Part shown: in pieces, positions 1-41,141 of the stretch
How the letters are laid out: each line of letters starts with the position of its first letter
How positions within the stretch are numbered: position 1 is the first letter of the stretch
Assembly: GCA_030537315.1 (NCBI GenBank)
Contig: JAUNNZ010000018.1
Span: 1-41,141, forward strand
Length of the DNA stretch: 41,141 nt
Direction: 5' to 3'
From: Bacteroidia bacterium
GTDB lineage: Bacteria; Bacteroidota; Bacteroidia; Bacteroidales; UBA932
Made by a program: the position numbers and the translations under genes
The notes under the pieces: generated by a model
Told to the model about the DNA's origin: nothing
Database searches by the model: none
The model's input: only the letters and a program-made list of their open reading frames with translations

Positions 1-98
1 TAGCACAGCGGTCTGGGGCCTTGATATCTCAAAATCGAAGTGTCAAACTCGAGATATTATTTTCGTGTTGCAAAGAAAAGCAGAAAGTCGCAGAATTT

Positions 99-106
99 CA
101 AAATTA
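99..106 (-). promoter_or_regulatory. Candidate leftward promoter (-7 box)
   Basis: CAAAATTA on the + strand reads TAATTTTG on the - strand, an exact match to the Bacteroidota -7 consensus TAnnTTTG. It is the mirror image of the box at 113-120. Whatever it drives lies mostly left of the window; I see no convincing start codon between here and base 1 (a TTG at 30-32 opens a 10-codon frame to the edge). No clear -33 element was found. Confidence 0.4.
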
Positions 107-112
107 AATCGC

Positions 113-120
113 TAATTTTG
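113..120 (+). promoter_or_regulatory. Promoter -7 box of the PBP-ddl-prmC operon
   Basis: TAATTTTG fits TAnnTTTG exactly. Transcription would begin near 125, which puts the upstream in-frame GTG at 120 outside the mRNA and supports the ATG at 168 as the PBP start. No good -33 TTG lies at the expected 19-base spacing. Confidence 0.6.
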
Positions 121-167
121 TGCCTCATATATTAAGTCGTAATTATATTACGACAATTTTTCACGAA

Positions 168-2555
168 ATGAAAGAAACGACAAGAAAGAAAGTAATCAAG
201 TGGTTTTGGATTATTCTGATCGCACCGTTCGCACTGGTGTTCCTGCTGCTTCTGCTGGTCGGAATCTTCGCAAAGATTCCTTCGTTCGATGAACTCGAGC
301 ACCCGGAAAGCAAGCTCGCCACACAGGTCATCGCCGACGGCGGCGAAGTCCTTGCCACATTCCATATCGAGAACCGCACCTATGTTTCGTACGACGAGCT
401 TTCTCCGAATCTGGTGAACGCAGCCGTCGCAACGGAGGACGCCCGTTTCTACAAGCATTCCGGCATCGATATGAAAGGTCTCGCACGCGTGTTCTTCAAG
501 ACACTGCTGCTGCACGACTCAAGCCAGGGCGGCGGATCGACAATCACCCAGCAGCTTGCCAAGACCCTTTACCCTCGCCGGGAGGTGAAAAGCAAGATCC
601 CGGGATGGTCAAAGGTCGTGATGGTCGGTATCAAACTCAAGGAGTGGATTACAGCCGTGAAGCTTGAGAGGGACTATACCAAGGATGAGATCATGGATAT
701 GTATCTCAATTCCATCTTCTTCGGAAGCAGCGCCTATGGTGTCAAGGCCGCGTCGGAGACTTTCTTCGCCAAGGACCCGGACCAGCTGACCGTCGAGGAG
801 GCGGCAACTCTCATCGGTATGGTCAACAAGCCGACCCGTTACAACCCGGCCCTCAATCCTGAGCGCTCCCTCGAGCGCCGCAACTTCGTCATCGGCCAGA
901 TGGCGAAGAACGGTTTCATAACCAATGCCGAGCGCGACTCGATTCAGAAGATACCTATTACACTTACATATCAGGTGCAGGACCACAATGCCGGCCGCGC
1001 CCCTTACTTCCGCGATATGCTCAGAAGGGATATGAACGCGGACAAGCCTTCGCGTGCCGACTACCTCTATCCTGAGGAATACGCCGCCGACTCACTCCGC
1101 TGGGTGAATGACCCGATATACGGCTGGCTCAAGAAAAACAAGAAGTCCGACGGGACACCATACAATCTCGACAGCGACGGCCTCCGTATCTATACTACCA
1201 TTAATTATAAGATGCAGCAATATGCAGAGGAGGCGGTTGCGGAGCATCTCGGCCAGAATCTCCAGAAAGCTTTCAACAACGAGCTTCAGTGGAAGCGCAA
1301 CAAGCCGTTTGCCAACGACGTGGATCAGAAGACTGTCAGCCTACTTATGAACCAGGCCCGCAAATGGAGCGACCGTTACCGTATGAAGAAAAAGGCAGGG
1401 ATGAGCGAGTCCGAAATCCTGGCCCAGTTCTCCAAACCCGAGAAGATGCGCATCTTCTCCTGGAACAAGCAGGGATATGTGGACACCCTTATGACCCCGG
1501 ACGACTCCATCCGTTACTATAAAGGTATACTTCGTGCCGGTTTCGTGGCAATGGAGCCGGGCACGGGTTATGTCAAGGCTTATGTCGGCGGTCCGAACTA
1601 CCGGTATTTCAAATATGACAACTGCCGCCAGGGCAAGCGCCAGGTAGGTTCTACCGTCAAGCCTTTCCTTTATACGTTTGCCTTGCAGGAAGGTCTCGCG
1701 CCTTGCGACCAGGCGGTATGCGCTCCGCAGACGTTCGTGATGTTCGACGGGTCCACCTGGACTCCGAGAAGTACGGACAAGAAAGATGATATCGGCCGCA
1801 TCGTGACCCTCAAGTGGGGTCTCGCCCACAGTTCCAACAACATCTCTGCCTTCCTTATGAAGGAACTCGGTCCGGAGGGTATGGTGAACATGATGCACCA
1901 GATGGGCGTCACCGCCCACGTCGACCCTGTTTATTCGATCTGTGTCGGCGCAGCCGAAGTGGAGGTTTATAATATGGTATCGGCATACAACACCTTCCCT
2001 TCAGGAGGTACATACATCTATCCTCAGTACGTTTCTCGCATCGAGGACGCCGACGGCAAGGTGCTTGCCGAATTCTCGACACAACGCCGCGAAGCCATCT
2101 CCTTCCGTCTGGCTTCCACCATGATAGAAATGATGAAGGGCGTCGTGAACAATGGTACCGGTTCCCGCCTCCGTTCGGTTTACCAGCTCAAGGGCGAGAT
2201 CGCCGGCAAGACCGGAACCACCAATGACAACTCGGACGGCTGGTTCATCGGTTACACGCCGTTCATAACGGCCGGCGTGTGGGTGGGCGGCGAGGACCGT
2301 CAGGTCCACTTCAATTCGCTCGCGCTCGGCGGTGGTTCGAACATGGCACTCCCTATCTGGGGAATCTGGATGAAGAAGTGTCTCGCGGACCCTTCAGTCG
2401 GATTCAGCGAAGAGGAGAGCTTTGCCGCTCCTGCCGACGGAATCATCAGCATGAACTGTGACAACAACGGCCTGTTCCTTGGCGGCTACGGCGACGATTA
2501 TGTCGACGGCGACTATCCGGGAGAGGAGAATGAAGAAGACTATTACTTCAATTGA
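168..2555 (+). CDS. mrcA: Class A penicillin-binding protein (bifunctional transglycosylase/transpeptidase)
   Basis: Polymerises lipid II into glycan strands and cross-links the peptides, anchored in the inner membrane with its domains in the periplasm. The 795-residue protein has a short basic N-terminus, one membrane segment at about residues 14-34, then a GT51 glycosyltransferase domain with the catalytic-Glu motif ATEDARFYKHSG near residue 90 and GGGSTITQQLAK. The transpeptidase domain shows all three motifs: GSTVKPF (SxxK), SSNN (SxN) and KTGTT. It ends in a long acidic, Tyr/Asp/Glu-rich tail. I chose the ATG at 168 over the in-frame GTG at 120 because the GTG sits in the -7 box. It is first in an operon with ddl (1-base gap) and prmC, a peptidoglycan-synthesis grouping. 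Assignment to the PBP1A type is by family resemblance. Confidence 0.95.
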   Translation: MKETTRKKVIKWFWIILIAPFALVFLLLLLVGIFAKIPSFDELEHPESKLATQVIADGGEVLATFHIENRTYVSYDELSPNLVNAAVATEDARFYKHSGIDMKGLARVFFKTLLLHDSSQGGGSTITQQLAKTLYPRREVKSKIPGWSKVVMVGIKLKEWITAVKLERDYTKDEIMDMYLNSIFFGSSAYGVKAASETFFAKDPDQLTVEEAATLIGMVNKPTRYNPALNPERSLERRNFVIGQMAKNGFITNAERDSIQKIPITLTYQVQDHNAGRAPYFRDMLRRDMNADKPSRADYLYPEEYAADSLRWVNDPIYGWLKKNKKSDGTPYNLDSDGLRIYTTINYKMQQYAEEAVAEHLGQNLQKAFNNELQWKRNKPFANDVDQKTVSLLMNQARKWSDRYRMKKKAGMSESEILAQFSKPEKMRIFSWNKQGYVDTLMTPDDSIRYYKGILRAGFVAMEPGTGYVKAYVGGPNYRYFKYDNCRQGKRQVGSTVKPFLYTFALQEGLAPCDQAVCAPQTFVMFDGSTWTPRSTDKKDDIGRIVTLKWGLAHSSNNISAFLMKELGPEGMVNMMHQMGVTAHVDPVYSICVGAAEVEVYNMVSAYNTFPSGGTYIYPQYVSRIEDADGKVLAEFSTQRREAISFRLASTMIEMMKGVVNNGTGSRLRSVYQLKGEIAGKTGTTNDNSDGWFIGYTPFITAGVWVGGEDRQVHFNSLALGGGSNMALPIWGIWMKKCLADPSVGFSEEESFAAPADGIISMNCDNNGLFLGGYGDDYVDGDYPGEENEEDYYFN

Positions 2556-2556
2556 T

Positions 2557-3573
2557 ATGGGTAAATACAAGAAAATTGCGGTCATTTATGGCAGTGACTC
2601 CTCAGAATGGGAGGTGTCTTGCCGCAGCGGCGAGTTCGTTGCGTCGCGTATCGATGACAATCAGTACGACGTCTACGAGATATTCGCACGTTTTGGCAAG
2701 TGGTCCCTCGTAGCCTGCAAGAAGCAGAATGCGATGAGAGTCACATTCCCGGAAGAGGCACGTCCGGAAATCGACAAGTCGGACTTTTCAGTCGCCGTTC
2801 TCGGAGAGAAGGTGAAATTCGACTTCGCATATATCGTCCAGCACGGCATTCCGGGAGAGAACGGCCAGCTTCAGGGCTATCTCGACATGCTGCACGTACC
2901 GTACAGTTCCTGTGACTTTTATGTAAGCACCATTGCTTTCGACAAGTTCGCCTGCAAATGCTATATCAAGGGCCGCGACGCAGTCAAATGCGCCCCTGAC
3001 GCCTTCATCCGTCAGGGCGAGGATGTCAGCGCCTTCGTCGACAAGGTCAGCAATACCCTGAAGTTCCCAGTCTTCGTGAAGCCTACACAGGGCGGATCCA
3101 GCTTCGGAGTCACCCGCGTCACCAAAAAGGAAGATTTGGCCGAGGCCATCAAATATGCGTACGCGGAGTGCTCTACCGTGCTTGTTGAGCAGGGTGTCAG
3201 CGGACGCGAGCTCACCTGCGGAGTCTACTTCGACGGCAAAGGCCCGAAGGCCCTCCCTATCATTGAGATCGTCACTGAAAACGAATACTTCGACTATGAC
3301 GCGAAGTATAACGGACACAGTCAGGAAGTCTGCCCGGCACAGGTTCCGGACGAGGTCCGCGACCTTGTCCAGAAGACCACATGCGAACTTTATTCCAGCC
3401 TTGGCTGCAAGGGTGTCGTACGTATGGACTTCATCTGGTGCGAGGACGGCCTTTACTTCCTCGAGGTGAACACCATTCCTGGAATGACGAGCGCGTCGCT
3501 GATCCCCAAGATGGTCAAGACCGCCGGTCTTGACATCACCGATTTCCTTACGACAGTCATCGAAAATTCATAG
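2557..3573 (+). CDS. ddl: D-alanine--D-alanine ligase
   Basis: Joins two D-Ala residues in an ATP-dependent cytosolic reaction to make the dipeptide used by MurF for peptidoglycan precursors. The 338-residue product has the N-terminal KKIAVIYGS segment, the ATP-grasp lid region with PTQGGSSFGVTRV, and the metal/substrate motif FLEVNTIPGMTSASL near the C-terminus, as in Ddl ligases. An upstream in-frame ATG exists inside the PBP gene. The ATG one base after the PBP stop is preferred because MGKYKKIAVIYG matches the usual start of the fold. The TAG stop shares its G with the GTG start of prmC, so the three genes are probably cotranscribed and translationally coupled. Confidence 0.95.
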   Translation: MGKYKKIAVIYGSDSSEWEVSCRSGEFVASRIDDNQYDVYEIFARFGKWSLVACKKQNAMRVTFPEEARPEIDKSDFSVAVLGEKVKFDFAYIVQHGIPGENGQLQGYLDMLHVPYSSCDFYVSTIAFDKFACKCYIKGRDAVKCAPDAFIRQGEDVSAFVDKVSNTLKFPVFVKPTQGGSSFGVTRVTKKEDLAEAIKYAYAECSTVLVEQGVSGRELTCGVYFDGKGPKALPIIEIVTENEYFDYDAKYNGHSQEVCPAQVPDEVRDLVQKTTCELYSSLGCKGVVRMDFIWCEDGLYFLEVNTIPGMTSASLIPKMVKTAGLDITDFLTTVIENS

Positions 3574-4421
3574 TGCTGCTTTCCGATTTCATACGTCGGA
3601 GCACCGCGTCATTGGAAGCTCTATACCCTTCGCCCGAGGCGAGGGGTATGGTTTTAATGCTCTGCGAGGAGAAACTGGGCGTCAAAAGCTATACTCACGT
3701 CGTGGAACCTCGGACTGAGGTCCCGCAGGAATATCTGCCGGAACTTGAGGATGACGTGAGGCGGCTGGCCGAAGGCGAACCGGTGCAGTACGTCCTCGGC
3801 TTTGCCGAATTCTACGGGTTGCGTTTCAACGTGTCCCCGGCGGTGCTTGTGCCCCGCCCGGAGACGGAACAGCTCGTCAAGGAGGTTGTCTGCCATTGCC
3901 TTGACCTTGGCAGAGAGGTGCGGGTGCTGGATCTGTGCACCGGCTCAGGCTGCATAGCGTGGACCGTGGCGTGCGAAGTGCCGGATGCGGAAGTGTTGGG
4001 CGTCGACATTTCCGAGGACGCCCTGGAGGTGGCAAAGGGGCAGCCCGCTGAAGGGAATGTCAGATTTCTCAAGGCTGATGTCCTGCAGTGCGGAGAAGGT
4101 TTTGATGAGGGTCGCTTTGATGTCATCGTGTCAAACCCTCCTTATGTGATGGACGGGGAGAAGGCTTTTATGAGGAAGAATGTCCTGGACTATGAGCCGC
4201 ATCTTGCTCTCTTTGTCCCGGATGATGACCCGCTTGTTTTCTACAGGGCCCTGGCCGGGTGGATGAAACGCTTCCTGAAGACAGGAGGAGCGGGTTTCGT
4301 GGAGATAAACGAGTCGCTTGGCCGGCAGACCGCCCGGGTTTTCGAGGATGCCGGATATAAGAATACTTCAATCATCAAGGATTTTTTCGGCAAGGACAGA
4401 TTTCTTAAGATATCAGAATAG
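3573..4421 (+). CDS. prmC: Release factor glutamine methyltransferase
   Basis: Methylates the glutamine of the GGQ motif in peptide-chain release factors, using S-adenosylmethionine. The 282-residue protein has the PrmC-specific RPETEQL (residues 96-102), the SAM-binding VLDLCTGSGC (about 118-127) and the catalytic NPPY (188-191). It starts with GTG, overlapping the ddl stop codon by one base. It is the last gene of the PBP-ddl-prmC operon and is followed by a strong factor-independent terminator. Length and motifs are ordinary for the family. Confidence 0.95.
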   Translation: MLLSDFIRRSTASLEALYPSPEARGMVLMLCEEKLGVKSYTHVVEPRTEVPQEYLPELEDDVRRLAEGEPVQYVLGFAEFYGLRFNVSPAVLVPRPETEQLVKEVVCHCLDLGREVRVLDLCTGSGCIAWTVACEVPDAEVLGVDISEDALEVAKGQPAEGNVRFLKADVLQCGEGFDEGRFDVIVSNPPYVMDGEKAFMRKNVLDYEPHLALFVPDDDPLVFYRALAGWMKRFLKTGGAGFVEINESLGRQTARVFEDAGYKNTSIIKDFFGKDRFLKISE

Positions 4422-4424
4422 TGC

Positions 4425-4452
4425 ATCCGCGGCGGTCTGCCGCGGATTTTTT
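4425..4452 (+). terminator. Terminator after prmC
   Basis: A perfect 9-base stem (ATCCGCGGC pairing with GCCGCGGAT, loop GGTCT) is followed directly by five T. This is a classic factor-independent terminator closing the PBP-ddl-prmC operon. Confidence 0.92.
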
Positions 4453-4523
4453 ATTTAAGCGATTATTCCGGCGGGAAAACGGATAAATATGGCTCCCTTT
4501 GCAGAAACAACTGAATGAGGAGT

Positions 4524-5660
4524 ATGAAAAAGATTGCTTATCTGTTTTTGTGTTTTGCGGCGGTTGCCTGTACGGAGTATATAAATGAAACCCCTGCGCC
4601 GCCCGAGAGGCCTGTGACCGAACTTTCTCTGTCCGATCTGGCCAGGACCATATCTGAGCTGCCGATTAGGCAGGATCAGATGAATGAAGTGTTTCAAGCC
4701 GTTTGCGCTTCTTCAGAAAACGGTTACGATGAGGAATATCTGATGTCTGACCTGATCAACTCGCCGGGGCGGGGCGTAGGTGCCAGATCAGATGAAACAA
4801 AATCTGTGAAGTACCAGACACCTTTGAGGGATCTGCTCGTCGATCATCTTTCCCAGAAGTATTCCGACACAAAAGCCGGGGCGGCCGATGTGGAGGCATA
4901 TATCAATTCCCTGCTCGAATCCGGGACCCAGATATATTGGCCCTACTCAGAGGATTGGGACGGAAAGACGCTTCCCGTCGTCACCTTCGACCCCGGATAT
5001 GGCGCAGAATCTAACTATGGTTATGAGATATCGCTGGATAATTCCGGAGCTAGAGTGGTTGACTCCGTATTCGTCGACGAGAACCTTGCGAAGGTCCGTC
5101 CGGTGTGGGTGATCAACAAGAATGAGGATTCCGCATTCACGCCACTCGACTTCTATGAGCAGAGCACAAAGGCGTCGTCCGGAAAGGGGCCGGAGAGGCA
5201 GCTGACGCTCAAGAATTTCACAATGCTGCGCAATTACGACTCCTGGTTCGCCGGAGCTTCCGAATTTTTCGTAAAATGCGGTTCTGCCAGCGGTTTCAAG
5301 GCATCGACCGATGACGAGCTCAAACAGTACTATCCGTCGCTTACCGATTTTATGATAGTGGTAAAGAGAAAAGATGTCGGCGTAACGCTTCCGTTTGACT
5401 GTATGCTCGTCAGTGATTTCACGTCACAGATAGACAAGATCGCCTTTATGATCACCGAAGATGATGGTGGAACAAGCACGGAATGGAAATGTTCCGCGAC
5501 CGTGAAGTACAATTCCAAGGCTTATGGATTCGACCTCAACATACCTTATAAAGATAAGGACGATATAGTCTGGCGGGGCCAGCTTGCGTCAAATTTCTTC
5601 AACGACGAGGAGGTTGAAGCCAGATTGGGTGACGTTATCGTGACCTTCAGTCTGAAGTGA
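4524..5660 (+). CDS. Hypothetical lipoprotein
   Basis: I do not recognise the family. The 378-residue product starts with a lipoprotein-type signal (basic MKK, hydrophobic stretch, AAVAC with Cys16), so it is probably lipid-anchored outside the cytoplasm. The rest is hydrophilic and looks beta-rich, with alternating polar and hydrophobic strands and several Gly/Asp/Asn turns towards the end. A second in-frame ATG lies 9 bases upstream; the one used here puts the charged residues right at the start of the signal. It stands alone: a terminator precedes it, and its 3' end overlaps the convergent U32 gene by 14 bases. The best upstream -7-like element (TCCCTTTG, about 4494-4501) has one mismatch to the consensus. 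Confidence 0.75.
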   Translation: MKKIAYLFLCFAAVACTEYINETPAPPERPVTELSLSDLARTISELPIRQDQMNEVFQAVCASSENGYDEEYLMSDLINSPGRGVGARSDETKSVKYQTPLRDLLVDHLSQKYSDTKAGAADVEAYINSLLESGTQIYWPYSEDWDGKTLPVVTFDPGYGAESNYGYEISLDNSGARVVDSVFVDENLAKVRPVWVINKNEDSAFTPLDFYEQSTKASSGKGPERQLTLKNFTMLRNYDSWFAGASEFFVKCGSASGFKASTDDELKQYYPSLTDFMIVVKRKDVGVTLPFDCMLVSDFTSQIDKIAFMITEDDGGTSTEWKCSATVKYNSKAYGFDLNIPYKDKDDIVWRGQLASNFFNDEEVEARLGDVIVTFSLK

Positions 5661-7389
5661 CGGTCATCTCACAGTTCTTGCAGTCGAAGCCCAGCTTGAA
5701 ACGGCGGCCGTTGTTGACAATGAAAAGCGGGCCCGTGGCTCTGGCGCCCTGATGGACAGGGCACATCCCCAGCTCATAGCGGATGCAGTATTTGGACCGC
5801 ATCAAAGTATCTTCACTACTCAAATCTATCACTGAATTTCTTGCCTTGTGTCCCGTCGTGAGACGTATGGCACGCACCTCAATCCCATTTGCTTCTTCCG
5901 CTATCTGCCTGCGGATCCCGTTTATGGCAGAGGCGCTGAGCAACGGCAGTCCGCCGTCCTTTGTCTCAATGTCCAGCCGTTCGACTGCGAAACTGTAAAT
6001 GTCACTTCTTTTTGAGAGCTGCTCGCGAATCATCGCGGCGGCTCTCTCCCTGTTTTCTGCTCTTTCCGCTTCAAATAGGAATCCGCGGTTGATTTTCCGT
6101 CCGTCTTCGGTGGTAGCCGTGACGTCAAGGACGAATCCGTCCAGAACCCTGACCTGAAGCGCCACGCGCATTTCACGTCTGCAGGACTGTGTCTCGAGTG
6201 CTTTCTCGAAGGCGGAATTGATATTGCGGAACAAAGGCATCCCTTCCCGCAGGTCGGGGATATCCTTGCACGTCACGTTCAGCCCATCGCATACATCGCC
6301 GCGGAAACCGGTCACGCCGTCGGCTGTGGCGAAGCTGAAGCCGTCGCCGTTATGAAGTTCCAGCCCTTTCTTTGACGGGACAACGGAAAATTTCATCGTG
6401 CGGCTGTCCGTCCGCTTCAGACCGGCGACGGTGCCTATGGCTTCGCCCATTGACTTGGGCGCGTCCATTGATGACCATCTGCCGCGCTTCCCGTCCAGCC
6501 ACAGCTGGGTGTATCCGCGGTTGAAAGTCTTCTCGGTATCAGGCGCGAACCCTCCGCTCACCCTGCCGAAGGAAGCTCTGCGATAACGTTCCGGATAGCG
6601 GGCTACAAGTTCATTCAGGGCTATGTCATAGTCCCGCACGACATTCTTGACATATGACGCATTTTTGAGGCGCCCCTCGATCTTGAACGAGCTAACCCCA
6701 GCGTCCGCCAGTTCTTCGAGACGGGATTTCAGGTTGTAGTCCTTGAGTGAAAGCAATGCCTTGTTGCGCACAAGTACCTTCCCGTTCTCATCAACGAGAT
6801 CGTAAAGTGACCGGCAGGCCTGTATGCATTCGCCTCTGTCCGCACTGCGGCCGTCGATGTATTCCGACAGGCGGCAGTCGCCGCTGTAGCATACGCACAG
6901 CGCCCCGTGGACGAAGAACTCCACTTCGCAGCTGACGGAGCTGCAGATCTCCCTGATCTGTGCGAGAGACAGCTCCCGCTCGAGGATCACGCGGGCGCAG
7001 CCCAGCGACTCGAAGCGTTTCGCCCGCTCCGCATCGCGGATCGCGCACTGCGTGGAAGCGTGGAGGGGAACGGTTATGTCGTCCCACCCGGTTATCCTTT
7101 CATCGCGTATGATGAAAGCGTCGGCACCGGCCGCCTGTGCGTCAAGCATCTGGCGGTGGACTTCCTGCTCTTCATCATCGTGGAAAAGAGTGTTGAAAGT
7201 AACGAAGATCCTTGCCCCGAACCGGTGGGAGTAAGCGCAAAGGTCCGCTATGTCCTCCACGCTGTTGCCGGCCGCCTTGCGCGCCCCGAAATCGGGGCCC
7301 GCGATATATACGGCATCGGCACCGCAGTCTATGGCCGCGATGCCGATTTCCTTATTTCTAGCTGGAGCTAGGAGCTCGAGATATTGCAT
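5647..7389 (-). CDS. U32 family peptidase-like protein (RlhA/TrhP-type, with DUF3656-like region)
   Basis: Members of the U32 family were named collagenases, but characterised bacterial relatives mostly act in hydroxylation of tRNA or 23S rRNA and carry an iron-sulfur cluster. The 580-residue product begins LELLAPARN, has a TIM-barrel-like N-terminal half with HGALCVCYSGDC and GECIQACR supplying the clustered cysteines, and FKIEGRLK further on. A C-terminal half resembling the DUF3656 insert follows, with two more Cys pairs near the end (YCIRYELGMC and DCKNC). It follows the TPR gene, its ATG overlapping that gene's TAA by one base (TAATG), so translation is probably coupled. Which RNA or other substrate it acts on cannot be told from sequence. 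Confidence 0.88.
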   Translation of the reverse strand: MQYLELLAPARNKEIGIAAIDCGADAVYIAGPDFGARKAAGNSVEDIADLCAYSHRFGARIFVTFNTLFHDDEEQEVHRQMLDAQAAGADAFIIRDERITGWDDITVPLHASTQCAIRDAERAKRFESLGCARVILERELSLAQIREICSSVSCEVEFFVHGALCVCYSGDCRLSEYIDGRSADRGECIQACRSLYDLVDENGKVLVRNKALLSLKDYNLKSRLEELADAGVSSFKIEGRLKNASYVKNVVRDYDIALNELVARYPERYRRASFGRVSGGFAPDTEKTFNRGYTQLWLDGKRGRWSSMDAPKSMGEAIGTVAGLKRTDSRTMKFSVVPSKKGLELHNGDGFSFATADGVTGFRGDVCDGLNVTCKDIPDLREGMPLFRNINSAFEKALETQSCRREMRVALQVRVLDGFVLDVTATTEDGRKINRGFLFEAERAENRERAAAMIREQLSKRSDIYSFAVERLDIETKDGGLPLLSASAINGIRRQIAEEANGIEVRAIRLTTGHKARNSVIDLSSEDTLMRSKYCIRYELGMCPVHQGARATGPLFIVNNGRRFKLGFDCKNCEMTVTSD

Positions 7390-8222
7390 TATTTCTTGAG
7401 AGCGTCGATTGCAGCTTTGATCTGGGCTGCGTCTGCTGCTGAAGGTGAAGCTTCAAGATAGCTGCTGAGATACTTGACTGCATCTGCGTTCTTCTTGAGG
7501 TTCATGGCAGAGGTGCCGGCAACCTTGTAAGCATTGGCTGAAGGATTGTAGTTGATACTCTCTACAGCTGCATCGAGGGCGGCCTGATAGTTCTTTGCCT
7601 TGAGTGCGGCGGATGCCTTCTTCAGGAAGATGTTTGCGATCTGCTTGTTGGCGGTAGCCTCCTGGCCGTTGGCTGCTGCGGTCTTGAACGCTTCAAGAGC
7701 ACCTTCGGCGTCACCTGCTCCGTTGAGAGCCTGGCCGAGGCGTACTGCTGCCTTTCCGTCGGCAGGGTCAGCGGCGAGGATCTCCTTGAATACGTCTGCG
7801 GCTGCAGTATAGTTCTTTTCCTTGATCAGGTCAGCGCCCTTGAGGTTCAGAACCTGAGGGATGAGGGTCTCGGCATCGGAGAGAGCTTCTTCGGCATTGA
7901 ATTTCTTTGCGATTTCAACGGCTTCCTTGAGCTTTGCAATAGCACCGTCATAGTCGGCTGCCTTGACGAGGTCCTTTCCGAGAGAAACGGCGAGCTGAGG
8001 AATGAGCTCCTGGCACTTCTCAACGATATCTTTGCCTTCGTCACCGAGAGCGGTGGCGAGATTGAGGACGTTGTTGAACTGATCGAATGCGTCAGCCTTG
8101 TTGCCGTCGTTGAGAGCGGTGGCGGCGTTATTGAAAAGGTCGGTTACTTCAGAGAGGTCCTGAGCGAAGGAAAGACCTGCTGAAAGGGCGATAACTGCGA
8201 TTGTAACAAAAAGCTTTTTCAT
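7389..8222 (-). CDS. Exported TPR-repeat protein
   Basis: A 277-residue protein with a clear signal peptide (about residues 1-20, ending LSFAQ) followed by repeated helical pairs of tetratricopeptide type, for example DYDGAIAKLKEAVEIAKK, NYTAAADVFKEILAADP and NYQAALDAAVESINYNP. TPR arrays bind protein partners; no enzymatic motif is seen. The start is the ATG followed by MKKLFVTIAVIALSAG; the frame stays open upstream but that part holds the promoter. It is the first gene of a two-gene leftward operon with the U32 gene. The partner and function are unknown. Confidence 0.85.
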   Translation of the reverse strand: MKKLFVTIAVIALSAGLSFAQDLSEVTDLFNNAATALNDGNKADAFDQFNNVLNLATALGDEGKDIVEKCQELIPQLAVSLGKDLVKAADYDGAIAKLKEAVEIAKKFNAEEALSDAETLIPQVLNLKGADLIKEKNYTAAADVFKEILAADPADGKAAVRLGQALNGAGDAEGALEAFKTAAANGQEATANKQIANIFLKKASAALKAKNYQAALDAAVESINYNPSANAYKVAGTSAMNLKKNADAVKYLSSYLEASPSAADAAQIKAAIDALKK

Positions 8223-8255
8223 GATATTAGTTGTGTTTTCCATATAGTCGGGTAG

Positions 8256-8263
8256 CAAAGATA
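8256..8263 (-). promoter_or_regulatory. Promoter -7 box of the TPR-U32 operon
   Basis: CAAAGATA on the + strand is TATCTTTG on the - strand, an exact TAnnTTTG match, 33 bases before the TPR start. It lies 12 bases from the oppositely directed box of the M16 gene, so the two promoters overlap. Confidence 0.6.
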
Positions 8264-8275
8264 ATAAAATTATCT

Positions 8276-8283
8276 TACTTTTG
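8276..8283 (+). promoter_or_regulatory. Promoter -7 box of the M16-DUF3109 operon
   Basis: TACTTTTG fits TAnnTTTG exactly and ends 20 bases before the ATG at 8304. Its -33 region would lie across the -7 box of the TPR promoter. Confidence 0.6.
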
Positions 8284-8303
8284 TATGAATCAGACTTACA
8301 CAG

Positions 8304-10871
8304 ATGAGGCAACCGGCTAAATTGTTCCTGAGCGTCATCCTGAGCTTGATCACCTTTTATAAGATGCAGTCTCAGGAACTTCCGTCCCTTCCCAAGGCGG
8401 CGGAAATTACTGTCGGGTCTTTTCCGAACGGTGTCTCGTTCTATATCGTCAAGGACCAGTCCTCAAAAGGATTTGCCGATTTCGCCCTCGTCCGCAAGGG
8501 CGAGCCGGCCGGCGAAGAGTTCCGCAAAGCGCTTGTCAGCCTGCCTCATTTCCTGAACAGGAAGCCATATGGTTTTCTTGCTGACAATGCCGTCGGCTAT
8601 GGCCGTGGAGGATTCATTTACCAGCGTGATGACGCTACGGTACTTCGTCTTTCCGATGTGCCGATTTACAGGAAGGAAGTTCAGGATTCCACACTCCTCC
8701 TGCTCTCCGACATCATGGCGCAGTCCAGGTCGCCGCAGGCGATTTTCATCAGCGGGGACGTCGATGTCGCGAAAATCCGCGAGCGCGCCGAACTTTTCTC
8801 GATGATAGTCCCGCAGCTGGACAGCAATATCCCGACTGCCGAAGAAGAGTGGAGCATCCGCGACGAGCTCCGTTCAAAGGTTCTGATGAACGGCACCAAA
8901 AACGTCGCGGCCCTCGATTTCATTTACAGCGCCCGGCGCATAGGGAGGGACAATCTCCCTACGGTTCTGCCTCTCGTGACGAGGAAATATTCAGCCGAGC
9001 TCGGCGAAATCCTTTCCGGCCGCATCCGCGAAGCCTTCCGTTCTGCGGGCATCCCGCTTGCGGACGTCCGTTTCAGGTACAAGGACAGTTCCGAGGATTC
9101 CCTGAACGAAAGGTACACCCTGTCGGTCTTCGTTCCGGCAGACAAGGTTGATGTGTCTCTCGCCCTTGTCGGCCGCACCCTCGGCAGCTTCGACAGGACC
9201 GGTGCGGGCCTGACCGAATTCGTCAGGGCCCGCGAGACGGCTTCCGCTCCGTCAGTCCGTCTTCCGGACCGCAGGATAAATGCCGCCAACATTGACAGAT
9301 GCATATCGTCCTATCTTTACGGCGCCAGCCTCGCTTCCGCCGAAACCATAGACAATTTCAACGCCGGCCGCACTCTTGACGATGCGCGTGAGCTTGAACT
9401 TTTCAACAGCTTTGCGCGCGCCCTCATCGACTCCACAAGGAATCTGGCGATACGCTGTCAGGTGCCGGGCGTGAAATGCTACCAGGGCGTTCCCGTCAGC
9501 TCGTTTGCGGTCGGTTGGGCCCGTTCTTCCTCAGAAGCCGCGAAAGAAGAGCCCGCGCCGCAGTTCAGCCTGCCCGCATCAAGGGTAAAGCTCCGCTCCG
9601 AGTCGGCCGAGCCGCTTTCAGGCGGCAGCCTTCTGTCATTTGCCAATGGCATGAAGGTGGTTGTAAAGCAAAGTCCCGCCAAAGGAAGGGTTCATTATGA
9701 GCTGGTGCTTAACGGCGGCTATGCCTCCATCAAGGGAATCAGCCGCGGCGAAAGCGCGTTCATCGGCGATATGCTGGATATCTCCAGCATCGGCGGAGTC
9801 CGTGCCTCGGATTTCAGGAATGCGCTGCTTGCGGAAGGCATAACTATGAAGTTTGATGTGACACCCACGCGGATGGTCATATCGGGCGACACCCCTTCCG
9901 CAAAGGTCCAGAATGTTATAAGCGCGTTGTTCACCCTCGCGCAGAGCCGTGGGGTGGACAGGGCGGAATACGATTACTTCCGCAGCTGCGAAAGCCTGCG
10001 TGAGGATATGCTGGCCCTCTCGCCACGCAATGTGAAGGCGCTGATGGACAGCGCGATCAGCCCGAAATATCCTTTCACCGGACTGAGGACTGCCTCAAGC
10101 CTGAATGATGACCTTCCGGACAAGGCGGAACAGTATTTTGCGCGCCAGTTCTCAAAATTTGACGATGGCATACTGATTCTTATCGGTGACGTTGACCTTG
10201 AGGTGCAGAAAAAGGAGCTCCCGAAAATGCTGGGCGATTTCCCGGTTCAGAAAACCAGTTCGCCACGGCCGAACGTGGATTTCCAGATGATAGCCGGGAA
10301 GACGTCGGCGATAAGGAATTCAACGACCGGGACCGTAGGTGGAGCCGAGGTCGGCACCAATATGGAAATCGCCGCTCTGGTGCCGTTCAACCTGGCGACC
10401 TATATGTCATTCCGCGTCGCCTGTGATTTCATTCAGGCGCGCCTTGTGCAGGCGATGCTGCCTCTCGGGACAAGCGTGAGCGTGGAAGGCGTCGAGGAGA
10501 CTTTCCCTCGGGAAATGTTGAAGATATACGTCCAATGCCATCCGTGCAACGTGGATGGATTGCCGTATGGCGTCGATGCCGCCGGGCAGCTTGAGGTGAT
10601 GGCGCAGCTGCGCCGCGTGATGACGGAAATGACATCGGTCAAGCTGGACAAGGATGAGTTGCAGGCATACAAGGCAAGGCTGCAGGCAAATGTGGAATCG
10701 GATCTCAAGAGGCCGGAGTCCCTGGCGGCCAAGATAGCGATAAGATACTCCGAGAGCAAGGATATGGCGAGCTCCGCCAGGTCTGCCGTCGGGGCGGTGA
10801 CCGTCGAGAGCGTTTCATCTGTCCTTGCCTCACTCGCTTCCGGTTCCTGGACAGAATACATTATCCTATGA
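8304..10871 (+). CDS. M16-fold protein, apparently catalytically inactive
   Basis: An 855-residue exported protein with an N-terminal signal (about residues 1-24) and the overall pattern of two M16 (insulinase/pitrilysin) halves: an N-terminal strand region ending NGVSFYIVKD, and a second start near residue 440 with FANGMKVVVKQSP followed by a GGYASIKG segment. Active M16 peptidases carry HxxEH; at the matching place this protein has HFLNR (residues 82-86), so both the catalytic Glu and the second zinc His are replaced. The second half has AFIGD at its equivalent place. It therefore probably works as a scaffold or chaperone-like partner rather than a protease. It overlaps the DUF3109 start by 4 bases (ATGA). 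The family call rests on pattern recognition only. Confidence 0.8.
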   Translation: MRQPAKLFLSVILSLITFYKMQSQELPSLPKAAEITVGSFPNGVSFYIVKDQSSKGFADFALVRKGEPAGEEFRKALVSLPHFLNRKPYGFLADNAVGYGRGGFIYQRDDATVLRLSDVPIYRKEVQDSTLLLLSDIMAQSRSPQAIFISGDVDVAKIRERAELFSMIVPQLDSNIPTAEEEWSIRDELRSKVLMNGTKNVAALDFIYSARRIGRDNLPTVLPLVTRKYSAELGEILSGRIREAFRSAGIPLADVRFRYKDSSEDSLNERYTLSVFVPADKVDVSLALVGRTLGSFDRTGAGLTEFVRARETASAPSVRLPDRRINAANIDRCISSYLYGASLASAETIDNFNAGRTLDDARELELFNSFARALIDSTRNLAIRCQVPGVKCYQGVPVSSFAVGWARSSSEAAKEEPAPQFSLPASRVKLRSESAEPLSGGSLLSFANGMKVVVKQSPAKGRVHYELVLNGGYASIKGISRGESAFIGDMLDISSIGGVRASDFRNALLAEGITMKFDVTPTRMVISGDTPSAKVQNVISALFTLAQSRGVDRAEYDYFRSCESLREDMLALSPRNVKALMDSAISPKYPFTGLRTASSLNDDLPDKAEQYFARQFSKFDDGILILIGDVDLEVQKKELPKMLGDFPVQKTSSPRPNVDFQMIAGKTSAIRNSTTGTVGGAEVGTNMEIAALVPFNLATYMSFRVACDFIQARLVQAMLPLGTSVSVEGVEETFPREMLKIYVQCHPCNVDGLPYGVDAAGQLEVMAQLRRVMTEMTSVKLDKDELQAYKARLQANVESDLKRPESLAAKIAIRYSESKDMASSARSAVGAVTVESVSSVLASLASGSWTEYIIL

Positions 10872-11449
10872 GTGAAAGAGACTTCGGTACAATAATCCAG
10901 ATAGGGGACATCCTCGTTTCGGAGGATGTGATAGACAATTTTTTCTGCTGCGACTACGAAACCTGCCGCGGTGCGTGCTGCATCGTCGGAGACAGTGGCG
11001 CGCCGCTGGAAGAGCGGGAACTGGAAGGGCTGGAAAGGGATTATCCCGCATTCAGCGGGGAGATGACCCAAAAGGGCCGCGAGGCCGTCGATGCCAAGGG
11101 ATTTTTCGAAATCGACCGCGAGGGCGACATAGTCACGCCTCTCGTCGAGGGCTCGTGTGAATGTGCGTTCTGCCATTTCGGCCCGTCAGGCGAATGCCTG
11201 TGCGCCATTGAGAAGGTCGGCCGCGTGAAACCGGTTTCCTGCAGCCTCTACCCGATACGCGTGACAAAGCTGACGGGCGGAGGTCTGGCACTGAATGTCC
11301 ATCACTGGGATATCTGCAAGCCTGCGTTCGAAAAAGGCGAACGCGATGGCGTCCGCGTCTATCAGTTCCTGAAGGGACCGCTCACGGCTGCATTCGGCAC
11401 CGAATTCTACGACGCTCTCTGCGCAGCCGCAGACCATATTCTCAAATAA
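10868..11449 (+). CDS. DUF3109 family cysteine-rich protein
   Basis: A 193-residue cytosolic-looking protein matching the DUF3109 family of Bacteroidota, related to the CxxxC-type zinc/iron cluster proteins. It has cysteine clusters near the N-terminus (FFCCDYETCRGACC, Cys27, 28, 33, 37 and 38) and in the middle (CECAFC, CLCA, CSLYP), well placed to hold a metal. No biochemical role is established to my knowledge. It is translationally coupled to the M16 gene (4-base overlap), and its TAA abuts the stop codon of the convergent downstream gene with no base between. Confidence 0.88.
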   Translation: MSERDFGTIIQIGDILVSEDVIDNFFCCDYETCRGACCIVGDSGAPLEERELEGLERDYPAFSGEMTQKGREAVDAKGFFEIDREGDIVTPLVEGSCECAFCHFGPSGECLCAIEKVGRVKPVSCSLYPIRVTKLTGGGLALNVHHWDICKPAFEKGERDGVRVYQFLKGPLTAAFGTEFYDALCAAADHILK

Positions 11450-11914
11450 TCATTCGACGCTGTCGAACCTCCCCTCGATTGCGGACACGAGTCTGGCAAG
11501 TTCCCTTGTCAGGCCTTCGACGTTGTATCCTGTCGCGGTGCGGGTGAAGGTTATGCGGTCTTCCCACATCTTGAGCAAACGGGCGGCGGGCGAACGCTTG
11601 CGGAATGTCATATCCTCGCCTTCGGAGGTCTCAAGCTCATAGCCGTGATTTTCCATAACGGACTTCACTGCAGGAGCGATTTCCTCCGTGGCACCCTTTA
11701 TGTAGGCTCTACGGGTGGTGAAACCGAACCGCGGGTAGCAGAGCGAGAAAACGAGCGCGATGCAGGCGATTTGCCAGAGGGAATCATAACCGTTGACGAA
11801 CATTGTCGAGATGTCACCGTCGACGACCTTGAAGGTTACCAGCGCAAAAATCACCAGCGCGAGAATGAGTATCAGGTAGAAAAAGTATTTGATTGAACGA
11901 ACTAAATATTTCAT
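11450..11914 (-). CDS. Small membrane protein of unknown function
   Basis: I do not recognise the family. The 154-residue product has two probable membrane segments (about residues 8-31 and 45-62), then a cytosolic or periplasmic domain of about 80 residues with a strand-rich pattern (HGYELETSEGEDMTFRKRS). The start is the ATG 6 bases inside an alternative GTG. The GTG overlaps the -7 box at 11920-11927, so the ATG is preferred and the mRNA is predicted to be leaderless. It is a single-gene unit, convergent with DUF3109. Confidence 0.7.
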   Translation of the reverse strand: MKYLVRSIKYFFYLILILALVIFALVTFKVVDGDISTMFVNGYDSLWQIACIALVFSLCYPRFGFTTRRAYIKGATEEIAPAVKSVMENHGYELETSEGEDMTFRKRSPAARLLKMWEDRITFTRTATGYNVEGLTRELARLVSAIEGRFDSVE

Positions 11915-11919
11915 AAACA

Positions 11920-11927
11920 CAAAAATA
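11920..11927 (-). promoter_or_regulatory. Promoter -7 box for the small membrane protein
   Basis: CAAAAATA on the + strand is TATTTTTG on the - strand, an exact TAnnTTTG match. Only five bases separate it from the ATG at 11914, so transcription would start at or beside the start codon. Confidence 0.55.
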
Positions 11928-11940
11928 CGGCAATTTTTAC

Positions 11941-11948
11941 TAATTTTG
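11941..11948 (+). promoter_or_regulatory. Promoter -7 box of the coiled-coil/hemW operon
   Basis: TAATTTTG fits TAnnTTTG exactly, 24 bases before the ATG at 11973 and 13 bases from the oppositely directed box at 11920-11927. Confidence 0.6.
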
Positions 11949-11972
11949 CCCCTTGTATAAACAAATTCTGAT

Positions 11973-12905
11973 ATGGAAAATTATCTCAATGAAGATCCTC
12001 TCGTAAAACTCGAGAGAAAGGAAGAGGAAAAGAAGAACAAAAGCGGCAACGCTCTCTCAAAGGTTTTCCTCGTCGTGCTTGCTGTACTTGCAGTGGCTCT
12101 TGCGGCGGCACTCTTCTTGGTTCTGTCTTCAAAGAACAAACTTGTCAACGATCTTAACACGGAGAAGGTTGAACTCACAGAGCAGATTCAGGCTCTTCAG
12201 AACGACTACGAGAACCTGTCTTCCAATTACGATAGCATCAACGCACAGCTCGATTCCTCACGCGCAGAGATTGCACTGCTCGTGGATCGCGTGAAGAGCA
12301 CCGAAGCTACCGACCGTGCGAAGATCCGTCAGTATGAGAAGGAGCTCGGCACTCTCCGCAGCATCATGCGCAGCTATATCCAGCAGATCGACTCCCTCAA
12401 CACACTCAACCACCGCCTCGCCCAGGAGGCCGCCGAGGCACGCCAGGAGGCCGAGGAGCACAAGCAGATCAACCAGGTCCTCACCAAGGAGGTTGAGACA
12501 CTCACCAGCCGCGTTTCCGCCGGCGCCGTCCTCAAGGCGCGCGGAATCAAGATGGAGGCATACAACAATGCCGACAGGGTCACCGACCGCAGCGCACGCG
12601 CCGTCCGTTTCCTCGTGAGCCTCAGCCTTGTTGAAAACGAGCTCGCCGACCGTGGCCCGGTACGCGTCTATGTAAGGGTGTTCGATCCTGCCGGAAATCT
12701 CGTTTCCACAGGCCAGGACGCAGCATTCACCTGTGCAGGGGAAGAGCTGGTGGCGACCGCTTCCCGCGAAGTTGACTATCAGGGCGCCGAGGTTGACCTC
12801 GGAATCTACGTCAACAACATCCCTGCTCCAACCAAGGGTATCTACAACGTCATCGCCTATACCGAAAAGAGCCAGCTCGGCGTGGCTGACCTCTACCTCA
12901 GGTAA
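11973..12905 (+). CDS. Membrane-anchored coiled-coil protein
   Basis: A 310-residue protein with a short charged cytosolic N-terminus rich in Glu and Lys, one membrane segment (about residues 31-52), a long coiled coil (about 55-175, heptads with many Glu, Lys, Gln and Leu), and a C-terminal beta-rich domain (about 180-310, including RVYVRVFDPAGNLVS). Similar proteins are common and uncharacterised in Bacteroidota. The order suggests an inner-membrane protein with the coil and C-terminal domain in the periplasm. Its TAA overlaps the hemW ATG by one base, so the two are probably cotranscribed. No function can be assigned. Confidence 0.75.
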   Translation: MENYLNEDPLVKLERKEEEKKNKSGNALSKVFLVVLAVLAVALAAALFLVLSSKNKLVNDLNTEKVELTEQIQALQNDYENLSSNYDSINAQLDSSRAEIALLVDRVKSTEATDRAKIRQYEKELGTLRSIMRSYIQQIDSLNTLNHRLAQEAAEARQEAEEHKQINQVLTKEVETLTSRVSAGAVLKARGIKMEAYNNADRVTDRSARAVRFLVSLSLVENELADRGPVRVYVRVFDPAGNLVSTGQDAAFTCAGEELVATASREVDYQGAEVDLGIYVNNIPAPTKGIYNVIAYTEKSQLGVADLYLR

Positions 12906-13927
12906 TGATCTATCTCCACGTCCCGTTCTGCAAGAGCTTCTGCACCTACTGCGACTTCTATTCGGAAACAGTTTGCAAAGGCCGTGAAGCCGGGATGATG
13001 GCGGCATATGCCGACGGAGTGTGCCGCGAAATCGACGCGCGCCGTCAGGAAATTGAAAATACGCGTTCTCTGAATACGCTTTATGCAGGAGGCGGCACCC
13101 CATCGGTGCTGCCTCTGGCGTTGTTGCGGAAGATCGTTGACCATATCGGAGGCGCTCCGTTCGAGGAGTTCACCGTCGAGGTGAACCCTGAAGACATCGT
13201 CGGTTCTGGTCTGGAATATGTCAGGGCGCTGAAATCGCTTGGCGTCACCCGCATAAGCATGGGGGTTCAGTCGCTTGACGACGAGATGCTGCGCTGGATG
13301 AACCGCCGCCATACGGCGGAGCGCGCCCGCGAAGCTTTCGGGCTGCTTCGCGAAGGCGGAATGGACAACGTCAGCGTTGACGTCATCTTCGGCATCTCCC
13401 ATCTTTCCGATGCTTCCCTGGATGCTACGATGGACGGTGTGCTGGAAATGGCCCCCGAGCATATCTCGGCGTACCAACTGTCGATCGAGGAAGGCAGCGC
13501 CCTGGCGGAAATGCTTGCTGACGGCAGGTATTCCGAGGCCGGTGAAGAACTTTGCCGGAGGCAGTACGAGCATATCTGCAAGCGACTCCGCGATGCGGGG
13601 TATCACCATTATGAAATATCCAACTGGGCGAAGTCCGGCTTTGAGGCGAAGCACAATTCCGCCTACTGGACAAGACATCCATACGTCGGCCTGGGCCCCG
13701 GAGCCCATTCGCTCCGGATAGACGGGGACGTCCAGGTACGCAGCTGGAATTCACAGGTACTTTCCGGGTGGATTTCAGAGTCGGAAACCTTGTCCGCAGA
13801 GGAGATACGTGAAGAAGAGATGATGCTCGGCCTCCGCACGGACAAGGGTGTAAACGGCCTGGTGATCCCGGAGTCGGACTGGTTCATAGCCGACTCGATA
13901 ATCGCTGATATCGTCAGCAAAATCTAG
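12905..13927 (+). CDS. hemW: HemW-type radical SAM protein
   Basis: HemW belongs to the coproporphyrinogen dehydrogenase-like radical SAM family and is a heme-binding chaperone rather than the HemN enzyme. The 340-residue product starts MIYLHVPFCKSFCTYCDF, with the cluster motif CxxxCxxC at Cys9, 13 and 16, followed by GGGTPS and VNPED, as in the family. HemW proteins usually have about 375 residues. Here the C-terminal winged region is short, yet the last residues (WFIADSIIADIV) still match the family's usual end, which points to an internal shortening. It overlaps the preceding stop by one base and the convergent peptidase gene by 4 bases. Confidence 0.88.
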   Translation: MIYLHVPFCKSFCTYCDFYSETVCKGREAGMMAAYADGVCREIDARRQEIENTRSLNTLYAGGGTPSVLPLALLRKIVDHIGGAPFEEFTVEVNPEDIVGSGLEYVRALKSLGVTRISMGVQSLDDEMLRWMNRRHTAERAREAFGLLREGGMDNVSVDVIFGISHLSDASLDATMDGVLEMAPEHISAYQLSIEEGSALAEMLADGRYSEAGEELCRRQYEHICKRLRDAGYHHYEISNWAKSGFEAKHNSAYWTRHPYVGLGPGAHSLRIDGDVQVRSWNSQVLSGWISESETLSAEEIREEEMMLGLRTDKGVNGLVIPESDWFIADSIIADIVSKI

Positions 13928-15681
13928 ATTGCTTCAGTCTTGGAGCGCAGCCAGAAGGAGATTTCCTCCGGAAGGTAAGGTGAGAGGGTCTGCCAGACCC
14001 TTTCGTTGTATCCGTTCAGCCATTCACGCTCTTCCCGTGTCAGCAGTTCCGGAATGACAGCCGAGGTGTCGAAGTGGCAGAGGGTGAGAGTCTCGAACTT
14101 GAGCCAGCTGGCGAATTCGTCACAACCGTCCTCCACGCAGAGGACGAGGTTTTCGTGGCGGATGCCGAACAGCCCTTCCCTGTAGATGCCCGGTTCGTCG
14201 GAAGTGATCATTCCGGGAACCAGCGGTGTGGCGTTGAGGTTCTGACGGATGTCCTGCGGCCCTTCGTGTACGCCGAGGAACCAGCCTATCCCGTGTCCCG
14301 TCCCGTGCCCGAAGTTCCTGTGGGCGCGCCAGAGCGGTTCGCGGGCGAGAGCGTCCAGCCTGCAGCCCGGGGTCCCTGCCGGGAAGACGGCCATCGCAAG
14401 GGCGATGTGTCCTTTCAGCACCAGCGTGTAGTCCTCTTTTTCAAGTTCGCTGCATTCTCCCATAGGGACGGTGCGGGTGATGTCGGTGGTGCCGTAGTCA
14501 TATTGGCCGCCTGAATCGCACAGATAGAGTCCGTGCGGCTCGATGACCGGTGCGTTTTCGTGCGGGGTGATGTAATGTGGGAGCGCGGCGCCCGGGCCGT
14601 ATGCGGAAATGGTCTCAAAGCTGTCGCCGCGGTATCCTGGGATGGCGGCGCGGTATTGGCCGAGCTTTACCGCAGCATCCCATTCCGTGATTTCCGCGCC
14701 GTCTGAAACGGCGTTTTCAAGCCAGTAAAGGAACTTCTCCATCGCAAGACCGTCCTGGAGATGGGCTTCCCTCATACCATTTATCTCGGTCTCGTTTTTA
14801 ACGGACTTGCGAAGCTGGACGGGGCTTGGAACAAGTTTCACGTCACCTCCGCAGATGCTCCACAGGTGATGGTTTATCGAATTGGAATCCAGCACTATGG
14901 TGCCTTCGTTCTGGCTCAGGGCCAGCTCTATGTCGGTGTATTGGCGGAGTGATATGCCTTCTTCGCTCAGCTCTGCAAATGTCAGTTCCGTCTCGGGATC
15001 CTCGACGGGGCCTTTGAGAACGAACCATTCGACGGAGTTTTCCGAAATCAGAAGGTAGCTGATGACGAGAGGATTGTATTCTATGTCCGAGGCGCGTACG
15101 TTGAGGGTCCAGGCTACGTCGTCAAGCGAGGAGAGGAGCATTGAATCCCCGCCCTGCTCCCTGAGCCAGACGCGCAGGAAATCGATCTTGTCGCCACGGC
15201 TTTCGCCGGGATCGGCGGTGAACACGGGTGTCTGCGGAATGTCAGGACGCCCGTCCCAAAGGGAGTCGAGCATATTGGGAACGCTTACGATGCTGCCTGG
15301 AAGTCCGCCGGTATATTCTGCGCTCACACAGAGGCCGTCGACCGCGATGATGCTGTCCTCGTCGAAGCGCCCCGCAAGCCATTCCGGAATGAGAACCTGT
15401 TCCGGAACCCGTGTCTTATGAAGTTCCACGCCAGTGCCGGCCAGCTGCCTGTCTGCCTGGATGAAATAGCGGGTGTCGGTCCACAGTCCGGCGTGGTCCG
15501 CCGTGACCACGACGTCTCCGGCCTCGCCGGTGAAGCCGGTGAGCCACTCGACCTGTTTCCAGCGTTCCGCCGGATATTCGCTGCCGTGCGGGTCGGATCC
15601 CGTGATGATTACCGCATCCCAGCTCTTCGAGAGCATGAGCTCGCGCAAAGCCGCAATTCTTTGCTGATAAATTGTTCCCAT
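13924..15681 (-). CDS. Xaa-Pro aminopeptidase (M24B, aminopeptidase P)
   Basis: Removes the N-terminal residue when proline is second, using a two-metal centre. The 585-residue product has two creatinase-like N-terminal domains and a C-terminal pita-bread domain. The metal ligands are visible: CDSGGQYDYGTTDITRTV (two Asp), GHGTGHGIGWFLGVHEGP (His), TSDEPGIY (Glu) and GIRHENLVLC (Glu). The ATG at 15681 gives the expected MGTIYQQRIAALRELM start; the frame extends upstream but crosses the promoter and the divergent dusB start. Its length is typical of the large bacterial and eukaryotic-like form. It is a single-gene unit predicted to have a leaderless mRNA. Confidence 0.93.
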   Translation of the reverse strand: MGTIYQQRIAALRELMLSKSWDAVIITGSDPHGSEYPAERWKQVEWLTGFTGEAGDVVVTADHAGLWTDTRYFIQADRQLAGTGVELHKTRVPEQVLIPEWLAGRFDEDSIIAVDGLCVSAEYTGGLPGSIVSVPNMLDSLWDGRPDIPQTPVFTADPGESRGDKIDFLRVWLREQGGDSMLLSSLDDVAWTLNVRASDIEYNPLVISYLLISENSVEWFVLKGPVEDPETELTFAELSEEGISLRQYTDIELALSQNEGTIVLDSNSINHHLWSICGGDVKLVPSPVQLRKSVKNETEINGMREAHLQDGLAMEKFLYWLENAVSDGAEITEWDAAVKLGQYRAAIPGYRGDSFETISAYGPGAALPHYITPHENAPVIEPHGLYLCDSGGQYDYGTTDITRTVPMGECSELEKEDYTLVLKGHIALAMAVFPAGTPGCRLDALAREPLWRAHRNFGHGTGHGIGWFLGVHEGPQDIRQNLNATPLVPGMITSDEPGIYREGLFGIRHENLVLCVEDGCDEFASWLKFETLTLCHFDTSAVIPELLTREEREWLNGYNERVWQTLSPYLPEEISFWLRSKTEAI

Positions 15682-15687
15682 ATTCCA

Positions 15688-15695
15688 CAAATATA
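15688..15695 (-). promoter_or_regulatory. Promoter -7 box of the aminopeptidase P gene
   Basis: CAAATATA on the + strand is TATATTTG on the - strand, an exact TAnnTTTG match. Six bases separate it from the ATG, so little or no 5' leader is expected. Only two bases (GG) separate it from the dusB box. Confidence 0.6.
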
Positions 15696-15697
15696 GG

Positions 15698-15705
15698 TAT
15701 TTTTG
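15698..15705 (+). promoter_or_regulatory. Promoter -7 box of dusB-lpxK
   Basis: TATTTTTG fits TAnnTTTG exactly, with four bases to the ATG at 15710. The nearest -33-like TTG (15672-15674) is 23 bases upstream, a little too far. A leaderless dusB mRNA is predicted. Confidence 0.6.
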
Positions 15706-15709
15706 CGGT

Positions 15710-16744
15710 ATGAAAATCGGAAACCTGGACCTTGGCGAGAAGCCTCTTCTTCTCGCTCCTATGGAAGACGTCACAGACGCTTCCTTCCGCATACTGTGCC
15801 GCGAGCAGGGCGCAGCGATGGTCTATACCGAATTCATCCCTTCCGATGGACTTATCCGCGACGCCGCGAAGGCGATCGCCAAGATGAAGACCAACGAAGA
15901 GGAGTCCCCTGTCGGCATCCAGATATACGGACACATCCCGGAATCAATGGTTGAAGCGGCCAGGATGGCCGACCGCGCCGCTGAAATCGCCGGCGGCCAC
16001 GGAGCTGACATCATCGACATCAATTTCGGCTGCCCGGTAACGAAAATTGCGGGCCGCGGCGCCGGTTCCGGAATGATGCGCGAGCCGGACAAGATGGTCG
16101 CCATCACCAAGGCGGTCGTGGAGGCCGTAGGCAAACCGGTTACCGTCAAGACCCGTCTCGGCTGGGACGACAGTTCGAAGATCATAGTGGAACTCGCCGA
16201 GCGCCTGCAGGACGTCGGCATCCAGGCCCTGACGATTCACGGCCGCACCCGCTGCCAGATGTACAAGGGCAAGGCCGACTGGACCCTGATAGGAGAAGTG
16301 AAGAACAATCCGAGGATGCACATTCCGATCATCGGCAACGGTGATATCACCGACGGGCCTTCCGCGAAAGAGGCGTTCGACCGTTATGGCGTCGACGCCA
16401 TAATGATAGGCCGCGCCACCTTCGGTCATCCGTGGATTTTCAAGGAGATAAACCATTATCTCAAGCATGGCGAACCCATGCCGCCTATGTCGGTGGAGGA
16501 GAAGGTCGCGCTGGCAAGGCGCCAGCTTGAGCTTTCGCTCGCGCTGAAAGGCGAGCCGCGCGGCGTATATGAAATGCGCCGCCATCTCAGCTGCTATTTC
16601 AAAGGACTGCCGGATTTCAAGGAGACCAGGATGAAGATGGTCACGACCCTTGACGTTGCAGAACTGAATTCGATACTTGATTATATTTGCGAAAGATATG
16701 CTTTACAGACTGATACTGAAAATCCGTCACAGCCTATACAATAA
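15710..16744 (+). CDS. dusB: tRNA-dihydrouridine synthase
   Basis: Flavin enzyme that reduces specific uridines of tRNA to dihydrouridine. The 344-residue product has the TIM-barrel start LLLAPMEDVTDASFR, the active-site segment DINFGCPVTKIAGRGAGS with catalytic Cys108, KTRLGWD, TIHGRTRCQMYKG, and the phosphate-binding GNGDI and MIGRA segments. These match the bacterial DusB group. It is the first gene of a rightward unit with lpxK, whose start lies inside the dusB 3' end. Confidence 0.93.
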   Translation: MKIGNLDLGEKPLLLAPMEDVTDASFRILCREQGAAMVYTEFIPSDGLIRDAAKAIAKMKTNEEESPVGIQIYGHIPESMVEAARMADRAAEIAGGHGADIIDINFGCPVTKIAGRGAGSGMMREPDKMVAITKAVVEAVGKPVTVKTRLGWDDSSKIIVELAERLQDVGIQALTIHGRTRCQMYKGKADWTLIGEVKNNPRMHIPIIGNGDITDGPSAKEAFDRYGVDAIMIGRATFGHPWIFKEINHYLKHGEPMPPMSVEEKVALARRQLELSLALKGEPRGVYEMRRHLSCYFKGLPDFKETRMKMVTTLDVAELNSILDYICERYALQTDTENPSQPIQ

Positions 16745-17774
16745 GGGTGTCAGGAAATCATATACCGCCGAAGTTCCGACAATCTGTGTCGGCAACATAA
16801 CCGTAGGCGGGACGGGCAAGACCCCTCACGTGGAGATGATTCTCCGTATGCTGGAGGAGTCTCCCGAGTGGAGCGGGAAGCATATCGCTGTCCTGTCCCG
16901 CGGCTACAAGCGCAAGAGCAAGGGCTTCCAGGAGGTCACTGTCGACGGAAGTGCGGAGTTCTTCGGCGATGAGCCGCTTCAGATAAAGAAGAAATTCCCG
17001 TCGGTCACCGTAGCCGTGTGCAAGGACCGCGTGGTGGGATGCCGCATCTTATGCCATCCGGAAGGGAATGATTTCAAACCGGCGGATCTGATCATCCTTG
17101 ACGACGCTTTTCAGTACCGTCGCTTGAAAGCCACGAAAAATGTGATTCTGGTGGACTACAACCACCCGATTTTCAAGGACAAGCTGCTGCCTTTCGGCCG
17201 GCTGCGCGATCTTCCCTCACGTATCGGCGAAGCTGACGTCATACTTGTGACCAAATGCCCCGCTGAACTTGACGACTGGGAGAAGGTGAAGTTCTGCGAC
17301 TTGCTCGGGGTGGATGATTATTCCCCGCAGGAATGTACCGGAACCGCTGCTGACGGCCACAGACGTACCGTGCTTTTCACGACGGTCAACTACTGTGACA
17401 AGGAGATGGTTTTCGAGACCGGAGACCCCCATTATTTCTATACAAAGAAACTTGTGCTTGTGACCGGCATAGCCAGGGATGATGCACTGCGCAGCTATCT
17501 CAGCGATACATACCGTATTTTGCGCCGCTTCAGTTATCCCGACCATCATTCTTTCAAACGTTCAGATATCGGAGACTGGGTCGAAGTCATCAAAGCGGAA
17601 CCGACAGCGGCCATAGGGACTACCGAAAAGGATGCGCAGAGAATCCTTGCCGCCGGTCAGGTGCCTGAAACAATAAAGGCACGCATCTTCTGCGTGCCTA
17701 TAAAGTCCGATTTCCTGACTCCGGAAGAACTGTCTGTCTTTACAGCCTTCCTGAACGGGGTTAAACGGTCATGA
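16698..17774 (+). CDS. lpxK: Tetraacyldisaccharide 4'-kinase
   Basis: Adds the 4'-phosphate to the lipid A precursor at the inner membrane, using ATP. The 358-residue protein has the LpxK P-loop GNITVGGTGKTPH (GGTGKTP at about 37-43), then LSRGYKRKSKG, LDDAFQYRRL, DYNHP and a C-terminal TTEKDAQR. The frame opens at a TTG 21 bases upstream. I chose the ATG because MLYRLILKIRHSLYNKGV resembles the membrane-facing N-terminal helix of other LpxK proteins. That start overlaps dusB by 47 bases. The 3' end overlaps the convergent frr gene by 14 bases. Confidence 0.92.
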   Translation: MLYRLILKIRHSLYNKGVRKSYTAEVPTICVGNITVGGTGKTPHVEMILRMLEESPEWSGKHIAVLSRGYKRKSKGFQEVTVDGSAEFFGDEPLQIKKKFPSVTVAVCKDRVVGCRILCHPEGNDFKPADLIILDDAFQYRRLKATKNVILVDYNHPIFKDKLLPFGRLRDLPSRIGEADVILVTKCPAELDDWEKVKFCDLLGVDDYSPQECTGTAADGHRRTVLFTTVNYCDKEMVFETGDPHYFYTKKLVLVTGIARDDALRSYLSDTYRILRRFSYPDHHSFKRSDIGDWVEVIKAEPTAAIGTTEKDAQRILAAGQVPETIKARIFCVPIKSDFLTPEELSVFTAFLNGVKRS

Positions 17775-18330
17775 TTTCCTTTTCCTTTGCGGATACGACC
17801 TCGTCGGCGTTCTTCACGAACTTGTCGGTGAGTTTCTGAATCTCGGCCTCGGCTTCCTTCTCGGCGTCCTCTGAAAGGCCTTCGTTCTTCTGGGCCTTCT
17901 TCAGGAGTTCGACACCGTCGCGGCGCACGTTGCGGACGACGATCTTCGCCTGCTCGCCTGCGCCCTTCGCTTTCTTGATAAGCTCTTTGCGGCGCTCCTC
18001 GGTGAGGGCCGGAACGGTGCAGCGGATGATTTCGCCGTTGTTCTGAGGGGTGAGACCGATATTGGCATCCATAATCGCCTTTTCAATCTTAGGGATGAGG
18101 GTCTTCTCCCATGGCTGGATGGCAAGGGTCTTGGCATCCGGAGCTGAGATGGAGGCGACCTGTGCGATAGGGGTCGGGGTGCCGTAGTAATCAACTACAA
18201 CAGGGTTGAATACTGCAGGGTTGGCTTTGCCTACGCGGTATGTCTTGAGATCCTCTTCGAGGAACACAAGCGCGTCTTTCATTTTGGATTCCGTACTGTT
18301 GACGATTTCCTTTGCTCTATCTGTTAACAT
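17761..18330 (-). CDS. frr: Ribosome recycling factor
   Basis: Works with EF-G to split ribosomes after termination. The 189-residue protein shows the family landmarks: FLEEDLKTYRVGKANPAVFNPVVVDYYG at the start of the triple-helix arm, APDAKTLAIQPWEKT, NNGEIIRCTVPALTEERRKEL and VRNVRRDGVELLKKAQK. It lies 11 bases after pyrH, the usual pyrH-frr pair. Its 3' end overlaps lpxK on the other strand by 14 bases. Confidence 0.97.
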   Translation of the reverse strand: MLTDRAKEIVNSTESKMKDALVFLEEDLKTYRVGKANPAVFNPVVVDYYGTPTPIAQVASISAPDAKTLAIQPWEKTLIPKIEKAIMDANIGLTPQNNGEIIRCTVPALTEERRKELIKKAKGAGEQAKIVVRNVRRDGVELLKKAQKNEGLSEDAEKEAEAEIQKLTDKFVKNADEVVSAKEKEIMTV

Positions 18331-18341
18331 AATTTATGTGA

Positions 18342-19046
18342 TTAAGCGTGTACTGTTGTGCCTATGTTGTCGCCCTTGAGAAGTCTGGCGAGATTTCCGT
18401 CCTGTTCGACGTCGAAGACCACGATAGGGATAGGACCCTGCTCGCAGAGAGCGAAAGCGGTGGCGTCCATAACCTTGAGGTGGTCTGCGAGCGCCTTCGT
18501 GAAGGTGAGCTCGGTGTATCTTGTGGCGTTTGGATCCTTCTTCGGGTCTGCGGTGTAAACGCCGTCAACCTTGGTGCCTTTCAGAAGCGCGTCGGCGCCG
18601 ATTTCAAGTGCGCGGAGCGCAGCACCTGAATCTGTGGTGAAGAAAGGGTTGCCGGTGCCTCCGGAGATGAGTGCGACACCGCCGCGTTCAAGGACTGCAA
18701 CGGCGTCTTCCTTCCTGTAATAATGTGCGATCGGTTCCATCGGGGTGGCGGTGAACACCTCTGCCTCGACTCCAAGGGAACGGATGGCGCAGGCCAGTCC
18801 GATGGAGTTGATGACCGTGGCAAGCATACCCATGCGGTCGCCGTTGATGCGGTCGAAACCCTTGCCGAGGCCTTGCAGGCCGCGGAAGATATTGCCGCCG
18901 CCGTTGACGATAGCAACCTGATGGCCGGCCTTGACGGCAGCTACGATTTCTGAAGCATATCTGGCGAGGCTCTTTTCGTCGATACCCTTTCCTTCGGGAC
19001 CGCCGAGGCTCTCACCACTCAATTTAAGTAAAACGCGTCTGTACAT
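18342..19046 (-). CDS. pyrH: UMP kinase
   Basis: Phosphorylates UMP to UDP; in bacteria it is a hexameric amino-acid-kinase fold enzyme unlike the eukaryotic one. The 234-residue product has RVLLKLSGESLGG, VNGGGNIFRG, DRMGMLATVINSIGL, GGTGNPFFTTDSGAALRA and TKVDGVYTADPKKDP, all typical of PyrH. It is first in the pyrH-frr unit. A TACTTTTG -7 box with a TTG 20 bases further upstream precedes it. Confidence 0.97.
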   Translation of the reverse strand: MYRRVLLKLSGESLGGPEGKGIDEKSLARYASEIVAAVKAGHQVAIVNGGGNIFRGLQGLGKGFDRINGDRMGMLATVINSIGLACAIRSLGVEAEVFTATPMEPIAHYYRKEDAVAVLERGGVALISGGTGNPFFTTDSGAALRALEIGADALLKGTKVDGVYTADPKKDPNATRYTELTFTKALADHLKVMDATAFALCEQGPIPIVVFDVEQDGNLARLLKGDNIGTTVHA

Positions 19047-19069
19047 TACTGGAATGTTGTTGTGGAAAA

Positions 19070-19100
19070 CAAAAGTATTTGAAAATTATGAAACTTGCAA
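19070..19100 (-). promoter_or_regulatory. Promoter of pyrH-frr
   Basis: Read on the - strand: -33 TTG at 19100-19098, a 20-base spacer, then -7 TACTTTTG at 19077-19070, ending 23 bases before the pyrH ATG. Both elements fit the Bacteroidota consensus. Confidence 0.65.
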
Positions 19101-19109
19101 GATTCGGAC

Positions 19110-19117
19110 TATATTTG
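19110..19117 (+). promoter_or_regulatory. Promoter -7 box of sdhC
   Basis: TATATTTG fits TAnnTTTG exactly and ends 29 bases before the ATG at 19147. This placement rules out the longer upstream reading of the sdhC frame. Confidence 0.6.
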
Positions 19118-19146
19118 CAAATCAATTTGAATTAAATCACGACCAA

Positions 19147-19872
19147 ATGTTCATATTCAATTCATCCATCGGAAAGAAGTTCGTACAGGCTGTTTCAGGT
19201 GCGTTCCTTATCCTGTTCCTCCTCCTTCACGCCACCATCAACTTCTTCTCAGTAATCGACTCCTTCACAGGGAAGTTCGGTGCCGTTGCAGTCGACGCCG
19301 ACCTCTTCTCCAAGGGTGACGGCCTCTTCAAGCTCGGCTGCGACTTCATGTCCACCCCTGTAATCAGCATTATGGTTCCGGTTCTCGCCCTTGGTTTCGC
19401 AGTACATATTTTATATGGTATCTGGCTTACCATCAAGAACCTCATCGCCCGCGGCGGCGTAAAGCGTTATGAAGTGTCAAGCAAGGCAGCCGTTGATTCC
19501 TGGTCAGCAAGCAACATGCTCGTGCTCGGTCTTGTGATCGTCGGCTTCATCGCTTTCCACCTCACCCAGTTCTGGGCCCACATGCAGCTCCCTGAGATGT
19601 TCGGCATCGGCACATATGAGGATAATCCTTATGTGCTCCTCACCACTTACTTCGGTCACTGGTGGTGCCTCGCCCTCTACGTTCTCTGGTTCCTCGCATT
19701 GTGGTTCCACCTCAACCACGGCTTCTGGAGCATGTTCCAGACAGTGGGCTGGGACGGCCAGACCTGGTTCAAGAGACTCAAGGTGATCGGCGTCATCTTC
19801 TCGACTCTCATCTGCGTCATGTTCATCCTGGTCGCTTTCAACGCGTTCTTCCAGGCGAACTTCGTTGCATAA
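19147..19872 (+). CDS. sdhC: Succinate dehydrogenase/fumarate reductase cytochrome b subunit
   Basis: Membrane anchor that binds heme b and passes electrons between menaquinone and the flavoprotein/iron-sulfur subunits. The 241-residue product has five hydrophobic segments of the di-heme b558 type. Conserved-looking His residues lie in the first four: LLLHATINF, FAVHILYG, IAFHLTQFW and LWFHLNHGFWS. The frame stays open upstream, but the promoter at 19110 and the fit of MFIFNSSIGKK favour this start. In many Bacteroidota the next genes are sdhA and sdhB; here a terminator and the ribosomal rplM operon follow instead, so the partner subunits must be encoded elsewhere. Confidence 0.92.
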   Translation: MFIFNSSIGKKFVQAVSGAFLILFLLLHATINFFSVIDSFTGKFGAVAVDADLFSKGDGLFKLGCDFMSTPVISIMVPVLALGFAVHILYGIWLTIKNLIARGGVKRYEVSSKAAVDSWSASNMLVLGLVIVGFIAFHLTQFWAHMQLPEMFGIGTYEDNPYVLLTTYFGHWWCLALYVLWFLALWFHLNHGFWSMFQTVGWDGQTWFKRLKVIGVIFSTLICVMFILVAFNAFFQANFVA

Positions 19873-19894
19873 TCGAGCCGCTGAACGATTCTTT

Positions 19895-19924
19895 TTGATT
19901 TTTCAGAATAAATTTCTACCTTTG
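19895..19924 (+). promoter_or_regulatory. Promoter of the rplM operon
   Basis: -33 TTG (19895-19897, within TTTTTG), a 19-base spacer, and -7 TACCTTTG (19917-19924): a complete consensus match. The last bases of the -7 box form the base of the hairpin at 19922-19952. Confidence 0.8.
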
Positions 19925-19957
19925 CGACCCCTATTTTGTGTAGGGATCGCAATTTTT
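19922..19957 (+). terminator. Hairpin with T-tract between sdhC and rplM (terminator and/or leader element)
   Basis: TTGCGACCCCTA pairs with TAGGGATCGCAA (12 positions, one C/A mismatch) around the loop TTTTGTG, followed by five T. For transcripts coming from sdhC it is a good factor-independent terminator. For rplM transcripts starting near 19929 only the inner CCCTA/TAGGG part would remain at the very 5' end. Whether it also regulates rplM is open. Confidence 0.75.
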
Positions 19958-19981
19958 ATTAACTAATTAAAGATCAAGACA

Positions 19982-20434
19982 GTGGACACACAAAGCTACA
20001 AAACTGTATCGCTTAACAAAGCAACAGTGGACAAGAAGTGGGTAGTCATTGATGCGACAGATCTCGCACTTGGTCGCCTCGCTTCTCGCGTTGCTCTTGT
20101 ACTTCGTGGCAAGAACAAGCCGGGCTTCACTCCTCACGTTGACTGTGGTGACAACGTCATCGTCGTCAATGCAGAGAAAGTGGCTCTCGGTGGCAAGAAG
20201 ATGACCGACCGCGTGTACACTCGCTACACCGGATATCCGGGTGGCCAGCGCTTCACAACTCCGAAGGAGATTCTCGCAAAGCAGCCTGCAGAGCTTGTCA
20301 GGAGAGCAGTCAAGGGTATGCTCCCTAAGACCCGTCTTGGTGATGACCTTCTCGGCAACCTGTTCGTATATGCAGGTCCTGAGCATCCACACCAGGCACA
20401 GAACCCTAAACAGATTAAGTTGGACGAAATTTAA
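19982..20434 (+). CDS. rplM: 50S ribosomal protein L13
   Basis: Early-assembly protein of the large subunit. The 150-residue product starts at GTG with MDTQSYKTVSLNKATVDKKW, the usual Bacteroidota L13 start, and contains VVIDATDLALGRLAS, GDNVIVVNAEKVALGGKK, YTRYTGYPGG, RAVKGMLPKTRLG and LFVYAGPEHPHQAQNP. It is the first gene of rplM-rpsI-(rpsB-tsf), with a consensus promoter and a 5' hairpin upstream. An AT-rich leader (AATTAAAGATC) precedes the GTG and no Shine-Dalgarno sequence is visible. Confidence 0.98.
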   Translation: MDTQSYKTVSLNKATVDKKWVVIDATDLALGRLASRVALVLRGKNKPGFTPHVDCGDNVIVVNAEKVALGGKKMTDRVYTRYTGYPGGQRFTTPKEILAKQPAELVRRAVKGMLPKTRLGDDLLGNLFVYAGPEHPHQAQNPKQIKLDEI

Positions 20435-20443
20435 ACAGAGCAA

Positions 20444-20833
20444 ATGGAACAGACACACGCCCTTGGAAGACGTAAAGCAGCTGTAGCTCGCGTTTATCTC
20501 ACCGCCGGCAATGGCAACATCACGATCAACGACCGTCCTCTCGAGACCTATTTCGCTCTCGAGTCACTCCGTTACATCGTGAATCAGCCGTTGGAAGTTG
20601 CTGGTGCAGCTGGCCAGTTTGACGTTAAGGTTACCGTCGTAGGCGGTGGCGTTAAGGGTCAGGCAGAGGCCATCCGCCTTGGCATCGCCCGCGCACTCAG
20701 TGAGGTTGATAAAGAAGCGTATCGTTCAGCACTTAAGGCAGCAGGCTTCCTCACCCGCGACGCACGTGAGGTTGAGCGCAAGAAGCCAGGCCAGCCGGGT
20801 GCACGCCGCCGCTTCCAGTTCAGTAAACGTTAG
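20444..20833 (+). CDS. rpsI: 30S ribosomal protein S9
   Basis: Small-subunit protein whose C-terminal tail reaches the P-site tRNA. The 129-residue product has [41 protein letters not shown] and the basic end [17 protein letters not shown] with terminal Lys-Arg. It lies 9 bases after rplM, the universal L13-S9 pair. Confidence 0.98.
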
Positions 20834-20994
20834 TTATCGATTGTTTACGGCACAGCTGTGGTTTCAAACCATCCTGGTGATGGCTGCCACGCTGCGGAAA
20901 AGGTTGGAGACCGGCCAGGCCGCTACTCCGCCTTGAAGAAAAGAGACCCCGCGAACGGGGACAGTTTACAAAAAACAAAAACAACAAGACAATT
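20834..20994 (+). promoter_or_regulatory. Structured leader upstream of rpsB (candidate S2 autoregulatory RNA)
   Basis: The 161 bases between rpsI and rpsB hold several perfect short stems: CCATC/GATGG (20869-20883, loop CTGGT), GCGGA/TCCGC (20894-20898 with 20927-20931) enclosing smaller pairings, and CCCCG/CGGGG around a CGAA loop (20947-20960). An unstructured A-rich stretch up to the ATG follows. No TAnnTTTG box is present, so it is probably an internal leader of the r-protein transcript. Ribosomal S2 is known to regulate its own mRNA in other bacteria; the link here is inference. Confidence 0.5.
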
Positions 20995-21801
20995 ATGTCA
21001 CGCACAAATTTCCAAGAATTGCTTGATGCAGGTGTTCATTTCGGTCACTTGGCAAGAAAGTGGAACCCTAAGATGGCTCCATACATCTTCGACCAGAAGA
21101 ACGGAATCCACGTTATCGATCTGCACAAGACTATCGGCAAGATAGATGAGGCAGCCGAGGAGATGAAGCAGCTCGCAAAGAGCGGCCGCAAGATCCTCTT
21201 CGTCGCTACCAAGAAGCAGGCAAAGGATATTGTAAAGGATAAAGCAACCGCAGTCAATATGCCTTCAATCACCGAGCGTTGGGCCGGTGGTATGCTTACA
21301 AACTTCCCAACAATCCGCAAGGCCATCAAGAAAATGGCCACCATCGACAAGATGAAAGAGGACGGTACCTTCGACAAGCTCGCAAAGCGTGAGCGTCTCC
21401 AGGTTGACCGTCAGAGAGCAAAGCTCGAGAAGAACCTTGGTTCTATCCGCGACATGAGCCGCCTTCCGTCAGCACTCTTCGTGATCGACGTACAGAAGGA
21501 AGCCAACGCAGTCAAGGAAGCCAATCGTCTTAATATCCCGGTATTCGCAATGGTTGATACTTGTTGCGATCCTACCCCTATTGATTATGTGATTCCGGCT
21601 AATGACGACGCTACCAAGTCAATCGAGTGCATCCTCAACATCCTTTGCGCAGCTATCAATGAAGGTCTCGAAGAGCGCAAGCTCGAGAAGGACAAGGAAG
21701 CTCCGGAGGAAGGTGCAGAGGAAGCAGCTCCGGCACGCAAGCTCCGCGCACGCAAGGGTGCGAAGCCAGTCGATGTAGAGGACGAGGAGAAGGCCGAATA
21801 A
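20995..21801 (+). CDS. rpsB: 30S ribosomal protein S2
   Basis: Small-subunit surface protein. The 268-residue product has LLDAGVHFGHLARKWNPKM, IDLHKTIGKIDEA, GRKILFVATKKQA, RWAGGMLTNFPTI, LPSALFVIDVQKE, NIPVFAMVDT and DPTPIDYVIPANDDA. An acidic, Glu/Ala-rich C-terminal tail follows, as often seen in Bacteroidota. tsf follows after 26 bases. Confidence 0.98.
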   Translation: MSRTNFQELLDAGVHFGHLARKWNPKMAPYIFDQKNGIHVIDLHKTIGKIDEAAEEMKQLAKSGRKILFVATKKQAKDIVKDKATAVNMPSITERWAGGMLTNFPTIRKAIKKMATIDKMKEDGTFDKLAKRERLQVDRQRAKLEKNLGSIRDMSRLPSALFVIDVQKEANAVKEANRLNIPVFAMVDTCCDPTPIDYVIPANDDATKSIECILNILCAAINEGLEERKLEKDKEAPEEGAEEAAPARKLRARKGAKPVDVEDEEKAE

Positions 21802-21827
21802 GTTCCATTTAATATAGAATAAGTATT

Positions 21828-22823
21828 ATGGCAATTTCAGCACAAGACGTAATGAAGCTTCGCAAGATGACTTCTGCCGGTATGATGGATTGCAAGAAGG
21901 CCCTCGAGGAAGCCAACGGTGACTTCGACAAGGCTATGGGCATTATCCGTGAGAAAGGCAAGCTCGTCGCTGCAAAGCGCGCAGACCGTGAGACCACCGA
22001 AGGTGCAGTCAAGGCCCGCATCGCAGGCAACAAGGGTATCCTCGTATGCCTCGGTTGCGAAACTGACTTCGTTTCACGCAACGCAGACTTCCAGAACCTC
22101 GCAGACGCTATCGCTGACGTGGCTATCGCAAACTGCCCGGCCGACATCGAAGGCCTCAAGGCTTGCAAGATGGCTGACGGCTACACCGTAGCTGAGGCAG
22201 TTGAGGCTCAGACTGGCAAGACCGGTGAGAAGCACGTTCTCGTCGGCTACGCTATCATCGAGGCTCCATTCATCGCCGAGTACATCCATAAGATCAATGG
22301 TAAGCTTGGTGCCATCGTCGGTTTCAACAAGCCGATCTCAGAGTCCCTCGCAAAGGGTGTCGTAATGCAGGTCGCTTCAATGAACCCTGTATCCATCGGC
22401 GCAGCTGACTGCCCTGCAGCAGTTCTCGAGGAAGAGAAGAACGTGGCTATCCAGAAGACCAAGGAAGAGCTCGTACAGAAGGGTATCGACGCCGCTCTCA
22501 AGAAGGCCGGCATCAACCCTGCACACGTTGACTCAGAGGCTCACATCGAGTCCAACACCGCCAAGGGTTGGCTCACTCCTGAGCAGGCTGAGCAGGCTCG
22601 CCAGATCATCAAGACCGTCGGTGAGGAGAAGCTCGCTTCCCTCAATATGCAGATGGTTGAGAACATCGCCAACGGCCGTGTTCAGAAGTTCCTCAAGGAG
22701 CAGACTCTCGAGGAGCAGGAGTACCAGATGTCAGACGACAAGATCTCTGTAAAGCAGGCTATGGCAGCTGAGGACAAGGACGCAAAGGTTCTTTGCTTCA
22801 AGCGCTTCACTCTCTGCGACTAA
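21828..22823 (+). CDS. tsf: Elongation factor Ts
   Basis: Exchanges GDP for GTP on EF-Tu. The 331-residue product begins with the UBA-like domain and the EF-Tu contact motif (KLRKMTSAGMMDCKKALEEA, then GDFDKAMGIIREKG). It continues with NKGILVCLGCETDFVSRN, the dimerisation-core repeats and the C-terminal GRVQKFLKEQTLEEQEY. This is the long form normal for Bacteroidales. It is the last gene of the ribosomal cluster and is followed by a strong terminator. Confidence 0.98.
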   Translation: MAISAQDVMKLRKMTSAGMMDCKKALEEANGDFDKAMGIIREKGKLVAAKRADRETTEGAVKARIAGNKGILVCLGCETDFVSRNADFQNLADAIADVAIANCPADIEGLKACKMADGYTVAEAVEAQTGKTGEKHVLVGYAIIEAPFIAEYIHKINGKLGAIVGFNKPISESLAKGVVMQVASMNPVSIGAADCPAAVLEEEKNVAIQKTKEELVQKGIDAALKKAGINPAHVDSEAHIESNTAKGWLTPEQAEQARQIIKTVGEEKLASLNMQMVENIANGRVQKFLKEQTLEEQEYQMSDDKISVKQAMAAEDKDAKVLCFKRFTLCD

Positions 22824-22843
22824 TCATTTGGTTCAGATACAAG

Positions 22844-22878
22844 ATGAGGATGACCGGTTCGGCCATCCTCATTTTTTT
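22844..22878 (+). terminator. Terminator after tsf
   Basis: ATGAGGATG pairs with CATCCTCAT (9 bases), with an inner CCG/CGG extension around GTT, followed by a run of seven T. It closes the rplM-tsf cluster. Confidence 0.92.
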
Positions 22879-22938
22879 ATATCCTAACGGCTCCGGGCTG
22901 CCAGCTCAGCTTCTCCGCCGTAAGAGAAAGCCAAACAA

Positions 22939-22975
22939 AATAGCTATTCTTTTGATAGTCAGAGGAATAGCTATT
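22939..22975 (+). repeat. Twin palindromes in the tsf-Rpn gap
   Basis: The self-complementary decamer AATAGCTATT occurs at 22939-22948 and again at 22966-22975, each followed by a similar TTTTG stretch, so the two form an imperfect direct repeat 27 bases apart. A further inverted repeat (AAACGGCC at 23007-23014, GGCCGTTT at 23033-23040) lies nearby without a T-tract. I see no gene in 22879-23075. Confidence 0.4.
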
Positions 22976-23075
22976 GCTTTTGTGATATAGCGTGCAATGA
23001 TTTTTGAAACGGCCGAGAAAACAACAATTCCTGGCCGTTTATCATATCGCTTCTCGCTGGGGCAGCCTGCCAGAA

Positions 23076-23996
23076 TCACAGTGCCTCGATCTGCTCCAGA
23101 CTCAAGCCCGTGGCCTTTGAAATAATCTCGGCAGATATACCCAACGCTTTGAGATTCCTTGCGGCGTTTACATTCCCTTCCTCTCTGCCTTCCTCTCTGC
23201 CTTGCGCCAGACCCTTCTCGAGCCCCTCAGCGGTGGCTTTCTCCATCGCGAAGTTCCATTGGTTGCGGATGTCTCTTTCGGTTGTCATATACCTGGCGTA
23301 ATCTTTCTTTTCGGTCTTGGAGAGGGACTCGACCTGGACAGTTTTGAAAAGTTCCCGCATCTCTTGCGTGCTGAACTCTGCAGGACGCTCGGTCAACCGT
23401 CCCATCTCCTTCAGACAAAAGTACCACCTTTCAAGGTCATTGTCAATACCTTGCAAGGATTTTTTGAAACGCCCCAGCTCTACGAAGACGATATTGATGG
23501 CTTCGGACAACTTCTCGCCTGTTGTCTTCTCTCTCAAAGAATAGAACGAGCGGTATTCGTCCAGCCAGTGAGGATTATCCTCGTGCTCCAAAGCAAAGTG
23601 AATGAAAGCAACCACGTACCGCGGTGTCAGATGATAAAGTCCGGCACCAGCCTCTACCTCTTCCAAAATCGGCAACGCAGCATAATAGACAGCTCTGTCC
23701 TTGAAGTCGTGCTGGTCACGAACCTGAACCTCGATAATCACTTCGTGACCGGTATCCAACTTACACCGAAGATCCATCCGCGAGTTTCTGTTCTCGCGGC
23801 TGAAGCCGGTGGTCTCAGGACTCAGATACTCCAGGTCCGAGACCCGGATGTCCGGGAGCATCCTGTTCAATAGTGTAATGAGCAGGCCTTTATTGGCCCT
23901 CCTGCCGAAAACCCTTTTGAAGATGATATCATCGGAGATATCCAAGAACGGACCGACAGTAACGCCACGATCCATAATAAAACTGTCATTGTTCAT
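23076..23996 (-). CDS. Rpn family recombination-promoting nuclease (PDDEXK)
   Basis: The Rpn family (called PD-(D/E)XK nuclease transposase in some databases) contains DNA endonucleases that promote RecA-independent recombination, and often occurs as several diverged copies per genome. The 306-residue product has MDRGVTVGPFLDISDDIIFKRVFG, the nuclease core SRMDLRCKLDTGHEVIIEVQV (Asp, then ExQ), AVYYAALP and the helical tail GLAQGREEGREEG ending ATGLSLEQIEAL. The ATG at 23996 is one choice; the next ATG, 21 bases further in (MDRG), is the start conserved in the remnant copy. It lies alone after the tsf terminator. An internally deleted relative sits at 29049-29147. Confidence 0.88.
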   Translation of the reverse strand: MNNDSFIMDRGVTVGPFLDISDDIIFKRVFGRRANKGLLITLLNRMLPDIRVSDLEYLSPETTGFSRENRNSRMDLRCKLDTGHEVIIEVQVRDQHDFKDRAVYYAALPILEEVEAGAGLYHLTPRYVVAFIHFALEHEDNPHWLDEYRSFYSLREKTTGEKLSEAINIVFVELGRFKKSLQGIDNDLERWYFCLKEMGRLTERPAEFSTQEMRELFKTVQVESLSKTEKKDYARYMTTERDIRNQWNFAMEKATAEGLEKGLAQGREEGREEGNVNAARNLKALGISAEIISKATGLSLEQIEAL

Positions 23997-24098
23997 AATA
24001 TGCAAAATTTTCAACGGTAGCCAATGTAGTGCATCACTGCACAAAGCCAATGAAATCTTAAAAAAGAAATCAAGAAATATATCTTTTCGAGGGTATAA

Positions 24099-24177
24099 AA
24101 ATAAATCTTATGACTATGCTCAGTTGCCAAATCAGTTTTTGTGGTCCCAAGCTTTTCTTGTGTAAGCCAGAGATTTT
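24099..24177 (+). repeat. 79-base direct repeat, left copy
   Basis: Identical base for base to 29232-29310 and in the same orientation. It begins AAATAAATC and ends GCCAGAGATTTT. It forms the non-coding outer end of the Rpn unit, 62 bases before the sigma-factor gene. Confidence 0.97.
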
Positions 24178-24224
24178 TTGTGTTTTTGAGTAGTCACTTT
24201 TAAGATTTTTCAGTCTATATAGTG

Positions 24225-24232
24225 TAAGTTTG
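24225..24232 (+). promoter_or_regulatory. Promoter -7 box of the ECF sigma operon
   Basis: TAAGTTTG fits TAnnTTTG and ends seven bases before the ATG at 24240, so a nearly leaderless mRNA is expected. No matching -33 TTG is seen, which would suit weak basal expression or a different sigma factor. Confidence 0.45.
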
Positions 24233-24239
24233 CTGATAG

Positions 24240-24755
24240 ATGACTGAAAATCGCGAAATAGAATCTTTGTTCAGACAGTATTATAGGCCGCTTTGCCTTT
24301 ATGCGTTCAGGTTCATAAAAGATACAGTGGCTGTCGAGGATGTCGTTCAAGAAGCTTTTGTAAAGTGTTTGGAGAAGAGAAACAGTCCCGATTGGCCGAA
24401 GTCTCCGAAACAATATCTGTTTCGGATAGTTCACAATAGTTGCGTGGATTTTGTTAAAGCAAACTCGCCACTGATTCGTACAGATGTTGCAGGGATAAGT
24501 GAATACTTTCCTGATGAGAATATCGTTGATAAGTCAGTCCTTATGTCACAACTTTGGTCTGCTATTGACAAGATGCCTGAGAAACGTCGGCAGGTTTTTT
24601 TGATGAGCAAGAGAGACAGTCTTTCCTATGCAAGAATAGGCGAATTGCTGGGAATTTCTGAAAACACGGTGCACAATCACCTAACAAAAGCAATGAAATC
24701 TCTCAAGGGGGTATTGGCAATTATGTTGCTATTTATATTCAATCAAATATGTTAA
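24240..24755 (+). CDS. ECF-type RNA polymerase sigma factor
   Basis: A 171-residue sigma-70 family protein with only regions 2 and 4. Region 2 spans about residues 10-75 (LFRQYYRPLCLYAFRF, VEDVVQEAFVKCLEK, PKQYLFRIVHNSCVDFVK). Region 4 spans about 105-160 (MPEKRRQVFLMSKRDSLSY, IGELLGISENTVHNHLTKAM). It ends in a short hydrophobic tail, as seen in other Bacteroidota ECF factors. It is the first gene of a five-gene unit and overlaps the anti-sigma gene by 7 bases. By analogy with FecI-type systems it should direct transcription of the downstream receptor operon when released. The surrounding DNA is AT-rich compared with the backbone. Confidence 0.92.
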   Translation: MTENREIESLFRQYYRPLCLYAFRFIKDTVAVEDVVQEAFVKCLEKRNSPDWPKSPKQYLFRIVHNSCVDFVKANSPLIRTDVAGISEYFPDENIVDKSVLMSQLWSAIDKMPEKRRQVFLMSKRDSLSYARIGELLGISENTVHNHLTKAMKSLKGVLAIMLLFIFNQIC

Positions 24756-25213
24756 CCATTAGTGAAGAGGATATCCGATTCCTCGCAGACAACTACCAGT
24801 CTGATTGTTTTGATGTCACGAAAGCAATCGGGAAATATTACGGAGGCAACCATTTCAAGTTCCATAGAAAAAAATGGTTGTTAACGGTTGTCTCTTCGGC
24901 CATAGGTGCTGCTGTTGCATTTGCGGGAGGATATTCCCTTGCTCTATCCATTCAGCGAGGAAAGGCTGAAAAGGAAGAAGCATCGGAACAGCAGAAACTA
25001 TTTGTGGAGACGACTGCAGCAGAAAAGCTGGAGTTTGAGGATATTCCGATTGTAGATGCGCTATGCGCATTGTCAGAGGCTTATGGTTGCAAGTTGTCAA
25101 CTGCGTCGACAGAAAAGAGGCTAACAGCAAGCTTTTCGCGTGAAGACGACCTTGAATATGTCGTGAAGCTGATAGAATCGGCACTTGATATCACTATTAT
25201 CGTGGAGAGATGA
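24749..25213 (+). CDS. Minimal FecR-like anti-sigma factor
   Basis: A 154-residue single-pass membrane protein: a cytosolic N-terminal helix region (about 1-40) that could bind the sigma factor, one membrane segment (about 43-68), and a short periplasmic part. Residues 93-153 (LEFEDIPIVDALCALSEAYG ending LIESALDITIIVER) have the strand-helix pattern of the DUF4974/STN-type domain found at the end of FecR proteins. The large FecR domain normally lying between the membrane segment and DUF4974 is missing; typical FecR proteins are about twice as long. Overlaps with the sigma gene (7 bases) and the receptor gene (4 bases) support a single regulatory module. The role is inferred from position and domain pattern. 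Confidence 0.75.
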   Translation: MLTISEEDIRFLADNYQSDCFDVTKAIGKYYGGNHFKFHRKKWLLTVVSSAIGAAVAFAGGYSLALSIQRGKAEKEEASEQQKLFVETTAAEKLEFEDIPIVDALCALSEAYGCKLSTASTEKRLTASFSREDDLEYVVKLIESALDITIIVER

Positions 25214-27447
25214 AGCGGCTGATCGTACTGTTTCTGATTTTTTCGTTATCAGTTTCTGCTATGGCCCAGATGTCTATTAAAGACAGAATGGCAATGGTGG
25301 CAGAGCAGTATGGTGTAAGTTTCGTGTATAATCCGTCTTTGCCGGTAAATGCCCCGGGTACTGTTGCTGATTTGAAGAACGGACGGTTGGAAGATGCTTT
25401 GACCATACTTTTCAAAGGTACAGGGATCTTATGGGAGCGCAGCGGGAAGTATGTCGTGTTGAAAAGAGAAAAGCACGAAGGATTGTCTGCTTCTCAGTCA
25501 GAACAGTTTGAAGTTGAAATACAGATGGACACCTTGATTCCTTCAATTATCTCATCCCGTAAAGATGTTGTGCGCACACTCGACAAGTTGAGTATTGGAA
25601 TTGAAGATGTCAGAGGTATTGTATCGCCTCTCGGGGAGGGTGACCCGATTAAATGGGTGCAGAAGCTCCCTGGCGTAGCCTCTGGCGCAGATGGTACATC
25701 TGCATTTTATGTACGTGGAGGTAATATGGGCAACACGCTCTTCTCTCTTGACGGGGTTCCAATCTATGGGTATTCTCATTTGTTAGGTCTCACGACAATC
25801 ATTCCTACAGCGGCTATGAAAAGTGCAACGCTTCAGAGAGGTGGCTTTGATGGTGCAGACGGGAACTTTACTTCCGCTCACTTATGTGTAGCATCAAAGG
25901 TCCCGGAGGATGGATTCAAGACAAGCATAGCATTGAATAATTTCCTTTTGGGTGCAGAAAGTGAAGGCAAGTCCGGGGGCTTTTCCTATGTAGTGTCAGC
26001 ACGCATTTCGCCTTTGGCTTTTGAATATCGGGCCATAAAAGGGTGCCTGCCCGACCTTTTTAGGCAGATGAATGATTTTGGTGCTGAAGTCGGAGATGTT
26101 TATGGTAAAATCCGTTGGCAGATGAGCAACAAAAGCTGGTTGGAAGTTTCAGGAATAGGTAGCCTTGATAATTACTCTTTTTCACTTGAGTCCGATAGTC
26201 AAGAATATATGCGTTGGTCAAATGCCATAGGCATTTTAAAGTATCACACGAATTCGGAGAATTCCTCTTTTGAGGCTACAGCATATGTTAACAAATACGG
26301 AAGTGAACAAGTTCAGGACAAGAAGTTCCGTGGGAGTAACAGCCATATGTCTCTCCGGTCAGATTTGTTTGAAGTTTCATTGTCTTTCGATAGAAATAGA
26401 AGGGCTGGCAGGTTCGTTTTTGACTATGGGGCGAAGATGCGATACGCACAGTTCAGTCCCGGTCAGGTGGCGGCCATAAACAATAGGTCCGACACATTCT
26501 TGGGTGACTTATATGCTCAGGCTAGATACGTTCTTCCAGAAAAATTGGAAATGAAGTTGAGTGCTCGTGCCAATTATTATAAGAATCTTTCAAATGACGG
26601 CGCAAACTTTGACCCCGAATGTTCTTTTTGCTCCAGATGGAAGATAAGTGATCATCTTTCCATAGAAGGATCATTCGACAGGTTGGTTCAGTATTACCAT
26701 ACCCTGGAAGGCCTGCCTGTAGGTTGGTCGTTGGATATGATTGTACCATCCGGAAAAAACGTGAAACCGGAATCAACATTACAGGGTAATCTAGGCCTGT
26801 CTTTCAAAGCAGAAGATCATAACGCAGCAATTGGCGGTTTCTACAAAAAGATGGTCAATCTCGTGTATTATCGCTACGCGCAAGAACTTTTCAGCGGTGG
26901 AATGGCCGATTGGGAAAATAATGTTAATCAAGGGAATGGCAAATCATTCGGCGTGGAGTTATTGTATGAATATCATCACGAAGACTGGTATGCCAATGCA
27001 TCATATACTATTTCAAAGACGAATCGATATGGCTTTTCCGAGATTAATGGCGGTGGTGAGTTCCACGCGAAGTTTGACAGGACCCATATATTGAATATCC
27101 TTGGAAAATGGAAAGGTTTCAGTCTTGCGTTCACGCTGCAAAGCGGTCAGTGGGAGGACGGTGCTGCTGCTACATATCCTATGCACGTGCTGGGTGGCGA
27201 TAAATGGACTGCCAGGTACTACTCTGGTGTGAACAATTACCATATGCCAATGCTCGTAAGGCTTGATCTTGGCTACAGAAATTCTTTTGAGACAGGCAAA
27301 TGCAAACATGAAATCAGTCTTGGTGTTTGCAACGTCACCAATCACTTCAATCCGTTTATGCTTTACTATGACAGCAAATCTGAATCTTGGAAAGAACTGT
27401 CCCTGCTTCCGATACTACCGAATTTCAGTTATCAAATCGTATTCTGA
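25210..27447 (+). CDS. TonB-dependent outer-membrane receptor with STN signalling domain
   Basis: A 745-residue outer-membrane protein. It has a signal peptide (1-20, ending AMAQ), an STN domain (about 21-86, DRMAMVAEQYGVSFVYN and LEDALTILFKGTG), a plug domain (about 115-225, with WVQKLPGVASGADGTSAFYVRGG and LDGVPIYG), and then a beta-barrel ending in aromatic IVF. The carboxypeptidase-regulatory-like domain often found between STN and plug in Bacteroidota receptors is absent; only about 28 residues join them. STN domains relay ligand binding to an anti-sigma factor, which fits the two genes upstream. The ligand is unknown. Two lipoprotein genes follow, the DUF4249 one being a common receptor partner. 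Confidence 0.9.
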   Translation: MKRLIVLFLIFSLSVSAMAQMSIKDRMAMVAEQYGVSFVYNPSLPVNAPGTVADLKNGRLEDALTILFKGTGILWERSGKYVVLKREKHEGLSASQSEQFEVEIQMDTLIPSIISSRKDVVRTLDKLSIGIEDVRGIVSPLGEGDPIKWVQKLPGVASGADGTSAFYVRGGNMGNTLFSLDGVPIYGYSHLLGLTTIIPTAAMKSATLQRGGFDGADGNFTSAHLCVASKVPEDGFKTSIALNNFLLGAESEGKSGGFSYVVSARISPLAFEYRAIKGCLPDLFRQMNDFGAEVGDVYGKIRWQMSNKSWLEVSGIGSLDNYSFSLESDSQEYMRWSNAIGILKYHTNSENSSFEATAYVNKYGSEQVQDKKFRGSNSHMSLRSDLFEVSLSFDRNRRAGRFVFDYGAKMRYAQFSPGQVAAINNRSDTFLGDLYAQARYVLPEKLEMKLSARANYYKNLSNDGANFDPECSFCSRWKISDHLSIEGSFDRLVQYYHTLEGLPVGWSLDMIVPSGKNVKPESTLQGNLGLSFKAEDHNAAIGGFYKKMVNLVYYRYAQELFSGGMADWENNVNQGNGKSFGVELLYEYHHEDWYANASYTISKTNRYGFSEINGGGEFHAKFDRTHILNILGKWKGFSLAFTLQSGQWEDGAAATYPMHVLGGDKWTARYYSGVNNYHMPMLVRLDLGYRNSFETGKCKHEISLGVCNVTNHFNPFMLYYDSKSESWKELSLLPILPNFSYQIVF

Positions 27448-27449
27448 TT

Positions 27450-27959
27450 ATGTCAACTAAAATTATACACGTTGTTTTTTCTCTATCATTTTTCCTTTTG
27501 TGTGGATGCGCCAAAGAGATTCCAGGGCCTTCCGGTGGCTTGAAAGATACATATTGGGAACCCATACATGCAAAGGGAGAATTGATGGGGAAGGATTTTG
27601 CCATCAAATGGGATAATGATGTTGATTCTGAGGGAGGGCTCTCGACAACATACTATGTTGACGGAGATGAGGTTGAATACAGTATGACGTTCTCCGGATA
27701 TCATTTTTATTATGAAAATGGCCGGAATGTTTTCTCAACATTTGCTATTTCTGCTCCAAATCTTGAAAGCAGTCCGAGGATGTATTATGTGTCTGATGGA
27801 GCACTCTACCTTGAGACTGTTTCTGGAAGCGCAGATTATTACTCTTCTTCTCAGAAGGAATTGGAACCAACGGGAAAGTTCGAAAAGTGTGCTCTCGAGG
27901 AGTTTGTTTCTAATAGAATGACATTTGCTGGTGTGACTTATCGGAAAGTTCAGAAATGA
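27450..27959 (+). CDS. Small hypothetical lipoprotein of the receptor operon
   Basis: A 169-residue protein with a lipoprotein signal (hydrophobic stretch ending FLLCGC, Cys20 as lipid site), then a strand-rich domain with a lipocalin-like rhythm (TYWEPIHAKGELMGKDFAIKW, VEYSMTFSGYHFYYENG). I do not recognise the family. It starts 2 bases after the receptor stop and overlaps the DUF4249 gene by 4 bases, so it is part of the same operon and probably a surface or periplasmic accessory of the receptor. The in-frame reading upstream of its ATG belongs to the receptor region. Confidence 0.75.
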   Translation: MSTKIIHVVFSLSFFLLCGCAKEIPGPSGGLKDTYWEPIHAKGELMGKDFAIKWDNDVDSEGGLSTTYYVDGDEVEYSMTFSGYHFYYENGRNVFSTFAISAPNLESSPRMYYVSDGALYLETVSGSADYYSSSQKELEPTGKFEKCALEEFVSNRMTFAGVTYRKVQK

Positions 27960-29011
27960 AGAGTAAACAAATACTTGCTTTTGTTTTGCCTGGGGCGGTG
28001 ATACTATCAATGTCTTCCTGCATAAGGGAAGTATCTCTTGATACAATGGAAAAGCGTCCTGTCGTTGTAGAGTGTGTCCTGGCCAATGAGCCTGTGCAGA
28101 CTCTCAGGCTATGTTTCGGGCAAGGCGCGTCCGAGAAGGAACTTACATATATTTATGATGCGGAAGCTGTTCTGACAGATTTGACAATAGGAAGGGATGT
28201 CGGGCGTTTTTCGCGAACGTCTGACGGAATATGGAATCTTTCTTATTCTGCAATTCCGGGACATAAATACAGGTTGGACGTTTCTGTCCCGGGGTATGAT
28301 CCTATATATGCCGAACAGACAATTCCGGAGATTGATGTGTCTGCAACATATTACGCAGACCAATTTGGCGATTCTACATATTATGAATATGATTCAAGTC
28401 CTTATATTGTGTACCATCTGAAATCGCTGCCTGAATATACCTGGATTTATGCTTTGCGTTATGATGACAGCTTGAGTGGCAGAACGATTGCCGAAGAGAT
28501 TTGCACTGATTATCCCTTTGTTGACAACTTTAATTTAACAGGAGGTACATACACGCCGGAGACGCATATTAAAACTATGATGGGAATTCCGATTGAAGTC
28601 GCACTGGCTCCGGATTTGATAGGGAGGAGCATTCATAACAGATATCTCAGAATTCCTCATCCTTCGGAACTTGATAAGATGTGGTTGATTGTATCTGGAA
28701 ATTTCAGCGGGGATTTTCCAATCAGATTTGTAAATGACAAGTTTGCGGGTCCACTTGTCGATGATGGCAAACTCCTTGAACTTGGTGAGAAGCAGGGTTG
28801 TGTGGTATTTTCCGGAGTCTCCGAAGACTATGACAGATACTTGAGGGAATCAATCCGTTACCAGCAGCTTCAGGAATCATCAGACCTGTCTTCTATTTAT
28901 GTGAGGGACAATATTTATACAAATATTCACGGTGGCATCGGCATTATGGGAGCCAAGGTTGATGAAAAGATGGTCTGGTGTAATGAGGAAGGTATATTGA
29001 ACGGAACATAA
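27956..29011 (+). CDS. DUF4249 family lipoprotein
   Basis: A 351-residue lipoprotein (signal ending SMSSC, Cys22) of the DUF4249 type: an N-terminal beta-sandwich-like region (KRPVVVECVLANEPVQTLRL, YDAEAVLTDL, YSAIPGHKYRLDVSVPGYDPIYAEQTIP), then a longer C-terminal part. DUF4249 proteins usually sit next to TonB-dependent receptors in Bacteroidota and are thought to act as surface partners, in the manner of SusD-like proteins. No enzymatic motif is seen. It is the last gene of the sigma/anti-sigma/receptor operon. An inverted repeat (CGGAACA 29002-29008, TGTTCCG 29032-29038) spans its stop codon but lacks a T-tract. Confidence 0.85.
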   Translation: MKSKQILAFVLPGAVILSMSSCIREVSLDTMEKRPVVVECVLANEPVQTLRLCFGQGASEKELTYIYDAEAVLTDLTIGRDVGRFSRTSDGIWNLSYSAIPGHKYRLDVSVPGYDPIYAEQTIPEIDVSATYYADQFGDSTYYEYDSSPYIVYHLKSLPEYTWIYALRYDDSLSGRTIAEEICTDYPFVDNFNLTGGTYTPETHIKTMMGIPIEVALAPDLIGRSIHNRYLRIPHPSELDKMWLIVSGNFSGDFPIRFVNDKFAGPLVDDGKLLELGEKQGCVVFSGVSEDYDRYLRESIRYQQLQESSDLSSIYVRDNIYTNIHGGIGIMGAKVDEKMVWCNEEGILNGT

Positions 29012-29048
29012 GGATCTAAGAGGATTTCTTCTGTTCCGCTGCGGAAAC

Positions 29049-29147
29049 TCACAGTGCCTCGATCTGCTCCAGACTCAGGCCCGTGGCCTTTGAGATGATA
29101 TCATCAGAAATATCCAGGAACGGGCCGACAGTAACACCCCGATCCAT
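29049..29147 (-). pseudogene. Internally deleted Rpn gene (in-frame remnant)
   Basis: Thirty-three codons join the first residues of the Rpn protein (MDRGVTVGPFLDISDDII) directly to its last ones (SKATGLSLEQIEAL, stop). About 800 bases present in copy 1 are missing and the reading frame is kept across the junction. The fusion lies where both parents read similarly (TTTGAAATAAT and TTGAAGATGAT in copy 1), suggesting a deletion at short homology. The nuclease core is entirely lost, so it cannot be an active nuclease; whether a 32-residue peptide is made is unknown. Confidence 0.85.
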
Positions 29148-29231
29148 AATCAAACAGCCTATGTAGTGCATCTCAAAACAAAGCCAATGAAATCTTAAAA
29201 AATCAAGAAATATATCTTCTTTGGGGGGCAC

Positions 29232-29310
29232 AAATAAATCTTATGACTATGCTCAGTTGCCAAATCAGTTTTTGTGGTCCCAAGCTTTTCTTGTGTAAGC
29301 CAGAGATTTT
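29232..29310 (+). repeat. 79-base direct repeat, right copy
   Basis: Identical to 24099-24177. Its end contains the TTG at 29291-29293 that serves as the -33 element of the flippase promoter; identity stops two bases before the -7 box. Confidence 0.97.
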
Positions 29311-29319
29311 ATATCTTTG
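29291..29319 (+). promoter_or_regulatory. Promoter of the flippase-cyclophilin operon
   Basis: -33 TTG (29291-29293), an 18-base spacer, -7 TATCTTTG (29312-29319), then five bases to the ATG at 29325. The -33 half lies inside the 79-base repeat and the -7 half outside it. Confidence 0.7.
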
Positions 29320-29324
29320 TACAT

Positions 29325-30782
29325 ATGAATCTCAAGTCTCTGGCAAAGGATACCGCTATATACGGTCTGAGCAGCATTGTGGGCAGGTTCTTGAACTACC
29401 TGCTGGTTCCGTTGTACACTTACAAGATTGCTGCGGAGAGCGGAGGCTATGGCATCGTGACCAACCTGTATGCGTATACAGCCCTGTTCCTCGCTCTCCT
29501 GACTTTCGGTATGGAGACGACACTTTTCCGCTTCTCCAATAAGGAAGGCGAGGATGCGAAGAAGGTCTACGGGACGATACTCCGTCTTGTGGGCTCGGTA
29601 GGTATCGCATTCCTTGCCGTTGTGTTGGCATTGCTGAAGCCGATTTCCGCTGCAATGGGATATGCTTCCCATCCGGAGTATGTAGGATGTATGGCCATAA
29701 TCGTGGCGTTCGATGCCTTCCAGGCGATTATGTTCAGCCGCTTGAGACTGGAGCGCAGGCCGCTCAAGTTTATGGCCCTGAAATTTGCGTTCATAATCCC
29801 GAACATACTGCTCAACCTCTTCATATTCCTCGTGATGCCCCTTCTTTTCGACAAGATGCCGGCTCTTCACGACCTATATGTGAACTATGACTACGGTGTT
29901 GGCCTGATCTTCTTCACCAACCTGATATGCACGTCCTGTGTTTTCCTGGGCTTTATACCGGAGCTCAAGGGACTTGGGAACGGTTATGACAGGGACCTCG
30001 CAAAACGTCTTCTGAAATACACCTGGCCTCTGCTTGTGCTGAGCCTTGTGGGCATCCTGAACCAGGTCGCCGACAAGATACTGTTCCCTTACCTTCTGCC
30101 GGGCGTTGAGGGGAAGGTCCAGCTGGGAATCTATGGTGCCTGCGTCAAGATAGCGATGATAATGAGCCTGCTCACACAGGCATTCAGATATGCCTATGAA
30201 CCTATAGTGTTCAACGGCAGCCGTGACAAGAACAGTCCCGAGACCCTTGCTGACGGAATGAAGTATTTCGTGATATTCACCCTGCTGGCATTCCTTGCAG
30301 TGATGTTCTATATGCCAATCCTCCGTCATTTCATCCAGCCTGACTATTGGGCCGGACTTGGCGTCATCCCTATCGTGATGATGGCTGAAATCTTCATGGG
30401 CATATACTTCAACCTGTCATTCTGGTACAAGCTCAGCGACCAGACATACTGGGGCGCGATAATGAGCGCCATAGGCGCGGCTGTGATGATTGCCGTCAAC
30501 GTGATCTTCGTGCCGAAAATCGGATATTGGGCCTGTGCCTGGGGCGGCTTCGCCGGTTACGGCACAGCGATGCTCCTGAGTTATTTCATCGGCCAGAAGA
30601 AATATCCTATCGGATATGATACCAGGACGGTCTTCCTGTTCTTCGGCCTGGCCGCCTCAATGTTCACGATCGACCTCTTCTGTCTGAAAGACCTCCCGGT
30701 ATGGCTTAGGCTTGCCGTCGACACGCTGCAGCTGCTGCTGTACGCATACCTCATCTGGAAAGAAATCAAACGCAAGAAATAA
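29325..30782 (+). CDS. Polysaccharide/lipid-linked oligosaccharide flippase (MATE/MOP fold)
   Basis: A 485-residue membrane protein with 12-14 hydrophobic segments and the Wzx-like N-terminus MNLKSLAKDTAIYGLSSIVGRFLNYLLVPLYT, characteristic of MOP-superfamily exporters that move lipid-linked sugars across the inner membrane. Charged residues such as RLRLERRPLKF lie in the loops. The substrate cannot be told from sequence, and no glycosyltransferases lie beside it. Upstream in-frame codons run into the 79-base repeat and the promoter, so the ATG five bases after the -7 box is preferred. The cyclophilin gene starts one base after its stop. Confidence 0.88.
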   Translation: MNLKSLAKDTAIYGLSSIVGRFLNYLLVPLYTYKIAAESGGYGIVTNLYAYTALFLALLTFGMETTLFRFSNKEGEDAKKVYGTILRLVGSVGIAFLAVVLALLKPISAAMGYASHPEYVGCMAIIVAFDAFQAIMFSRLRLERRPLKFMALKFAFIIPNILLNLFIFLVMPLLFDKMPALHDLYVNYDYGVGLIFFTNLICTSCVFLGFIPELKGLGNGYDRDLAKRLLKYTWPLLVLSLVGILNQVADKILFPYLLPGVEGKVQLGIYGACVKIAMIMSLLTQAFRYAYEPIVFNGSRDKNSPETLADGMKYFVIFTLLAFLAVMFYMPILRHFIQPDYWAGLGVIPIVMMAEIFMGIYFNLSFWYKLSDQTYWGAIMSAIGAAVMIAVNVIFVPKIGYWACAWGGFAGYGTAMLLSYFIGQKKYPIGYDTRTVFLFFGLAASMFTIDLFCLKDLPVWLRLAVDTLQLLLYAYLIWKEIKRKK

Positions 30783-30783
30783 A

Positions 30784-31467
30784 ATGAAAAAGATTCTCAC
30801 CCTCACGCTTTGCAGCGCAGCACTCGCAGCCATTGTGGCCGGCTGCGGCAACAACAATGAAAAGAAAGCCGCCGAGGCGGCCGCTCTCGCCCAGGCGGAA
30901 GCAGACTCTCTCGCAGCCGTCCTTGAACAGACAGCAATGGAGAAGGTCGCCCAGCTCCCTGAGGAGCCTGTCTTCGACATCATCACATCGATGGGCACCA
31001 TCACTGTCAAGCTCTATTCCCAGACCCCGCAGCACCGCGACAACTTCGCGAAACTCGCTTTCAGCGGATTCTATGACGGTCTTCTTTTCCATCGCGTGAT
31101 CAACGGATTCATGATCCAGGGAGGCGACCCTCTCACCAAGGATCCCGCCAACAAGGACAAGTTCGGCACAGGCGGTCCCGACTATACCGTGCCGGCCGAA
31201 TTCGTGCCTGAGTACCGTCATAAGAAGGGTGCTCTTGCCGCCGCGCGCCGCGGCGACGCCGCCAACCCTATGAAGGCGTCAAGCGGTTCACAGTTCTATC
31301 TGGTTCAGAACGAGCAGGCTTGCGCCGCTCTTGACGGAGACTATACCGTTTATGGCGAAACCATCAGCGGAATCGACGTCATCGATAAAATCGCAAGTGT
31401 GGAAACAGGCCCTAGAGACCTTCCTGTTCAGGATGTGAAGATTATTACTATAAAATTGGCTGAATAA
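30784..31467 (+). CDS. Cyclophilin-type peptidyl-prolyl isomerase lipoprotein
   Basis: Speeds cis-trans isomerisation at proline during folding of exported proteins. The 227-residue product has a lipoprotein signal (MKKILTLTLC, lipobox AIVAGC with Cys21), an Ala/Glu-rich linker, and a cyclophilin domain from about residue 60 (FDIITSMGTITVKLY, NFAKLAFSGFYDGLLFHRVI, GFMIQGGDP, ASSGSQFYLV, LDGDYTVYGETISGIDVI). The active-site Arg of the FHRV motif is present. It lies one base after the flippase gene, so it is probably cotranscribed, and is followed by a hairpin region and a terminator. Confidence 0.95.
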   Translation: MKKILTLTLCSAALAAIVAGCGNNNEKKAAEAAALAQAEADSLAAVLEQTAMEKVAQLPEEPVFDIITSMGTITVKLYSQTPQHRDNFAKLAFSGFYDGLLFHRVINGFMIQGGDPLTKDPANKDKFGTGGPDYTVPAEFVPEYRHKKGALAAARRGDAANPMKASSGSQFYLVQNEQACAALDGDYTVYGETISGIDVIDKIASVETGPRDLPVQDVKIITIKLAE

Positions 31468-31491
31468 TCAAAGTTTGGCACGCAACTTGAA

Positions 31492-31531
31492 AAAGTTTTA
31501 ACCGAATAGTTTTTTCATAGGTTAAAATTTT
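31492..31531 (+). other. Long AT-rich hairpin downstream of the cyclophilin gene
   Basis: AAAGTTTTAACC (31492-31503) pairs over 12 positions, one of them G-T, with GGTTAAAATTTT (31520-31531) around a 16-base loop. It lies between the cyclophilin stop and the terminator at 31554. It could be part of the 3' untranslated region or a separate small RNA; no TAnnTTTG promoter was found in the gap. Confidence 0.45.
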
Positions 31532-31553
31532 TTAAAGGTTAGAATTGATGAAG

Positions 31554-31580
31554 GCTCTCGATGCGAAATCGAGAGCTTTT
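31554..31580 (+). terminator. Terminator of the flippase-cyclophilin operon
   Basis: GCTCTCGAT pairs perfectly with ATCGAGAGC around a GCGAA loop, followed by TTTTCGTTTT. It ends just before the stop of the convergent LD-carboxypeptidase gene. Confidence 0.9.
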
Positions 31581-31584
31581 CGTT

Positions 31585-32562
31585 TTATTGTGCCAGAATC
31601 GCGTTGCGGCCGGAGACCGTCAGGGTGGCGGGCGCCCCCTCGACCAAAGGCAGGTTCAAATCACCGTGTCCGGCCTGGAAGCCGAAGGCCACCGGGATAC
31701 CGAGGCCTGAGGTGTATGCAGAAAGCATCTCTTCTACGGATCCATAGGCGAATTCGGTTCCGCAGTCGGTGAATTCGCCGAATACGATTCCCTTGATATG
31801 CTTCATCTTCCCCTGGAGAGAAAGCATGTTGAACAGACGGTCGATGGCATGCATGCTCTCCTCTACTTCTTCGATGAAGAGGATGCAGTCACGGTCCGCG
31901 ATGCAGTCATAGTCCGAGCCCAGCAGCGTCATCATCGTGATCATATTGCCTCCCACGAGGACGCCTGACGCTTCGCCTTCTACATTATAGGGCGAAGCCT
32001 GGATTTCGTAGCACGGCCTCTTTCCCATCAGGACCTCCAGCATCTCCCGGTTGCCCTCTTCCTCCAGCCCTCCGGCAGCCAGACTGCTGGCCATATTGCC
32101 GTGGATGCTCATCACACCCGCCTTGACACAGGCAAGGTGAAGTGCAGTGACGTCGCTGTATCCGACTATCCATTTCGGATGCCTGCGGAGCTCGCGCAGG
32201 TCAAGTTCCTGCAGCATCTGGATTGCGCCATATCCGCCGCGTGCGCAGATGACCGCCTTGACGCTGTCATCCTTCAGTGCGCGCAGAAGGCCGTCCGCCC
32301 TTTGCGCGGGCGTGCCGGCATAATAGGACCTGTTGACGGTGTCCGATACGGGTGTCTGCAAATGGACATTCTCCATTACTACCGCTTCGAGTCCGAATTC
32401 CCGGAGGCAGTCGCAGGCCTTGCTGACGGTCGAGTCGGGCATCCAGTAGGACGTGGCGACGATGGCGACCCTGTCGCCTTTCTGAAGAGGCTGTGGCCTG
32501 ACGGCGCGCCCGCAGGAAGTCGCGGCGGCAACAGCCAGGATGAGGATGAGTTTATTTCGCAT
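31585..32562 (-). CDS. LD-carboxypeptidase (S66) lipoprotein
   Basis: Cuts the bond between L- and D-residues of muropeptide tetrapeptides in cell-wall recycling. The 325-residue product begins MRNKLILILAVAAATSC, a lipoprotein signal, so it is probably periplasmic and lipid-anchored. The S66 fold is seen in GDRVAIVATS near the start, ARGGYGA, the nucleophile motif GYSDVTAL (Ser), LFIEEV (Glu) and GFQAGH (His), giving the Ser-Glu-His triad. Its start overlaps the end of the symporter gene by 11 bases, so the two form an operon. Most characterised LdcA enzymes are cytosolic; the lipoprotein signal is a departure from them. Confidence 0.9.
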   Translation of the reverse strand: MRNKLILILAVAAATSCGRAVRPQPLQKGDRVAIVATSYWMPDSTVSKACDCLREFGLEAVVMENVHLQTPVSDTVNRSYYAGTPAQRADGLLRALKDDSVKAVICARGGYGAIQMLQELDLRELRRHPKWIVGYSDVTALHLACVKAGVMSIHGNMASSLAAGGLEEEGNREMLEVLMGKRPCYEIQASPYNVEGEASGVLVGGNMITMMTLLGSDYDCIADRDCILFIEEVEESMHAIDRLFNMLSLQGKMKHIKGIVFGEFTDCGTEFAYGSVEEMLSAYTSGLGIPVAFGFQAGHGDLNLPLVEGAPATLTVSGRNAILAQ

Positions 32563-33763
32563 TGTCTTTTGATTTCTTCTTGTCAACGATAGCTGCCGCA
32601 ACCACCGTGGACTGTGAGTTGACCAGGGTTGCCGGGATGTCGGCTATCGTGCCTATTATCATTATGATGCCTGCCATTTCCGGCCTGACGCCAAGGAGGG
32701 AGCATATCAGCAGTTCTCCCGTGACGCCGCCATTCGTCACGGCGCCGGAAACGAGGGCGGACAGGATCGCGGTGCCTATTATGCCTGCTGCGGGAAGAAG
32801 GCCGGCGGTCGTCTGCCCGCAAAGCGTCATCAGGAATACCACCTTTATGACGTCCAGCGCGACCGATCCGCCTTTCAGCAGGTTGGTCGCAAGCGGAACG
32901 ACGGATTGGGCGACGCTCCTGTCGATTCCCATCTTTTCAGCGGCCTCGATGTTCCCCGGCATTGCCACGGAACTGGAGGCGGTGGCGAGGCCGGTGACCG
33001 TAGGCGGAATGATGTGCGTGAAGAACGGTCTGACGCTCTCGCGTCCGCGGGCAAGTCGCACAATCAGAGGGAATATTATGAAAAGCAGTATGGCTGTGAG
33101 TACGCAGTAGATGATGAGGATCCGCAGGTATCCTTCGAGAAGACCGCTTCCGATCACTGCGATGGTGTCAGCGAAGTAGCAGCCGAGACCGAGTGGCGCG
33201 GCGTACATAAGCACTTTCATCGCCTTGATGACAACCTCGTTGCCGCTGTCGAAGAAACTGGCGGCACGCTCTCCCTTTTCGCCGGCACAGGCGGCTCCGA
33301 GGCCGATGAGGGCTGAGAAGATTATCAGCGGAAGAAGGTGGAACTTGGAGAAGAGCTGAGGGAAGTCCGAAACGGACAGGGCATCCGTCAGGGCATTGCC
33401 GCCGGCGGCGGATTCAGACTTGAGCTCGGCGCCCTGCCCGAGGGCGAAGTCGCCGAGAGGACTGACCATAAGTGTGCTGAGGTAAGAGACAATGCCGCAG
33501 CACAGCCAGATGACGGCGAATGACAGAAGCGTCCTGAGCAGCACGCTGCCTATCTGCTTCCGCGCCTTCATCCTGAAGAATGCCAGAGAGATGCTGAAGA
33601 ACACCATCGGCACGACAAGTGCGAACAGCAGGTTCAGGAAGATGTCGCCGACCGGTTTTACGAAATGGGCGGCGGATGGCCAGAGGGCTCCGACGGCGGC
33701 GCCGGCGATGACTCCCGCTATCATCGCAATGGTTCCTCTGTAGTTCTTCAGGACTCCGTTCAT
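32552..33763 (-). CDS. Dicarboxylate/amino acid:cation symporter (SDF family)
   Basis: A 403-residue inner-membrane carrier of the GltP/DctA family that couples uptake of acidic amino acids, dicarboxylates or Ser/Thr to Na+ or H+. It has eight or so hydrophobic segments, the family start GVIAGAAVGALWP, and the re-entrant-loop serine motif TASSSVAMPGNIEAAEKMG. The second signature reads PLATNLLKGGSVAL where acidic-substrate carriers have NMDG, so the substrate may differ from glutamate or aspartate. It is first in an operon with the LD-carboxypeptidase; a link to uptake of wall-derived amino acids is possible but unproven. Confidence 0.9.
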   Translation of the reverse strand: MNGVLKNYRGTIAMIAGVIAGAAVGALWPSAAHFVKPVGDIFLNLLFALVVPMVFFSISLAFFRMKARKQIGSVLLRTLLSFAVIWLCCGIVSYLSTLMVSPLGDFALGQGAELKSESAAGGNALTDALSVSDFPQLFSKFHLLPLIIFSALIGLGAACAGEKGERAASFFDSGNEVVIKAMKVLMYAAPLGLGCYFADTIAVIGSGLLEGYLRILIIYCVLTAILLFIIFPLIVRLARGRESVRPFFTHIIPPTVTGLATASSSVAMPGNIEAAEKMGIDRSVAQSVVPLATNLLKGGSVALDVIKVVFLMTLCGQTTAGLLPAAGIIGTAILSALVSGAVTNGGVTGELLICSLLGVRPEMAGIIMIIGTIADIPATLVNSQSTVVAAAIVDKKKSKDNAK

Positions 33764-33793
33764 TTTCAGCTTGATTTTATCAACTGCAATTTA

Positions 33794-33823
33794 TTGAATT
33801 TTTATCACAAATATGTACTTTTG
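33794..33823 (+). promoter_or_regulatory. Promoter of the DUF4954-lplA operon
   Basis: -33 TTG (33794-33796), an exactly 19-base spacer, -7 TACTTTTG (33816-33823), then 23 bases to the ATG. A leftward near-match, CAAATATG at 33808-33815 (CATATTTG on the - strand, one mismatch), directly abuts it and could serve the symporter gene. Confidence 0.8.
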
Positions 33824-33846
33824 TATAATTACATAGACCCACTTAT

Positions 33847-36054
33847 ATGGAAAAAGTAACCGTAATGACTCCGGACAAGCTGATTAACGGCTGGATCGAT
33901 CCGTCTTTCCTCCCTCCGGGAAAAGATAAATATTATATCCGGAACAAGCAGGTCCGTCAGCCCAAAGGCGGCTGGCGTCACCTCCGCGCCGACGAGATAG
34001 CCACCCTGGTGCGCTCCAACAATACCGCCGGCAATTGGGACAATATCTGGGTCACTGACGAATTCGACCCTCATTGCATAAAGAACAACAGCTTTATGGG
34101 TATGGTGCGCATAGGCCGCGTCAACGAGAACGGACTTCAGTTCCACGACCTGCGCCTGCCTATCGGCATCACGAACAGCACCATACACAGCTGCGACATC
34201 GGTGACGACTGCGCCATTCACGACGTGCACTATCTCAGCCACTACATCATCGGCAACCGCTGCATGCTCTTCAATATCCACGAGATGTCCGCCACCGACC
34301 ACTCGAAATTCGGCAACGGCGTCATCAAGGACGGCGAATCGGAGGACGTGCGCGTCAGGCTCAACATAATGAATGAGGCGGAGACCCGTCAGGTGTGTCC
34401 GTTTGACGGAATGATTACCGCTGACGCATATCTCTGGGCCAAATATATCGATGACAAGGGCCTTCAGGCCCGTCTGGCCGAAATCACCCAGAATTCGGTC
34501 GACTATCACCGCGGATATTACGGAACCGTGGGAGAAGGCTGCGTAATCAAGACTTCCGAGATCATCAAGGATGTAAAGGTCGGTCCGGCCTGTTACATCA
34601 AGGGTGCCAGCAAACTCAAGAACATAACCATCAACTCCAGCGAGAAGGAGCCGTCCCAGATCGGCGAGAACGTGATTCTCGTGAACGGCATAGTGGGCTA
34701 CGGCGCCCACATCTTCTACGGCGCCACCGCCATCAAGTTCGTGATCGGCAACAACTGCGCCCTGAAATACGGTGCCCGAGTCATAGACTCCATCCTGGGT
34801 GACAACAGCACCATCTCCTGCTGCGAGGTTCTCAACAACCTGATCTTCCCCGCCCACGAGCAGCATCACAACAACTCTTTCCTCATCGCCTCGCTGGTGA
34901 TGGGACAGAGCAATATGGCCGCGGGCGCGACAATCGGTTCCAACCACAACAGCCGCGGCGTTGACAATGAGATCGTCGCGGGACGCGGCTTCTGGCCGGG
35001 CCTGTGCGTATCGCTGAAACATTCAAGCCGTTTCGCCAGCTACTGTCTCCTCGCAAAGGGCGCATACCCGAACGAACTCAACATCAAGCTTCCGTTCAGT
35101 ATGATCATCAATGACGAGAAAGCCGGGGAACTGAAGATCATACCTGATTTCTGGTGGCTCTATAATATGTATGCGCTGTGCCGCAACAACTGGAAGTACC
35201 AGAACCGCGACAAGCGCATCTCCAAAATCCAGAACATAGAGTTTGACACATATGCTCCGGACAGTATGGAAGAGGTGATCCTTGCGCGCAAGCTTCTGGA
35301 AGTCTGGACAGCCAAGGCCTGGTACAGGAAGAACAATATCAGTTTCGAGAAACTCAACGACAAGCAGCTTCGCGCCAAGGGTGCAGAACTGCTTGAGGGC
35401 GACAGCTCCATCGTCGACGAACTCGAGGTGTTCGGAGAGGATCTGGAGAAAGGCAAGCGCCCTGTCCGCATCCTCAAGGTCTACAAGGCTTACCACGGCT
35501 ATGGCGATATGCTTATCCATTATGCAATGGACAACGTGCTCCGCTATCTCGCCGCACATCCGAACGAAGGCCTGAGTGATATCTCGGCCCAGTTCAAGAC
35601 ACGCCGCCACCGCGAATGGATGAACCTGGGCGGCCAGCTCATGGCCACCACAGATGTTGACCGCCTCCGCACCGACATACGCGAGGGCCGCCTGAACAGC
35701 TGGAAGGAAATCCACAAGCGCTACAACGATATCTGGAAACGCTATCCTCACGACAAGCTCGGCCACGCCTATCTGTCTCTCGGCTATATGATGCGCAACT
35801 GCGATATCACGGCCGACGAATGGCGTAAGGCGATCAACGCCGAGATCCGCAACCAGGAGTTCATGTGCGAGCAGGTCTATCTGTCACGCAAGAAGGACTA
35901 TGACAACATCTACCGTAAGGCGACCTACCGCAACGGAGAAGAGATGCGCGCCGCTCTCGGTACCATTGAGGACAACAGCTTCGTCCAGCAGACGAAGGCC
36001 CGTACTGCAGAGACCATCAAGACCCTGAAGGCGCTTCTCGATACGCTCAAATAA
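33847..36054 (+). CDS. DUF4954 family protein (left-handed beta-helix repeats)
   Basis: A 735-residue cytosolic-looking protein of the DUF4954 family, widespread in Bacteroidota and of unknown function. The middle part (about residues 75-420) is full of hexapeptide-type repeats (IGDDCAIHDVHYLS, VGEGCVIKTSEIIKDV, IGENVILVNGIVG, LGDNSTISCCEVLNN), the signature of a left-handed parallel beta-helix as in sugar-nucleotide acyl- and nucleotidyltransferases. A helical C-terminal domain of about 250 residues follows. No nucleotide-binding motif is obvious. It sits upstream of lplA, whose ATG overlaps its TAA by one base, so the two are coupled; what joins their functions is unclear. Confidence 0.85.
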   Translation: MEKVTVMTPDKLINGWIDPSFLPPGKDKYYIRNKQVRQPKGGWRHLRADEIATLVRSNNTAGNWDNIWVTDEFDPHCIKNNSFMGMVRIGRVNENGLQFHDLRLPIGITNSTIHSCDIGDDCAIHDVHYLSHYIIGNRCMLFNIHEMSATDHSKFGNGVIKDGESEDVRVRLNIMNEAETRQVCPFDGMITADAYLWAKYIDDKGLQARLAEITQNSVDYHRGYYGTVGEGCVIKTSEIIKDVKVGPACYIKGASKLKNITINSSEKEPSQIGENVILVNGIVGYGAHIFYGATAIKFVIGNNCALKYGARVIDSILGDNSTISCCEVLNNLIFPAHEQHHNNSFLIASLVMGQSNMAAGATIGSNHNSRGVDNEIVAGRGFWPGLCVSLKHSSRFASYCLLAKGAYPNELNIKLPFSMIINDEKAGELKIIPDFWWLYNMYALCRNNWKYQNRDKRISKIQNIEFDTYAPDSMEEVILARKLLEVWTAKAWYRKNNISFEKLNDKQLRAKGAELLEGDSSIVDELEVFGEDLEKGKRPVRILKVYKAYHGYGDMLIHYAMDNVLRYLAAHPNEGLSDISAQFKTRRHREWMNLGGQLMATTDVDRLRTDIREGRLNSWKEIHKRYNDIWKRYPHDKLGHAYLSLGYMMRNCDITADEWRKAINAEIRNQEFMCEQVYLSRKKDYDNIYRKATYRNGEEMRAALGTIEDNSFVQQTKARTAETIKTLKALLDTLK

Positions 36055-36800
36055 TGAAGTTTGTCAGAAATACCAGCACTGACCCGTGCTACAATATGTC
36101 GTTCGACGAATACTGCCTTGAGCAGGTGTCGCCGGGCGACACTTTTTTCTGCCTCTGGAGGGATCGCCCGTCGGTGATAATCGGCCTGAACCAGAATGCC
36201 GCGGCTGAGGTCAACCTGTCATATCTGAGGTCAAAGGGTATAGTTCTCGCCCGCCGCGCGACAGGCGGCGGCGCCGTGTACCACGATCTCCAGAACCTGA
36301 ACTACTCCATATTCCGCCCGCTGTCCTCTTCGTCTTCCGAAAACGGAGCCGACGCCGTCAAGGTGATAGTGGACGCGCTGCGCAAGTTCGGCGTACCCGC
36401 CGAACAGGGTGGCCGCAACGACATTTATGTCGACGGCCACAAGGTGTCGGGCTTCGCCCGCCGCGTCTTCAAGGACCGCGAGCTGGTCCACGGCACGCTT
36501 ATGTTTGACGTCGACATAGAGACGCTTACACACGCCCTTGATGTCGATGGAAGCAAGCTTCACCGCAAGGGCGTGGCTTCCGTCCGCAGCCGCGTCACCA
36601 ACCTCAAGGACTATCTGCCCCAGTTCTCTTCTCTCGACGCCTTTCAGGACGCTCTTCAGGAATACCTGCAGGCCGGCGATACCGAGATTCCTCTCTCCGA
36701 TGAACAGAAAAATGCTGTCCAAGCTCTCTCGGACAGCAAATATTCAACTTCATATTGGATCCTGAACCGTGTTCAGGATGACGGATCAGACGCTCTGTAG
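36054..36800 (+). CDS. lplA: Lipoate--protein ligase, C-terminally truncated
   Basis: Activates lipoate with ATP and attaches it to lysines of lipoyl domains. The 248-residue product has the catalytic core in full: SVIIGLNQNAAAEVN, the lipoyl-AMP-binding RRATGGGAVYHD (residues 68-79), GRNDIYVDGHKVSG with the likely catalytic Lys130, and HGTLMFD. The normal end of the core, a KYxTxxW segment, begins at residue 229 but then changes into ILNRVQDDGSDAL, encoded by a palindromic repeat, and stops. Longer LplA proteins carry an accessory C-terminal domain that is missing here. The 3' end overlaps the convergent lpdA gene by 15 bases. Confidence 0.88.
   Translation: MKFVRNTSTDPCYNMSFDEYCLEQVSPGDTFFCLWRDRPSVIIGLNQNAAAEVNLSYLRSKGIVLARRATGGGAVYHDLQNLNYSIFRPLSSSSSENGADAVKVIVDALRKFGVPAEQGGRNDIYVDGHKVSGFARRVFKDRELVHGTLMFDVDIETLTHALDVDGSKLHRKGVASVRSRVTNLKDYLPQFSSLDAFQDALQEYLQAGDTEIPLSDEQKNAVQALSDSKYSTSYWILNRVQDDGSDAL
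36759..36779 (+). repeat. REP-like palindrome inside the lplA 3' end
   Basis: ATCCTGAAC and GTTCAGGAT form a perfect 9-base inverted repeat around CGT, continuing into GACGGATCAG. This sequence type is a widespread dispersed bacterial palindrome, often translated as ILNxVQDD. It supplies the last codons of lplA. Confidence 0.7.
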
Positions 36801-38126
36801 GGTCTCCTTGATTATCTCAGATACGGTAGGGTGCGGAAAGACGACCTTTCTGAGCTGCTCTACGGTCATCCCCGACTCTATCGCGATGCAGCCGGACTGG
36901 ATGATTTCGCTGCACGGAGTGCCGAGCATATGCAGGCCGACGACCTTGCCTGACTCCTTGTCGTAGATGATCTTGCAGAGGCCGGTTATGTCTTCGTTTT
37001 CCGCAACGAATCTGCCCGAGTAGGCCATCGGGAGTTTCATTACTCCGCAACCTTCAGCCTGATCTTCGGTGAGGCCGACGCCGGCGACCTCCGGGGAGGT
37101 GTACACGACACCGGGGATGGCGGCATAGCTCATCCTCTCGTCTTTGCCGAGGATGTTGGCGACGGCGACTTCAGCCTCGCGGCTGGCGGTGTGGGCGAGA
37201 AGGGAGAAGCCGGTGACGTCGCCTGCGGCGTACACGCCCGGGACGTTGGTGCGCATATGGTCATCCACCTTGATGCCGCGGTCAGTTTCGACGCCTATGT
37301 TCTCGAGCCCGAAGCCACTGACGTTGGCGCGTCGGCCGACGCTCACGAGAATCTTCGTGCCGGCTGCGCGTTCCGTTTCGCCTTCGGGGGTTTCATAGAT
37401 GACTTCGTTGGCGTCGATGCCGGTGACCTTGCAGCCGAGCTTGAAGGTGACGCCTTTCTTGGTGTAGATGGCCTGGAGCATGGCGCTGATCTCGCCGTCG
37501 AGGTTGCCGAGGATCTTCGGGAGCATCTCGATTACGGTGACCCTGGTGCCGAGGCTGTTGAAGAAACTGGCGAATTCCATCCCTATGACGCCGCCGCCGA
37601 TGATGACGAGGCTTTCAGGGAGTTCCTCGAGTGCAAGGATCTCGCGGTTGGTCAAGATGGCGTCTGATTCGGCAAGGCCGGGGATCGGTGGCACGGCCGC
37701 TGATGAGCCTGTGCAGATGAGCAGCTTGGCTGCGGTGTACGACTGCCCGTCGCAGGTGATTTCAAATCCCTCCGCGGAGCGCTTCCCGATGTTGGCAGAG
37801 CCTTTGATTACCTCTACGGCCGCGCCTTTCATCTTGGCCTTGACACCGCCGACGAGGCGGCGCACGACGCGCGTCTTGCGCTCCATCATCTTGCTGAAGT
37901 CAAAGGTCACGGCCTCGGCATTCACGCCGAAGGCCTTGCCGTGCTGCGCGTGGTCATATGTCTTTGCGCAGCAGAGGAGCGCTTTGGTAGGGATGCAGCC
38001 TTCGTTCAGGCATACGCCTCCGAGTTCGTTTTTCTCGAAAAGGATGACTTTGAGGCCGGCGGCGCCGGCTCTTTCAGCCGCGACGTAGCCGCCGGGGCCA
38101 CCGCCTATGATAGCAAGATCGTACAT
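36786..38126 (-). CDS. lpdA: Dihydrolipoyl dehydrogenase
   Basis: E3 flavoprotein that reoxidises dihydrolipoamide in 2-oxoacid dehydrogenase complexes or the glycine cleavage system, passing electrons to NAD+. The 446-residue protein has the FAD-binding IIGGGPGGYVAAERAG, the redox-active disulfide GGVCLNEGCIPTK (Cys39 and Cys44), a second dinucleotide motif IIGGGVIGMEFASFFNSLG, VYAAGDVTG and the C-terminal His-Glu pair VFPHPTVSEII. It lies 6 bases after the GH20 gene, at the end of a leftward run. No E1 or E2 gene lies nearby, but a lipoate ligase is its convergent neighbour. Confidence 0.95.
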   Translation of the reverse strand: MYDLAIIGGGPGGYVAAERAGAAGLKVILFEKNELGGVCLNEGCIPTKALLCCAKTYDHAQHGKAFGVNAEAVTFDFSKMMERKTRVVRRLVGGVKAKMKGAAVEVIKGSANIGKRSAEGFEITCDGQSYTAAKLLICTGSSAAVPPIPGLAESDAILTNREILALEELPESLVIIGGGVIGMEFASFFNSLGTRVTVIEMLPKILGNLDGEISAMLQAIYTKKGVTFKLGCKVTGIDANEVIYETPEGETERAAGTKILVSVGRRANVSGFGLENIGVETDRGIKVDDHMRTNVPGVYAAGDVTGFSLLAHTASREAEVAVANILGKDERMSYAAIPGVVYTSPEVAGVGLTEDQAEGCGVMKLPMAYSGRFVAENEDITGLCKIIYDKESGKVVGLHMLGTPCSEIIQSGCIAIESGMTVEQLRKVVFPHPTVSEIIKETLQSV

Positions 38127-38132
38127 ATTGTC

Positions 38133-39800
38133 TTATTTGATGTTGTCGCCGTTGATGCCGACGAGGTGTTTCGCGTAAGTATAACCGGCAAAGTCGAGCG
38201 CCTTGAATCCGTGGCCGGTCACGGCCTGGACAAATCTTCCGTAGTCCTTGTTCTCAGGTGTACACCATTGCACTTCGCTGAGCGCCAGGAGGCGTGGGAG
38301 AAGCATGTATTCGAGATGTTCTTCGGTCTTGATGTATTCAGTCCAGAGATTGGCCTGTACTCCGAGAATATGGCTCTGGTTCTCAGGGGAGATGCCTTCC
38401 ATCGGATCGAAGGAGTAGACCTTCTCTACGCTCACAAAACCGCCTATGCAGAGCGGCTCGTGCTCCGCGTCCTCGGACTGGCAGTAGTCAAAATAGAAAT
38501 GTGACGTAGGGGTCATGATTGCGTCAAATCCTTTCGCCGCCGCATCCTGGCCGCCGCTCTGGCCGCGCCACGACATGACCGTGGCGCCTGGGGCGAGCTC
38601 GCCTTCGAGGATTTCGTCCCAGCCGATTATTTTCTTGCCCTTTGTGGCAAGGAAGTCCTGGACGCGTTTGGTCACATAGTTCTGGAGGTATTGCTCCGCC
38701 GAGTACCTGTCATCGCCCTTGATGCCAAGTTCCCTGATCTTTGCCTGGCAGAGTTCGCACTTCTCCCATTCTGTCTTCGGGCATTCATCTCCGCCGATGT
38801 GGATGTACTCGCCCGGGAAGAGCGCGGCCACTTCCGTGAGCACATTCTCAATGAAGGTGAATGTGCTTTCCTTGCCGACGCAGAGTACCTGCTCGCTGAC
38901 GCCCCACTTGGTCCAGGCCTCGTACGGGCCGCCTGTGCAGCCGAGCCATGGGTAGGCGGACATTGCGGCAAGCATATGCCCCGGAAGTTCGATTTCCGGG
39001 ATGACGGTGATGCCGCGGGCCGCGGCGTAGCCGACGACCTCCAGGATCTCTTCCTGGCTGTAGAATCCGCCGTAGCGGATGTTGTCGCTGCTGCTGAAGT
39101 CGTGACCGATCATGGTGCCGCTGCGGTAGCAGGCGATCTGGCTGAGGAGAGGGTATCTCTTGATCTCGATGCGCCAGCCCTGGTCATCCGTAAGGTGCCA
39201 GTGGAAGCGGTTGAGCTTGTAGATGGCCATTACGTCAAGATACTTCTTTATCTCGTCGAGGGTCCAGAAATGGCGGCTGCAGTCGAGGTGCATTCCGCGA
39301 TATCCGAAACGGGGGCCGTCCTCGATGATGCAGCACGGCAGGGTCCACCTGACGTCTTCATTGAAAACATTGCCGTAGATTTCGGTAGGAAGCAGCTGCT
39401 TCATTGTCTCGATGGCGTATATGAAACCGTTCAGGTCGCCTGCCTTGATTATGGCGGCCTTGCTGCTGATGTTTATGGAGTAGTGCTCCGGCTCCAGGCT
39501 TGTGTCCTTCAGGAAAATGATGCCCTTGCCGTTGCCGCTTTCGACAGATTCCTTCAGGCCGATAGGCGTGGAGACATAACTCGTCTTGCCGGAACCGATG
39601 GACAGGCTGTTGGAGAAGCGGCTGATGGCGTCGACCACTCCTCCCGGGACGGAAGGGTCGCATTTGATGCTCGCTCCTCCGGCGCGGAACGTTCCCTTGA
39701 GCACCTCCACTTTCTGCGGAGCGGGGATGATGTCTTTGATTTCTCCTGCAAAAGAGGTGAGAGGCAGCAGGATTGCGATTGTTGCGAGCAGTTTTTTCAT
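38133..39800 (-). CDS. GH20 beta-N-acetylhexosaminidase
   Basis: Releases terminal N-acetylglucosamine or N-acetylgalactosamine from glycans by substrate-assisted catalysis. The 555-residue exported protein has a signal peptide (1-18, ending TSFA), an N-terminal GH20b-like domain (about 25-150, IIPAPQKVEVLKGTF) and the catalytic TIM barrel with GYRGMHLDCSRHFW, FHWHLTDDQGWRIE, PEIELPGH and the catalytic Asp-Glu pair in HIGGDECPKTEW (about residues 334-345). In Bacteroidales such enzymes work on host mucin or N-glycans or on dietary chitin-like sugars; none of these can be chosen here. It lies between a chromate-transporter pair (27-base gap) and lpdA (6-base gap). Confidence 0.93.
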   Translation of the reverse strand: MKKLLATIAILLPLTSFAGEIKDIIPAPQKVEVLKGTFRAGGASIKCDPSVPGGVVDAISRFSNSLSIGSGKTSYVSTPIGLKESVESGNGKGIIFLKDTSLEPEHYSINISSKAAIIKAGDLNGFIYAIETMKQLLPTEIYGNVFNEDVRWTLPCCIIEDGPRFGYRGMHLDCSRHFWTLDEIKKYLDVMAIYKLNRFHWHLTDDQGWRIEIKRYPLLSQIACYRSGTMIGHDFSSSDNIRYGGFYSQEEILEVVGYAAARGITVIPEIELPGHMLAAMSAYPWLGCTGGPYEAWTKWGVSEQVLCVGKESTFTFIENVLTEVAALFPGEYIHIGGDECPKTEWEKCELCQAKIRELGIKGDDRYSAEQYLQNYVTKRVQDFLATKGKKIIGWDEILEGELAPGATVMSWRGQSGGQDAAAKGFDAIMTPTSHFYFDYCQSEDAEHEPLCIGGFVSVEKVYSFDPMEGISPENQSHILGVQANLWTEYIKTEEHLEYMLLPRLLALSEVQWCTPENKDYGRFVQAVTGHGFKALDFAGYTYAKHLVGINGDNIK

Positions 39801-39827
39801 ATCCTATCGTTTCGTCCGTGAAGATAA

Positions 39828-40424
39828 TCAATAAATCAATATGCCGAGGACGGCGGCGCCGAAAATCACCTTGAGCGCGCCGGCTTTCTTCCAGAAGGAC
39901 AGCAGGAACGCCGCTCCGAAAATGGCCCAGCTTTTCCAGTCAGGGAAGTTGTCATGAATGATGCCCGCCTCGAGGCCGGATCCGCCGAAGCGGATGTAGA
40001 ACATCAGTGCGATGGCGGCCGCGCCGATAAGGCCGGCCACGGCCGGACGCAGCGCGGACATCACTCCGCTGAAGACGGGCGACTTGCGGAAGGTGTCATA
40101 GATCTTGACTATCGCAAGCATTATGATGAAGCTTGGCAGAACCACTGCCAGCGAGGCCGTGAGCGAGCCCAGTCCGGCGACAAGTTCGCCGGCGCCGGCC
40201 TGCTTCAGCACTTCGTATCCCACGTAGGTGGAGCAGTTGAGGCCGACGGGCCCCGGTGTCATCTGCGATATGGCCACGATGTCTGTGAACACGCTTTCGG
40301 AAATCCATCCCTTGGCCACCACAACCTCGCTCTGGACGACGCCGATCACGGCATATCCGCCGCCGAAGGTGAACATTCCGATGAGGAAGAAAGTCCAGAA
40401 GAGCTGAAGGAAAATGCTGATCAT
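39828..40424 (-). CDS. chrA: Chromate transporter family protein (second half-subunit)
   Basis: A 198-residue inner-membrane protein of the short-chain CHR family, whose members work in pairs. It shows FGGGYAVIGVVQSEVV near the N-terminus, SQMTPGPVGLNCSTYVGYEV, and six or so hydrophobic segments. Only the ATG at 40424 gives a CHR sequence; the upstream part of the same open frame is a shadow of the first chrA gene. It overlaps that gene by 4 bases. Chromate or sulfate export is the family annotation; the natural substrate in gut Bacteroidales is not established. Confidence 0.9.
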   Translation of the reverse strand: MISIFLQLFWTFFLIGMFTFGGGYAVIGVVQSEVVVAKGWISESVFTDIVAISQMTPGPVGLNCSTYVGYEVLKQAGAGELVAGLGSLTASLAVVLPSFIIMLAIVKIYDTFRKSPVFSGVMSALRPAVAGLIGAAAIALMFYIRFGGSGLEAGIIHDNFPDWKSWAIFGAAFLLSFWKKAGALKVIFGAAVLGILIY

Positions 40425-40963
40425 TTCGCGGCCCTCCTTTCCTTGAAGTAAGTGATTGCCGCTGCAAAGACTATGATGGTCAGAAGTATGTAGATTGCGG
40501 ATATCTTGAGGAATACCATTCCGCAGGTCGTGGCGGCCGCTATGGCCCACTGCCACCAGTGTGTCTGCTTGTGGAGAAGTTTGACGCAGTAAGCCGCTAT
40601 GATGGCCACGGCTGCGGGGCGGACGCCGTTGAACATCTTGACGATTATCGGATTGTCCTTGAAGCTGGTGAAGAACATCGCGATCAGCAGGATGATGATG
40701 AACGGGGCCAGTATGCTGCCCAGCGTGGCGACGATGCTGCCCGCTATGCCGCGCAGCTTGTGCCCGGCGAAAATGGCCATGTTGACGGTAAGCAGGCCGG
40801 GAGCGCTCTGGGCTAGCGCGACGATGTCCGGAAGTTCGTCTTCGCTTATCCATCCGCGGCGGCTCAACTCGTCCTGGATGGCGGGTACCATCATGTATCC
40901 GCCGCCTATCGTGAAGGCCCCTATCTTGAAGAAAACACCGAAAATATGCCACAGAGATATCAT
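40421..40963 (-). CDS. chrA: Chromate transporter family protein (first half-subunit)
   Basis: A 180-residue short-chain CHR protein with FKIGAFTIGGGYMMVPAIQDEL and AQSAPGLLTVNMAIFAGHKL, homologous to the second subunit but distinct. The ATG at 40963 is favoured over an upstream TTG- or CTG-type start because it lies four bases after a perfect -7 box; the mRNA would be leaderless. It is first in a leftward run chrA-chrA-GH20-lpdA with gaps of no more than 27 bases, so the four may be one operon. Confidence 0.9.
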   Translation of the reverse strand: MISLWHIFGVFFKIGAFTIGGGYMMVPAIQDELSRRGWISEDELPDIVALAQSAPGLLTVNMAIFAGHKLRGIAGSIVATLGSILAPFIIILLIAMFFTSFKDNPIIVKMFNGVRPAAVAIIAAYCVKLLHKQTHWWQWAIAAATTCGMVFLKISAIYILLTIIVFAAAITYFKERRAAK

Positions 40964-40967
40964 ACAA

Positions 40968-40975
40968 CAAAGATA
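40968..40975 (-). promoter_or_regulatory. Promoter -7 box of the chrA-chrA-GH20-lpdA run
   Basis: CAAAGATA on the + strand is TATCTTTG on the - strand, an exact TAnnTTTG match, four bases before the first chrA ATG. Confidence 0.55.
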
Positions 40976-41009
40976 CGGAATTGGCTCAAGCAAAAAAAGT
41001 CAAAAAAAA

Positions 41010-41040
41010 TTTGTCGGTAAATAAAAAGTATTTATCTTTG
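41010..41040 (+). promoter_or_regulatory. Strong consensus promoter, probably of an rRNA operon
   Basis: -33 TTTG (41010-41013), an exactly 19-base spacer, -7 TATCTTTG (41033-41040): a full match to the Bacteroidota consensus. It is preceded by A-tracts (40992-41009) that resemble an UP element. It is the best-matching promoter in the window and points out of the right edge. Confidence 0.85.
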
Positions 41041-41068
41041 CAGCCCGTTTCCAAACAACGGCGACAAA

Positions 41069-41080
41069 GTTCTTTGAAAA
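41069..41080 (+). promoter_or_regulatory. boxA-like antitermination element in an rRNA-type leader
   Basis: GTTCTTTGAAAA matches the boxA sequences found in bacterial rRNA leaders, where Nus factors assemble to prevent premature termination. It lies 28 bases after the consensus promoter and is followed to the window end (41141) by a leader without an open frame, so 16S rRNA is expected beyond the edge. Confidence 0.65.
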
Positions 41081-41141
41081 TATTGGAAGATAAGTACAAG
41101 CAAGTACCGAGAAATACAATAATCGAGAGCGTTAATTTCTT

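What the first reader, a model, noticed from the sequence alone, without database searches (positions are those of the whole stretch)
23076..29310. AT-rich ECF sigma/TonB receptor island bracketed by two like-oriented Rpn nuclease units
The operon at 24240-29011 lies between a full Rpn unit and a deleted copy of the same unit, in direct orientation, inserted between the ribosomal cluster terminator and a flippase gene. Sampled lines inside it are about 40-43% GC against about 60% in a neighbouring backbone line. Direct repeats around foreign DNA suggest either single-crossover integration of a circle carrying one Rpn unit, or two Rpn insertions that now make the segment excisable by homologous recombination. 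Rpn proteins are known to promote RecA-independent recombination, so the nuclease may help move its own neighbourhood. This is the best candidate here for an undescribed mobile arrangement.
Basis: partly seen in the sequence, partly recalled or inferred. Interest (0 to 1): 0.7.

Follow-up and report, generated by a model that had tools for sequence, protein, structure and literature searches.

The report
Foreign operon between two nuclease copies
In a gut bacterium's genome, a foreign-looking nutrient-receptor operon sits between an intact and a broken copy of an Rpn nuclease gene; a sister species lacks all of it here but has a similar arrangement elsewhere, so such nuclease genes can mark spots where genomes gain DNA, though nothing here shows that the nuclease itself moves the DNA.

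Summary
An intact Rpn gene (23076-24050, minus) and an internally deleted copy (29049-29310, same orientation) bracket an AT-rich ECF-sigma/anti-sigma/TonB-receptor/DUF4249 operon, 24240-29011. The copies share an exact 79-bp outer repeat; elsewhere 163 of 189 aligned positions match. The closest relative found, G231, has neither Rpn nor operon here, but carries another direct-oriented Rpn pair around about 5 kb of cargo beside ychF, where the window's genome is empty. So presence/absence is shown. Mobilisation by Rpn is not: no integrase or terminal inverted repeats, no Rpn unit left at either empty site, and host-like GC in Rpn but not in the cargo. In 80 further Rpn loci the second Rpn genes found (11 loci) lay within 2.7 kb. 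Flanking direct repeats were far commoner than at control genes: 15 of 75 against 2 of 195. Likeliest: an Rpn duplication at a permissive intergenic site that took up foreign DNA by repeat-mediated recombination. Published work covers most of this; the flanking repeats are the new part.

The parts
21828..22823 (+). tsf, left backbone gene (rpsB precedes it at 20995-21801)
   Evidence: ORF; G231 orthologue 99.4% aa
22846..22878 (+). hairpin plus T run read as the tsf terminator
   Evidence: read by eye from the sequence
23076..24050 (-). intact Rpn family nuclease gene, 324 aa; candidate catalytic D93 and E107-x-Q109 assigned by eye
   Evidence: ORF; PF12784 E 2.6e-46; TIGR01784
24051..24098 (.). 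Rpn unit upstream region; similarity to the G231 units runs on to 24117
24099..24177 (.). left copy of exact 79-bp direct repeat
24240..24755 (+). ECF sigma factor
   Evidence: PF08281, PF04542; TIGR02937
24749..25213 (+). anti-sigma (FecR_C) protein
   Evidence: PF16344 E 4.9e-6
25210..27447 (+). STN/TonB-dependent receptor, 745 aa
   Evidence: PF00593, PF07715, and PF07660 just under its cut-off
27450..27959 (+). small putative lipoprotein
   Evidence: ORF; no Pfam match
27956..29011 (+). DUF4249 protein
   Evidence: PF14054 E 4e-8
29049..29310 (-). internally deleted Rpn unit: 3' end joined in frame to 5' end and upstream region; about 0.8 kb of the gene missing
29232..29310 (.). right copy of exact 79-bp direct repeat
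29325..30782 (+). flippase gene, right backbone gene
   Evidence: ORF; PF01943; G231 orthologue 95% aa

Best explanation
A composite accessory segment built in steps at a permissive intergenic site (after the tsf terminator, before the flippase). A lineage-resident Rpn unit was duplicated in direct orientation together with about 60 bp of its outer flank, which fits the published view that rpn arrays form by tandem direct duplication. Foreign AT-rich DNA carrying a regulated TonB-uptake operon then entered between the two copies, most simply by recombination at the repeat. One Rpn copy lost its nuclease domain by a short-repeat deletion, and the middle of the other was exchanged with a paralogue like the one at G000:C6. 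Shown: the architecture, the 79-bp repeat, the foreign composition of the cargo, the empty sister site and the reciprocal island in the sister. Inferred: the order of steps, the recombination route, and any role of Rpn cleavage in stimulating it. The operon itself would be ordinary sigma/anti-sigma-controlled outer-membrane uptake.
For: Direct-oriented copies with an exact 79-bp outer end and 43 of 44 positions alike at the 3' end, but 61 of 72 and 26 of 35 in inner blocks. At 15% divergence an exact run of 79 has chance about 3e-6. About 60 bp of it lie outside the unit shared with the G231 copies, so outer flank was duplicated too. The inner part of the intact copy is closer to the G000:C6 remnant (89.5% over 200 bp; alignment) than to its neighbour. 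Sister G231 is empty at the site; 0 of 29 fetched flippase loci of other genomes has an Rpn hit within their 1.5-kb flanks. Cargo is foreign in GC3, Rpn is not. Short Rpn arrays occur in 11 of 80 surveyed loci, 13 of 15 extra segments in the same orientation. Other deleted Rpn remnants lie at G000:C6. Zhong et al. (PMC10327210; passages and one whole section read) infer tandem direct duplication for arrays and hitch-hiking or recombination for spread.
Against: Simple duplication predicts even divergence along the unit, so a second event (exchange with a paralogue) must be assumed. No genome with the intermediate (two units without cargo, or one unit) was found. G231's interval is occupied by unrelated sequence, so exact insertion ends cannot be read. 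Most Rpn loci surveyed are single (69 of 80), so duplication is not the rule. The window is a MAG contig: with a 79-bp exact repeat, the same assembly path could arise from a chromosome with one unit plus a separate 5,133-bp circle (inference).
Confidence: 0.45

Rival explanations
1. Rpn units of this lineage are insertion-type mobile units that make long, variable-length duplications of gene ends and terminators, and pairs of them carry cargo like a composite transposon.
For: Flanking direct repeats at 15 of 75 Rpn loci against 0 of 600 permuted pairs and 3 of 196 control ORFs, one of which is itself an Rpn; 9 of 64 after dropping loci with a second Rpn segment. I read the repeat as the neighbour's terminator in L181 and L156; it is a ychF 3' end in G231. 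Copies at different sites of one genome share a discrete unit: G228 -356 to +61, G231 -130 to +31. Reciprocal islands in the sister species.
Against: No terminal inverted repeats at the unit ends. Several repeats are dispersed intergenic elements or tandem Rpn remains (L141, L155, L198, L151; my reading). No case gave an occupied site plus an empty site with exactly one repeat copy; two searches for such sites failed. Zhong et al. saw no target duplications and variable ends. Cargo and Rpn differ in composition here.
Confidence: 0.2
2. Single-crossover integration of a circle (deleted Rpn unit, 79-bp end, cargo) into a resident Rpn unit; the 5,133-bp segment could still be excised.
For: Period of exactly 5,133 bp between the 79-bp repeats; both partners carry the unit end; Rpn relatives occur on plasmids (189 records, all below 60% identity).
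Against: Requires the circle to carry the same 60-bp outer flank; no replication or recombinase gene was recognised between the units; no close match to the operon in 400 genus genomes, longest about 760 bp at 68% (only the two best candidates per genome scored).
Confidence: 0.15
3. Independent insertions into a hot spot: two unrelated Rpn arrivals and a separate operon arrival, with no functional link.
For: The interval is variable: G231 holds different sequence with an inverted repeat; flippase inverted in G180 and G128, another gene between in G303. 69 of 80 Rpn loci have no second Rpn segment.
Against: Does not explain the identical 79-bp end or a second Rpn-cargo-Rpn in the sister, where the two Rpn copies found lie 6.3 kb apart, start to start, in a 2.7-Mb genome.
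Confidence: 0.2

Closest known systems
rpn gene arrays and rpn genes in accessory regions (Zhong et al. 2023, PMC10327210; passages and one section read)
   Same: Rpn copies in direct orientation, presence/absence between close genomes, association with acquired DNA
   Different: Here about 5 kb of cargo lies between the copies, one copy is deleted inside, and an exact 79-bp repeat is present; Zhong et al. report no target duplications
E. coli RpnA and paralogues (Kingston et al. 2017, PMC5350276; passages read)
   Same: Same broad nuclease class; RpnA overexpression raises RecA-independent recombination, with little sequence specificity in vitro
   Different: Pfam PF04754 there, PF12784 here; activity of this protein untested
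Composite transposons (general knowledge)
   Same: Two like-oriented copies around cargo
   Different: No inverted terminal repeats, no recognised transposase of known mechanism, no single-copy target site in the sister
IS1634-type elements with long variable direct repeats (recalled; only a search listing seen)
   Same: Long variable-length direct repeats
   Different: An IS4-group transposase with inverted repeats, by recall
FecI/FecR-like ECF sigma, anti-sigma, TonB receptor operons of Bacteroidales
   Same: Gene order and domains; own-genome paralogue of the operon at G000:C50, receptor 49% aa
   Different: Low GC and location between Rpn copies

Membership tests
Rpn (PDDEXK_2/TIGR01784) | profile match | tested here: met
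   PF12784 158.6 bits against 27.4; TIGR01784 122.2 against 52.1
Rpn (PDDEXK_2/TIGR01784) | nuclease activity and recombination phenotype | not testable with these tools
   D93, E107-x-Q109 by eye beside RpnA D63, E82, Q84
Insertion sequence | terminal inverted repeats | tested here: not met
   five inverted pairs in 21500-31500, one of them the hairpin at 22932-22982, none at the unit ends
Insertion sequence | target-site duplication | tested here: inconclusive
   79-bp repeat and survey enrichment, but no clean empty site with one copy
Insertion sequence | constant unit ends between copies | tested here: inconclusive
   shared ends within G228 and within G231, different ends between genomes
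Composite transposon | two element copies around cargo that move together | tested here: inconclusive
   arrangement present twice; joint movement not seen; compositions differ
Integrative element with integrase | integrase, relaxase or recombinase gene | tested here: not met
   none recognised among the six proteins of 23076-29011 scanned with Pfam
rpn tandem array | direct orientation and duplicated flanking DNA | tested here: met
rpn tandem array | even similarity along the copies | tested here: not met
   79 of 79 at the outer end, 43 of 44 at the 3' end, 61 of 72, 33 of 38 and 26 of 35 between
ECF sigma/anti-sigma/TonB operon | the three domains in one direction | tested here: met

The most novel reading that the evidence does not exclude
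In this Bacteroidales genus Rpn nuclease units behave as insertion-type elements with long, variable-length duplications of neighbouring gene ends or terminators (about 31-79 bp in the cleaner cases), and pairs of units serve as recombination arms through which accessory operons enter and leave. Rpn would then be both a defence toxin and a maker of genomic islands.
Probability: 0.18. Interest if true: 0.7.

Novelty: new variant of a known kind. Interest (0 to 1): 0.45.

Why it matters
Rpn genes are widespread, are commonly annotated as putative transposases, and have been described as toxin-antitoxin anti-phage genes (PMC10327210, passages). That work finds no target duplications around them. 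If the excess of flanking direct repeats seen here holds in complete genomes, it gives a concrete handle on how Rpn genes spread and whether their nuclease promotes local DNA uptake. The two reciprocal sites in two sister species make that testable.

Tried and rejected
Excision between the Rpn copies as the source of the empty sites: rejected, no unit is left behind. Rpn and cargo as one recently acquired package: disfavoured by GC3. Rpn-cargo-Rpn as a general genus feature: not supported. By tblastn no second segment in 80 loci lay more than 2,703 bp away. A DNA-level check that does find the window's and G231's second copies gave matches over 3 kb away in 4 of 80 loci (L164, L165, L182, L189), all 24-149 bp; I did not assign these, and the unit was searched with 200 bp of flank, so they may be flank repeats. 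Clean empty sites for L181 and L137: the 41 genomes searched each time gave no syntenic match across the unit. G315 against G279 did give an empty site, but for a 13.2-kb island (GC 43%) with Rpn as its first gene, no second Rpn by DNA or by tblastn inside it (one weak match, E 9e-4, lies beyond its right end) and no end repeat seen by blastn, so it shows island insertion right after a stop codon, not Rpn transposition. A 25-base probe from the window repeat had no exact match in viral contigs. Rfam found no family at 20000-32000 at gathering thresholds. PADLOC gave only weak matches. No structure was predicted. An exploratory look at 28 first loci and 18 wider ones showed flanking repeats in several (L009/L137, L010, L014, L123, L125) and gave the idea for the survey; those loci are not counted in it, but two survey places (L170, L242) had also been among them as L022 and L024, both without a repeat in the survey.
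Full report
What is there. The window holds rpsB, tsf, an Rpn gene on the minus strand (23076-24050), an operon on the plus strand (24240-29011), a short Rpn piece on the minus strand (29049-29310) and a flippase gene. The Rpn gene matches PF12784 and TIGR01784. The operon encodes an ECF sigma factor, an anti-sigma factor with FecR_C, a TonB-dependent receptor, a small lipoprotein without a Pfam match, and a DUF4249 protein. The short Rpn piece keeps the last part of the gene joined in frame to its first part and upstream region; about 0.8 kb is missing.

The repeat. The two units match at 82-90% in four blocks. From 24099 to 24177 and 29232 to 29310 they are identical over 79 bp at an offset of 5,133. 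Outside it, 163 of 189 ungapped positions agree: 43 of 44 at the 3' end, 61 of 72 in the 5' coding part, 33 of 38 and 26 of 35 upstream. So both outer ends are nearly alike and the inner part is not. The unit shared with G231 ends near 24117, so about 60 bp of the repeat are outer flank. The inner part of the intact copy is closer to a remnant at G000:C6 (89.5% over 200 bp; alignment). A recent duplication followed by exchange with such a paralogue would give this pattern; that is inference.

Composition. The cargo is 43% GC against 55% outside; GC3 is 0.36-0.45 in its five genes, 0.60-0.73 in the five backbone genes measured, and 0.61 in Rpn. The own-genome paralogous operon (G000:C50, receptor 49% aa) has GC3 0.54-0.62. 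So the cargo looks foreign and Rpn does not. In the 80 survey loci Rpn genes are on average only slightly poorer in GC than their surroundings (0.496 against 0.517; lower in 54 of 80).

Empty site. In G231, the closest relative found among 300 sampled genus genomes for the flippase (95% aa; Tsf 99.4%), tsf and flippase lie about 497 bp apart with no Rpn and no operon; the interval holds other sequence. Of 29 flippase loci fetched from other genomes with up to 1.5 kb of flank (L040-L068), 7 reach tsf: G231, G118, G243 and G015 with tsf and flippase about 66-497 bp apart, G180 and G128 with the flippase inverted, G303 with another gene between. None of the 29 has an Rpn hit. A DNA search of 400 genus genomes found no close match to the cargo: longest about 760 bp at 68%, short pieces up to 84% (two best candidates per genome scored).

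A second arrangement. G231 has two Rpn units in the same orientation, 6.3 kb apart start to start, around FISUMP-like genes and a HipA gene with its small neighbour, between a SurA-like gene and ychF (SurA and YchF names by eye). The window's genome is contiguous there, with 39 bp between the matching flanks. The second G231 unit lies between two copies of the ychF 3' end (68 bp, 94%); 59 bp of the displaced copy are identical to the window genome's own ychF end. Pieces of the same cargo, a ychF end and Rpn fragments also lie rearranged at G000:C6. Neither empty site retains an Rpn unit, so neither arose by recombination between the two units.

Survey. PF12784 at E up to 1e-20 occurs in 179 of 300 genus genomes and in 0 of 14 control genomes. 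From the capped list, best scores first, I fetched the first 80 places starting at base 6,000 or beyond, leaving out the window, G231 and five places already held; 15 of the 80 stretches were cut short by contig ends. Second Rpn segments occur in 11 of 80, 13 of 15 segments in the same orientation and all 9 to 2,703 bp away. A DNA-level check finds further matches over 3 kb away in 4 of 80, all 24-149 bp and unassigned. Thus short arrays occur and bracketed cargo is rare. Comparing 600 bp upstream with 30 bp before to 300 bp after the stop, 15 of 75 usable loci score 15 or more, against 0 of 600 permuted pairs. Of 196 control ORFs from the first 60 loci, 3 score so; one of these is the second Rpn of L189. 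Without loci that have a second Rpn segment it is 9 of 64, against 0 of 81 isolated non-Rpn controls, Fisher P 0.0005 (I took the one Rpn out of the 82 with 1 positive). An earlier, coarser test gave 9 of 54 against 1 of 45. By my reading the repeats are mixed: neighbour terminators (L181, L156), dispersed intergenic repeats (L141, L155), tandem Rpn remains (L198, L151). So the excess is real in this sample, but its cause is not one thing.

Copies within a genome. G228 copies L144 and L147 share a unit from about -355 to +61; a third, L146, shares the left end and stops at its contig end. The two G231 copies share -130 to +31. Ends differ between genomes. G228 and G162 share one Rpn with 5.6 kb of downstream flank, and G279 and G315 another, so units are also inherited in place. 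G315 has a second Rpn with no match at the corresponding place in G279, but as the first gene of a 13.2-kb AT-rich island that begins right after a stop codon.

Literature. Kingston et al. 2017 (passages) report RecA-independent recombination on Rpn overexpression and weak non-specific cleavage by RpnA. Zhong et al. 2023 (passages and one full section) see presence/absence of rpn genes, no target duplications, variable ends and arrays by tandem duplication, and hold transposition highly unlikely. Three full-text searches on Rpn listed no title or abstract on Rpn flanking repeats in Bacteroidales; I saw 19, 15 of 1,189, and 5 listed papers, and the library is partial.

Judgement. The finding is a real composite accessory locus. 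Most of it fits duplication plus hitch-hiking, with repeat-mediated uptake of foreign DNA as the likeliest route. A mobile role of Rpn is possible and testable, and is not shown. The main technical doubt is that this is a MAG contig with an exact 79-bp repeat, so integrated and circular forms could assemble alike.

Noticed in passing
window 22927-22989: A hairpin of about 50-63 bp left of the Rpn unit recurs at 87-96% in 26 other genus genomes (a 27th, longer match is 74%; my count from the capped table, 400 genomes searched); RNA fold z -3.7; no Rfam match at gathering thresholds.
   Followed up: partly
L093 about 12150-12345 (G231 tsf-flippase interval): An inverted-repeat element of roughly 150 bp, read by eye, lies in the sister's interval.
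   Followed up: no
L151 7449-7754 and other loci: Short Rpn genes without the nuclease domain lie next to full Rpn genes; they resemble the RpnS antitoxin part as a separate gene.
   Followed up: partly
L131 1641-1834 and 2800-2993; L095 12090-12340: Repeated FISUMP/Lcl-type C-terminal cassettes, recalling variable regions of diversity-generating retroelements (recalled); no reverse transcriptase was looked for.
   Followed up: no
L250 124-5586: G315 island genes: a 793-aa protein with a ribosomal L7/L12 C-terminal domain and an MvdD/RimK-like ATP-grasp protein.
   Followed up: no
L103 9134-9466: A broken second 3' end of a TonB receptor (60% aa to the window's) beside the paralogous operon at G000:C50.
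   Followed up: no
L038 1891-2040: A ychF 3' end fused to an Rpn fragment in the window's genome, away from the ychF locus at G000:C22.
   Followed up: partly
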